Shown piece by piece: positions 1-64,000 of a stretch of 64,000 nucleotides of DNA (its first letter is position 1; the number at the start of each line of letters is the position of its first letter). Origin of the DNA: Ostrinia nubilalis. Its lineage: Eukaryota > Arthropoda > Insecta > Lepidoptera > Crambidae. The stretch is from positions 17,048,501-17,112,500 of the forward strand of contig NC_087090.1 of NCBI RefSeq assembly GCF_963855985.1, written 5' to 3'. The translations under genes were made by a program, and so were the position numbers. The notes under the pieces were generated by a model. It was not told the DNA's origin and made no database searches. It saw only the letters and a list, made by a program, of their open reading frames with translations.

Positions 1-738
1 AAATGCTCTAATTATATGGCAGTTAGTAAATGCGTCGGTTACTTTCGTACCATTTGCACTTACCTGGTAATTGTAGGCTTAGCGGCATTACTATTAAATA
101 TGCTACACATGTTCAACTAGGTTCAATTAATTAAAAAAACAAGCCATTTAAATAATTTTTTGTTTTCTTTTTACCAATAACTCGTTGTTAAATAGTCTCT
201 ATATTAGCGCTTATAAATAGATACGGTGTTGTTGGACAAGATATTGAAGGTCTATCAACTTTTTGTCAAGCATCCGAAAGTGGCACGTCAACTTCAGCTT
301 GATACGGCTGCATTCGTCGTCATGCAACTTTGAGGGCTACATTTTTTAATTGAAAGTCCAATTCTGTTTTTCTTGTCAGCTGGCCGCTCCTTGTTTTGTA
401 GAGTTATGTGAACGCTACCAGTTGGTGCTCTATTTTTTTACTGTTGCTATTAAACCGAGTATACGCGTCATTAATAAAAATACAGATCAAGGGCCATCCC
501 TTGACTTGTTTTCTCATCGTTAAAAAAAATCTCTTCTTATCTTTTCATGACTTTGTTTGAAGTCATGAATGAATCATGAATAGTTAAAAATCTATTTACT
601 CAAGCAGTCGCGTCGATTGCAAATTGAATGCTGATAAAATAAACGTTATTTTTTTCTAAAGCATCTGGATCTCATTACGATCTTGAACCAATCGAACACT
701 GCCTTATTGGCTGCTTCGATCTGATCACGCACTAGTAC

Positions 739-1255
739 AGTGTTACAAATTGTATCATTGGATCTACGTCTGACTTCCTGCTCTCCTAAAACCTTTGAAG
801 AGTCGAATAGGTATTTACTATACAAGCATCCCTTTCATCAGATGAGATTGAGGTAATACACAGATTGAGTTCTAAATCAAAGTGTTTAAGTGTCGCACTG
901 TAATACCCGGCTCTTGTCTTGTTGTCTTGGAGTGAATTAAAGGCGAATGTTCCCGGTGAAAGAGCGCCTTTATCAGTCAGTATATTTCGCCGTGTTGTGT
1001 TACAAATTGTATTATTGGATCAGCGTCTGACTTCCTGCTCTTTTATAACCTAAATGCGTTTAAAATTGGAATGCAAGCGTTACTTTAGTCATCACCACTT
1101 TTCATCAGATGAGGTTTAGGTAATACACGGATTGAGTTCAAAATCAAAATTACAAGTGGCGCACTGTAATGCTCGGCTCCGATCACTCCGTGCTAGATCA
1201 TAATGTTCAGGCATTCCCAGTGAAAGAGCGCCTTTATCAGTACATTTCGCCGTGT
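739..1255. repeat. Diverged tandem duplication, about 260-bp unit
   Basis: The first unit (about 739-998) starts at gttacaaattgtatcattgg and ends near tttcgccgtgtt. The second (about 999-1255) starts at gttacaaattgtattattgg and ends with the same block. Both carry gaaagagcgcctttatcagt near their ends. Divergence by substitutions and small indels is visible. Confidence 0.7.
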
Positions 1256-2110
1256 TTAGTAATTGCCCGCAGTTGCTCTCCTTATCGCGATACTAATCAG
1301 GCGTCGCGAACCGGCGCGATCCGCCGCGGCCGCAAGGTCGGCTATATTTACACATCGCCGTGTGGCGCCCCCGGCGAAATTGTAACTGTACCGCGTCTTG
1401 TCTATGATCAACCGGTTCAACAACGGCGATAGATGGCGCTGTACCAAATTGCATCGCGGGTACGTAAATTTCAATGCAATTTCACGTCCAAGTTGACGAT
1501 TTCTAAGTGAAAAATCTTTTCCAGATTGTAGAAGGTATATCATTATAAATTCAAATGTTTTAATTACCATTCCTGTTTCACATTAAAACCTTTGTTTGAT
1601 ATTCACAACAATATTATTGTTGGATGTTAAACGTAAGTATCTAATTTACATTCATAAAACCACGCTGGCAAACAGCGTAGATGTCACTAGCAAGGCAACC
1701 AATGGCAAATGGAGCTAGTTAAGTGGCAGTACAAATTTTAATCCTTAATACAAGTACGTTTGAGCCTTTTTTAAAGAGAATTTTTAGTGATAATATACGT
1801 ACAGGAAAGCAAAAGGTACAAAAACAAACGTATGACGTTTGTACCTAAGGTAGTCGACTCTTTCGAGAGAAAACTGATCTTCACGCTCACCTTCCGAGCA
1901 GAGGTCCCGTTAATTTTTCCCAATATGGCCGCAAAGTACCAAAGAAATCACGTTGCGGTGGTTTCTGGTTTAGTAAGCATTGCATCAACCGGATTGTCCG
2001 ATAAGAGAGATTCCACGTGCTCCGAAGGCCTTTATAGTGTACAGTCGCCACCAAAACCATCTTTATAATGTGCATTTTTTCCTTACTTACTTCATTACTT
2101 ACATCGTCGT

Positions 2111-2206
2111 TTCAGCCAAATGACGTCCACTACTGGACAAAGGCCTCCCCCAATGGTTTCCACAACGATCGGTCCTTCCCCGCGACCTTCACCAGATCGT
2201 CGATCC
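2111..2206. mobile_element. LINE 3'-tail fragment (common lepidopteran type)
   Basis: Contains cagccaaatgacgtccacta, ctggacaaaggcctccccca, and then a cgatcggtcctt block. This tail is widespread in lepidopteran genomes and related to the copies near 11513, 50467 and 51105. Confidence 0.5.
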
Positions 2207-2565
2207 ACCACTTACTTACTTTTTTTCTATTCCTCAATAACAATGATTATGACTAAAGCTAACTAACATTTTATTGAGGAAGGTATAATCGAAACTTCGA
2301 GACTTACAGACTTACAATAACATATTATATGAGTTTGAGATAGTATAGTGTATTTCGGCTCCGAAAAAGTTTATTTTGAGTTTATCAGTTGTAAATTGAA
2401 GCCAAAATTTTGCATAATTTGGTAGTATCGGTGTTGGGACAAACCGAAACTAGGCAGTAAAACATATGACACATTGAGATTCACGAGCCAAGGCCACGTT
2501 TTAGTACGAACGAAGTTTATTGTTTCCTGCCACCGCACGAGATTATATCGCGGTAGGCTGTAGGC

Positions 2566-2961
2566 CAGCGATGGCGAACCTTTACGCATCAACGTGCCAC
2601 TTTCCTAAAAAAAATTGATGTAGTCATAGACCGGTCGTCAAATACCTGTTTTCTACCCTTTCAACACTCTTCGGTTGACGCCATTGCCTTAGCTACTAGC
2701 GAGTGACAGGACCTTAACAATGGCACCAACTGATGAGGTCAAATACCTACGATAGCCTTCATTCAAAACACATTATTTTACTAGTGAATTTTGAGATTGG
2801 TAGTGTGTAATGTTGAAAATTACTAAAGTGACTGAATTTGACTGATTTACGGTCAAATTGGTAAAAACCGGTCAAAAACTAGTCATTAACCGTCAAAAAT
2901 GGTTATTTTCAGTCAGTTTGATTTCACCAATGGCACGCGTCCCATTAGTTTGCCATCCCTG
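2566..2961. mobile_element. hAT-type non-autonomous element (MITE)
   Basis: Terminal inverted repeats cagcgatggcgaac and gtttgccatccctg match at 12 of 14 positions. They are flanked by an 8-bp target duplication, ctgtaggc (2558-2565) and ctgtaggt (2962-2969), with one mismatch. The interior has no coding capacity. The 8-bp duplication and CAG ends fit hAT. Confidence 0.75.
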
Positions 2962-2982
2962 CTGTAGGTAGGCTGCTCAGGC

Positions 2983-3098
2983 ACAGACATGCGCGTGCGC
3001 CGCCGTGTGCTAAGTTAATCTCTAGTAGCACTATTATTTGTAAATAATAGTGCTACTAGAGATTAACGTAGCACACGGCGGCGCACGCGCATGTCTGT
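2983..3098. repeat. 116-bp near-perfect palindrome
   Basis: Arms 2983-3039 and 3042-3098 are complementary over 57 bp with one mismatch and a 2-base centre (gt). It begins acagacatgcgcgtgcgccg and ends in the exact reverse complement. It could be a foldback MITE or a fresh inverted duplication; I found no clear target duplication. Confidence 0.85.
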
Positions 3099-5645
3099 AC
3101 AAGTATTGTGTCTGGGAGCTGACGCACACTGTCAGTTGACAGCCATTCGGAGATATTTTCACAGAATATTTTAAAAGGAGGTGTCCTTCCTCAACATGTG
3201 ATCGCGGCCTCTGTACTATTCTTAACTGAACCGGATAGCTCTCAATTTATAAATAACTCATGACTTGGTTACATTTCACTATTTAAAAGAACTGATACAG
3301 TTTTAATTGTTTATTTTCTTGCTCTATGATATTTTATGGTGATGGTGAAAATATAAGTAGAGATAAGGGCAAGTGACGAAAAGAGGGTAGAGTCGGTCTA
3401 AAATTTAATGAGTATAAAGTTGACTATCTAAGAAAAGCTGAGCACTTGCAGTTAAAAGATTATGAAACTTGCGACAGACTGGAATGTAAAGGTGACAAAA
3501 CAAACAGTGACGACAGACATGAAAATAAATTAAAAACGTAACAAAACAACTGACATAACATTCACAAGGATGAACTCGCGCCGGCTGCGCGTACGCAACG
3601 TAATTTCAGCGCTCGTGATCGCTGTGTGTGACGCAACAGAGATCTTTGCACCGTATTGACATATCCATTTGCAACTTTTAATTGTGTTCATTAATTACTT
3701 ATTACTTTCGTTCATGATTAGTATTAATTGAACGAAACTTTGAGTTCTACCTATCTTACTATTTAACATACCTATTGAGTGATTCGGCGTAGACTATTCC
3801 AGTGAATTTATCATCAATCGAAATGGATTTACGGCGTTGAATAAATTAATTTTATGTACTTTGGCAGACGGCGACTATTACATTTAGCGAGGCAGTTAAC
3901 GCGCGCATTGCGTTATGGTTTGACGTGAGAGGGTCATCTGTATGATTTTACTGACTATTTATCAACTTTACTCTTGTATCTTGATGATATTTTAAATTAG
4001 ATGTTTCGAGGACTTTTATTGCCGTAACTAAAATAGGACAAGTGCCGTAGGCGATGTAACATTTCAGTTCAAAGTCGTGGTCGCTTCGCTACGTCCCCAT
4101 ATTTAGAAAACAACAAATGGATACGACTTTCTTGAATTGAACTGTATAACATTGTTTACAAGCACTGATGAAACCTTTTCATATATGCCTGCATTTCTAA
4201 CAATACAATGTGACGTAAACGATGCAGCTTTTTATGTACAGATTTTAGAAGCATAGAATCACAGAATAATGATAAGTTAGAACGAACCGTGTTCAGAAAT
4301 TGTTGCCGTATGACAAAGAAGTTCTTCGGAAGGAACTAATCTTTAACATCAACCAAGAAAATCTGAACTTAAATCTGTATCAATAAGGAACAATTTAATA
4401 AAAATGCTGTGCTACGTTGCGCTTCGTTTATTGCGACGCAGCGCAGCGCAACGGCCTTGTGGCTGTCTTAAGGCTTGGCGCCATGTCAAAGGACAGTTGG
4501 CAGGCCATCGGTGCCATCGACCTGATTGGCCAAAAATATTTACACACGCCTTGACGAATGCCGTAATAGGAGCCCATATCAATGGGAACCATACGTCTTC
4601 TTGATGACATACATAGATAATAGAGCTTGTTGAAGTAAAGGTTGTGTGTATGCTTGTATGTAAAATAAAATTTAGAGCTCTATTTCTAGAGTCAGATTTT
4701 CGCCCGTATTCACAATATTACTATGAGGTCTCACAGTGCTCGTGAACGGACAGAGTCACACAAGAATCAATAACAGAGGCACAGAGCTCTATTTAACTCT
4801 GTGCGTTCGATTTACTCCTTCACTTAAGCAAGCATCGTTTGTGAATACAAGCAGTTACCTACAAAGCACACATGTGTCTCTATTGGACATACCTAACTAT
4901 TGAGCATGACGATACACGAGTAGTACTTTGACCCAATCGCAGCCCGAATACAAATACTGGTCGAATGATGAATGTACGTATGTATGCCAAATGCGCTACA
5001 CGCGATGGTAACTTGCATTAGTTGCGTAACACTTTGTATGAAATATGAAAAGTGCCACCCACTGATTCACAAATGTTTCGATGAACAAACAGTTGGCCAC
5101 AAATGTTGGCCGCGGATCTTCGAATATTTTGTTGATCAAAACTTTTGCACACGGACATTTATCGAACCTGCTTAAAGATAAAAAAGATAGATATGAGGAA
5201 GTGTTAATTACCTAGTGATTTTAAGTTACTCCTAAACTTGTACATCTTCAATTTTGTACCATGTTTACTAAGCATTTTAAACCTGTACTTACTGGATAAC
5301 TATGAAATCAATATGTCTTGGTTCATTGTAAAGAGCATTTTAAAATGGAATCAATATTGAAAATTGTTATTGTCTAAAGAAAGCTCTATCATGATTTCAT
5401 ATTCACCCTATTTACAGTCTATCGACGAAAATGAACCTCTTTTTAGACGATATTTGTATGCTATTTGGACACAAGTCCTTTTTATTGAATGTAAAATGAT
5501 TTTTAGTAGTCAAAAGGTAAGTATATTGTAGATTGGGATTGAAGGCGTACTTTACGAGCGTCTACGCGTCTTTACGGCGGTCCATAAAGCGGAGATTGCG
5601 ATCTGGAGGCGAAGGACAACGCTGCTGCGTGATTCAGAGGGCTTA

Positions 5646-5808
5646 GCGTGAGTTTACATCTAACGCCGTCACTAGCGAGCGCGTTAAAAAATATATGAAG
5701 ATTTTAGTTCTTGAAAGTTTCCGCTAGGGGCGCTGTACAATCCGTCATACATTTGATGTCACTTTTATACGCAGTCAACATCGAATGCCTTCGACGTAAA
5801 CTCACACT
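5646..5808. mobile_element. MITE, copy A of a two-copy family
   Basis: Inverted ends gcgtgagtttacatc and gacgtaaactcacac flank a non-coding core with ccgctaggggcgctgtacaa. The same ends and core recur at 34864-34995, so the two are one family. Confidence 0.65.
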
Positions 5809-6197
5809 ACGCCCCCAGAGTGTCGGCCGCCGCCATAACGTTGGCGGAGTTACATCACTTCACACTACAGACCTAAGCGGAGTTATTCCCGATTTTATTG
5901 ATCACATCACACTAAGATAGGATGCAACTTAATTTTGATTCAAAATAGATAAATTGATAAACCTTATTTTTTTAAGTCAGTTATTAACTATTTAATTTTG
6001 TATACAAGCAGTCAAGTTTTAAAGTAAATTTCATTATTAAGAGATGGTCAGTTATCTCAGTTATCTTACTTGGAATTACTAAATAAAAGTACCAATATCA
6101 TTATCAACATATTTTATCTAAAGCAGCAACAGAAACGTGTTTCCCATAACAAAACAAAAAACAGGTTTCTAACAAGAACAATTCTGTTTGTCGGCAG

Positions 6198-6531
6198 GCA
6201 TGAAAATGACCACTTCCACGACAGCGACAATGAGCGCGCGCGTACACAGAAAAGTGATAAGGGCCCCCCATAAACGCGCGCACCCGGGCAAGACGCCGCA
6301 TTCCGGCAAAATGCTCCACGCGGGCAAACTGCACCCGGGAAAGATCACCCACCCGGGCAAGATCAACCCGGGCAAACTCGCCCACCCGGGGAAGCTCGCC
6401 CACCCGGGCAAATTCGCCCACTTAGGCAAATTCGGGAAACTCGCGCACTATGCACAGACACACTCTCTGAGGCCGCCCGAGCCTTGCGAGAACAGTAACG
6501 ACAGCGGCTTTGGGCCTGACCCAGTCAACAG
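6198..6531 (+). CDS. NFAT: NFAT exon 1 (first coding exon)
   Basis: An acceptor (tcggcag) ends at 6197 and the ATG follows at 6200, so a non-coding exon must lie upstream; I could not place it. The peptide starts MKMTTSTT and continues [13 protein letters not shown], then about ten degenerate HPGK units, and ends with the motif [10 protein letters not shown], which I recognise from insect NFAT N-termini. The donor is CAACAG|GTGAGA at 6532, phase 2. Confidence 0.8.
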
Positions 6532-9500
6532 GTGAGATGTACTGCCTTTTACGCTTCTGCGCTGGAACAGCTCAGTGTATGTCATACAGCTTGCTTCATG
6601 ATGTTACGAAGGCTAACACACATCTTGAATGTGCTTAACAAAACGCATTATAATAATCATTCATCATCATAAATTATATACCCAAGCTTTTAACTTCTAA
6701 AATGTTGTAAAATTTAATTTTTCGTTATTCCAGCTATGTATGAGGAAAAACTTTGATTTTCCAGTTTAATTCGGCTTCAAGAGGTATTATTATTAGTGGT
6801 ACATCACTATCAGCGCGCCCAAAACCGCGAATTCGTCGTATATTTAGCGCGATATCGTGGTTCCGCGTAGATCCTCACAACTCGACCTTCAAGTGAAGAT
6901 GCGTCATTTAGACAAACATTCTAGGGCTGATTAATTACCATAATTTTTAATACAAAAAGATATAAAATATTCAACAGTTATTTTGTAAATGCCGTAAGAT
7001 TAAAATTCAATATTTCATTTAAAAGAAGTAAGTAACAGACAGTGACAAAGTGTTTTTTTTTTTTTCTGAAATTCTTCTGTTCTGTATTTTTGTAATTAGT
7101 TATTGCATAGGCAGTGTAAATAACATCAGCACTTCATTTTACATACTATTATTTATTAAAAATGTAAATAAATGTATTCGAGCAACCCTAAATGTAAGTA
7201 ATCACGCGCAATCGATATTAATCGCCGGTTTTGGTGCGTGTACGCATGGACAAACAAGTCCGCTCAGCGTAACCACTTTTTCTTTGAATTTGTACAATGA
7301 AGACTTCAAGCGATAAATTACGGCTAGAAAATGTATTTATTCCAACGAGAAAATTCACATTTTCACATTCAATTACATTATTTTACAATATAACTTAGGA
7401 TAACTTTTATTTTCAATCTTTGGACAACTTTCACAGCGCCAGCTAGCCCCAATTAATCACTTTGTGTAGGTATAGTATTTTGTTACTGATGGCTCTACGT
7501 GATTTTTGTTACAGTTTTCAGGAGGTATCGTACCTCCTCAAAGCAGGAATATAAAGAATTTTTCATGATTTTCACAAACTAATTTTCATTACATCATATT
7601 AGTAGGTACCTACGAACTAACAGATCTCGTGATAATAACATTATGTACCCACATGAGATTTAGGTAAATTTTCTAGTCGGTGTTATTTATTAAGCCAATT
7701 GACAGACGATCCAAATTAGTAACAGTAGTCATTTACATACTTTACATGAGATAATTAAAAGGAACTCCCGCGAGGCGCACGTTACTTTGAAATGCCATAC
7801 ATTAATGCATCACATGATCAATTAGTCATGCCATGTATCTCCAATGGATGCTCAGGTAATACTGATCGCGAATACATTTCGCTTTCCAATAAAAACAGTT
7901 TAATTTGTAAATGAGCCTGACTTCCTACGAGTTTATGTGATTACTAACTATAGTCACATGTTTCCTCAACGCAAACCTTTAGCACGAAAAACTTTCGTCT
8001 TCGAATCGTCGACGCCGCACTCAGGCAAATCGTCGTCAACGATAACGTGATGATCTCGATTGTCAAAATTAGTTTCGCTCTACCATTTCTCATACTCTAA
8101 GTTAACTTTACGTTACAAGGGCGTTGTTTAACTTTCCATACTAAATCTCTGATGATGGCGATTCGAATACGCAAACGATTCGACGTCGAAAGTTTTCCGT
8201 GCTAGACTTACTGGTCTTGTTATGTGAGTCCTAACTTCGAGACACAATTTGAAGGGCACTCGGTCTGTGACCGGTAAACTTCTTGATGGATCTGACTCAC
8301 GAGGAGTCGTTAGACCCGCCGTCATCCTCTAAGTGGGATTGCAATAACAACACAGTCGACGACAACAGAATTCACCAATTTTGAAAATAAAATAATTTAT
8401 GAAGACATTTCTTTTTTATCTTACCACCGGAAGCTACTATCAACTAGCGCTAAAAATTATCTCTGACATCAACGTTATTTCATCATTTATATTACGAGAT
8501 TTCAGACATAGATTAGGTACCTACCTACTCATTGTTTGTTAGTAAATATTTAACTTTTTTGTTCGCAAATTGTTGAATTTTTAAGACATCGAATTTACTT
8601 AACAATTACACCAGGACCGTTTAATCAAGCTACTCTACATAATTCTTGTATAATAAATAACTTTTTCATGACTATGTAGTAGGTATATCAGAAAGTAATC
8701 ATTGAAAACCTCTCAGAACAATTTTTCATAAATTCGCGTAACATCTTACGATTACGACATGCCATGCGCGCGCGCAGAGTATCTACTATACGTGCTAATT
8801 CGTATTTTTGGCACGTGCTTGCACATCTGATTCACGCGTCTATCGAATGAAGCGATAAATAACTAAGATCGATATCATTTGACGACCCATTGTGATACTT
8901 GTGTCGCTTTTTTGCACATGGTATCAGACTGGTTCACTATCGGTCTATCAGACGGTTTTCCTTTAAATTAGATTTACAATTTACGATAAGTTAAGTTTCA
9001 TTTCATCATTTTCGAAATCGACCATCTTTTTATTCTAATAAAACGTCATCTTCTAGTTATAAGAAAAAAGGACGTAAAAGTTATCCTCAAAATTAAAGTT
9101 AAACACAACGCATCACAAAATAATATTTGTCGCAAATTCTGTTAATTCCTCATTAGTACTTAATTACATTTTGGACATCACTAAACTTGGATCAACTTTT
9201 TAACCATATTTCAGGGATTACGCAACATGTTGTAAATTACGGAAACACATGTTACCTTTACGGTAAAGCTTATCATCTCTATCTTTCCTAAACGTGCTGT
9301 TACGTGGACTTCGCCTTCCTACTCATTAGTTCATTCGCTTTTTTCTGTCGGGACCTTCTTCATAGGGGGTTCTGTCAAGGTGCTACAAGGACCTCCTACT
9401 ATATGAAACCCTACGTGTGCACAGATCAACAGAAACTTTGGAGGATTGGGACCACCCGGATTCCAAAAGACGCCGCGGCCAGAGCGAGTCAGGGGTTAAG

Positions 9501-12500
9501 GTTGAGTGCGACGATGCGAACGACGCGTACGCGTTCGCGCCGCCCGCGCACGCGCCTCCGACCGCGACCGCGACCGCGCCCGCTACCGCGCCCGCGCTCG
9601 CGCCGCTCGACGCGCCGGACCAGCTAGCGCCCGCTCCCATTCTCCCGGCTCCTGTGTATGTCTCTTTTGCAATATAGGACTAACCTCATTAGTTACTATT
9701 CAAGTTACGTGCATAACCCGAATTTTTGTTAGGTTCAAACATCATTTCTTTATCATCTAGTTCCAAGAGGTATTTTTACTATACTTACTGGCGTAATAAG
9801 CCTTTAGTAGGCAATATAGCGCGACTTCGATTTGCCCCTGCGCATCTGCGATAGGAACTAAATATACCTATCATTCATTAAATAGCGAAACATTAATAAT
9901 AGTGTCCTCATTTAAAATTGTAAGAGTTAAAAGCTAAAGCTAGCCCGAGTTCTCCTCTTTGAAAATATATCAGTAGTTACGTCAAAGTTAATTTTCTCGC
10001 ACCTACCGGTCTCCTTTTTTTTCAGACGATCTGTTTAACTATATTGAGCCGAGTGTAGGTCACATATTATATTAGATTTTGTTCAGTAACTCTAATCTTT
10101 TTTTTCATGATAACTCATAAACCTAATTTAGTGAAATTTTAACTCTACTTATAACCTAAATGCCTGTATATCAAGTCAATGTTATAATAATGAATGTTCA
10201 TTTAATTTTAAGGCGTTCCATCCACATATGCATGCTTACTGCACGCACATTACTTCTGAAATAACGCGTTCAGAACAACAATTACCATGTCGATATAACT
10301 CATTATAAATAACTTATTTATTTTCATCTGTGTCCAAATTGTCCGTCCGGGGCATGTCATTCTCATTATTGGGTGTATATTTGTCCGTCAACAGAATTAA
10401 TTACTCCACACCAATCGAAACATGCAACTAATCGTCTCATATGTTTGATTCCAGAATAAGAGCAGGCTGCAGCATATCTAGTCCAAACGTAACAGAAACA
10501 CCGGGTAAACGGTTTCAAGATCCGTATAGATCTTGCGGAAAGCTTGGTGGGGGAAAGTTGGCGAACAAGTACGCCGGCGGTGGGAAACTGTCCGGCGCGG
10601 GGGGTAAACTAGGGGGGAAATTGGCGGGCAAGCTGGGGGGGAAATACGGGGGCAAGCTGGCGCAGGCTCTGGCCAGGCGGCGGGCGCTGGCGGCCATGTC
10701 GCACTCGGGCCCGCCGGGGCTGGCCGCGCCGCTCACCAGCCGCTCCAGGGATGGACAGGTGGAGCTACAGATTCTGTGCCAGCCGGAGACGCAGCACAGA
10801 GCGAGGTGAGAGCTAAATCTTGGAACTTTCAGGCCAATCGTCCACTAAACAAGGGTTGCTGAGACATATACTACCTCTTCTTTCTTCGAGCTTGGACAGT
10901 TGTTGAGGTCTTATAAAGTGTGATTTATTTCTGTTTCTGAACCAGTTGGTTTCCCTTGCAGATATCAGACTGAAGGCAGCCGAGGCGCTGTCAAAGACAA
11001 CTCCGGGAATGGTTTCCCAATAGTCAAATTAGTAGGATACGATAAACCAGCAGTTTTACAGGTATGTTTAGAAAACTTTGTAACATCTTAATGGTCTTCT
11101 CTCAGTACTATCAAGTAAACATGGATCGTTCAAAAAACTAAAAGCATCCAAAGCACAGAATCGTCTACTTCTTTTGACAAACTGGATGATTCAGACCAAT
11201 CTTTAACAACTGGAGACTTTTAGCTCCCAAAATCGACTCTATTGGGAAGTACTCTAAAATTCTTTATTTTTAGAATCTTTATTACAGCAGCAATTCCCTT
11301 CCAGGTGTTCATAGGAACTGACACGGGCCGCGTAGCACCGCACATGTTCTACCAGGCTTGCCGCGTGTCGGGCAAGAACTCCACGCCCTGCAAGGAGCGT
11401 AAGGAGGACGGCACCGTCGTCATCGAGATCGACCTGGAGCCCACGAAGAACTGGCAGGTCACCTGCGACTGCGTGGGCATACTCAAGGTAACTTTATATA
11501 TTCGTTCGTTCAGCCAAATGACGTCCACAGCTAGACTAAGGATTTCCAGAACGACCGGTCCTCCGCCTGCATCCACGTAACTTTATACTCGTGTGTAGCT
11601 GCTTTTTTTAAGGCAAAACTCAGGTATTTGACGGCAATCACACCTGATGTTAAGTGTAGATGCAATCGTGTGAAGTAAATAGTTACCTGCCTTAATATGC
11701 CTATTCACTGTCTAACTGAATTCTACCTGTTCAAAATACTAAAGATTCTAGTTTGAATTTGACGCTCAAACTCAATTCAGACTCAAACGTTTATTTTAAC
11801 ATAATCTTGGGCTTATCATGATTAGCCCATTGAGATTCATGAGTGACGTCTCAGTCCAAGGCTTCTCTGATATAGGACAGAAAATGTAGAGTTTTTTCTC
11901 ATATCTCAATATGCCTCTAAAGTGAATTTTCATCAATAGAATACCGTTTGTCAGAAGCCTATCAGCTTGCCTTTATGCACCACACGTCTCGTAGTGCACT
12001 ATACCTGCATGCATAAACCAATAATAAGCGTTCGTTTGTGCATTGTTCCGTGCCTCGTTGAATACACTACAGCATATCTACATTCCATTTTAGGCGAAGG
12101 AAATGGTTTATTGTATGTAACGCTGAAGATTTAGAAAGATCTGAATCGGTTTACGGTCGTGAGTCAGTGACCAGTGTACTCTCAAGAACCCAATATAACT
12201 TTGATTAGTATGTAGGCATACCGAAAAAGAACTGCATATTGTTTGTATGTCTGAAATGTTATCGGTCGAGACATAATACAACACAATCGTTTTTATCGTG
12301 CTGTCGCGCGTTGGATAAACAGTGACGCTGATACAGTAGCACTGCCACAACACATAATAATGTAGAATTACTGTACAACACTAGGCATTACGTTTTATGT
12401 GTCTTGTCTTGTAATGACTTAATTATACTAAATGAGCGAGCACAGACATTCTTGCTATCTCTGTAATTACAAGTCGGGTAAACTCTTTTACTTTGATAAA

Positions 12501-15500
12501 GGGTGAAAATTAAAAATTAAGTTTTAATTGCCTGGCCTCCAGATCTCGCTCAGACTAGTTACATCCACAACTAATTAATATACATTGCATAATCCGTCTC
12601 ATGTGTGTATGATATCGAGAATATGTAAGCATACCTACATACTTACTTGTTGTTCCAAACATGAAATATTTCAGATTAGTGGCAATCAGTGTTGTCTGTT
12701 CGTGCACCTCTATCAACTTTTGCACTTGACTTATCACCCAAAGCTACATTGTCTGAGACTGTGCCATTTTAGATCCGTCCCAAAGATTAAGAAGTATCTA
12801 GCAGCGAGCCTTACTTGTGTTATCATCCAAAGTTTAGCAGCTACATTGTCTGCAACTGTGCCATCTTAGATCCATCCCAAAGATTAAGAAGTGTCTAGCA
12901 GCGAGCCTTACTTGTGTTATCACCAAAGTCTAGCAGCTACATTGTCTGCGACTGTGCTATCTTAGATCCATCCCAATCCCAAAGATTAATAAGTGTCTAG
13001 CAGCAAGCCTTACTTGTGCTATCACCCAAAGTCTAGCAGCTACATTGTCTGAATCTGTGCCATTTTAGATCCACATCCGTCCCAACGATTAAGAAGTATC
13101 TAGCAGCGAGCCTTACTTGTGTTATCGCCCAAAGTTTAGCAGCTACATTGTCTGCAACTGTGCTATCTTAGATCCGCTCCAAAGATTAAGAAGTGTCTAG
13201 CAGCAAGCCTTACTTGTGTTGTCACCCAAAGTCTGGCAGCTACATTGTCTGAGACTGTGCCATCTTAGATCCGTCCCAAAGATTAAGAAGTGTCTAGCAG
13301 CAAGCCTTACTTGTGCTAGCACCAAAGTCTAGCAGCTACATTGTCTTAAGACTGTGCCATCTTAGATCCATCCCAATCCCAAAGATTATGAAGTGTCTAG
13401 CAGCAAGCCTTACTTGTGCTATCACCTAAAGTCTAGAAGCTACATTGTCTAAGACTGTGCCATCTTAGATCCATCCCAATCTCAAAGATTATGAAGTGTC
13501 TAGCAGCAAGCCTTACTTGTGCTATCACCCAAAGTCTAGCAGCTACATTGTCTAAGACTGTGCTATCTTAGATCCGTCTCAAAGATTAACAAGTGACTAG
13601 CAAATGATTGCAAAATATAGTTTGTTAACTCTCATCTTTTTCACACTTAACTGGGTCTCTATGCTTTCCATCTAACTTCCCTCGGTTCAGTCTCATTTCA
13701 TATCTTAATTTGAATACGCAATGCTATTTTCGCGATCGATACCTTGTCATTCTCTTGAGTTACAATAATAATATTCTTCGGCCTGGCCACTGGTCACGTC
13801 ACCGAGTCGTTAATCTTCCTTCAACTGTCAATTTGCTGGTCGGTTGCACTATCTGAGGTGAACGAACGGTTATAAATAGCGCATCGTTATCAGTGCAGGC
13901 AATAAAAATGTAGGTAATTGTACAACACTAGTGCATTATTTCCTGCTGCTTTGTTTTGTTTCAAAGCAAATTGTTCACGTGAACAGCTGTTTTATAGTAA
14001 CACGTAGATCATGACATAATATGGTACGCAAGAATATTATGAACGCGGTATTCTTTTCTCTTATTCACTGACTCCAGTTTATCTCTGTAATCGCCACTGT
14101 TACCTTCATAAAATATGCGTGGTAGAGTTTCTGTCTATTCACGTTTAACAGAATTCCTTCGTGCTAGAACATGTAAATAGGTACATTGTCTGGTGGTAGA
14201 GTTCTCGTTCAATTATTTACCACACTTAGGTACTTACACAAATCAAAGGTCTTCAAATCACAAGTTACTTAGTCTGGTACGCTTCCTCTGGGCCCGATAA
14301 CATAATTTTTTCACGACCCTTCTCTCATTCAGGAACGGAATGTGGACGTGGAGCATCGGTTCGGCGAGTCGCTGGGAGGGGGGGCGCACGTGTCCCGAGG
14401 GAAGAAGAAGTCTACTCGCTGCCGCATGGTGTTCCGCACCGAAATCGTGTCGGCGGCCGGCCAGCGGGAGACGCTGCAGGTCTGCTCCACGCAAATCATC
14501 TGCAGTAAGTACCAGAAGTTGCAATGTCTTCATCACTGTAGTAGTGATGTGACCTAGCATAAGTGAAACTGTGTATTGGAACCAGCAACGGACTTTATGA
14601 AATATCCTTCTTTTTATAGATCGTTTATTCGTTTCATCCACGAAGATGAGTCCCACCAATTTTTGGTTGAGGGAAGCGCAGAGGGCTGAAAGTTTGACCC
14701 GAGCAATCTGAACGTCATTTTTGTAGTGTGCGTGTGCACTCATTGATAATTTAGCGTCTACCGATAGCACTCAAACATTCGCGGAAGAATGGTGGGGCGC
14801 GTCTTCGTGGATAATACGATCTATAACCTATTTACATTTCCAGCCCGAACACCACAGAATTTAGAAACCTTTTCCAATCGAACATTTGTTATTTTAATAA
14901 TGGAACTAACTTGAAATCTTTCCTTATAGCTCAACCGCCAGGGGTACCAGAAGTGTGCCGCAAGTCCCTGGTCTCTTGTCCAGCGAACGGAGGCTTGGAA
15001 CTCTACCTGTTAGGGAAGAACTTTCTCAAAGAGACGCGCGTGGTCTTCAGCCAGAAGCAGGAAGGCCGCAGCGTGTGGGAGGAAGAGGTGGTACCTGACA
15101 AAGAGTTCTTGCAACAGGTGAGTTTTTAACAGTATTATTTTTAACTACATATCCGATCGTTCTCAGTCAGATACTCATTACCAAAAAGCTATTGACTGCT
15201 GGACGAAAGCCTTCCTCAAACACTTCAATACCGCTAATTGTCTATTTGAAGTCGTGGATGCATCGAACAGAGTCCTGTGTTTATCGTGAGGTGGTTTCCA
15301 CTAGAGAACTCATACTTTTCGAACGAACGAGACTTAGGAATAGTCCCATCAAACACTCCATCTTTCATAGGTTTGGCGACAAATATGAGCCAGCCATAGC
15401 CTTTTATGAGAGTAAAACGAGATTCCTTTGGTGCCCTTTTAACCATCATAAAATTAGGCCTTAAGCAACCATTCCTCTCTACCCCATGTTTAAACGTTAT

Positions 15501-18500
15501 GTCGCCCAGATGCTACAATGAAATTCCTTCGACATACTGCGTGCCGCCATATGTTCGTCAAGACATGGCTTTGCTCAAACGTTCCTTTCGTTCTGCCCCA
15601 TGTTCTAAAGCAGTCTTTCCCAAAGTGGGCGATAACGCCCCCTTGTGGGCGCTGCAGGCTTAAAGGGGGGCGGTAAGAGACCCCGGAAAAAAATCGGGGC
15701 ATTGTGTTGAGGCTTGGGAGGCGATTTATAATATCATCTACTAGGAGCTGGACTCTTAGACACCGACTGAGCACTCGACTCTTGTCTACAAAAATGGGGG
15801 CGTTAAAAAAGAATTTATTCTCAAAGTGGGCAGTAGACAAAATAAGTTTGGGAACCGCTGTTCTAAAGGTATATCGCGCAGTTGCTAATGAAGTTCCTTC
15901 CACAGACGCACCTAGTATGCTGCGTGCCGCCATACGCTCGCCAGGACATCGGCGAGGCGGTAACGGTGCAGCTATTCGTGCGGTCAGGCGGCAAGGCGTC
16001 CGAGCCACACGCCTTCTACTACACCCCTCGCACTGCCGGCCCGATCCACTGCACGCGTCACGCACAAGGTACCCGCAGCGCAAGCGCGCGCTATAGCTTC
16101 GCTTGTGTGCCTACCCGCGTAACTGGCACGCCTCGGGCGTCTGTACATAGCAGCTCAGTGTTGTCCACTTGCAAGTAGGGTACATGACACACACTAGTAC
16201 CATGCTGTTCTCAAATTTTAATTTGATAAAATAGTTTGATTAAGAAACGTGAGTAAGAGCTAATGCTCTATTTGACTGCCTCTGCGTTGGGGTACCTCGA
16301 TATTAAATTTCTTATCAAACATCCAACATATTTGGCCTTGTGTATGGTCTGTCGTTCGTAGTATCGCCCCTCATCCATCATCTTCTCTCATTCTTGTACC
16401 AAAACTATAATCATGTTTCAAGTTTTTATCTGATGAACAAAAGTTGCATAAACTATCGTAAAGTTGTACGCTTCTGTTGGTATAAAAATAACCAGAAACA
16501 CTCCTCAACATTTTCTGTTTTTCATAATCAACTGGTTAAATAATTGTTAATATCTGTTCATTCATAGCTCTAAATAAATAAAATAAAGCAAACAAAATTG
16601 ATTCATAAAAGCTCTACATTATAGAAACTCAGATAAATTATTTATGTCTATTTTAAACATTATCGTAAAATGTACAGTGGAATGTGTCATGTACCCTATT
16701 GATACATAATACATAGTATATTTACATATGTTTGCAAAAGGACATGTTTAATATATTTATTTAGTAGCATTTATGTTGGGCGCCCTAGAGTCTCCTAGTT
16801 ATGCCAATGGTTCATAATCCATATTTTAGTCTTACAAAAGATAAAGGAAAGTTAATTTATACATACCATTGCATACCTACCTCGTATGTTTGTACAAATC
16901 ATTGTTCGGATCCAAGTAACATAGTTTACACTGCGGGAAAATCATATGGCAATGAAAAATATTATTTTGTGAATGGGACTTGAAATTGCATTAAGTGTTT
17001 TAATATCTACCTGATATTTGAAATGATGTTTTAATAAATTATGTGATGATTACTGATGGACATAATAGCTGATAAACTATAAAGCAAAGCAGTTTTATCA
17101 TTTTAAAACGTTTGCCAAAATGTTGTTTTTAATAAAACTGTGTTAATAATTTAACAGCTATCCTTTGTGCGTTTTCACGTTACATGGTATTTTAAAATCT
17201 GCTTTTCAATATTAATAGCTTTTTATTATACATTAATGTTGTCACAACTAATATTGTCACTGAATACATTAGTTAGTTGATATTGAAGCATTTCTTCACG
17301 ATGCACTAACTGGCTAAAATATTTTCAAGTTAAATTCAGTAGTTATTTTCATTACCTACTTTTTCCATTGAATTAGTTGCTTGCTTTATGGTCTTTAGCT
17401 TTTGTTTGTCTACATACATTTCAAATACTTCAATGTTCATTCTCACTCTCTAACCAGCTTACAAATGAGTTTAATCATTAAAAATAGGGGGAGTCATTTA
17501 ATTACATCTCTCCTAATTGCCCTCGTTTGTAATTAATACAATCTTTTTTTACTTAAATCAACCAGACGATGTAATTTAAAATAACGAACCTTATTTTTAA
17601 AACATTTAATATCTCATCGTAACACTATCCTGTAGTTCGTACGGTGTAGTCTAACGTAATCAATCACGCCTCTGTACGTATACCTACAGCTGTACAGCCC
17701 ACTAAGCTAGTAGCCAGAACCTTGCTTTCGTCGTTCTAACAGCATGCGCTTTAGTTTGTGCATGATGAGGTGCAGAGATGATAATTATTAACAGAATATG
17801 AGAAACATTTTGGAAGAAATGACTGATGCGAAAATGGCGTACTCTTTCTTTTTTTCCCTTCTGTTCAAGCTAGGTCTGTCTAGGTCGCGGGCCAGCCGCG
17901 CAGAGCCGCCGCGTCGCGCCAGCACGGTACTGACATCAACACGCACACACACACATTCTACTACTACCCACAGTAGGGGCGATGCATGACTTTGTTTTTT
18001 TAAATTCTGCATCAATGCAGGCAAAGACATACGTTTTATTATTCTTGATTATTGCTCCAAATGTCGCTTTTCAAAACCGTTCGTTTCCCCATTTGAAAAG
18101 GAACAAAGAATTTCATTCAATTTCAAAAATATCTAGTCAATTTCCTGATGACTTTGAATGATTTTTGCTTTTAGTTTTTTTTTACTTTATCGTAATGACT
18201 AAAATATTCATGCATAATCCCTATTTGCATTTTGAAGTTCAGGAATTTTATTAATGGTGCATATTCAGCTCGATAGATGGCGCTGTGCGCATATTACATC
18301 GCGCGGGTATTATTTTCCAAACTACTGACTAAACTATTAATTTATTTTTGATACTTATAGATAAATATAAATGAATAGGTGGGAATTTAGATAAATCATT
18401 ATTTAGTTCTTGCGTTAATACGTCATTTGTTCTATAATGTCACATGGGTGTTCGATATGGCCTAGTTAACGCTGCGAGTACATAACAACGCTTTGAATTA

Positions 18501-21500
18501 TAACGCGTTTTCCGAATTTACCCCCTTATTTAAATACCCGAACTGATAGGTAAGTTAACCGTCAAATGTCCGTCTATTTGGTCACGGTGGCCACATTTAC
18601 TAGTTTAAACTCCGCAGGAACCTACTTACGTTTATATTATCGTACCTTGTAATAAAGCTGTTCTTTCTTTCAGTATCGATTTGACGGTTACTGTAGGTAA
18701 ATATTCTAAATTACACACTGAAACACAAAACAAAATAAAACACTTATTCTGACGCACACTACTCAAAAGAACTCACGTTAAAATGATGCTATAGAATCTG
18801 CCGGTTGTATTAATGTTAAATATTACGTAACATGGTGTATACTGACCTACGATTCATTAAAAACTTTGACAAAACTTACTGCTCAGTTACACTCACCCCC
18901 GGTTTCAGCTGGGCGATAGAAATTAACGGTTAGTCAATTCATTTTTAACTGACGATTTGTTAACGATCTTGTTGGCTGATCTTAAGGTTCAAAATGCTAT
19001 GGCACGCCATTACTTTTTGTCGGCAACCTCCATGACGGGGGCTACAGGTTTATTTAGGTACAGACTATACAGACCCCATCCTACACCATTAGCTAGATTA
19101 ACCCGTGCCTTGCCCTGACCTGACCATCAAGCTGCCCTTGAGAAGTTAAAACTAGTATAAATTACTTTTTCAGCCTTAAAATATTACCCCATCTACCCTC
19201 TGTGGTTGGGTGAGAGCTCGTTTACTAATTTTCATTTTTAAAATTGAATTTTATCTAACTTAATTTGTGTAATTTTTATCCACCGGCAACTAATAATGAA
19301 CAGTATTTTTAAGTAACTGTAAAATATATATTTTTAGCTTAAGTAGATTATACAGGTTATTTAAATTGGTTTAAGTTCGTACCATATTTACCGTACCAAA
19401 TACTTTATGGCAGCATTGTCTGGTGGCCTAGAATTAGGTTACAGACGTGCAGAACGGCACTGGGCAAATTGCAAAGAACTGCATGCCTAGCAATAACGAG
19501 TGCGTTTAGAACTACGCCAACTGCAGCATTGGAAATTATTCTGGGATTGCCCCCACTGCACTTGGCGCTAGAAGTAGATGCAAGGAAGGCGCTGCACAGA
19601 CTGAAGGGGGCGGGACTTTGGAGTACATCCAAACCTTGCACCAAGCACACAAGGATGGGGAGTGATCCTCAATTAGATGCAATAATGGACATGGGTTGTG
19701 ATACAATGCAGCCTAGGTACATGTTTAGCAAGGATTTTAAAGTGTCTATACCAACAAGGGAAGACTGGAAAAGAGGACCAAAACGTCAACAAGACAGCCT
19801 GATCTGGTATACTGATGGCTCCAAGATGAACTCAGGAACAGGAGCGGGCGTCTACTCCAAACAATCTGAGCACAGTGAAAGCTTAGGGAGGTTTGCAACA
19901 GTGTTTCAAGCTGAAACCTATGCTATAATCATGTGCGCAGCAAGGAATATAGAACAGGCGCATAAAAAGCGTGACATTTACATATTAAGTGACAGTCAGG
20001 CAGCACTCAAAGCCATTGCCTCAGTGAGGGTTGGATCCAGACTCGTTTTGGAGGCAATCTTGGCACTGAATAAACTTGGAAGGCACAACAGGGTGACCCT
20101 CATGTGGGTACCTGGACATACTGGAATCGAAGGCAATGAGAGAGCCGACAGTCTAGCGAGACAAGGGTCAGAGGCGGCACCTATTGGGCCAGAGCCGATA
20201 GTGCCCTTATCTATAAGCACTGTACACATGGCCATGAGGCAATATACATCCAGGAAGCACAAAGCTGAATGGGAAAGCTCCAACGGTATGAGCCACTCCA
20301 AACTATTCCTAGTTGGAAACACAAGATCATGGGAAAAGCTCATACTCAATGGAAACAGAAGGCAAGCCCGAGTGATCACGGGTGCGCTAACAGGACACTA
20401 CACTACAAACCACATGCTCCACAAAATGGGCCTAACTACGGATGACAGCTGTCGAGCATGTGGAGAACATGCGGAGTCCATGAAACACCTACTCTGCGAA
20501 TGTGACGCGCTAGCCAGAACTAGAATGGGTCTCCTGGGGTCGGCTTATCCGACACCAGAAGAATATAGGTCCTTCTCACCCAAGCACTTGATCCACTATA
20601 TGGATAGGATCTTTGTGGATGAGGGGGGATAAAGGTATAGGGAAGCACAAAAGATCCCAATGGGTCGACGTGCACTGCGCCCATGCGCGGCCCTAAAATA
20701 AGATAAGATAAGATACCGTACCAAATGCGATAGTAAAGACAATTACTCGTACTTCGGTGATAGCGTGTAAAGTATCAGCAAGTTTGCTTGACGAACCAAT
20801 TCGATTGCATCTATCCGCCTCACTCGCTCACTCTGCGATGCGACCATGAGAGACCGTGACGGATAAAGCTCCATTTATCGAAATAGTTTTTCTATGGAGA
20901 CCCTGTTTTTATAACTTCATTGAAACGGACGCATTTACGTTAAAGTGGCACGAATCAAAATCAGCGCGTTTCCGAGGGCAGTGATTCCGGGCTGGCATGT
21001 AGCTAGGCGTATGTTCTTCCGTGGCGATGGCTAATTATACAGTCTTATGTCCAGGTGAGGAGAGGGAACGCGAACGCCCCCTAGTGGGTTGGGGAGGAAT
21101 GATGCCCCCTCCGTCGTTACCCGTCCGCCGACCTTCGTTGCTGATGCCCGATCATGAGCCCGTGGGGCTCAAAAGCGAGGTAAATTGATACATCTATTTA
21201 TTTATTAATTATGATTTCTTTTCTCTCTTCTTTCTGTGTCAGCAAGTCATCTTCTCATGATCTCTTTAATATCTGAGTTAAAGTTTCTGGAACCCTTTGG
21301 TTCCTCGTCTATACTCAGTTCCCTTATTACAGAAGCGCGTGTAGTTCAATTCGTAACCAGTCTCTACTGGAGCTCCCGATCAGCATTGACAGCTAGGTTC
21401 CTAAATATTTCTTAATAAGGCCACATTAGTTCTCCGCGTCAAGGCCTAGTTCTTACCGTGTGCAGGTGGCGGACGAGTCGAGCCAGCACTCGCTGGAGCA

Positions 21501-24500
21501 CGGCGAGTCGTCGTGCGGGCCGGACGGGCCCGAGCCGGCCGCGGGCCAGATGCTCGCCGACGACCTCAAGGTCGTGGACCTCCGGCTGAAGTCCGAGACC
21601 ATCGCCAGGGACCCCCAGACTCAGGTAACACGACGAGAGCGTTGAGAACCGGCCCGGTTGAGAGAGCCGCAATTACAATTTGGAATCTTGTTGACATCTG
21701 CCATGTAAGGTTGCCTTGATAAGTAGACGCAGAATTTTATCCAACAAGTCGCAACACCTTCTTTTTTGCTTTTTTGTTCACGACAAACATAATAATTTGC
21801 AAAGTTGGTGTAACGGCCACACAGCGCAAAGTGTACGCCTTTGACTAACGAACAACGACTGCCCGATCAGGTGAGCTACGGCTACGACGCCATAAAGATG
21901 TCGCCGACTACCCCCGGGCAGAGCGAGCCGCCGTCGCCGCTGGCGTCGTTCACGCAGCAGCTGCAAGCCATCCAGAACCAGGTGCAGACGGACAAGATGG
22001 TGGAGACGGTGACCGCCGCGATATTCAACTCGGACGACAACGCGGGCCAGATCTACCCGCCGATGATGCAGGCGATGGACCCGATGCGGCAGCTGATTTC
22101 GGCGAAGACGCAGATCGACATCCAGCCCGACATGAAGGTGTTGAATCCCGAGCTGATGATCACGGACACGTCGATGCAGGCCACGGTCATGCCGCCCGAG
22201 CAACGCATGATGGTTTACAACACGGCGCGCCCGGACGAGACCTTCAACCCTTTCGGCGCCATGACCAAGATGGAGATGGAGTCGAATCAGATCGAGAGGC
22301 GGCTGGCGCGGCAAAGCGCGCACATGGAGGCCTTGGTAGAAGACGCCATGAAGGTACGTCGCTATTATAACTTGTGTCAATTTTATTCTTAAGTAGGAGC
22401 TGCCACCTGCTTTTGCTTCAAGATATTATTATACTTAAGTGATTTCGGTTAATTAATTGACAAAATGAAATTATTACTTTTTAATCATAAATAATTTAGA
22501 CTAACACGGGATTTTTAAAATGTAATAATTTTTAGTGATTTTTTAGCTTTCAGTTTTTCGTAACAACCAAAAACGAATTTAAATACGTATTTAAACTTCG
22601 GAATATCGACATAGTTTATTATCGTAAACCAAAAAATTGCATATCTAATAAGAACAGCAGAATAGCTAGGATTATCGTCATGTGTCCACATGATTATAAT
22701 TTTGGTAACATTGAAAAAGGCGACGGCGGCGATGTTGCCCGCGGACGCTGCCAAACTGGACGAGCTGGTGAACTCGCGCGTGGACGACCTGTCGGGCAGC
22801 TCGCCCGCCAGCCGCAGCCCCGCCGCGCCACCGCTCGCCGCTGCCATCCCGCCTGACGTCATCCTCGACCCGCAGGTAGGATATATACTCACAGTCACAG
22901 GTCGGCAGCTAGGGCAGGACGAGCTGGGAACCCTAGCGGGGACTAACTGTCGGGCAGCGGCTCGCCCGCGACCGTTCTAAGCCCATGCCATCCCGCCCGA
23001 CGTCATCCTCGACCCGCAGGTAGGATACACTACAGATCGGCAGCTGGAAAAAGACGAGGTAACCCCCGTGGGAACAACCTGTCTCGTCCAGCCCGCCCGA
23101 CGTCTCCTCGATCACCTCGGCAGCTAGGGCACGACGAGCTGGGAACTCCCGCGTGGATGGATGACCTCAGACTCACTCGCAACCGTCTCAGCCCATGCCA
23201 TCATTGCCATCCCGCCAGACGTCTTCCTCGACCCGCAGGTAGGATACACTACAGATCGGCAGCTGGAAAAAGACGAGGGAACCCCCGTGGGAACAACCTG
23301 TCTCGGAACCAACCTCGGAACCCCCGCGAGGACGGATGACCTCAGCCCCGACGCGCCGCCGCTCGCCGCCGCCATCCCGCCCGACGTCATCCTCGACCCG
23401 CAGGTAGGATATACTTACAGGCCGGTAGCTAGGGCACGACAAGCAGGGAACCCCCGGGAGTAGGGTTGTGACGCGCCCCGCGACGCATCGACAGCCCTAG
23501 CACCGAGCGCAGAGATTTTGACAACCCTACGGCTGCGCGGCCGCACGCCGCACGGACCGAGCTAATATAAGAGACGGCGGCGACCGCGGGCGCCTAGCAT
23601 TCGCTCGGGAGCCATCGTAACAGCCAGACGATCGCGCGCGCGTCTACGGCTAATTGCGCAAGAGTCCCCCCTAGCGAATAGCTGCCCTCACTATACACTA
23701 CAGATCGGCAGCTAGAAAAAGACGAGGGAACCCCCGTGGGAACAACCTGTCTCGGAACCAACCTCGGAACCCCCGCGTGAACGGATGACCTCAGCCCCGA
23801 CGCGCCGCCGCCATCCCGCCCGACGTCATCCTCGACCCGCAGGTAGCAAACACTACAGATCGGCAGCTGGAAAAAGACCGCCTCTGTGGTCTAGTGGTAA
23901 GACCACCTGCTTCAGACGCAGAGGTCCCGGGTTCGATTCCCAGTGGGGGCAGATTTTTCTGTTCGGTTTGGTTGGTGGTAGGGCTTGTTCTAAGTCCGCC
24001 TGGCTAGCTACCACCATCTTACCTAAGTCTGTCGCCATAACAACAATGTTAACAGCATTATTGTGTTCCGGCAGTTAGAGGTAAGATAGCCAGTTCCTCC
24101 GTGGTTGAGGATTCCGGGTGAAGCTCGCTTCCACCTTCGGCCTGATCGTCACTTACCATCAGGTGAGATACAGGCCAAGAGCTTCCTCGTTGTGGATAAA
24201 AAAAAATAAAAAAATAAAAAAGACAAGGGAACCCCCGTGGGAACAACCTGTCTCGGAACCAACCTCGGAACCCCCGCGAGGACGGATGACCTTAGCCCCG
24301 ACGCGCCGCCGCTCGCCGCCGCCATCCCGCCCGACGTCATCCTCGACCCGCAGGTAGGATATACTCACAGTTCCGCAGCTGGGGCACGACGAGCTGCCGG
24401 GCTAGGATTAATAGACTAGCAGGGACTAACTGTTGGGCGGCGGCTCGCCCGTGACTGTTCTCAGCCCATGCCATGGCATCATGATCCCATCCCGCCCGAC

Positions 24501-27500
24501 GTCATCCTCGACCACGACGAGCTCGGAAGCCCCGGGACTAGGTTAATTAGTGTCATAGCTCTCATTGCTCACGAGTGAGTACAATCATCATCGGTTGCCC
24601 AACGTCCTGATGCGTGCGCTTCATTATTCTGTGGCTCGACTGTCGCCTGGCGCGGCAGCCAAATAAAAAGCCTAATACAAGCCGGACAGGCCGGATAAGA
24701 CCGTAAAAAGCCAAACATGTCCGGCTAAAGCCGAACACCTGGCAACCCTATCTGGGACGAACTCTCGGGCGGCGGCTCGCCTGCCACCGTGCACAGCCGC
24801 CCGACGTCTGAGTAGGATATACTCACAGGCCGGCAGCTGGGGCAAGACGAGGGAACCCCCGTCGGAACAACCTGTCTCGTCCAGCCCGCCCGACGTCTCG
24901 TCGATCACCAGGTAAAGACACTTACAGGCCGGCAGCTTGGGCACGACGAGCTCGGAACCCCCGCGTGGACGGATGACCTCAGCCCCGCCGCGCCGCCCGC
25001 CATCCCGCCCGACGTCATCCTCGACCCGCAGGTAGGATACACTACAGATCGGCAGCTGGAAAAAGACGAGGGAACCCCCGTGGGAACAACCTGTCTCGGA
25101 ACCAACCTCGGAACCCCCGCGAGGACGGATGACCTCAGCCCCGACGCGCCACCGATCGCCGCCACCATCCCGCCCGACGTCATCCTCGACCCGCAGGTAG
25201 GATACACTACAGATCGGCAGCTGGAAAAAGACGAGGGAACCCCCGTAGGAACAACCTGTCTCGTCCAGCCCGCCCGACGTCTCGTCGATCACCAGGTAAG
25301 GACACTTACAGGCCGGCAGCTAGGGCAGGACGAGCTCGGAACCCCCGCGAGGACGGATGACCTTAGCACCGACGCGCCGCCGCTCGCCGCCGCCATCCCG
25401 CCCGACGTCATCCTCGCCTCGACCCGCAGGTAGGATATACTCACAGGCCGGCAGCTAGGGCACGACAAGCAGGGAACCCCCGGGAGTAGGGTTAAGGCAA
25501 TTAGTGTCATAACTCTCTCATAGCTCACGAGTGAGTACAATCATCATCGGTTGCCCAACGTCCTGATGCGTGCGCTTCATATTATTCTGTGGCTCGACTT
25601 TCGCCTGACGCGGCAGCCAAGGACAAGCCGGATAAGACCGTAAAATGCCGAACACCTGGCAACCCTATCTGGGACGAACTCTCGGGCGGCGGCTCGCCTG
25701 CCACCGTGCACAGCCGCCCGACGTCATCCTCGACCCGCAGGTAGGATACACTACAGATCGGCAGCTGGAAAAAGACGAGGGAACCCCCGTGGGAACAACC
25801 TGTCTCGTCCAGCCCGCCCGACGTCTCCTCGATCACCTCGGCAGCTAGGGCACGACGAGCTGGAAGCTCCCGCGTGGATGAATGACCTCAGCCTCACTCG
25901 CAACCGTCTCAGCCCATGCCATCATTGCCATCCCGCCAGACGTCATCCTCGACCCGCAGGTAGGATACACTACAGATCGGCAGCTGGAAAAAGACGTGGG
26001 AACCCCTGTGGGAACAACCTGTCTCGTCCAGCCCGCCCAACGTCTCCTCGATCACCTCGGCAGCTAGGGCACGGACTAACTGTTGGGCGGCGACTCACCC
26101 GTGACTGTTCTCAGCCCATGCCATAATGCCATCCCGCCCGACGTCATCCTCGATCCGCAGGTAGGATATACTCACAGTTCCGCAGCTGGGGCACGACGAG
26201 CTGCCGGGCCAGGATTAATAGATTAGCAAGGACTAACTGTTGGGCGGCGGCTCGCCCGCGACTGTTCTTAGCCCATGCCATGGCATCATGATCCCATCCC
26301 GCCCGACGTCATCCTCGACCACGACGAGCTCGGAAGCCCCGGGACTAGGTTAATTAGTGTCATAGCTCTCATAACTCACGAGTGAGTACAATCATCATCG
26401 GTTGCCCAACGTACTGATGCGTGCGCTTCATTATTCTGTGGCTCGACTTTCGCCTGACGCGGCAGCCAATAAAAAGCCGGACAAGCCGGATAAGACCGTA
26501 AAAAGCCAAACATGTCCGGCTAAAGCCGAACACCTGGCAACTCAACATCCTCGACCTGTAGGTAGGATATACTCACAGGTCGGCAGCTGGGGCAAGACGA
26601 GGGAACCCCCGTGGGGACGACCTGTCTCGTCCGGCCCGCCCGACGTCATCCTCGACCCGTAGGTAGGACACACCAGGCTGGCAGCTAAGAACTGGGCGCT
26701 AGCAGAAAAAAAGAACTGCAACTTCTGTATCATCAAACGGTAGGCCGAGGCAGCTAGGAAAACAGGACTAATCACACCTCTCTATTCCTCCACTGCAATT
26801 TCTCTACTACCTAAGTATCAAGCGACAGACCAGAAGCTAGCAGAAAAACAGTTATTATTTCCCAGAACTGTAACTTCTGTACTTCTTACTACTAGCGATA
26901 GGCCGATGCTGCTGAACACGGGAGGGATCCCACCTCTCTGTCCCTTCACTGCAACTTCTTTATCATCGAACGGTAGGGCGACGAGGCAGCCAGGAAAATG
27001 AAATCCTATGTCTCTTTCCCACCTCTGTTACTTCAGTCATCAAGGAAACCGGGATTAATTTCCCACCACTGCAACTTCTGTAGGTAAACCAACGAGCGGT
27101 AGGCCGAAGCAGTTTGGAAAACGGGACTAAATAATCCAAAATCTCTTTACCACCACTTAACGCAAGATGCTAAGACAAGGGGTACCAAATTGATGCACGT
27201 GTACAAGGTAATTTAAACTTTTGACCAAAGGCTGCTGAAAAACAATCTACATGTACTCTCATCATGCGCTAGTAACGGCGCTAACTTGAAGGACAATCTA
27301 GGGTCCATCATATGATGATGATGTGGCGAATAGTGATGCTTATCTACAGCGAAATAGAATCTATCAATTTTAGGAATTGGAATCGGATGAATGCTTTCCT
27401 CTACCTCTACAATCATCTTACCCACTTACTCGTAATATTCTCCATACTGTACATTTTTAGGAAGTAAGGAATGTGACTTTATAGTATTCTTAAGTAGTCC

Positions 27501-30500
27501 TGCTCACCGCCCATACATTACTCAACTCTTTGTCGTGGCTGCTTCAATCCATTCCATCATTTAACATAACCATTTATCATTAACCTTCGCTACAGTCGTT
27601 CATCTTTCGCCATACCATTTCAGCGTTCAGATCCATTACATCAGGTCTTATATACGGTATTGTATTGTAAACTTTAGTCTTCAACCTTCGTGCTTTTGCA
27701 TGTTGTCACACTCAGCCGGTCTGCTTCGTTTACTGGTAAAAGGTTTCATAAAAAAAACTAAATTCTGTAAAGTTTAAGATAATAACTATGTGGGTAGTAA
27801 CAGAAAAGAATATAATCTGCTAAGTCCGCTTTTGTTCATATCGTACAAGATGCTTGTATTGTACCTACAGCAATATTAACACGGTTCTTTTAATTTTAAG
27901 GTTAACCAGTCGTTTCATTCAGCTTTCGTTCGCGATAACTTAACGGTAGTTTTTGGTAATAGTTTCGCGTGAATCGATGAACATTACGTTGCATGACGGG
28001 TATATCAACCTCAAGAATTTTGGTAAGTCTCTCCAGTTTACTGGTGCCATGCCCTTAAATTTAATAGGCAGAAGAACCAATTCGTTGTTACTAACCTCTC
28101 AAATGCTCCTCAAGGTGTCGCCGAGCATGCTGTGCGACAACAATCAGCGCATGGGTCTCCCCACGACGACGTCGCAGGAGGAGTTGATGATGCTGCCAGA
28201 ACAGGTGCAGCTGACATCGGTGAAGACGCCGCCCGCGGCCGTCAAGTCCATGATTCTCAACGCGGCGGCTGAAATCCTGACGTCAGACACCACCATGAAT
28301 GCACTCGTCACCTCCGCCATCAACACGGCGAATATTCTCACGACGGGGACTGAGAACGCGGCTGGCGGCGTCATGCAGGTAAATTACTGTTTCATTGAGC
28401 ATTTGTTTATTTATGTTATTCTATCACCCTTGTTGTCTGCCAGAGATTCTTTATTTCTTACCTACATCCTGAAAGTCTAAACTAGGTACTGGTAATCGTA
28501 GTGGGACATACCATACGCTGAGTAGGTAAGGTCCTAATGGGATGTTAAGGCTTTTGTTTATTATTATGACTTCGACATAGAAAGACATTGTTCAGCTGTC
28601 TGCATAAAAAGCCAGGAGACCTAAATTATGCTTCTCCTAAACTGCAAATCTACAAATCTCAAGAATTCCTTCATTATTTGGATTAAAACAATTAATTATT
28701 TCGAGTCAGAGCTATTCATTGGGATCTTAATTCGCCCTTCATCTGCTACTGATACTTACCAATTAGATTTAATTCAACCTTAATATAGTTCCAAAATACT
28801 GAACTGTCCTATGCATGACATTGACAGTGGGGCGCCACCGTCAATACCGGATCGCTGGTTCCGATTTTTGCCATGTTGGAAACCATATAGTTGAACGATG
28901 GTAGTGTCCCCCTGTCATTGAGTTTGGTGGGACAGTTCCGCGTGGGTCATCTATAACGTAATGGTAATACCACAGACAACAGACGCGCAACCTCCCGCGG
29001 AGCAGCCGGGCGAGACTCCGCTCGTGGCCATGTCTCAGGCAGTCTCACAGGCCGTGACGCAGGCAGTCTCGCAGGCCGTCTCGCAGGCTGTCTCGCAGGC
29101 TGTCTCCCAGGAGATGACCGCGCCTGTACAGGGGCTCACCGATATGAGCGATCAGGATCTCCTCCAGTATATCAACCCCAGCACGTTTGATACCGGTGAG
29201 TACGATATGTATTATTAAGGGTGAATTCGACCAAACAAGAGTAAATATTAATATTAATCTAAGAATAAATCGACAGTTTTGACATTATTCCCATACTGAA
29301 ACTGTCAATGTGCCGGTTATACCAGGAGTTATTCTCGGATAAAAGTTTGTTCGAATCGGGCCTAAGGTAGGAAAGAATGGGGCTGGAATTCGTGACAGCT
29401 TTGTCCAGTGAGAGCTTGTCGCTTGGTGGATTCACAAGTATGTAACACGTCATGTACAGTCAGCGTTTAGTTCGTGACGCTTAAGTAGCCAAAAAATTCG
29501 CAACACGTCTGTCAACTTTTTGGCCATTTTGGGTGTCCCGTGTCTGTGAACTGTGCTTGGCTGAAAATAGCCAAGTAGACAGTGGAAGTACCACATGGAA
29601 TGCCATACCAAACCATTAATGTCTATCACAGTAAGACTAGATCGAAACTGGGTAAAGATTATGATTAAATGAAATTGGAGTCTGATCCGCTTTAGCCAAA
29701 TAAGATTGAGGACCAATATGCTGTCACAAATTCAAGCCCAGTGAGTGTTTTTCCATAAGACCGGGCAAAGACATGTTATTTGACGTGCCAGCCTCGTTGT
29801 CGCGAGATATAAGTGGCGGTGAAAATCCGCTTGTGAAAATTCATATTTTTACCTCTATCGCTGCCAGGCCATGGAAAATCATCCATTCTTATTCGAATAC
29901 GTTAGCTATTATGACCTCAACCACCTCTTTGGCATAGTGAGCCAAAGCAAATGATAATAAGTAATTAAGTAATTTATTAAAAAGAGTTTTATTAATTAAT
30001 TTATTAACGGTGTGGGTTTAGTCATTAGTTAATATTTAAGAGTAACGGCGTAGTTACTGTGCTACTTACCTAAACTGTTATTTATTTATTCCTTTAGGTC
30101 CTTTTTAAGACATTGATACTATGGCTACAAAAGTACCTATTATGTATAATATTTAATTATTTATTCTAAGAATAGCGTGTAGTATTATTTGAATCTTATC
30201 TAAACTCCTGAATTGACAAATAAAAGCACTTAAGTAAGTCAGTCGTGACTGAATTTCACTACGCCTGTGCTCCTAATTTTCATTTGTTAATTATTCTTGT
30301 AAAACTGCTACAATTAGATTAGGCCGATAAAATCGCGAGACATTCGCAACGCTCACAAGGGTTCTTGTTAACTATTATATACCAAAATACATGGTTTTAA
30401 ATAAGATAACATAGGGGTTTTTAACTTTTACTAATTACTATAGGTAAATGTAATAAGATTACGAGTATAATGTTAGGCAACCTATAATGGGTTAAAATTA

Positions 30501-30663
30501 ATTTGATCATCGATATCTCCGATGTAAAATAATGAAGTTTAACGATTGCACTACTACTTTAATATTTATTTAGTGTTAGGTATGGGTTATAACAGGTTGT
30601 GGGAGTAAACTAGACAATAGTTTCATTATGTATTAACATATTTGTTTGTCGGTTACAGTGTGA
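6200..30663 (+). CDS. NFAT: NFAT transcription factor (NFAT5-like, Rel-homology), 15 coding exons
   Basis: Sequence-specific transcription factor of the Rel/NFAT family, acting in the nucleus. Coding exons read 6200-6531, 9425-9655, 10455-10805, 10962-11061, 11305-11487, 14333-14504, 14930-15117, 15906-16068, 21055-21179, 21466-21624, 21871-22353, 22720-22875, 28115-28378, 28976-29195 and 30659-30663. All junctions are AG/GT with compatible phases, and the total is 3,132 nt, a whole number of codons (1,043 aa). Residues about 280-460 form the Rel-homology DNA-binding region, with the recognition-loop motif [11 protein letters not shown] split by an intron. Residues about 457-573 form the IPT domain. 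The N-terminus has HPGK and GGKL repeats; the C-terminal half is acidic, Met/Gln-rich and probably activating. I see no calcineurin-docking motif, as expected for the NFAT5-like insect protein. Further 5' exons or isoforms are possible, because an acceptor lies just before the chosen ATG. Confidence 0.9.
6532..9424 (+). other. NFAT intron 1, nothing coding seen
   Basis: AT-rich. A 28-bp imperfect inverted repeat around 8000 and 8200 (cgaaaaactttcg against cgaaagttttccg) may be a decayed MITE. I see nothing else of note. Confidence 0.5.
9425..9655 (+). CDS. NFAT: NFAT exon 2
   Basis: The acceptor gtgcacag ends at 9424. The peptide begins [19 protein letters not shown], with a basic KRRR cluster that could be a nuclear localisation signal, then an acidic stretch and a Pro/Ala/Thr-rich run made by GC-rich repeats. 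Of two overlapping donors (9654 and 9656), only 9656 (GTATGT) keeps the frame into exon 3. Confidence 0.8.
9656..10454 (+). other. NFAT intron 2, nothing seen
   Basis: AT-rich intron without recognisable repeats or open frames of interest. Confidence 0.6.
10455..10805 (+). CDS. NFAT: NFAT exon 3, GGKL repeat and start of the Rel-homology region
   Basis: The acceptor gattccag ends at 10454. A Gly/Lys-rich stretch with repeated GGKL/GGKY units is followed by [18 protein letters not shown], the first strands of the Rel-homology DNA-binding domain. The donor GCGAG|GTGAGA at 10806 is phase 2 and splits the recognition loop from exon 4. Confidence 0.85.
10962..11061 (+). CDS. NFAT: NFAT exon 4, DNA-recognition loop
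   Basis: The acceptor cccttgcag ends at 10961. The exon encodes [12 protein letters not shown] and then [16 protein letters not shown], a strong match to the NFAT recognition loop and the strand after it. Donor CAG|GTATG at 11062, phase 0. The preceding intron is only 156 bp. Confidence 0.9.
11305..11487 (+). CDS. NFAT: NFAT exon 5, Rel-homology region
   Basis: The acceptor cccttccag ends at 11304. The 61 codons begin [20 protein letters not shown] and end [12 protein letters not shown], characteristic of the NFAT Rel-homology N-terminal domain. Donor AAG|GTAACT at 11488, phase 0. Confidence 0.92.
11488..14332 (+). other. NFAT intron 5 with minisatellite
   Basis: Begins with a LINE-tail-like fragment (about 11510-11575, cagccaaatgacgtccaca) and contains the minisatellite at 12735-13605. 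The remainder is AT-rich, with no coding potential that I can support. Confidence 0.55.
12735..13605. repeat. Minisatellite, about 8-9 units of roughly 100 bp
   Basis: Each unit reads approximately tctagcagcgagccttactt, gtgttatcaccc, aaagtctagcagctacattg, tctgagactgtgcc and atcttagatccgtcccaaag. Units differ by a few substitutions and by an optional catcccaa insertion of about 6-7 bp. It lies wholly within NFAT intron 5. Confidence 0.9.
14333..14504 (+). CDS. NFAT: NFAT exon 6, end of the DNA-binding domain
   Basis: The acceptor tctcattcag ends at 14332. It encodes [30 protein letters not shown] and [12 protein letters not shown], the last strands of the Rel DNA-binding domain. Donor TGCA|GTAAGT at 14505, phase 1. 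Confidence 0.92.
14617..14823. mobile_element. MITE in NFAT intron 6
   Basis: Inverted ends tagatcgtttattcgtttca and its imperfect complement ending ataatacgatcta (14811-14823) extend for about 35 bp with mismatches and include ccacgaaga on both sides. No coding capacity. Confidence 0.65.
14930..15117 (+). CDS. NFAT: NFAT exon 7, linker and IPT domain start
   Basis: The acceptor ccttatag ends at 14929. The peptide [20 protein letters not shown] is followed by [19 protein letters not shown], the Ig-like IPT fold of Rel proteins. Donor CAACAG|GTGAG at 15118, phase 0. Confidence 0.92.
15505..15580 (+). pseudogene. Decayed partial copy of NFAT exon 8
   Basis: The block tgaaattccttcg...ctgcgtgccgccatatgttc matches the intron end and exon start at 15887-15960, and translates as [11 protein letters not shown] against [11 protein letters not shown] in the real exon. 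The acceptor (ccacag) has become cgacat and similarity ends after about 75 bp. It therefore cannot be spliced as an exon and is read as a tandem duplication remnant. Confidence 0.7.
15605..15840. mobile_element. hAT-like MITE between the exon 8 copy and exon 8
   Basis: One end has tttcccaaagtgggcgataa followed by cgccccc, and the other has gggggcgttaa and ttctcaaagtgggcag. The CCAAAGTGGGCG end motif is typical of insect hAT-derived elements. Target duplication unclear. Confidence 0.45.
15906..16068 (+). CDS. NFAT: NFAT exon 8, end of the IPT domain
   Basis: The acceptor ccttccacag ends at 15905. It encodes [32 protein letters not shown] and AFYYTPR, the last IPT strands. Donor CACAAG|GTACCC at 16069, phase 1. 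A decayed copy of its 5' half lies about 370 bp upstream. Confidence 0.9.
19402..20713 (+). mobile_element. 5'-truncated non-LTR retrotransposon of the R1/Jockey group
   Basis: Flanked by a 13-bp target duplication, taccgtaccaaat, at 19389-19401 and 20714-20726. The 3' end is a short ataag/agata microsatellite-like tail (20697-20713) rather than poly(A). Contains the end of an ORF2 with RNase H. Same orientation as NFAT. Confidence 0.85.
19469..20632 (+). pseudogene. ORF2 C-terminal fragment with RNase H domain
   Basis: The open frame starts inside a truncated protein; no real start exists. It keeps the end of the reverse-transcriptase thumb region ([20 protein letters not shown]), then an RNase H domain with all four acidic residues visible in [23 protein letters not shown] and [11 protein letters not shown]-terminal zinc-knuckle-like [18 protein letters not shown] follows. 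The frame has no internal stop, so the copy is probably young. The protein would degrade the RNA strand during retrotransposition, but without the endonuclease and catalytic RT core it is inactive alone. Confidence 0.85.
21055..21179 (+). CDS. NFAT: NFAT exon 9
   Basis: The acceptor tatgtccag ends at 21054. The frame set by exon 8 stays open: [17 protein letters not shown], then [19 protein letters not shown]. Donor GCGAG|GTAAAT at 21180, phase 0. I recognise no domain; it continues into the transactivation region. Confidence 0.8.
21466..21624 (+). CDS. NFAT: NFAT exon 10
   Basis: The acceptor ccgtgtgcag ends at 21465. The 53 codons begin [16 protein letters not shown] and end [11 protein letters not shown], and are acidic and polar. 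Donor CAG|GTAACA at 21625, phase 0. GC-rich against an AT-rich surround. Confidence 0.85.
21871..22353 (+). CDS. NFAT: NFAT exon 11, largest exon
   Basis: The acceptor cccgatcag ends at 21870. The 161 codons begin [19 protein letters not shown], then [19 protein letters not shown], and end [11 protein letters not shown]. Met- and Gln-rich with probable amphipathic helices, consistent with an activation region. Donor AAG|GTACGT at 22354, phase 0. Confidence 0.88.
22720..22875 (+). CDS. NFAT: NFAT exon 12, parent of the tandem array
   Basis: The acceptor ttgaaaaag ends at 22719. The 52 codons begin [20 protein letters not shown] and end [13 protein letters not shown]. Donor CCGCAG|GTAGGA at 22876, phase 0. 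The last 40-60 nt and the donor recur many times over the next 3.8 kb. This copy is chosen as the exon because it alone has the full 5' part and joins in frame to exons 11 and 13. Confidence 0.8.
23463..23695. other. Unclassified GC-rich insert in the array
   Basis: Between array copies lies a block not repeated elsewhere in the window. It has two near-inverted cagccctag / caaccctac segments, then a TATA-like ctaatataag about 30 bp before gcgggcgcctagcattcgct. It may be a fragment of an LTR or other mobile element; I cannot name it. Confidence 0.35.
23879..24216 (+). mobile_element. tRNA-derived SINE inserted in the NFAT array
   Basis: The tRNA-like head has an A box (tggtctagtggt) and B box (ggttcgattcc); its anticodon-like loop reads ttcagac. 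The body ends ttcctcgttgtggat followed by an A-rich tail. Flanked by the duplication aaaaagac (23871-23878 and 24217-24224), itself part of an array spacer, so it inserted after the array formed. Confidence 0.88.
26681..27160. repeat. Degenerate tandem repeat after the array
   Basis: Four to five diverged units carry ctgcaacttctgtatcatca, cggtaggccgaggcagctag and aaaacgggactaat. They differ from the exon array and lie directly after it. Confidence 0.6.
27161..28114 (+). other. Rest of NFAT intron 12, nothing seen
   Basis: AT-rich, no supported feature. An open frame leads into exon 13 from 27953, but lacks similarity to the protein and is bypassed by the exon 13 acceptor. Confidence 0.5.
28115..28378 (+). 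CDS. NFAT: NFAT exon 13
   Basis: The acceptor gctcctcaag ends at 28114. The 88 codons begin [18 protein letters not shown] and end [13 protein letters not shown], with [19 protein letters not shown] between. Donor ATGCAG|GTAAAT at 28379, phase 0. Confidence 0.85.
28379..28975 (+). other. NFAT intron 13, nothing seen
   Basis: AT-rich intron with no recognisable repeat or frame. Confidence 0.6.
28976..29195 (+). CDS. NFAT: NFAT exon 14, SQAV repeat and conserved tail
   Basis: The acceptor taccacag ends at 28975. After [13 protein letters not shown] come about six tandem SQAV units, then [17 protein letters not shown], a tail I recognise from insect NFAT proteins. Donor ACCG|GTGAGT at 29196. 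Without splicing, the frame runs a few codons further (GEYDMYY) to a TAA. Confidence 0.85.
29196..30658 (+). other. NFAT intron 14
   Basis: Contains a repeat at about 29455-29560 (gtcagcgtttagttcgtgac, ...ggccattttgggtgtc) that recurs in inverted orientation near 36665-36770. Otherwise AT-rich with nothing supported. Confidence 0.5.
30659..30663 (+). CDS. NFAT: NFAT exon 15, last two coding bases and stop
   Basis: The acceptor gtcggttacag ends at 30658. Its first two bases complete a Val codon with exon 14, and TGA follows at once, giving the ending ...STFDTV. The rest of the exon would be 3' UTR. The strong splice sites on both sides support it. Confidence 0.65.
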
Positions 30664-33130
30664 GCGCCGCCTGCCCGGGTCGCTTAGTGCTAAAGACTAT
30701 GCCTAGTAGAAGCATTTCAGTGCGGTGTTGTGGGCTCAAAGCAGATTTTATGTGAATTTTTAATGGATGTTACTACCTGTTATAGACTTATGGAACTGTA
30801 GAACGTATAATCTCTGTTAGATGAGTGATTATTCAGTTGTATGTCTATGAATTTGTTTTATGATTCTCATACATATAAAGTGTTTGTATTAAGTAACGTA
30901 GGGACGTCAATTATTTCATGATGTGAGTCAGTATTACAGGGCTAAATTTACGCATCTCGCACGGGGTTGCTACTACGACCATTAATATCAATGTTTACGA
31001 CATTCTTTTGAAAAGTATTTCAACCCTGTGCAAAGAAATAGAGGAATGTATTTTCGAAAAATATTATCTTACGAACTCTTTTTTTATTTACAAAATATAT
31101 GGAGACGTGTATAATCGTAATATTCTATATTTCGAATTGTATCTTGTAAATAGATAGCTTTGTATTTATGTTGTTTAGTGTTAGCGGTAAGAGGCAGTGG
31201 CTACGATGGGTGGACAGTAATGGTATACATAACTTGTATTTATTCTTATTTCTCTCCTATCCTTTTTTAATTTCTTGCACAAATATTATAAAAAAATATC
31301 AAACGGTGCTAACTGATAACTTGTCACGTGCGTGCAATTTTATATTTTTTCCTAATATTTCTATACTTCTCTGTTCTTTCCTAAGTTTTTCGCCAGGGTC
31401 TAATTTATTATTGTTCGAGCCTGCCGAAGCCACTGGACGTACTATTAGACAAACTTCTATTGCAACTCACAATCATAAAGATGAGTCTCATATTTATAGT
31501 CTTCATTTCGTGGCCATAGACACTTCAGAGCGATACAGTCGTAAGCACATCAACTTTCCAAAAATTTACACTTTTCAATTGATTTTGAACCTTGATGCAA
31601 TAGCATAACGTTCAAAACCCAATGCGCAAGTTGATTTGCTAACGAACGTACAGTCAGCCGCATTAATAACTTCAATTAAGTCTACTATCACGTTTTTACG
31701 AAATATTAATGATAATTATCATTTGAATTGTATAAACGACTGATTTATAACGTGAGTTGCAAAAGTCAATTTATTCGTTGTATAATATGATTGTGATATA
31801 TAAAATATTATTACTGTTCGCATAGTAGCTAATTTTATATGTTTAAGAAAAACTGTACTGATGTGATGTTAGAGCAAAGATTTATATAAAAGTATGTTAA
31901 ACGTTATTATAATGAAGTTCATTTTTTATAGGAAAAAATCGAATGCTACATATTTAAATGTGCCATTTACTACGTATAATCCTAGAATAGATGTTATGTC
32001 AAATCATATCGTACAAAGTATCACGGACATATGATTTTTGGCCGACATCCGACCGGCAAATGCGTGCCTTGAAAGTACTATCCCCGACCACAATTATCTA
32101 TTAAATATACAGTATTTAAATCAGGGACCACATTGAACGAAACATTTGTACTAACTTCTTCATTAATAGGAACAAGCCAAATACATGCCTACTGGTGAAT
32201 TATTAGCATGTAACGGTCTACTGACCAATGACGAATGATCTTAGTAAAGATAAATACAATTCGGCGATGTCTAAAGGTACAGTCAGGCACGTATTATGGA
32301 ACGACACTCAATACTCGATTCAAACTAGCCTAAATTCAAGCCTGTAATTTAATTTCTACCAACCACAGGCTTCAATCCTACATTTTGAGTCGTTCCATAA
32401 TACGACCCTAAAAGCGTAGATTACTTTTCGATATTTATTATTTATTTATTCGAATCCATTTGCTAGTGCATTTTACTATTATTTAATAATTATTTTTAGT
32501 TACATTATGTATCCAACTGTAGCGCTAGACGTATTAGCGCATCTTCGATGTAGTTGAACCATGTTTCAAATAAACGAATTTAGATATGTTACAAAAACAT
32601 ACATCACAATATAGTAAGTTAGTCTTCCTCGCATAATATAGAACATGATTATCTTGAAAAAAATTACTGCCTGGCGACTGGTGTGTATTAAAAAATTATT
32701 TTTGTAAAACAACATGATTTTTATTATAATAGTTTTTAAACAACTTTTAGTTATACAAAGAATAGATTTTATTGAATTTGTATTTATACGAATATACATT
32801 TTGATATGTTTACGCTGTAGTCTTCAGAATAATATATTTTGATAATTTTGTTTAGAATTTTGATAAAAATATTTAAAAGAGACCATAGAATAGCATTATA
32901 TTTGTATGATGTAAATAAATGAGGTTATAGTGCGACAATGTAAATTTTTGTTGAAATTTAACTTTATTTTATCTGTGGAACCGCACAATGACTTTGGAAT
33001 AGTTAAGTTGAATCATTTACCGTCCATTAGAAATTACCAAATTGTTTGCGACCTCTCATTTGTATAAAATATTTCATTGTGAAGACAATGTGAACATAGC
33101 TAAATCAATTCGAAGAAATAAAAAAAAAAT
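30664..33130 (+). other. Probable NFAT 3' UTR
   Basis: AT-rich and non-coding, with short open frames only. An AATAAA followed by an A-run lies at about 33116-33129 and is the likely polyadenylation site; other AATAAA-like hexamers occur earlier. The extent is inferred, since no transcript is available. Confidence 0.4.
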
Positions 33131-33843
33131 GTAATGATATTCTTTAATCAGGTCGTTATAATATAAATGTTTTGGTCCTTAAGACAAGGCAATAAGGTTC
33201 AATCTACCACTGCCCGTTTTAAGGAAATATCATAGACAATGTACAGTACACACATAAAATATCATAATGTATAACAACGTGCCAGTAATCATTCCTTTTA
33301 TTATTTATTTTCATGGAATTGTGCAAGGTAAAACTAAATTGACTCTCCAAGTGATAGTTACTTGTGTTTTATATTTAGACGCGAGAGGAGCCATCGGCTG
33401 ACGACATCATTTACATGGTGTGTCGTGTCTTTGCTATTTCGCCAACTTTATCTTTACTATGACTGAACATAGCATGTCAAAAAGCCTATGTTTATTGCAA
33501 AAAGGCTACTAATATACATACAACGAGTGTAATTTTATTAAATGTAGTGTATACTTGTTAGTGTATTTATGACCTTATTTTGAATAACTTACAAAATCGT
33601 GTTTAATATTCCCGACACTATTTAGTGGGCTCTTTATGCTGCCGGCTGTACAATGAGGATGTATTGTGTATGGTGTATGAGGACATTTGTATGTACTATT
33701 GTATAGATCTCTAGTCGATCTAAATCATTCAATGCAACTTGCCGAGAGGTTATAATGAAGATTATGTATGTTATTTGTTTTAATGTAAGTAATTAATTAA
33801 ATGTTATGAAAAATAATATTTTTTTATTTTTAACATTCCTTAT

Positions 33844-34109
33844 GGCTGGTTTACACGTATTAAGTAGTTAAGTGGGTAACAAAATTGTAACTTAATTTTA
33901 AGTAATCAAATTGCATCGGAACTAAATTTTTACTTAATTCCAAACGTCAAGCTCTTGTTTACTATGAAACTGCTTGTCAAAACGTGTCAAGTGACAAGCC
34001 CCGCCCACCAACTTGACAGAAAAACCAAGTAAAAATGTTACCTTCATAATTTTTTATGAAGGTAACATTTTCAACCTAAAACAACAACTTCTTAACTTGT
34101 AAATCAGCC
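33844..34109. mobile_element. MITE with internal palindrome
   Basis: Inverted ends ggctggtttacacgtatt and aacttgtaaatcagcc. A separate perfect inner palindrome (aaaatgttaccttcata around 34033-34073) lies near the 3' end. Non-coding. Confidence 0.55.
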
Positions 34110-34863
34110 TTTATAGATTGTTTTACTTGTTGGCAGCTACGACTTCGTTATCATTATCAGAGTAGATATAATAATTATTTAGAAATACATGAATAGATTC
34201 CAAATACCGCGGAATATAAACGAAGTCGCAGATAAAAACAAGTCTCCAAGAAAAATAAGATGGTGCTAAACAAACATTATCACACTTGACTGTAACCTAA
34301 GAGCAAGCCAAAATATGCATAAATATACATAAAAAATTATCGCAAAGTTCAGTAAAAGAAACAGTCATACCAACTTTACCATTCATTTTAATTGATCCTA
34401 ATATAAATACAGTATATGAGCATAGTGTCCACCGTAATATTTACCTATTTATTTTATTTATAATTACCCTACATAACCCCCAGGTTGCTACTGCAGGGCG
34501 GGTCACCTTGAGATTGGCATTTGCTATTATTATTAATAATAATCTATTCAGAAAGGCCAAACAACACACTCAAAAGTGTATTCTATTGCTTTGATTTAAA
34601 GATAAAGTTCACATGGCAACGGCAGTACTGTTGATCAGTCGAAAACACATCAGCCAGAAATCTATTTTTTGTTGAGAAAGCACACATTACGAATACATAA
34701 AATGCTAAAGCATTTAGCTCGATGTGTTGTCGTCTGTAACAGTACAGATAAATAAATAATGATAATAAATACAACATCTAACATATAGCAACATTTGAAT
34801 CTATCCATCTCTCTCCCTCATGATATGATACAGACATGACTGAAAGAGACAGAGCAGTAGGCT

Positions 34864-34995
34864 GAGTGTGAGTTTACGTCAAACGCGCTCACTAGTGCGC
34901 GCGTCACACAAAATTTTAGTTTTTGAACGTTTCCCGCTAGGGGCGCTGTACAATCCGTCATACATTTAATGACATTTTTGATGTAAACTCACACT
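34864..34995. mobile_element. MITE, copy B of the family at 5646
   Basis: Ends gagtgtgagtttacgtc and gatgtaaactcacac with core cgctaggggcgctgtacaat. Shorter than copy A but clearly the same family. Confidence 0.7.
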
Positions 34996-36011
34996 AGGCC
35001 CTCAGATACATCGGAAACGTTTGCTGAGAGACTCGTGTGTTTCGCATTTCTAAATAGCCACAATCGAGGGGAGTATTCTGGAAGCAATAGAATTTCAATT
35101 CGTATACGATTCGAATTGATATCACGCGCGAATTGAAAGTCTACTGCAGCGTGGAACGCGGTATTGTAATTAAGCTGCTTTTTAACAGTTTTATTCATAC
35201 ATAATGATCGCAACCGCGCTCTATTTTTATTTTCTACAATAATATTATGAAGAAACCATGCGTTCTGCTACAACATGAAATAAGGCACAACTGCTAAACG
35301 CCCGAAGGCGATTCCGAAGTTATTATTAGTTATTCGTTTAGTTTTGGCAGTCTAGACTTATTGGCGCTTATACCGTTAGTGACAACTACAGTATGTACAA
35401 AAGGTACATAAAACAAATAATCTGCATATAAAGGTACTTCTATGAGATTATTTTATTTCATTATACATAAACCGATATTCAAAATTCAAGATGAATCAAT
35501 CTTGAGAGCCCTAAAAAAGACGCTCTTATTCCTCAAGCTATAAAGGCAATCATTGTGTACACTCAGCTAAAGATAAATATGGGGTAAGTAGTCAACCTTC
35601 ATCTACACTATTTAAATATAAGCTACAACAAACATACATAATCTTTAACATACATATTAATAATATAAATGCTTGCAACACCCTGGTCAAACAAGAAACT
35701 GTGCTATTTTTACTTAAAACTCAAGTTTAGACTCCTCAGAATACACTTATAGTTTAGTCGGGCTGTTAATGTACCTTACTACTGCTATTTCTATTTATTT
35801 ATTTATATTAACCGGCAGACAGTGGAGACTGAGTTTGTTGCGGCGCTTCTTCTCAGCACTTGCCAAATGTTGGTCTCGAAGCGCTGGTAGGGTAAAAAGA
35901 TTATGAGACATGTAGAGGCTCCTTGAGCAAAATGATGATTTGTAATAACTATTTATTAGTCTAAACAAATAAAGAAATGTTGACTTTTGACTTTTGAAAT
36001 AAATTTGGACA

Positions 36012-36190
36012 TACAAACCGGTCGAGTTAACTGCGCACCTGGCTGCCGTGACGTCACATCCACGCTCTGGAACGGACGGGGCGAACGCGGGGAGGTGTGC
36101 GAGTAAATGGGAGGGAGCAGTCGCGGCGACAGGGGGGGGCGGTCCGTCCCGGGTGCCAAGCATCAGGGGGTGACACAAGTCGCGCAGATT
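36012..36190. mobile_element. MITE-like element related to 61331-61445
   Basis: Contains ccggtcgagttaactgcgca and, in reverse order, the interior of the copy at 61331-61445, whose ends ccgatcgagttaactg and cttaactcgaccgg form clear inverted repeats. Here the far end is degraded. Confidence 0.45.
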
Positions 36191-36796
36191 AGTACGGTCT
36201 ATTATCTATGTAAATCTGCGGTCTATGTCATGATACGGTACGACTGTCTTTCAATCTTCGAATCGGTAGGTAACCCCAAAATCCTGGGGGGTACCAGGGG
36301 GTGCCTTAGGACTTATGACGGGGGGACGGGGGGTGATCGCCCCGAGTGCCAACCCATGCTACGCCGCCACTGGGAGGGAAACTCGATCGGTTTGTGTATG
36401 AAAGTGCGCACATTACACCAATTTGGTATCGACCGATTCCTCATACACTCGAAGAACTATCGGCCGGTAAAAAGTCTGTTGCCTACGGGGAGTCTTACCC
36501 AAGTTTTAAGTTTAAGTATTTCCTATTTAGTAACAAATAGTTTCAACAGATGCACTATAGACGGATTTATTCATAAGCCTCATATGAGTAGGGGAGAAAT
36601 GAGTAATATAAAGTTATAAATTATTAATGTAGCCATAATAACCACTGAATAAGATGTGACATCCAAAGTTGCCAAAAAGTCGCAACACCTCTCTGTTACA
36701 AATAAGGATGTGTTGTCAACTCCTTGACCATTTTGGGTGTCACGAACTATTTGACGCTGACTGTACCAGCGTTGAGTTTGTTGCAAGACTTCAATA

Positions 36797-37126
36797 TACA
36801 GGGTGTTGATTTCAATTCTCGCCATATTTAGGGAGTTGATTAAGTAGCTTATTCTGATCACGAATCAGTAAAAAAATTGACTTCGAAAAAAATTTAAAAC
36901 GATCTTCTTTAGTTAGTCAAAGAAAAATACCTATTTACACTACCTACTTTACGTGGCTTCCTTCAGTAGACTACCCAACATGATAAGCAAGCGATCCGCG
37001 TAGCTCGATGATGCCGCAGTGTAAACTTATTGCAGTATTGCGAGCCACAGTGCGGAAAATATTCGCCAAAATATTCCACTACACCAAATAAATACTTATG
37101 GCGAGGATTGAAATCAACACCCTGTA
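36797..37126. mobile_element. MITE with TACAGGGTG ends
   Basis: Inverted ends tacagggtgttgatttcaat and attgaaatcaacaccctgta, about 29 bp with one mismatch. Interior non-coding. Confidence 0.7.
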
Positions 37127-37855
37127 TGTCTAGGGACACGTTTGGCAGCATTTCTCCCCTACACAACATAAGGATAAACATTATATTGTATGCAACTCTT
37201 TGTATTTGCTTTGATAAAATATATTGGGCTTTATTCTATACGGCCATTTATGCTATCCCTTTCACTCCTTACAAAAAGTATAGAGATAGATAATAATTTA
37301 TTAATTTCAAAGTGAAGAATTTTATCGACGTGAATATAAATGCTATTCAGAATTATAATAAATAAATACCACTTCGAGCATAATATACATTCTAGAAAAA
37401 ACTTATTGCTAAATTTTAAATATTGCGGTACAATTTTAAAATAATAAATCAAGCAATATTCTTAATTGTCATCATTTTATAACATTCCGAATAAGTTAAA
37501 GACTTCATGTATTGATCAAAATAAATTCCTTTATAATAAGTATTTTTTCATAATTTTACAACTATAACACAATTTCTTTGATTATAAATCTATCGCTAGT
37601 TTTTAGCAAAGGCAACTTTTGTACAATAAAGTTGGCAAATCAGTACTTTTGTTGTGGCAAAATTACATCAGCTTACAATCACGAGTTTTGAAGTACTAAC
37701 CTTTAAATATGAAGCCTAAGTTACACCACCTTAATTTTAACCGTAACTGTAACTATAACCGGTGTTTTTGTATGGAGTTTAACAGACATTTAACGTTTGT
37801 TATAGTTAATTTATGATGTTGCAACCCGAGGTGAGAATCAACAAAGATAAAGCCC

Positions 37856-38053
37856 GGTCTGTGAGCACGTATAATTTTGTCCAATGACCCCAAGCTACCC
37901 ATCCTTATCGCTCGCGCGTAATTATGTTGCTGTCGCGCTCGCACACTCACTGCGGGCGCGCGTTGCACAGTCGCGACAGCAATATAATTACGCGCGAGCG
38001 ACAAGGATGGGTAGCTTAGGGTCATTGGACAAAATTCTACATGCTCACAGACC
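37856..38053. repeat. 198-bp foldback palindrome
   Basis: Arms of about 83 bp start ggtctgtgagcacgtataat and end in the near-complement atgctcacagacc, with few mismatches (caagctacccatccttatcg against caaggatgggtagcttag). A short non-palindromic centre lies around 37940-37970. Probably a foldback MITE. Confidence 0.8.
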
Positions 38054-38514
38054 AGACTATAGTTAACTAACTCGCAAGCTTTCAACATCACCACCTAAGC
38101 ACGGGTTTGGGATTTTAATCTAGAAATGGGCAAGATTTTAAGATACATAATTTAACCAACAGATTTGAATCTGTACTTGAGTTTGAAAGAAGTTTTAAGC
38201 GTCGTTTCAGATTACGACTCATCTATCTATGGATGGATGCTTTTTGAACCGTTGGTTAACATCTTAAAATCAAGACCATTAGTCTCCTAAATATTCCTAA
38301 CTGTCATAAAGGTAACATAGACTTCATGTTGTTTATTTGTGTCGTTAAACTCACATGTCAGATTATGAGATATTGATTTTTTTACTGTCGGTACGCCATA
38401 AATCTGCACTAGCGAGCAAAAGTATGGAAGCACCCTATTTGTTTCGAGCGATCATAAGAACTAAATGACTACTAGAAGATACATAAATAAAAATGGTGCC
38501 ATTTTAAAGGTAAT

Positions 38515-38690
38515 CTTACTAATATTATAAATGCGAAAGTTTGTATGGATATCTGGATGTCAACATGTTTGTTACTCTTTCACGCAAAAACTACTCAACG
38601 GATTTTGATGAAACTTTACAGTATTATTCTTTATAACCCAGAATAACATAATATAGGCTATAATTTGCGGTGAAGCCGCGGGCAAAAGCA
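38515..38690. mobile_element. Common lepidopteran interspersed repeat
   Basis: Starts cttactaatattataaatgc and ends gaagccgcgggcaaaagca. This repeat type is familiar across Lepidoptera; some copies end in CTAGT, suggesting a Helitron-like non-autonomous element, but the class here is not certain. Confidence 0.45.
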
Positions 38691-38937
38691 AGTACATATT
38701 ACATACTTTAAATTGACACCATAGATATACATCATAGTCATTGAGTTTTTAAGATCGCTCGGAACAAAACGTAATTTCACGTGACAATGCTAGCAAAATT
38801 CGACGTCAACCGCGTAATGTTTACACAATTGTTGAACAACAACGCATCTCAAGTCTCAAGGCGACCCGTCCATGCATTTCTCAGGAAACAATCTTCGCAG
38901 ACAATAACAATATAATTAATTCAATAATATTTACAGG

Positions 38938-39023
38938 CTAAATACCTAGGTACGAGCATAGCGTGAATGTACAAAATAGCACGAATATTATCAGGATGAT
39001 CGCCACCCACGCCGGTATGGTTT
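38938..39023 (-). CDS. PREB: PREB exon 7, C-terminal membrane anchor
   Basis: Acceptor ctcttccacag|AAACCA. Encodes KTIPAWVAIILIIFVLFCTF and then TLCSYLGI and TAG. The single hydrophobic segment near the C-terminus matches the PREB/Sec12 tail anchor. It is too short to appear as a long open frame, but phase and topology fit exactly. Confidence 0.88.
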
Positions 39024-42000
39024 CTGTGGAAGAGAAAAAATAATGTGTTAACAGAATCAACGCAAAAACTACTTAATTGTCAATATGATAATGTAAAATA
39101 TTTTTGAATTTTCAATGTGAAACACTAATTTAATTTGCACAGGATTATTGGGATATTTATAAAGGATAGAGAAGCTGTCGTTAGCAAAATTCTTGCCCAA
39201 TTTTGTAAAGATTTAGTTTTAATTCTTTTTCACTGCAGCTGCTGCATTAGTTCTGTCGTCTAATAAACAAACTTAAAATATGCACCGCTAGATCGGTTAC
39301 ATGAATGTTAAAGTCGCACTAAAGGAAGGTGCACGGATTGCAGTGCAGGTTAGTTGAACCGAGCCAGTGTTCGGATCGCGAAATCTAGTGCGTAGTACAT
39401 ACAGGGTGAAAACTAAGTGATCTCACTTGATTGCTTTTATGATACTATTTCACGAGCACTTTCATGATTAGTTTTAGTCCAATTTTTCGATATCTCACAC
39501 AGTTTAGAAATAATAGAGTGAGATCACTTATCGTTTCCACCCTGTATAGTATATCGATGCAAGGGCAAGCTGTGGACGCAAGAGACAGTTGTCGACGCTG
39601 ATGGACAGCAGCGCGGCCTCGCTGTGACAGGGGACTTACTAATGGACAGCAGAGCCGCTTAGGGGGTCGTGTATCAGTGACAGGGGACTTACTACGCGGC
39701 GGCAGGCTGTGGACGCAGAGACAGTTGTCCACACTAATGGACAGCAGGGCTGCCTCCCTGTGGCTGGCCAGGGGACCGTGTGTTCTCTATAGCTATGTGA
39801 CAGGGGACTTACTGCGCGGCGGCAGGCTGTGGACACAAAGACAGTTGTCCACACTGATAGACAGCAGGGCTGCCTCGCTGCGGCTGGCGACTGGCGGCCC
39901 GTAGCCGCGCACCGGCAGGAACTCCAGTCCTGTGACGAACATCATGTGCGCATTCTTCACGTGCAGCACTCGCTGTGGACAACGGACACAGATATAGTCA
40001 CAGTTATCGTCACTTTCCACGGCGGCGTAGCGAACTAAACGCGCGTGTTTATACGCTTGGTGTGCCAAAGTGTGTGGTGTGTCAAAGAGGTCACCCACTT
40101 ATCATCTTGACATGTTGCTGCCAAAGCACTGGTTTTCAGTGGGTGCCTTGTACACACGGCACACTGTTAACTATCCATTTCCGTTTTTGCTCTCGCTCTC
40201 ATCAAATGGCGATTCTTTGCGATAGAACGAGACGACATGACAGGCAATGGATAGTTAACACTGTTGCCGATGGTACGTAAGGGAAAAATAAATGTTGACA
40301 GATTTACATTGTTAGCTAGCTGCAAGCAGACGTACACCAAACGTAATGAGTATCAACGTCATCTGTGGCTGATGTTTATACATTTAAGTTACAAGGAAGG
40401 AACCTGTTTATTTAACGATAACTTGTTTCTCGAAAGAGAAAATAAGTAGCAAAACTCGTTGAAAACACACTTTTTTCACACACATCACAATGTGTAACGA
40501 AAAACAAACTAATTAATTACTGCATTATTGCATTATTACTTAGTTCAAAAAAATTGTTCTGTCATAGGAGATAAGACACAAATTAATAAATTTGTATGTA
40601 AGCAGTAAAAACGTCTACTTAAAAAATATGATTTCATACAGTCTCGTAATAGAACGCATTTCACAAGTAAAAAGTTATAAACAAATTAATCATATCGGTG
40701 CCTCGCAGTGTTTACAAGTTAGACGACTTTGCAACTTCGCATCGACTTTCCTCATAGAGGCGATTCCCGCGGCCTTGCCTTGACCCCGAGCGAATACGCT
40801 TTTTATATTGAATGTAAAACTCATTTATTGAACACCGTACAGTCTCTTGCTTAATTAATTAATTACAATATTTGATGACGACTTGGTATAGGAATTTCCG
40901 CGAGCTCTTTACCATACAAAACATATTATGATTGTTGCTTTTGATAGCTCACAGAACACAGTTTATAGGTGTACCGACGAACTAGTGAAGGTCGCGGGAA
41001 TCCCTTAATGTGAGCAGCGCAGGACCGGTCATTGTGGAAATTCCTTAGGGAACACCTTTCTTTTTGCAGCAGTGGACAAAAGCCTCTTCTCTCCTAGCTC
41101 CTAATTTGCGTGCCAAACGAGATCCCCTTTTCCCAACAGTGGACTGTCTTTGGTGAACTTAGACGGCCCTCTCTCTCCTAGCACCTAATTTGCGTTTGTG
41201 CCCAACTGGGTCAAAAATACTGGTCCCATCTACTTTATAACTTTGTGTCTTTTGTATTTAAGTACTAGCGGCCACTCGCCTTTTTGCCCTCTTAGGGGTG
41301 GAGTTTCATAAAATCCGTTCTTAGTAGACGTCTATCTACACCCTATAAGGAACCTACCTGCCAGATTATAAGAAAACAAAACACGCGCGGCGGGTTTAAT
41401 CTACAAAGGATTCACGAGCGAGTAGCGAGTGACGTACGCGCGCGTAGCCTTCACCCTATGTAAAGAAATATTCGCTATAGAAAGAAGAAAAAATGCGTGT
41501 GGTGCGCTAGATGGCGAAGCTTCTTGTAGCAGTCAGCCCTATCGCAATTGACTGATGAATCAAGTTCGTACCTGTAACCAAAAACGTACAAAAACACGTC
41601 TCAACGACTCACCTGCAGACTGAAGGCGACGTAGATGTCGACGGAGCCGCTGAACATGGTGCCGACGCCGACGAACCGGCCGTCGTCGCGCACGGCGAGC
41701 GCCGAGAGCGACTCGGGCGCGCACGCCGCGCGGCGCAGCGAGCCCGAGCGCGTCCACAGCTGCAGCAGGCCCTTCTGCTTGCCCGAGCGCGGCGGCGGGC
41801 TCGCGGTGGTGACCGTGCGGTACCCGCGACACTCTTAGGGGAGGCCTTTGTCCAGCAGTGAACAAAAGTCACTCTTTTGGTTGCGAGCCTCCTTTCTCCT
41901 AGCTCCTAATTTGCGTGCCAAACGAGGACCCCTTTGTCCAATAGTGGACTGTCTTTAGTAAACTTGGAAACCCCTTCCTCTAGCACCTAATTTGCGTTTG

Positions 42001-45000
42001 TGCCCAACACGGTCCATAACATTGGTCCCATGTACTTTGTAACTTTGTTTCTTTTGTAGGTATTTAAGTACTAGCGGCCGTCTGTGTCCTTGTACGCGCG
42101 GAGTCCTTTTTACTACCCTAGGGGTGGAGTTTCGTAAAATCCGTTCTTAGTGGACGTCTACACACTATAAGGAACCTACTTGCCAGATTATACGAAAACA
42201 AAACACGCGCGGCGGGTTTAATCTACAAAGGATTCACGAGCGAGTAGTGAGTGACGTACGCGCGTGTAGCCTTCACCCTATGTAAAGAAATATTCGCTAT
42301 AGAAAGAAGAAAAAATATGCGTCTGGTGCGCTACATGGCGACACAGGAGCTTCTTGTAGCAGTCAGCCCTAGACTAGTGAATCAAGTTCGTGCCTGTAAA
42401 CAAAAACGTACAAAAACACGTCTCAACGCCTCACCTGCAGACTGAAGGCGACGTAGATGTCGACGGAGCCGCTGAACATGGTGCCGACGCCGACGAACCG
42501 GCCGTCGTCGCGCACGGCGAGCGCCGAGAGCGACTCGGGCGCGCACGCCGCGCGGCGCAGCGAGCCCGAGCGCGTCCACAGCTGCAGCAGGCCCTTCTGC
42601 TTGCCCGAGCGCGGCAGCGGGCTCGCGGTGGTGACCGTGCGGTACCCGCGACACTCTTAGGGGAGGGCTTTGTCCTAGCTAGCTTCTTTGCATGCCAAAC
42701 GGGATCCCCTTTGTCCAACAGTGGACTGTCTTTTATCTTTAGTTCACTTGGAAACCCCCTCTCCTAGCACCTAATTTGCGTTTGTGCCCAACTGGGTCAA
42801 AAATACTGGTCCCATCTAATTTGTAACTTTGTGTCTTTTGTATTTAAGTACTAGCGGCCACCCGCCTTTTTGCCCTCTTAGGGTTGGAGTTTATACGAAA
42901 ACAAAACACGCGCGGCGGGTTTAATCTACAAAGGATTCACGAGCGAGCAGTGAGTGACGTACGCGCGCGTAGTCATCACCCATTGTAAAGAAATATTCGT
43001 TATAGAAAGAAGAAAAAATGCGTGTGGTGCGCTAGATGGCGACACAGGAGCTTCTTGTAGCAGTCAGCCCTAGACTAGTGAATCAAGTTCGTGCCTGTAA
43101 ACAAAAACGTACAAAAACACGTCTCAACGACTCACCTGCAGACTGAAGGCGACGTAGATGTCGACGGAGCCGCTGAACATGGTGCCGACGCCGACGAACC
43201 GGCCGTCGTCGCGCACGGCGAGCGCCGAGAGCGACTCGGGCGCGCACGCCGCGCGGCGCAGCGAGCCCGAGCGCGTCCACAGCTGCAGCAGGCCCTTCTG
43301 CTTGCCCGAGCGCGTCAGCGGGTTCGCGATCGTGAACATTCGGTATTCGTTTGGCTTGTCTTCTATTAATCCGAACCTGGGGAAGATTAAATAAATATCC
43401 TTCAATAAATATCCTTGGACATTTTACACTGCGCTTCTACTCCCAAACTAAGCAAAGCTTGTACTATGTGTACGCGCCAGCATTAAAACCTCATACATTT
43501 CGAACTCATGTCACACTATTCTATCACTCATTCTGACAGTCCTTTTTCCTATCCTCTCCCTCCCACCTTCAGTCTCGCTCTCGCATCGCAACGCGCCGCT
43601 TCGCCTACCTATCTGGGCGTTAATACTAAATAAGTATCCAAAATAAACCAATTCAAATAAACCCAAATCGCGCGCTAAACTCATCTCAATAAAAATTCAA
43701 GTGTTTGTGAAAGTGAAAGAAGAACCAAGCTTGGACCGTCCTGTGGAGTCTGCTCAATCGAAGGTATCCCATCCCGCTCCTATCCCAATCTCCTACAACT
43801 CCTTTCTGGTCCTTCGAGCCGGATGGTTCATTTCCTATCCTTTACACTTACAGAAAATCACAACTACACATTTTCACGCATCCGTCATTTTGACAACTCT
43901 CTAGAAAATTCTAGAAAATTCGCTCGTTTGACACATTCTTTCTGGAAAGTTCGATTCGTTTGACATTTGACACATTCTAGAAATTACTATTCGCTCAAAC
44001 GTCAACTCGTTGTTTGTAAACACGTGTATTTTTTAAATTCAATCTTTTAAAATTTTATTTCAATTCAATTTCAAATTCGCTTACATACGCTACGCATTTT
44101 ATTTTCCTACTGGATTATAAATAAATACGCACAACTCAACTCATTTTTTAACGCTAGCTCTCGTGCGTGTGTTTGCTCACCTACAATACAATGGAGGGAG
44201 TAAAACGCAAAATTAATTTGCTTGAAGCTAAAAAAGAAGCGCTTTTTCAGAGGGTTCAGGAATTATACGACCTCAGCCTAAAGGTCTCCGACCCTCAGAT
44301 TGAACAAATTTTCATGTCTCGCATGCATTCGATTGAAAAAACAAGATCGGATTTTCTTGATACTATTGACGAACTTAATTTGTGTTATATGAAAAATGAT
44401 GAGGAACTCAAACCTACATTTGCCGCACTCAACTCGTTTGACGATTTGTACTGTAACATCCTTTCGGTGCAAAGCTCCATCGCACAACTAAAGGCCAACA
44501 CAGAGCGACGCAAACAGGATTTCGTAAAAAAATTACCGCCTTTAGAACTAGTCTCTTTCGACGGAGCCCCTTCCAAGTGGCCCGTTTTCTACCAAAATTT
44601 TAAAACGCTTATTCATGAGAACACTGGTTTGTCTCCAGGTGAAAAGGCTCAATACCTTATAGGAAAACTTTCCGGAAAAGCACTTACAATTTGCTCGGGT
44701 ATTCCACCTACTGGTGAGAACTATTACATAATTTGGAACAACCTATTAGAAAAATACCAAGACATAAGAGTACAAGCCTCTATGTATTTGGAACAATTAA
44801 TAAACTTCAAATCGCAATCTTTAGATGAATTTTTGGAACAGTATTGCTCAGCTGAAGCTGCCTTACGACGTTTACAGATTGATGACCTTTCCGATTTCAT
44901 TTTGACTCATATTGCTCTCAGTAAATTAGACAAAGACACTCTAAATTTATTTGAACAATCCATTAAGCACGTAAAAATGCCTACGTTTAATGATCTCAAG

Positions 45001-48000
45001 ACTTTTATAAAAGAACAGAATAAAATCCATGCTTTACGCTTATGTTTTACGCAGAATAAGCCGTACGTTAATAATAAAACGAATTTCGCATCGCAGTCTA
45101 AAAACTCGAAACCGACACAGTCGTTTGTTTCTAATACAGCTTCTGGAGTAAAACCCAATCAACATTACTTCCAATCTCAACCGAATTCGCAAGGCTCATA
45201 CACTCCATCCGCTGTACGCAAGAATTGTCAACTTTGTAAGACGGAACCTGAACATGCCCTGTTCAAATGCAGTTATTTTCGCTCGAAAAATGCGCCAACT
45301 CGCTACTCTTTAGTGAAAAAATGTAACTTTTGCCTCAATTGTTTAGGCTTTCATAACATTAAAGATTGCAGATCTCAAAATCGTTGCTCAGTTTGCCAAC
45401 GGAAACATCACACTCTTATTCATATAGATAACTTTAACGTGAATAGACCTATGACGTCACAACAGCTGACTTGCAGCGCGACGCTTTCGCCGACCGACGC
45501 GTCCATGTCCGCGCCCGGTCCGGTCACGCCGCCGTTGCAATCGATGCCAACCAACAATGTGTCTCTCTCTGCAGTCACGCCGTCGATCGCTGATGAATCT
45601 AGTACCACGGTCTTATTACCCACCGCGTCAGTGTATACTTATGACAATAATAAGACGTGTCAAAAATTACGCGTGTTTCTAGACACAGGTTCGATGAGCA
45701 ACTTTATCACAAATAAATGTTGTGCGCGACTGAACTTAAAAGTCAATCCGCTACCTACCACTATTAAGGGCATAGGTCAGTCTGAAAGTGTGTCGCTAGG
45801 ATATGTATCTTTCACAATTGCCTCACGCTTTGATCCCAGGTGTAAATACACAATTAACGCACGCGTCATTGATACAATAACCGATTATTTACCTAATGTA
45901 AGGGTTGACATAACCCAGTTATCGCATTTACAAGGTCTTCCTATGGCTGATGACAGCTTCGATATCCCTGCTGAAATCGATTGTTTGTTAGGCAATGAGA
46001 TATTCCCGCTTCTTTTAGGTAGTAATAAAATAACTTCACCGCAATCCTCTGTCATCGCTATCGAAACCACGCTCGGATATCTCGCTATGGGACGCGCTCA
46101 GTGCTACTCAGCTCATTCACGCAATGATAATAAAGCATTCTTTTGCAATGTAGACTCGCACTCATTAGAATCACTCACGCAACGCTTTTGGGAGCTTGAA
46201 AGTGTACCTACTAAGAGACACATCAGCCCTGACGACGAAATATGTGAAAACATTTTCCAATCAACTCATTCTCGCGACGACTCTGGGACGTATACCGTTT
46301 CTTTGCCATTTAAACTCGACCCATCAGAACTCGGCGATTCTTACTTTACTGCTAGGCGTCGCTTCTATAACTTAGAGAAAAAGTTAGACTCAACTCCGGG
46401 CTTACGCACTAACTATAATGAAAATATTCAAGACTGTATCGATCGCGGTTTTCTGTCAAAAGTCGAAAACGCATCGAATTCAGAGGAAAATACTCCAAAT
46501 TATTATATACCTCATCATGCAGTATACCGACCCGTTTCAACGCATATTATTTCGATTTGATCCTGAATCACCGATTGATACTTATCAATACAATAGGGTT
46601 TCTTTTGGCGTTTCTAGCTCGCCTTACCTCGCTATGCGTGTCGTTCGCCAACTCGCTGAGGACGAGCGCGCGAATTATCCTATCGCCGCGTCTGAAGCTC
46701 AATCCTGTATGTATATGGACGATTATGTCTCATCGATGGACGGGTTAGAAAAAGCTGAACAATCTTACCATCAAATGGTTAAGATGTTCATGGCCGGGGG
46801 GTTTAAAATGGTTAAGTGGATCTCGAACAACCCTGAGCTTATAAATAAGATTCCCGATTCGCATAAAAATCCACAGCTCGTCGATTTTGACACTGACTCA
46901 GAAATTACGACAAAAATTATAGGCATGCAGTGGCAACCTAATGATGACGTTTTTCTTTACAAAATTAACTCTACTAACTCTGACCAATGCACAAAACGCA
47001 CGATTCTTTCCGCAACTGCTAGATTATTCGACCCTTTGGGTTTGCTAGGCCCTGTGACAGCGTTTCTCAAACTTTTAATTCAAGAATGCTGGCAGCGCGA
47101 ACTTGAATGGGACCAGCCAGTTCCAGACTCAATAAAAAATAAATGGAATCGGTTTGATAGTGAGATTAACAATTTATCGCAATTAAAAATATCTCGTCAT
47201 ATAGGAATCACCGCGGGTTGTCACGTCACTATCATGGGCTTCGCGGACGCCAGCGAAGTATGCTACGGAGCTGTAGTTTATGTGCGCGTGAGCTCTGATG
47301 CAGATTCACCCGGTGAAGTCTTTCTTATCGCATCCAAATCGCGCGTCGCGCCTTTAAAGAAAATATCTCTTGCGCGGCTTGAACTGTGCGCAGCGCTGCT
47401 CTTGACAAATCTTTTATTATCGGTTCGCGATAGTATAGAGAATCGTTATCCTGTTAACTCAATTTACGCATTTTCAGACTCGACTGTCACTCTCACGTGG
47501 ATACATTCTCCCGCGTACAAATTTCACATTTGTTGCGAATAGAATTACTGAAATTAATTCGAAACTCAACGCAAAAATTTGGCATCATGTTAATGGAAAT
47601 GAAAATCCTGCAGATGTAATATCGCGACCTGTAACTCCTAAAGCATTATTAAATCAATTAAATTGGTTTCACTCTCCTCAATGGACAGCTCAGCCAATCT
47701 CGCAATGGCCTATCGAGCCATTTCAAGTTTCATCTAACAGTGTTCGACTGGAAGAGAAAACTATCGCTCTTGTTTCAGAGACAAACTCTCAATCGAACTC
47801 TCACCCTTTCGATCGATTAATTGATCGCATTTCCACGTACCCAAAATTATTACGCGCTACTGTGTACGTGTTACGCTTCGCTAAAATACTACGTTCAAAC
47901 GGAGTGGTTACATCCTCTGATTTAGAACTCGCTGAACTCTATTTAGTACGCCATATACAGGCACTATTTTTTACTCAAGATATGCACGCAATTAAAAATA

Positions 48001-51000
48001 ATAAACCCTTTAACAAATCGCTTCTCAAACTTAACCCTTTCATTGACTCTGATAATATACTTCGTGTCGGAGGTCGACTCACTCACTCTCAACTCAACTA
48101 TGGACAAAAGCATCCAATCATTCTATCGCCTAAACATCGCTTCACTCAACTTTTAGTTGATTACTTTCATGTATGTAATTTACATACTGGTCCTTCACTT
48201 CTACTCAGTCTGCTTAGACAGAAATTTTGGATACTTTCCGCACGTAACTTAGTACGTCAAAGAGTGCATCAATGCAATATCTGTTTTCGTTTAAACCCTA
48301 AATCTACAAACCCTCTTATGGGCGACTTGCCATCATTTCGCGTTTCAGAAGCTAAAGCCTTTGTTTATACATCGGTCGATTATGCAGGTCCCTTCTTTAT
48401 TACTCACATTCGCCGCAGAGGTGTTAAAAGCCAGAAGGCTTATATTTGTTTATTTTGCTGTCTTACAACTAAGGCTCTACACATAGAGTTAGTTTCAGAC
48501 TTAAGCTCTGATCTATTTCTCGCCGCTTTTCGTCGATTCATTTGTAGAAGAGGCCCCGTTTCCATGATATATAGCGACGGAGGTACTAACTTCATTGGCG
48601 CTAAACGCAAGCTTGACGAAATTTACGCTCTTTTAGAATCTGACTCTCACAAAAATTATTTAAGTTCACATTTGGCTGAACAACGCATTAAGTTTCTTCA
48701 TAGTCCACCATATGGTCCGCACTTTAACGGCATCACAGAGATAAATGTTCGTTATGTAAAAACGCATCTTTATAAAGTTATTGGTCTTCAAGTGTTAACA
48801 TACGAAGAGTTCAACACTGTACTTGTACAAATAGAAGGCTTATTGAATAGTAGACCATTGTGTGTTCTTAGCTCTGACCCATCTGATATATCCGCTCTCA
48901 CTCCCAATCACTTTCTCAATATAACTCCACTGAAATTCTTACCAGTAGAGAATGTCTCTGATATTTCTGACAATCGGTTAACGCGTTATCAGTTAGTCAA
49001 TAAATTAGTGCAAAGCTTTTGGCGTCGCTGGAGTCAGGAGTATTTAACTTCTCTACAACGCCGTGAAAAGTGGAATACGGTGACCAAACCGATAGATGTG
49101 GGCTCTGTTGTTGTTATAAAAGATGACAATGCGCATCCTCTTTGTTGGCCATTGGGTGTGGTTGTGGAAGTATATCCCGGAAAGGACAAAATCATTCGCA
49201 CCTTAAAGATTCGCACTGCAACCGGTACTTATGTTCGGCCTGTAGTTAGAGTTTGTCCTCTTCCTTTACAGTAACTCAAATAATGCTTTTAACTTTAATT
49301 TTTCTTTAACTTCAATTTAACTCAACTTTAACTTTAATTTAACTCAACTTTAACGCTAATTTAACTCGTTTAGTTCTCTCTAACGCATGTTTTTTTACGT
49401 TTTTAACTTTTTTTTTACAAACGCTACTCAATCTAGAGGAAGACCTCTAGGCCGGGGGAGTTGTACGCGCCAGCATTAAAACCTCATACATTTCGAACTC
49501 ATGTCACACTATTCTATCACTCATTCTGACAGTCCTTTTTCCTATCCTCTCCCTCCCACCTTCAGTCTCGCTCTCGCATCGCAACGCGCCGCTTCGCCTA
49601 CCTATCTGGGCGTTAATACTAAATAAGTATCCAAAATAAACCAATTCAAATAAACCCAAATCGCGCGCTAAACTCATCTCAATAAAAATTCAAGTGTTTG
49701 TGAAAGTGAAAGAAGAACCAAGCTTGGACCGTCCTGTGGAGTCTGCTCAATCGAAGGTATCCCATCCCGCTCCTATCCCAATCTCCTACACTATGGGTAC
49801 TAGACAACGGATATAAACATACTTAAATACTTTTTTTTTGTAAATACATACATACTTATCTATTATACAGGGTGTCCCAAAAACAATGGATAACCCTGTA
49901 ACCATCTATAGGCCTCGCCATGGTCTCCCTAACGTCCAATTTTGACCCCAGTAAAAATATCACCGTTTTCAAGATTTTTAAGTTTTTGTGCATTTTTAGA
50001 AAATTGCCACCTGCGATTACTTTTTCTCATGCCATTTCTACAAATGAGGATACTTTTCAATCTAGTTTTTTTCCTTATCACAAGGGATAGTTGGGCTATC
50101 AAAAGAAAAGATTAAAGTTCAACAAACTAGTTTAAAAGTATGAAAATTTTAAGAAATTGCAGAGAAGAAGGAAAAATTAATTCATTGTCTTGCACTTTTG
50201 ATCAGCCGTCGTGTAAAAAAAATGTAGGAAGACCATCGTGCCCATTACCTTAAAAACTTCCTTGGTTAATTGAGATTATAAAAAGGTATCACAAGCCTAT
50301 GTATTCTGTGTTATTTTTATCTTATGGCTACTTGAATAGCAACTAGTATGAAAACTGCAAAAATGAGTTTTTCTCGTAATAGTTAAACTAGGACTGCATA
50401 GTGGCATTAAATATAAATGGATAATTTTCAGCGTAGGAATTTTAATAAAGCAACATTTTATCATCATCATCGTCATCATTTCAGCCATAGGACGTCCACT
50501 GCTGAACATAGGCCTGTACCCCAATGATTTTCATAATGACCGCTTAGTAGCGGCCTGCACCCAGCACCTTCCTGCTTACCTTTATGAGGTCGTCGGTCCA
50601 CTTTGTAAGTGGACGTCCTACGATGCGCTTTCCGGTACGTAGCCTCCACTTGAACCCTGTTGCCCCATTGGCCGTCCGTTCTGCGTTTTTGTGATTACTT
50701 AATTTTTGTTTGAAACCTTATAAATGTGCCTATAGACAGATACCCGTGATAATACACGGCTCGGAAACGTGGATTTTTTGGACAGCGTGCTATGGAAGGG
50801 GCTATGCTCGGGTTTCTTCACGAAACCAGAAATTAGGAGATCCGTAAACGAACTAAAGTCGCTGACATAGCTCGACGGATCAGCAAGCTGAAGTGGCAAT
50901 GTGCAGGGCACAGTAGTTTGCAGAACTGAGGCAGCAGGGTTAAAGTGGAGGCTACGTACCGGAAAGCGCATCGAAGGACGTCCACCTACAAAGTGGACCG

Positions 51001-54000
51001 ACGACCTCATAAAGGTAAGCAGGAAGGTGCTGGATGCAGGCCGCTACCAAGCGGTCATTATGAAATCATTGGGGTACAGGCCTATGTTCAGCAGTGGACG
51101 TCCTACGGCTGAAATGATGATGATGATGATGATAAAATGTTGCTTTATTAAAATTCCTACGCTAAAAATTATCCATTTGTATTTAATGCCACTATGCAGT
51201 CCTAGTTTAACTATTACGAGAAAAACTCATTTTTGCAGTTTTCATACTAGTTGCTATTCAAGTAGCCATAAGATAAAAATAACACAGAATACATAGGCTT
51301 GTGATACCTTTTTAGAATCTCAATTAACCAAGGAAGTTTTTAAGGTAATGGGCACGATGGTCTTCCTGCATTTTTTTTACACGATGGCTGATCAAAAGTG
51401 CAAGATAATGAATTAATTTTTCCTTCTTCTCTGCAATTTCTTAAAATTTTCATACTTTTAAACTAGTTTGTTGAACTTTAATCTTTTCTTTTGATAGCCC
51501 AACTATCCCTTGTGATAAGGTTAAAAACTAGATTGAAAAGTATCCTCATTTGTAGAAATGGCATGAGAAAAAGTAATCGCAGGTGGCAGTTTTCTAAAAA
51601 TGCACAAAAACTTAAAAATCTTGAAAACGGTTGTATTTTTATTGGGGTCAAAATTGGACGTTAGGGAGACCATGGCGAGGCCTATAGATGGTTACAGGGT
51701 TATCCATTGTTTTTGGGACACCCTGTATATAAAAGAAAGTCGTGTTAGTTACTCCACTTATAACTCAAGAACGGCTGAACCGATTTAGCTGAAAATTGTC
51801 AGGGAGGTAGTTTAGAGCCAGGAGAAGGACATATGATACTTTTTTATCCCGTTCGAAATTTAAAAAAAGTCTGCTTATTTATTGCCATTAAGGCGGAACA
51901 AAGTTCGCCGGGTCAGCTAGTTATACATAGAAAACACCCAGTCCAATACAAACAAATATGTTCATGCACACAAATGTTTGTACTATGCGGGAATCGAACC
52001 CGCTACCTCCGGAATAGTAGTCCGTTTCGAACCACTACACCAAACGGCCGACTAAAGATGGAACGCGTCTGAGTTGTGTCTGAGTTTTGTGAATAGGAAA
52101 AAATATCCCTACCCTCTTCAATGTTGACCACAATCGTCGCAATCGAAAAAACAATATTCAACAACCATACAGCAAATTAATCAGTTGCGTGCATATAGGA
52201 CTTTTCTAAGCATGGAACTTTGACCCCCTGGTCTTCACTCAAGAAATTGTTGAGATACATATAATTCACAGGAAGCCACAGCTTTCACGTCTATCTTGCA
52301 TAGTCCCGTCACTTTTATCATCAACCTACTAGATTCCTTCTTCCACGATGCGTCTCCCAATCCTTCTAGGATGCGCGCCGTGATAAAATCTTATCGATGT
52401 TTAAGATGACAAACGTATGGGCCTACGGCGTAAAATCGAAAAAATGTCGCTATAAAAGCTTATCGCAGCGCGCATCCTAGGATTCCTGGACCTGCAGAAT
52501 CGCTATTCGTAAAAAACCTCTATTCCACTGTAATCCATTGGTCAAATCCATTAATGGATTAGATTCCTCTTCTGGGTACACTTTAGTCCATCGATGGACT
52601 TGTTTCCGCATCAGAGTATACCCTAATTCATCAATGGATTTTATTCCGCTTTTAAGTACAACCTAATCCAAGAAATTTTACATAACTGTTTAAAGTTCTT
52701 TACGATGAAGCCTAGACTGTAAACTGTAGAATATGTACCAACATCTTTTATCCATACATTGGAAATACATTTTAATTCGTGATTTATTTTATTGAAATAT
52801 AAATAATATAGATATAGAAAATACGATAATCGCTAAACTCACCTACACCTCCGGAAGAGGTACTTGGTCCCGTTGGGCGGCGTGCACGTGAGCTGCAGCA
52901 GCGGGGCCCTCGGGGCCCCCGGGGCCCCCGCCGCCGGGGCCCCCGTGGCCCACACGTTGGCCAGCCCGTCCTTGGCGATGGACACCAGCGCGGTGTCGCA
53001 CGGGCTGAAGTCTAAGTCGTCCAGCTGACAAATATATGAATAAATATGAATCATAGATAAAGGTTTACTTATTTATTTGCAAAAAACATTGGGTGCATTT
53101 GTCAGAAAAAAGCACTTGGAAGCGTTTGTAAGCAAAATAAAGATCACTACGGGAGTTTTCGGCGAGGACACCTTTGCTAACTTCAATAGTGACGTGTTTT
53201 ATTCACTTTTTTAGCAGTGACAGGACAGTCCTTACCGCTTAGCGATCGTCATTTTTTTTTTAGCCAGCAAATGCCTCCATTGACACAAGTTTTTTAAGAA
53301 TGTTCCGTGCATCTACGGGACCCCAGGCGCGGATGCAGCCCTCAAAAAAGGTTATGGGCACAGTCACAGGCAAAAATTTGCAAAGTGAGAGTTGGATCAC
53401 TACATGCCCGGACAAACATACATGCCTAAAGTCGATCTTATCAATAGATCATAATTAAAACAAGCAATTAGGGTTGTGGGCATGCCCACAGTGCCCACAA
53501 CGGTGGATCCGCGCCTATTACTAAAGCACCTCTGTTTGTTCATCCGTCACAAGATTGCATTTTATGAACCGTAATAGGAATGAAAGACATTTGAATTTAC
53601 TTCGTGCAACTACGAGACACCACCATAACAACAAGTAGGCAATAAAAAAGTTGAATACCTACCTACATTACAAGAAACGTGTTTTATAAAAGGAATGGAA
53701 TTAATGTGCGAGTGCGATGATGTAGCGAAAAGAATAAATCGAGGCTCCTCGAGGTCCGATTTTGATGAAAATTAAACGACCTACATGATTATTTTAAAAA
53801 AGTTTGCATGTTTTGTTATGGCTGACAAACTGTTTTATATGCTCTGTATAGTTTGGAATGTCACTAGCATTCACGAAGCGATAGATCGCGCGTGATATGA
53901 TATCACGCGGGCGAAATACACTTGTTTTCTATAATATTGCAGTAACAGGTTGATAGCCTTGATACTGCGTCTGACTGTATTTATTATAGTATTTTTACAG

Positions 54001-57000
54001 AATAATGTAAATTTAATAACACTGAGTTATAAGCTATCCTTGGGGGAGGCCTTTGTCTAGCAGTGGACGTCTTTCGGCTGAAACGAAACGATCGAACGAA
54101 CGACCTATAAGCTTCAGGATTCTTCTATACCAAGTGAAGGCAGAGTGATCAGGGAATCGCAACGAAAATTAAAAGAAAACCATGTAACGCGCGTACGACA
54201 CCACAGACATGCCACGATAAGATGACGTTCGCACATTCAAATAAACCTAGCCTAGGCGATACACGACGCTAAATAATAATGTTACTTGTGGAATAGCAGG
54301 CTCGTGCCTCGTAACAACCAGTGCCGGATTAACTCATAAGCAAATTAAGCGATTGCTTTGGGCATCACATGTTACGGTCTCCAAAAAGAGCATCAAAGAA
54401 ATTAAAACTATTTTCCGCGAATCTAAGACCTCTAAAAGTTGTAAAAAATTTCAATTTGTAATACTTACGTAAATACACTCGACATCAAATAAATCGCACC
54501 TCCCGCGACAAGCATTTTCAAACGTATGCATCCCCACTTCCCACCAATATTGGCACCATTTAAAAGCCTAGTTCTAACAGTCATTTCACTAAAGGAAAGG
54601 TTTTTACCCCAAAAATGTGTCTTTAGAAGGATCCAGAGTCACTTCTTCAAACAATAGGTAGTTACGCTAGAGCCAACTTTTATGGCTATAAAACTGTTAA
54701 GTTGGGATTAATCGCTATCTATCTGTTAAAGAGGACACGTGAAATCATTATTTGGTTTTATAACCATAAAAATTGGTCTAATTGATCCCATAGGTGGGCC
54801 CAAAGTGAGGTATTTTTTCAAGTCACATTTATTGTCTATGTTAATCATTTATTAAGAAATTAAATGTGTTTTTCTTTAAGGATATTTATTGGGCTTTCAA
54901 ATAACACCAATATTGTTGGGGCACCATGATTGTGTCAGAAGAAAATCGTTAAAGTTCGCGTCGCGGAAGGTGCGGTTTATTTGATGTTGAGTATATTTTC
55001 TATAAAGACCGATGCTACGTTACTGGCCTTAGGCTGCGTTTCCACCAGAGATGTGCGAGGATGCGTAGCGAGGGATGTGTGTGTAAAGAACCAATACAAT
55101 CGCTTCATCTACCGAGGTGAGCTCGTCCTCGTCGTCGCACATCCTTGGTGGAAACGCAGCCTTAATCACACACACATGCACAAATTCACATGCCAGCTGC
55201 GCTGGTGAGATAAGCTGCACCTCTCTTTAATTTAAGACCACATTTATTGTACCACATTATCTCTGTGAATAAATAATCTTTGAATCCGGCATTGGTTACA
55301 ACCTGTTATGGTCTAAGTTACCTCTTTAGTGTGTCCCTCCAGCACATACAGCAGCTCCATCTTGGGGAAGGCCCAGACGCGGACCTTGCCGTCGATGCCG
55401 CCTGTGGCCATCAGCTTGCCGTCGTGGCTGATGCGCACCACCCGCTGCAGCGGGTCGTCTCTGCAACCCGTACATCAGATATACTTATGCTTGATTTCCT
55501 TTTAGGCTGACATCGGTGACCGACGTCAGCGGCGCGCACGATTACACACTAGTTCTATGTAATCATTAGACTTAGGCACCGAACAAAATGAACAATTACT
55601 AAATCCTTTATATTGTTCGGTGCTTAAACTCTAGACTCTATTCAATTGATTTTTGTGTTTACTAGTGTAACCCTAACATTGCAAAAAGAAATGCTGTGTA
55701 TACCTGTAATTGAGGTCATATACGTATCATGTGTTAAACCATGTTAAAATGTATGAACTGTATTATGTATGTGACTTTGTTGGTGTACCTAATAAATAAA
55801 TAAAATAAATAAAAATCATCTGCCGCTGACGACGGCGTTGCAGTGCGGTGTTTCATAGAACATTGTGTTTATTCGTACGCTCGACCGATGTACGCGACCG
55901 ACGTCAGCGTAGGAGGAAATCAAGCCTTAAGGTTCGGCCAAACCAACGCGTGAAAGCCTGCGTGCGCGATGGTGATGGCGATCAGATGTCGTGTTGGTTT
56001 GGCCCAAGCTTTACACTACATAGTAGGACCTGGTTTCCACCAAAGAGGAGTGGAATAAGACGAGAGGAGAGATGTGTTTGAAAACAACTCCTTAATAGGG
56101 GCTGGGCGATGTGAAACGTAATGTGACATGTCTGCATACAAAATTAAACGTGATATTGCTATGGTGTAGTGCATTAAAAAGGTTGGACCATATTTGTGCA
56201 GTGCTGCGTAAGGCCCGGTTTCCACCAAGGCTTTCTCCACCTTGAGATGTGTCGGGCGGACGAATTTTTCTATACAATTTGACAACGGCGGCGGCGCGTA
56301 GCATAGAAGAGATGTGGAAATAATGAAATCTGATTTGTTATTCAAAACTATTCTCTGCTCCGCTCCACCTTGGTAGAAACTTGGTAAAAACTTGGGCCTT
56401 TAAATCGCACTGCACGGCGCGGCGTGGCATAAGGCGTCAAAATATTCTTGTAGTAATTTAGTATGGCGTGTATCGCATAGAACAGGAGCCATAGCGCAGT
56501 GCGATAGGCGAAGTTACGTGTAGCTAATTGAAACACAATCTGAACTATACCTAAATATGTCCCAATAACGCGATACCCATTTAAACCCTATATTTTTGAC
56601 CACTGTATACCAATCCCCGGTTTTAGTCAATCTTTGATAACTTATTAATTAATTTATTAATGAAATTAAAAGTGTTTACATATTGCATACTGCCAAATGG
56701 AGCCACCCAAATAAACAAAAAACAATTTACATAGAACTTAATGTTGCAAGTAGAAAAACCCAAACAATGTATGATTTTTTTGGCTTGTTTATAATTTTAT
56801 AGCATGCATCACATGATAGTAGCTAAATCTAGATTATAGAGAGCCCATAAATATTGATATTTTCTCTTTTGTATGGCTTGTTAATAAATTCATGAATATG
56901 GCAGCAAAAACTGCATACTGTTGCATGTTTGTGAATGCCACTTAGTCATGTATGAAAACAATGATCTTTTTAACACACTTTTTATCAACATATTTTCTGG

Positions 57001-58237
57001 AAAATTAGATTGCTGAAATTGTAGCAGTTGCTAATTTTCTAATGTTAGCTGAATGCGAGAATGAAAGTTGGGGTTTTCTTCACAAATAGGTATGATGCTG
57101 AATAAGCATTTTATTAATGTACTGGTAACTAACAGTTCTAGTCAAATTCAAATGTTTTATTATTATCATTCTGTCATATTCAAAGGTATTAGTGTAATGA
57201 TCTAGGTATGCTAATATAAACATTGTGGAATTGTTTTCAAAACAAAACTAATCACAATAAGAGTGATAATAAACAATAAAATAGTATCATCATTACTATA
57301 CGTATTATGTATTAATTACCCACATAACTGCTACAACAACAAACATGGGATAAAGTGTTATGACTAAGGATAGCCAAAGAAGTGGGTCTTATGCTTAATT
57401 TAAACAAAGACCTAGTATGTGCCATATTAATAGTGAAAAGAATAAACCATACCATCTCTTAAAACATTATGGATGAACTTATTGAATATTGAGATTATTT
57501 TTATATGTGTTAGGATGTTTTTCATACATTAAGTTATTTAAAATTTTAAACATATTCACTGCAAAAAGGTCATTCCATAAGTCAAGGTCAATTAAGAAAC
57601 TTACCCAAAATCTGTTTGCACACTATCACTTGGCCTAATTTCAAACGATATTCTCTTTTCTGTTGTGTTGCTATTGCTATCTTTTTTGGAAATGTTGTCA
57701 TTTTCTGACACCGTCCGCCGCCTTCTCCGGACAAGACCATTCTCAGCGCGGAAGCTGCCTCTGCGCATCTCAGCCGCGTCCACCATGCGGATGTTGACCT
57801 TGTACAGCTGGCAGTGGCTCTCCTGGCCTGCTGTCAGGTACGTCCTGTTCTGTATGCTCCGCACCGCGCAGGTCATCACAACATTAGGGCCTGTTTCATG
57901 CCTCATCACCTCTTCGGCCACAAATCTTGTACCATTATGTGACAATTCAAATATCTCCTGCAAGCAACAATTACACAGACTTTAATAAGGCCTTGATAAG
58001 CTCAAAATTAATTGGTCTTGCTTCAATTTTACCCATTGACACGTAAACTGGTTAGATTCTTTCCAATACGATTTCTGACAAAACATATCAGTAAATACTT
58101 ACGAATCCATTAGCGACGCCTGTGTTTGAGGCTCCTCCGCCTCCTGCCACAATCACATGCCGATTTGTTAGCGTTTGAAGAGTATACAGAGGAAAATCGA
58201 CTCGAGCTAACAACCCGTCACATCTATTACGAGCCAT
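38938..58237 (-). CDS. PREB: PREB / Sec12, guanine-nucleotide exchange factor for Sar1, 7 exons
   Basis: Type II ER membrane WD-repeat protein that loads GTP on Sar1 to start COPII vesicle budding; the mammalian protein was also described as prolactin regulatory element-binding. Exons from the 5' end: 58237-58103, 57957-57605, 55460-55322, 53024-52843, 43376-43136, 39972-39813, 39023-38938. Every junction is AG/GT with matching phase, and the total is 1,296 nt (431 aa), near the usual size. Visible signatures are HVIVAGGGGASNTGVANGF, ISHDGKLMATGGIDGKVRVW, FSPCDTALVSIAKDGLANVW, GSVDIYVAFSLQ, VTGLEFLPVRGYGP and a C-terminal membrane anchor (AWVAIILIIFVLFCTF). Intron 4 is about 9.5 kb and carries a retrotransposon. 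Exons 5 and 6 have extra partial copies nearby. Confidence 0.92.
39400..39546. mobile_element. MITE in PREB intron 6
   Basis: Inverted ends tacagggtgaaaactaagtg (then atctcact) and agtgagatcact...ccaccctgta. Interior 90 bp non-coding. Confidence 0.7.
39560..39775 (-). repeat. Partial copies of the PREB exon 6 end with donors
   Basis: Block 39693-39772 (gcggcggcaggctgtggacg...) matches the exon 6 3' part and keeps the donor sequence (gacttact on the plus strand). Block 39563-39626 is a more diverged copy, and a stub of about 20 bp follows at 39641-39659 after another caggggacttact. None has the exon 6 acceptor. Confidence 0.8.
39813..39972 (-). CDS. PREB: PREB exon 6
   Basis: Acceptor ttgtccacag|CGAGTG. 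Encodes RVLHVKNAHMMFVTGLEFLP, then SEAALLSISVDNCLCVHSLP, the last WD blade. Donor CGCA|GTAAGT, phase 1. Partial copies of its 3' part follow downstream. Confidence 0.92.
40145..40275. mobile_element. MITE-like repeat with a second copy at 60670-60810
   Basis: Ends gttaactatccatttccgtt and caatggatagttaac are inverted. The interior tcatcaaatggcgattcttt, gcgatagaacgagacgacat appears in reverse orientation at 60715-60790. Confidence 0.55.
41614..41836 (-). pseudogene. Third copy of PREB exon 5, 5' part replaced
   Basis: Same structure as the copy at 42435-42657, with TVTTASPPPRSGK upstream of the shared block. It has the donor and lacks the phase-matching acceptor. Confidence 0.65.
42435..42657 (-). 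pseudogene. Second copy of PREB exon 5, 5' part replaced
   Basis: Shares the last 178 bp and donor with exon 5 but upstream reads GYRTVTTASPLPRSGK instead of EYRMFTIANPLTRSGK, then runs into cctcccctaag. Neither nearby AG gives the phase needed after exon 4. An AG right before TGTCGC would be in frame after exon 5, so cryptic inclusion is conceivable but unlikely. Confidence 0.65.
43136..43376 (-). CDS. PREB: PREB exon 5, the intact copy of a triplicated exon
   Basis: Acceptor cttccccag|GTTCGG matches the exon 4 phase. Encodes FGLIEDKPNEYRMFTIANPL, SGKQKGLLQLWTRSG, ESLSALAVRDDGRFVGVGTM and SGSVDIYVAFSLQ. Donor CTGCAG|GTGAGT, phase 0. It is the only one of three copies with the full 5' part and an in-frame acceptor. 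The retrotransposon lies 93 bp upstream. Confidence 0.9.
43469..43797 (+). repeat. 5' LTR of the BEL/Pao element
   Basis: 329 bp, begins tgtacgcgccagcattaaaa and ends ccaatctcctaca. By eye, identical to the 3' LTR over the full length. Confidence 0.95.
43807..43824 (+). other. Primer-binding site, complementary to tRNA-Tyr
   Basis: tggtccttcgagccggat lies 9 bp after the LTR. Its complement is the 3' end of insect tRNA-Tyr (acceptor strand tcgaagga plus CCA), recognised from memory of that tRNA. Confidence 0.75.
44191..46560 (+). pseudogene. gag-protease-start of RT frame
   Basis: The ATG at 44191 opens a 789-aa frame. N-terminal coiled region, then the DUF1759 Gag region (VSFDGAPSKWPVFYQNFK, EKAQYLIGKLSGKA), CCHC-like knuckles (CQLCKTEPEHALFKCSYF; CNFCLNCLGFHNIKDC; CSVCQRKHHTLIH), and an aspartic protease with FLDTGSMSNFI. 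The start of the RT (YYIPHHAVYRP) then hits a stop shortly after about 46530, where the frame shifts and a segment seems missing. Confidence 0.85.
46530..47542 (+). pseudogene. RT core and RNase H frame, 5' part missing
   Basis: Second frame: FQRILFRFDPESPIDTYQYN, the catalytic YMDD in CMYMDDYVSS, the thumb (ATARLFDPLGLLGPVTAFLK) and RNase H motifs (GFADASEVCYGAVVYVR, ARLELCAALLL, YAFSDSTVTLTWI). The stretch that in this family joins HHAVYRP to FQRIL, with the first catalytic Asp, is absent, so this RT should be inactive. The frame ends at about 47540 by a further shift. Confidence 0.85.
47526..49274 (+). pseudogene. Integrase frame
   Basis: Third frame, open from about 47526. It has the HHCC-type zinc region (HVCNLHTGPSLLLSLLRQ; CNICFRLNP), then DDE-type catalytic residues in SVDYAGPF, MIYSDGGTNFIG and FNGITEINVRYVK. 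The C-terminal domain reads WPLGVVVEVYPGKDKIIRTL. It appears intact as a domain but is out of frame with RT. Confidence 0.85.
49451..49461 (+). other. Polypurine tract of the BEL/Pao element
   Basis: gccgggggagt abuts the 3' LTR and is the expected second-strand primer. Short and not purely purine, so moderate confidence. Confidence 0.5.
49462..49790 (+). repeat. 3' LTR of the BEL/Pao element
   Basis: 329 bp, same start and end as the 5' LTR, followed by the ctatg target duplication. Confidence 0.95.
49866..51727. mobile_element. 1.86-kb foldback element with about 0.8-kb inverted arms
   Basis: Starts tacagggtgtcccaaaaaca and ends tgtttttgggacaccctgta. The arms (about 49866-50650 and 50940-51727) are inverted copies with few differences, such as gatcagccgtcg against the cgatggctgatc arm. 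Each arm's inner end carries a LINE tail (tcatcatttcagccatagga). The centre keeps a coding remnant of that LINE. Confidence 0.85.
50700..51115 (+). pseudogene. Remnant of a LINE endonuclease-reverse transcriptase C-terminus
   Basis: One frame reads LKWRLRTGKRIEGRPPTKWT, then DDLIKVSRKVLDAGRYQAVI, which matches the C-terminal end of RTE-like lepidopteran retrotransposon proteins. Stops and shifts occur upstream (RIIHGSETWIFW in another frame). It is followed by the usual ctgctgaac...aggcct type tail and a short tga repeat. Confidence 0.65.
51757..51920 (+). mobile_element. Helitron-like non-autonomous repeat end
   Basis: Contains agaacggctgaaccgattta and gctgaaaattgtcagggagg, and ends gccgggtcagctagt. 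This repeat is common in Lepidoptera and its CTAG|T end fits Helitron 3' ends; class inferred. Confidence 0.5.
51921..52053 (-). mobile_element. tRNA-derived SINE, minus strand
   Basis: On the minus strand the head starts near ggccgtttggtgtagtggtt (A box) and continues to gcgggttcgattcccgc (B box). The body includes acaaacatttgtgtgcatga. The cloverleaf is incomplete and the head is joined to a non-tRNA body, so this is a SINE, not a tRNA gene. Confidence 0.7.
52843..53024 (-). CDS. PREB: PREB exon 4
   Basis: Acceptor tttgtcag|CTGGAC. Encodes LDDLDFSPCDTALVSIAKDG, an Ala/Gly/Pro-rich loop, and LTCTPPNGTKYLFRRC. Donor TGTAG|GTGAGT, phase 2. The Ala/Gly/Pro loop is encoded by GC-rich repeats (gggcccccg type). 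Confidence 0.9.
53025..55321 (-). other. PREB intron 3 with MITEs
   Basis: Contains a probable hAT-like MITE at about 53325-53517 (caggcgcggatgcagccc against gtggatccgcgcct), a LINE-tail fragment at about 54040-54085, and a MITE at 55032-55161. Otherwise no coding signal. Confidence 0.5.
55032..55161. mobile_element. PIF/Harbinger-type MITE
   Basis: Ends ggctgcgtttccaccagaga and ccttggtggaaacgcagcc are inverted, flanked by the 3-bp duplication tta on both sides (55029-55031 and 55162-55164). A 3-bp TWA duplication fits PIF/Harbinger. Confidence 0.65.
55322..55460 (-). CDS. PREB: PREB exon 3
   Basis: Acceptor gggttgcag|AGACGA. Encodes DPLQRVVRISHDGKLMATGG, then GKVRVWAFPKMELLYVLEGH, a complete WD repeat. 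Donor AAAGAG|GTAACT, phase 0. A MITE ends 27 bp upstream of its acceptor. Confidence 0.92.
55488..55926. mobile_element. PIF/Harbinger-type MITE next to PREB exon 3
   Basis: Ends tgcttgatttccttttaggc and taggaggaaatcaagcc are inverted for about 32 bp (both include gctgac / gtcagc), flanked by tta at 55485-55487 and 55927-55929. Its end is 27 bp upstream of the PREB exon 3 acceptor. Confidence 0.65.
56211..56402. mobile_element. MITE of the 'ggtttccacca' family
   Basis: Ends ggcccggtttccaccaaggc and ttggtaaaaacttgggcc are inverted. Related ends occur near 56022 and around 61790 / 62180. Confidence 0.5.
56403..57604 (-). other. Rest of PREB intron 2
   Basis: AT-rich sequence between the MITEs and exon 2 with nothing I can support. 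Confidence 0.6.
57605..57957 (-). CDS. PREB: PREB exon 2
   Basis: Acceptor gcttgcag|GAGATA. Encodes EIFELSHNGTRFVAEEVMRH, then CAVRSIQNRTYLTAGQESHC and a basic, Ser-rich linker (RRRRRTVSENDNISKKDSNS). Donor TTTGG|GTAAGT, phase 2. Confidence 0.9.
58103..58237 (-). CDS. PREB: PREB exon 1
   Basis: ATG at 58237; starts MARNRCDGLLARVDFPLYT and ends SNTGVANGF, the first WD blade with its Gly-rich loop. Donor TTC|GTAAGT, phase 0. It is 474 bp from the divergent UTP23 start. Confidence 0.9.
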
Positions 58238-58711
58238 TTCGACTTACAACATCAATTTCGCTTATTCTACACACTCAAACTATTATCATAACATTATCTG
58301 GGTGCTGAATTATGACACACGAGTCCGTCTACATAAACGAAATAAATGTATTCACTCGTAAAGTGAATAAAACAACAGGAATCGTGAAACAAACTTCGAT
58401 GAAATTTTCAGACTTCCAACATGACAAAAGTCACATTGACAGTTCTTGGACGTTCAGAAATCTGACGTGTGAACTATTTTAGTTATAAAAATCCCCTAAC
58501 ATCTCAGCTGCTGTGGCGTATGTATGAGGTCCGAAGCCGTAAATTAAAAATACGCCTGTCAGTTGTTTTCTGTCAGTGTCATGAGTGTCACTGTCACAAA
58601 AAATACTTTGCGTTTTGCACGTTGTATTTTATAATTGAGAAACTGCGAATTTCAGTTTAATTTAGTAAATAATCTAAGCTTCAATTAAACAGGTTCGTAG
58701 TCAATAATAAA
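58238..58711. promoter_or_regulatory. Probable bidirectional promoter of PREB and UTP23
   Basis: The 474 bp between the two divergent start codons must hold both 5' UTRs and start sites. No convincing TATA box in either direction; a ttataaaaat stands at about 58483. A cluster of TGTCA/TGACA motifs lies at 58430-58446 and 58555-58600 (tgtcagtgtcatgagtgtca). Function inferred from position. Confidence 0.6.
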
Positions 58712-60430
58712 ATGAAGATAACAAGATACAAGAAGGTTCAAAAGTATCTCAAATTTTACTACAACAACTTTGGTTTCCACCAGCCTTACCAAGTTCTTAT
58801 TGATGGCACATTCTGTTTTGCTGCATTCAAAGTGAGTTAGCGTCTATTATAAAAAATTGCCTACATCAAAACATGCAGGAGAATACCTAGTATTGAAAAC
58901 AGTTGGGTCAGAGAAGCCTGGCCACAATCGTCAATTTATATCACGTCGTAATAATCAGCCCCCGCGGACTAACGGTCAAAAAGTTCTCTAACAATAAAAA
59001 CCAGCCAATCAGGCATCTAAATCTAAAAGATCTCAAATAGTAAACGCAGTCCTTCCTCTACAGGATGGACAGTAAATACATTCGCATGGGGCGCTTGGCG
59101 GACATAGTAGACGAGGAGTGGCGGCTAGAGCAGCTGCCGCACGAAGACATCCAGGTGCCGCTGGAAGAGCTGCCCGACCCTGAGGCCGACAGCGCCGACT
59201 CGCACCTCACGCTCAGGGAGCAGAGCATGCGCTGGCAGGAGAACTTCCCCGAGCCCGCTCAGAATCAAAACTAGGTATTCTCCTGCATATTTTAGTTTAA
59301 TAAGGCTCTTATTATTATTCTGATGGCTTCAATGGTGCGAATTTGAAGCACACTGGTTTTGCCAATGTCGAGTGTTTAGAGAGGCACTGTGGGCAGTGGA
59401 ATTTGAAGGTTGCCGGTAAGACTGGGTTACACCATATTACGTTAACTGTAACAAACTTGAAGTGTTTCAATACAAAAACAATTTGCTGATAAAGTAAGAT
59501 GGTGCAACTTAAGTTAAGTGTCTAGAGACAAAGCATGCTGTTAGTTTTTTTTTTAATTTACATTTACCCCTTATCTAGTGTCTTTATTATTTTTTAAGTT
59601 ATTCCTGTCCCCATTGACCTTCCCAATCAATGGGAGACTGACCTTTTTTCAAAAAATCCCCATTCAGTTCTAAGAATTGAATACCCTGGTTTTTGTGGTC
59701 CCTAATTCTCTCTACTTGAATCTTTAATAATGGTATCAAACATATCCATTTATAATTCAATAAAACAATTTTGTTCTCCTATTTCCAGGAACAAATAAAT
59801 ATAAGAGACCAACTGCCTAAGTATTTAAACGGACAAGTAAAATTACTTACTACAAGATGCATAATAATAGAGACGGAAAAGATTGCCAAGAAGACCCACG
59901 GCGCTCTCACCATCCTGAAACAGTTCGGCCTCCACGAGTGCGGCCACAAGGACCCTATCACCGGCTCCAACTGCATTATGAGCATGATCGGAAAGAAGAA
60001 TGACAAGCATTACATATTAGCGTCCCAAGATAGGGATTTACAGGAGAAATTTAGAACAAGGGCTGGTGTCCCACTGCTGTACCTACACAACAAGTCACCG
60101 ACATTAGATAAACCGTCCAGGGCTAGCTACGATAAAGCAGGACAAACTTTAGAGGCACCGAGTGTATTCATAAGTGAGACTCAAAATGAAACACTGAAAA
60201 CCATGAAAAAGGCCCTCGGTGTGGAAGAAAAAGTGGAGGAAGTTAAAGTGCCCATGAGAAAGAAAAAACCCCACAACCCCAACCCCTTGTCATGCAAAAA
60301 GAAGAAAAAGAAACCAGGTGTAAGGAATGAGGCTAAGAAACAGGATGGCGTCAGTGAAGGTAAAGTGAGGAAAAGAAAGAAAAAGAAGGTACCTAAGCAT
60401 TTGAAAGAACAAATCAAGAATGTTGTATGA
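58712..60430 (+). CDS. UTP23: UTP23, small-subunit processome component, 2 exons
   Basis: rRNA-processing protein of the nucleolus with a degenerate PIN domain, needed for early 18S rRNA maturation and snR30/U17 release. Exons 58712-58831 and 59789-60430 join in phase 0 to 253 aa, close to the usual length. The start MKITRYKKVQKYLKFYYNNF and GFHQPYQVLIDGTFC are typical. A zinc-binding set is visible in TRCIIIETEK, HECGHKDPITGSNC, and the PIN core in HYILASQDRDLQEKFR and GVPLLYLH. The C-terminal tail is Lys-rich (KKKKKPG; RKRKKKKVPKHLKEQ), as in the family. AATAAA signals at about 60431 and 60446 give the likely 3' end. The single intron contains APC13. Confidence 0.95.
59065..59274 (+). CDS. 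APC13: APC13, anaphase-promoting complex subunit, inside the UTP23 intron
   Basis: Small subunit that stabilises the TPR subunits of the anaphase-promoting complex, a ubiquitin ligase of mitosis. The complete 69-aa frame begins MDSKYIRMGRLADIVDEEWR, with LPHEDIQVPLEELPDPE in the middle and the Trp motif SMRWQENFPE near the end; length and motifs fit APC13 (human about 74 aa). The frame is flanked by an acceptor-like ttcctctacag ending one base before the ATG. A donor-like GTATTC starts right after the stop codon TAG. Same strand as UTP23. No first exon or promoter of its own is obvious, so it may use a non-coding exon shared with or near UTP23 exon 1. Confidence 0.88.
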   Translation: MDSKYIRMGRLADIVDEEWRLEQLPHEDIQVPLEELPDPEADSADSHLTLREQSMRWQENFPEPAQNQN

Positions 60431-60878
60431 TAATAAATGTTTTTAATAAACAGTTTCTTATTTTTTACCTAGAATATATTTTTCTATCTTTATTCCTAGA
60501 AGTCTGATATTCTGTAATAATAAGCAGTCAAACAAACTGAAATCTAGTCCCAATTTTACACTTGCATTTAAAAATACATCTTCAATCAATCCTTTATATT
60601 TCAAAGTCACACATCCACTGTTGCGGCTCCAGCTACATGATGCATCGAGATATTTAAAAGAGTAACCGCGCCCGCCTTTGTACTATCGGCCACAGCTCCA
60701 GCTACCTATTTCCGGTCATGTCGTCTCGTTCTATCGCAAAGAATCACCATTTGATGAGAGCTAGAGAAAAAACGAAAATGGGTAGCTGGAACTGGCCGAC
60801 AGTACTTAGATAAAAAAAAAGATTATTATGGGTACTCAATAAAATATATTTTAGGCATAAACAAGGCAGATATAAGCG
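60431..60878. other. Convergent 3' region of UTP23 and the CLAMP-like gene
   Basis: UTP23 polyadenylation hexamers at 60431-60450 on the plus strand; a TTTATT at about 60488 could serve the minus-strand gene. A repeat related to 40145-40275 occupies about 60670-60810. Confidence 0.5.
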
Positions 60879-62758
60879 TCACTTTGGCTTGAACGGCCAC
60901 AGGAACTTGAGCCTGTGGGCGCCGAAGGTCAGGATGTGGACCAGCGGCAGGTTGGCGATGTACACGGTGTGGAAGTGGCTGATGATGTCGTAGCACTCGT
61001 CTGGCTCGAACACTTCCTGCCCATCTGGCGAGTCCTGGAATATAACACGTGTATAGATAGATACTAAAGAAAATAAAAATACTAGATATCTAGATAGAAC
61101 ACCATTGTACACCACACAAGACAAGAAAAGAAATAAATATGCAAAAGATACGGTACTATTGAGGTGGCCTTTTAGCTATAAAGTGATCTCTTCCAGACAG
61201 CCTACTACCTTCATATGAAAACGTAATCGTTCCCAAGCCATTATGGACCTGACTCAGAGAACTAATAAGCCCTTTGCACTGCCTATTATCAGTTTGAAGA
61301 ATTTATCATCATAACGTTTTTTTTTTAAACCCAGGGCCGATCGAGTTAACTGCCTCTCCCTTACACCTCCCCGCGTTCACCTCGTCTGTACCAGAGCGTC
61401 GCTGCGACATCGCGGCAGCTAGGTGCGCACTTAACTCGACCGGATTGTACCTTATATCACCTGAAATGTATCATTTGAACAGACCCTAGATAATCACCTC
61501 AATCGTATGCCGTATCATGATCTCCTTGAAGTAGAACCAGACGGCGGCCGGCGCCTGCCAATAGTACCACTTGAAGTAAAGGTGCGTGTGGAGATACAGC
61601 GTGATGAGCACGGCCAGCTTGAAGGCGCTGAAGTCGCGGCGCGCGGCGTACTCGATCGTTTCAGAAAGGAACCCGATGAGGAACGACTTCTCGGACAGGT
61701 TGAAGTTCTCTGTCACCTTCTTTTCGACTAAGAAGTAGGCTGAGAAGACGAAATCCTGTGTTAAAAACAGAGCTAGAATATGAAACGCTTTCGGTTTCCA
61801 CCAAGTGAAGCCAGGTTATTAAAAACTTTAACCGCCTCTGTGGTCTAGTGGTAAGACCACCTGCTTCAGACGCAGAGGTCCCGGGTTCGATTCCTAGTGG
61901 GGGCAGATTTTTCTGTTCGGTTTGGTTGGTGGTAGGGCTTATTCTAAGTCCGCCTGGCTAGCTACCACCATCTTACCTAAGTCTGTCGCTATAACAACAA
62001 TGTTAACAGCATTGTTGTGTTGAGACAGTTAGAGATAAGATAGCCAGTTCCTCCGTGGTTGAGGATTCCGGGTGAAGCTCGCTTCCACCTTCGGCCTGAT
62101 CGTCACTTACCATCAGGTGAGATACAGGCCAAGAGCTTCCTCGTTGTGGATAAAAAAAAAACTTCTCCGGTCTGCTCCACCCTGGTGAAAACCGGGCCTT
62201 AAATTAGTCGTTTAAAGGTCAAAAAAATACTAAGTACTTGCTTGTATTTCTATCGCGTGTGTTGTAACACCTGAGGTCACCATAGTCCACAACCCTGGGA
62301 TATAGTCTTCTTTTCGATGAGCTACTTACAACTACATGGTATGGTGTACAGACAGCAGGCACTTGGATAATTTGAGATCAGATTATAGGCCTTTTGTATC
62401 ATCAGTTTTTGACCAAACCCACAGAACTGTTAAATGGACTAGAAAGCTAAAACTCACCCAGAAACCTCCTCAACCCATTCTCCTTGTCAGAATCAGCAGC
62501 CGCGATCATCTCGATGGCTTCCTCCTCGTTCATAATAGTCCCGATCAGCAGGCGAGGCCGCGCCTCCCGCCCGGGCCTTCTAAACGGAGGCGCGTCGTTC
62601 TCCCGCAAGGAGTTTAGATAAGAAGGCGCTGACAGCTGCACCTTTAGCTTCGTCTCCTCACTCTTCAGAGGGACGATGGGCGCGGAAGCCGCCTTTATTT
62701 GAACGGGATCCATTTTACTGGATTCCGTGCTGGTTTTAGAATCTAGTGTTGGCTCCAT
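60879..62758 (-). CDS. Possible ciliary CLAMP / CABCOCO1-like protein, 3 exons
   Basis: Exons 62758-62458, 61739-61498 and 61034-60879 join with matching phases to 699 nt (232 aa). Exon 1 is polar and probably disordered (MEPTLDSKTSTESSKMD, ending MIAAADSDKENGLRRFL). Exon 2 is helical (AYFLVEKKVTENFNLSEKSF, FLSETIEYAARRDFSAFKL). Exon 3 has VFEPDECYDIISHFHTVYI and ends WPFKPK. The order of the helical part recalls the flagellar C1a-32/CLAMP family that includes vertebrate CABCOCO1; this rests on remembered pattern similarity only. The exon 2 acceptor was chosen at tctcag|CC because the earlier AG breaks the frame. It is tail-to-tail with UTP23. Confidence 0.6.
61331..61445. mobile_element. Short MITE in the CLAMP-like gene
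   Basis: Inverted ends ccgatcgagttaactg and cttaactcgaccgg; related to 36012-36190 in opposite order. Confidence 0.5.
61788..62202. mobile_element. MITE of the 'ggtttccacca' family, split by a SINE
   Basis: Ends cggtttccaccaagtgaag and ccaccctggtgaaaaccggg are inverted. The SINE at 61829-62156 sits inside, so this is a nested insertion in intron 1 of the CLAMP-like gene. Confidence 0.6.
61829..62156 (+). mobile_element. tRNA-derived SINE, second copy
   Basis: Nearly identical to the SINE at 23879-24216, with only a few substitutions seen (for example gggcttattct against gggcttgttct). Target duplication aaaaactt at 61821-61828 and 62157-62164. Confidence 0.85.
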
Positions 62759-64000
62759 TTTGGTATTTATAATGTATGTTTTAAAATTACAACACTACTA
62801 ATAATATGGTAAGAAAAAGAAACATTTACAACTTAATTATTGAGAAATATTTTGGTAAATATTAAGCAATCCTCAATGACAAATGTAATCAAATTGACAT
62901 TATAACAGAACAAACAAGAGGCAAGACAGGAGTTTATTAATTAAAACTATTTTGATGAATTTATGGTTGGTCATTTTCGTTTCTGTGGGTCTAGACAAAG
63001 TGCAAATTATAATCGCAAACCAGTCGAAGTGGTCGAAAAGCCCCTTTTTTGTATGGAGTTTTGACGGATTCGATTTTCGATTCGATCAAAAAGTGCGTTT
63101 TGTCTAGGGGGGCTGGTTTATTTTATAAAAAAAAAATACTAAAATTATTCATTAGCTAAGAAGATTAACACACTGCACCGTGCTCCGCCGCGGTCCGCGT
63201 GGCTACATATAAAAAATCCCGCGCGCAGACGCGTTGTCAGTGTGTTGTGCGCGTGTTTTCTATGCAAACTGAGGTACTTGCATACAATGATCCCGCATCT
63301 GTCGTCCCGCGTACCGCGGCGGAGGGCGGTGCAGTGTGATAATGGCCTAACTTCATATCAGGGGGTTGTATAAAATTAGCAACATTGAAGCAAGTGGTTT
63401 TGAATCATTCATTACATTTATTCAATAAATTCTTAACTATAAATGAATCAATATTTACACACAGTTTACAAAGCATATTCAAGTAAGCCTAGGCGCAGAC
63501 CACAGTCTTTTAGTTAGCCGATAGTTGAATCAATTTCCAATTTGTATGAAGAATCGCCCGATAATCGGTGTAGTGTTCGCACTTCCATACATGTTCATAT
63601 GAATACTGATCAACAGCCCGACCCAACTATCCGCCAACTAAAATCGGTGGTCTGCGCCTAGGCTAAAACAAAGTTGTGTAGTGATTTGTTCACATACCGC
63701 TCTAGGTATTAGTGAATAATATGTATTTATAGCTCTGCGATAAAAAACGTGTCGTTAATTTTGTTGACACTGTGATGATGTACTTAGGCCCATTCCATGG
63801 CGCCTACACACGTCCCAAAGCCTACCACAACTTCGGAATAACATAATAAGGGCTGGTACTGAGAGGAAGTGGCGGATGAAACTCAGTCACCACAGCAGTG
63901 GATAGTGCTTTAACGAGTTATTTTTACCGCAGGGCTTATAAACCACAAGTATTTTGTACAAAGTTCAGTTACTTGGCCCAGTAACGACTGCCAAGCTCCC
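62759..64000. other. No gene seen upstream of the CLAMP-like gene
   Basis: Contains a GC-rich patch at 63170-63320 (gctccgccgcggtccgcgtg and ccgcgtaccgcggcgg, roughly inverted), probably a MITE, and a TAA-flanked MITE at 63487-63663. No coding signal. Confidence 0.5.
63487..63663. mobile_element. MITE with GCCTAGGCGCAGACC ends
   Basis: Ends gcctaggcgcagaccac and gtggtctgcgcctaggc are perfect inverted repeats, flanked by taa on both sides, consistent with a 3-bp TWA duplication (PIF/Harbinger). Confidence 0.7.

Follow-up and report, generated by a model that had tools for sequence, protein, structure and literature searches.

Intronic array of exon-end copies with splice donors in an NFAT5-like gene

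Results

An exon of an NFAT5-like gene and the array behind it

The window, by which we mean the whole 64-kb stretch of DNA that was analyzed, contains a gene that is NFAT5-like by sequence, and two of its exons, here labeled 12 and 13 after the numbering of the original prediction, flank an intron that carries the array described below (a slash marks each splice junction).

22720..22875, plus strand: source exon (exon 12), 156 nt, both ends on a codon boundary, acceptor and donor read directly
22876..26690, plus strand: array of copies derived from exon 12, irregular in layout, within the next intron
28115..28378, plus strand: next exon (exon 13), acceptor CTCCTCAAG/GTGTCG, donor CAG/GTAAAT

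Exon 12 runs from acceptor GAAAAAG/GCG to donor CAG/GTAGGA, its 3' end and donor together reading CTCGACCCGCAG/GTAGGA, and the pyrimidine fraction upstream of its acceptor is poor (0.47, vs 0.76 for the next exon). The start of its peptide is conserved in the protein relatives P0001-P0003, and less closely in P0005, and because the peptide occurs in these proteins of other sources (P0001-P0003), exon 12 looks like the source of the array. Seven NFAT relatives were found in the protein database, six at 35-82% identity and one (P0006) at 98% over only 17% of the query, so the source species itself is apparently absent from that database. The GC content of the array is 60%, vs 27% in the preceding intron; exon 13 has no additional copy within the window.

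The original prediction counted at least 13 further recurrences of the exon end with its donor, and this number stands: an 18-mer comprising exon end and donor, with up to 2 mismatches allowed, matches 14 times (exon 12 and 13 further occurrences, reaching 26668), against a chance mean of 0.00 in 100 shuffles. The 14 donors lie at 22876, 23020, 23239, 23404, 23843, 24354, 25032, 25197, 25430, 25741, 25960, 26161, 26562 and 26663. BLASTN with exon 12 (E <=1e-3) gave 14 extra matches, which all fall within 22917-26662, the remainder of the window having none; every one begins at exon base 39 or later, so that bases 1-38 are absent throughout; a 158-nt query of the acceptor side (acceptor plus exon start) met only 10-11-nt chance words in the array (best E 0.24). 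When 45 intron bases were added to the exon, matches spanned the exon-intron boundary in several copies (e.g. query bases 93-201 at 23340-23440), the copies thus being exon end plus intron start, contiguous and in the original order, and all matches were local to the source (22720-26668, none elsewhere in the window). With degenerate copies included, 21 exon-end pieces lie downstream of exon 12, 20 listed by the motif [GA]ACGTC plus the motif-less copy at 26562, a count that leaves out exon 12 itself and two matches in a non-exonic block and may miss other copies lacking the motif. A CAG/GT or TAG/GT donor is retained in 15 of these pieces and lost in 6. Viral contigs were scanned for exact patterns from the exon-end core (CATCCCGCCCGACGTCATCCTCGACCCGCAGGTAGGAT), from a spacer and from the SINE, and contained none of the three.

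Mosaic structure

22917..23019, plus strand: first copy, matching exon bases 39-156 at 72%, the longest homology to the exon; donor 23020
23205..23443, plus strand: copies with donors 23239 and 23404
23456..23690, plus strand: non-exonic insert between copies (direct reading)
23803..23846, plus strand: copy with donor 23843 (CAG/GTAGCA)
23877..24206, plus strand: tRNA-derived SINE inside one array unit, AAAAAGAC on both flanks
24294..24353, plus strand: copy with donor 24354
24487..24513, plus strand: degenerate exon-end copy without donor, re-duplicated one at 26294-26320
24559..24746, plus strand: non-exonic block, partial repeats from 25515 and 26366 (families D11, D12, D13, D15)
24885..25470, plus strand: copies with donors 25032, 25197 and 25430, and variant donors CACCAG/GTAA at 24912 and 25296
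25714..26200, plus strand: re-duplicated block with donors 25741, 25960 and 26161
26546..26668, plus strand: last two copies, TAG/GT donors at 26562 and 26663

The array is a mosaic of inserts, re-duplicated blocks and a SINE within one unit. The SINE is 97.6% identical to 61831-62160, is bounded by AAAAAGAC as target-site duplication, and is the only part of the array with matches elsewhere in the window, while the insert at 23456-23690 is covered by no repeat family and has no long self-match. Blocks have been copied within the array as well, 25714-26013 being 97% identical to 22993-23292. Shared spacers and larger units had been proposed, and block pairs recur at offsets such as 928, 948, 859, 1793-1815 and 2732; the accompanying period of about 0.9 kb holds only roughly, in three copies of one non-exonic block (24559, 25515 and 26366) spaced by 956 and 851. 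The term satellite was too strong, as Tandem Repeats Finder (periods <=500, score >=50) reports no array in 22720-26690, and with a donor spacing of 101-678 nt this is not a head-to-tail array of similar units.

Donor strength and sequence constraint

Functional-looking donors do stand in tandem, as proposed: the U1 duplex energy is -10.7 kcal/mol in 11 of the 14, the real exon 12 donor among them, and these 11 rank jointly 4th of 323 GT sites in 22354-29200 by U1 pairing. Array donors pair better with U1 than the donor of the preceding exon (-6.4), and 13 of the 14 better than that of the following exon (-8.3). One suggested consequence, titration of U1, is implausible given the great abundance of this RNA.

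Nine recent duplicate pairs had changes at 10/408 sites (2.5%) of the 44-nt donor core vs 59/1427 (4.1%) of the rest (p = 0.14), in a comparison where pairs share some copies, making sites non-independent, and where one pair had no core sites, both of its variant donors having been scored as part of the rest. Leaving that pair out gave p = 0.27; among the 8 pairs then left, 3 showed more change in the core than outside it. In the final 34 bases of the exon, identity is 0.90 to exon 12 (rest 0.65-0.67) and 0.87 among the 13 copies (rest 0.56-0.66), for copies that were picked through a motif within those bases and whose 5' parts are in some cases unrelated inserts; the better preservation of these 34 bases could mean constraint or conversion.

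Reading frames

24816..25433, plus strand: longest plus-strand open frame, 205 aa, through several donors

Copied frames often stay open, as had been observed, but this is not supported as a sign of coding: on the minus strand the frame at 24672-25319 is longer (215 aa). Neither frame has a relative in the protein database, where the source species is apparently missing, which makes this weak evidence; a coding function of the array is unsupported. Longer proteins through later donors, also suggested, are not supported, as every extended exon 12 stops at 22978. Two 165-nt units (23239-23403 and 25032-25196) are open in the exon's frame with a CAG/GT junction at each end. Open in-frame combinations of acceptor and donor number 19 when any YAG serves as acceptor, and 4 of these use a CAG/GT junction. 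As tandem cassette or mutually exclusive exons, copies would each carry the acceptor and donor of exon 12; no extra BLASTN match has bases 1-38.

A parallel case in PREB

43136..43376, minus strand: PREB (Sec12) exon, 241 nt, with both splice sites (acceptor, donor), from which a parallel duplication of an exon tail came
42435..42644, minus strand: downstream copy 1, the 3'-terminal 210 nt of the exon at 96.7%, donor intact
41613..41822, minus strand: downstream copy 2, the 3'-terminal 210 nt of the exon at 96.2%, donor intact

About 15 kb from the array, the final 210 of the 241 bases of a PREB exon have been copied twice together with the donor. The same geometry in a second gene suggests a recurrent mutational mode. 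Three other local tandem duplications occur in the window, at 740-1256, 12742-13602 and 39564-39892.

Discussion

The proposal that the repeat array in this intron was seeded by an exon of the same gene, together with the donor of that exon, is supported. We consider it likely that the array stems from a tolerated tandem duplication across the exon-intron boundary, its copies most probably being ignored by the splicing machinery. The source, the copies, the missing acceptor side, the mosaic blocks and the insertion of the SINE into an existing unit are read from the DNA itself; the outcome in splicing and the neutrality of the array are what we infer. A short tandem duplication would have reached from about base 39 of the 156 in exon 12 to a point some 45 bases inside the intron, leaving the real exon complete and placing a copy downstream with the donor and without the exon's acceptor. 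Because such a copy has a donor but no exon acceptor, the original acceptor of exon 12 and the first donor behind it would still define the exon, and the copy would be passed over. Unequal exchange or slippage may then have multiplied the copies, which would also have gained non-exonic inserts and a SINE and undergone further duplication in blocks of roughly 0.2, 0.9 and 1.8 kb. This account is favored by the lack of the first 38 exon bases in 14/14 extra matches and the unmatched acceptor side, by the 6/21 donor-less pieces and non-significant core constraint, by open frames no longer than those of the opposite strand, and by the PREB neighbor and the three further local duplications. Against it stand the much better preservation of the last 34 exon bases, the lower rate of core changes (not significant), the U1 pairing of the array donors, which exceeds that of both neighboring exons' donors (13/14 for the following exon), and the four combinations readable as in-frame segments between CAG/GT junctions. 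Among the three options originally offered, simple junk fits best.

It is improbable, though less so than the other alternatives, that the array acts as a splicing decoy or off-switch, its donors rivaling that of exon 12 and the extended transcripts, which stop at 22978 in every case, being degraded or held back so that the array tunes NFAT output. The 11 donors of equal, jointly fourth-ranked U1 pairing and the pyrimidine-poor acceptor of exon 12 (0.47 vs 0.76) would suit such a role, for which human OGT offers a precedent of decoy exons recognized but rarely spliced in (PMC12017769); that decoy, however, also has predicted acceptors (two, with two donors), whereas the copies here lack the acceptor of exon 12, 6 of the 21 pieces have no donor and constraint is not significant. 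Quite improbable is a nursery of cassette exons, in which a CAG/GT would be the acceptor of one unit and the donor of the next, and in-frame units, at best of 165 nt (55 residues), would be spliceable. The two 165-nt units do have upstream pyrimidine fractions of 0.71 (23239-23403) and 0.65 (25032-25196), above the 0.47 of exon 12, and the variant junction at 24912 adds two segments of 120 and 285 nt (pyrimidine 0.59); moreover, Drosophila introns have been attributed to the duplication of proto-splice sites (PMC2891723), and an intron in a vertebrate gene came from a duplicated AGGT segment (PMC4974935). In this motif-based count, an AG/GT junction nevertheless serves only 4 of the 19 open combinations, the other 15 relying on any YAG, and no protein relatives came from a database apparently without the source species.

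We regard an assembly artefact, in which a single true copy was expanded, as very improbable, since such an expansion should yield almost identical copies; those observed differ by substitutions, indels and inserts (92.5-97.4% identity in nine aligned recent block pairs), and a SINE with its target-site duplication sits within one unit. Least credible of all is a genome-wide satellite or transposon located here by chance and contributing the end of exon 12. Non-exonic blocks do form part of the array, and the DVILDPQ exon end is missing in 2 of 5 aligned relatives (P0005 and P0007); yet P0003 has this exon end and continues past the donor with VSVLFE (the end of the record), unlike the array's VGYILTV, and elsewhere in the window the array is matched only through its SINE.

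Human introns have reportedly been traced by Zhuo et al. in 2007 to tandem arrays, direct repeats with splice-site-like boundaries inside genes. Both cases involve intragenic tandem direct repeats with such boundaries, whereas ours is known from genomic sequence and has as its source a conserved transcription-factor exon in what is probably an insect, and by its repeat motifs probably a lepidopteran. Rogers-type intron gain by tandem duplication, exemplified by ATP2A1 (Hellsten et al. 2011, as described in PMC4974935), likewise involves duplicated coding sequence with an AG/GT junction and doubled splice signals; here, by contrast, the duplicated junction was already the exon's donor and the copies enter an existing intron, a new one being unneeded. 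Copies number about 20 here and are also multiple in the fission-yeast cases of the same source, but with a 24-bp segment. Internal tandem repeats of human segmental duplications (PMC2812944), with units of about 30 bp and 4 repeats on average, are intragenic too, altering exon or intron length and sometimes activating cryptic splice sites; here an exon end plus donor was the seed, and the units exceed that length and are irregular. Like the OGT decoy exons in retained introns (PMC12017769), the array adds splice sites to an intron, rarely used in OGT, where acceptors as well as donors are predicted; the copies here inherit no exon acceptor. Among the titles listed by a literature search that covered few subscription journals, none described an array that derives from an exon, carries donors and lies in the intron of that same exon.

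A duplication that starts within an exon and ends in the next intron would leave the gene intact and store a silent, acceptor-less exon copy. Tentatively, and with more doubt than confidence, we suggest that tandem arrays in the introns of this genome are repeatedly seeded, and tolerated, through donor-bearing, acceptor-less exon tails, as in NFAT and independently in PREB. Introns would then be a nursery of ready CAG/GT junctions for new introns or cassette exons. Should the geometry act as a filter in general, an excess of donor-bearing exon tails would be expected among the tandem repeats of introns, something that any annotated genome can test. The array is also a natural series of donors with near-equal U1 pairing downstream of one acceptor, and could readily be used to ask if donor choice in an animal gene is governed by position or by strength.

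The NFAT5-like gene and the exon labelled 12

The plus-strand gene in the window is NFAT5-like, with NFAT5 as its best PDB match, a Rel dimerisation match over the cut-off (49.4 bits vs 28.3) and a Rel homology DNA-binding match slightly under the curated one (24.2 bits vs 27). The features considered in this gene are:

22720-22875, plus strand: exon 12 (numbered as in the original prediction), 156 nt, both ends on codon boundaries
22917-23019, plus strand: first and longest copy in the following intron, exon bases 39-156, 72% identity
23877-24206: tRNA-derived SINE inside one array unit, between two AAAAAGAC copies

The 26-residue start of the exon 12 peptide shows 0-2 changes in three protein relatives from the database search (P0001-P0003) and is more divergent in two others (P0005 and P0007), so exon 12 is a genuine and old coding exon. 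In its middle, P0001-P0003 are about 21-22 residues longer than the window's version; P0005 and P0007 likewise have a short middle, and both lack the DVILDPQ end. P0003 reads DPQVSVLFE up to the end of its record and differs from the window's 10 residues there, so that the same intron start is not seen in this protein.

Architecture and age of the array

The end of exon 12 and its donor (5' splice site) do recur downstream, as the original prediction held: an 18-mer spanning the junction, CTCGACCCGCAG/GTAGGA, occurred 14 times in all at no more than 2 mismatches, always on the plus strand and within 22864-26668, against a chance mean of 0.00 (100 shuffles). BLASTN with exon 12 gave 14 additional hits in the window, none of them outside the array (22876-26690) and none covering exon bases 1-38; the acceptor side (22600-22757) shared just 10-11-nt words with the array (best E 0.24), and none of 7 other NFAT exon segments had extra copies in the window. 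Beyond exon 12 itself there are 21 exon-end pieces (the core-motif listing, minus two hits in a non-exonic block, plus a copy at 26562), with a CAG/GT or TAG/GT donor present in 15 and absent in 6.

Successive donors are spaced 101-678 nt apart, with 165 and 219 occurring twice each, and nine aligned block pairs are 92.5-97.4% identical at offsets that include 928, 1793-1815 and 2732. The proposed higher-order period of about 0.9 kb roughly describes the three occurrences of one non-exonic block (956 and 851 nt apart). Tandem Repeats Finder did not report the array. GC content is 60% in the array; the preceding intron has 27% and exon 12 itself 74%.

Three units match exon 12 from base 93 or 97 to base 156 at 90.6-93.3% identity (BLASTN), and two more do so over these bases at 80-85%, gapped. 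These units include the 20-residue region that is extended in the three long relatives; because they carry exon 12's short form of it, they look younger than the lineage's switch to the present short form, judging from few sequences. The SINE is 97.6% identical to a relative at 61831-62160, and since it lies inside a unit, between two AAAAAGAC copies, that unit is older than the insertion.

Splicing potential and selection

A U1 duplex calculation gave -10.7 kcal/mol for 11 of the 14 donors, including exon 12's own, placing them jointly 4th of 323 GT sites; the remaining three reached -7.7, -9.1 and -9.1, two variant donors (CACCAG/GTAAAG and CACCAG/GTAAGG) -8.3 and -11.5, and the donors of the preceding and following exons -6.4 and -8.3. 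Longer proteins by way of later donors are not supported: reading through the donor of exon 12 leads to a stop at 22978, ahead of the second donor, which would truncate every extended form. Cassette use of some array units is conceivable, though unlikely: allowing any YAG as acceptor, 19 acceptor-donor combinations are open and in frame, 4 of them through a CAG/GT junction, and two of these four are units of 165 nt whose pyrimidine tracts are better than that of the exon 12 acceptor. The openness of the copied frame is not supported as a coding sign: the longest plus-strand open frame in the array has 205 aa, the longest minus-strand one 215 aa. Among nine recent duplicate pairs, the 44-nt donor core had changed at 10/408 sites vs 59/1427 in the rest (p = 0.14, or 0.27 without the pair having no core sites), and the 9-nt donors at 1/81. 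Preservation is better in the last 34 exon bases than in the 5' part, with the caveat that a motif in this very segment served to collect the copies. Overall, these results give no good sign of selection on the array and no proof against it. The array is genuine, derives from the exon and has an unusual copy number; its best reading is a local duplication that is tolerated.

Other repeats

A coding 12-bp minisatellite, CAGGCCGTCTCG, at 29036-29111 encodes VSQ/VTQ repeats that are also present in NFAT relatives. Within its VSQ repeats, the NFAT-like peptide of one relative, P0006, passes into an open frame made up of ~20-residue repeats (by eye); these often contain QV, compatible with a CAG/GT junction, and may represent a further exon-end array in this gene. 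The NFAT gene region also holds a tandem array of a 103-bp unit (12742-13602, 8.6 copies), which none of the tested NFAT exon segments matched. Two more local tandem duplications lie at 740-1256 (73% identity) and 39564-39892 (about 77-84%), and an inverted pair of ~804 nt, 97% identical, at 49864-51729.

A parallel in PREB

43376-43136, minus strand: PREB/Sec12 exon, 241 nt (PDB 5tf2, E 1e-10)
41613-43376, minus strand: PREB exon and both tail copies, sharing the geometry of the NFAT array
43469-49790: BEL/Pao-like element with a DUF1759 match and a weak one to aspartyl protease

The BEL/Pao-like element is flanked by two direct repeats of 329 nt with 100% identity to each other, which suggests a recent insertion. 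The last 210 of the 241 nt of the PREB exon, with the donor, have two downstream copies (96.7% and 96.2%), which also include intron sequence and lack exon bases 1-31 as well as the CCCCAG acceptor. Upstream of both lies a common, different sequence, CCTCCCCTAAGAGTGTCGCGGG, which is pyrimidine-rich and could be a chance acceptor, as could the pyrimidine-rich CCTCCCCTAAG that precedes both; the term 'acceptor-less' is therefore on less sure ground in PREB than in NFAT.

Self-comparison matches of at least 60 nt and Tandem Repeats Finder, with smaller repeats excluded, show the window to contain five larger local duplications. Two of these (NFAT and PREB) consist of an exon tail with its donor; no match to the exons tested, a set drawn from these two genes, came from the remaining three. 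A tandem duplication from inside an exon into the next intron would leave the gene functional, and such a filter would be a simple reason for the shared geometry. The interest of the array lies in this one geometry recurring in two neighbouring genes, NFAT and PREB.
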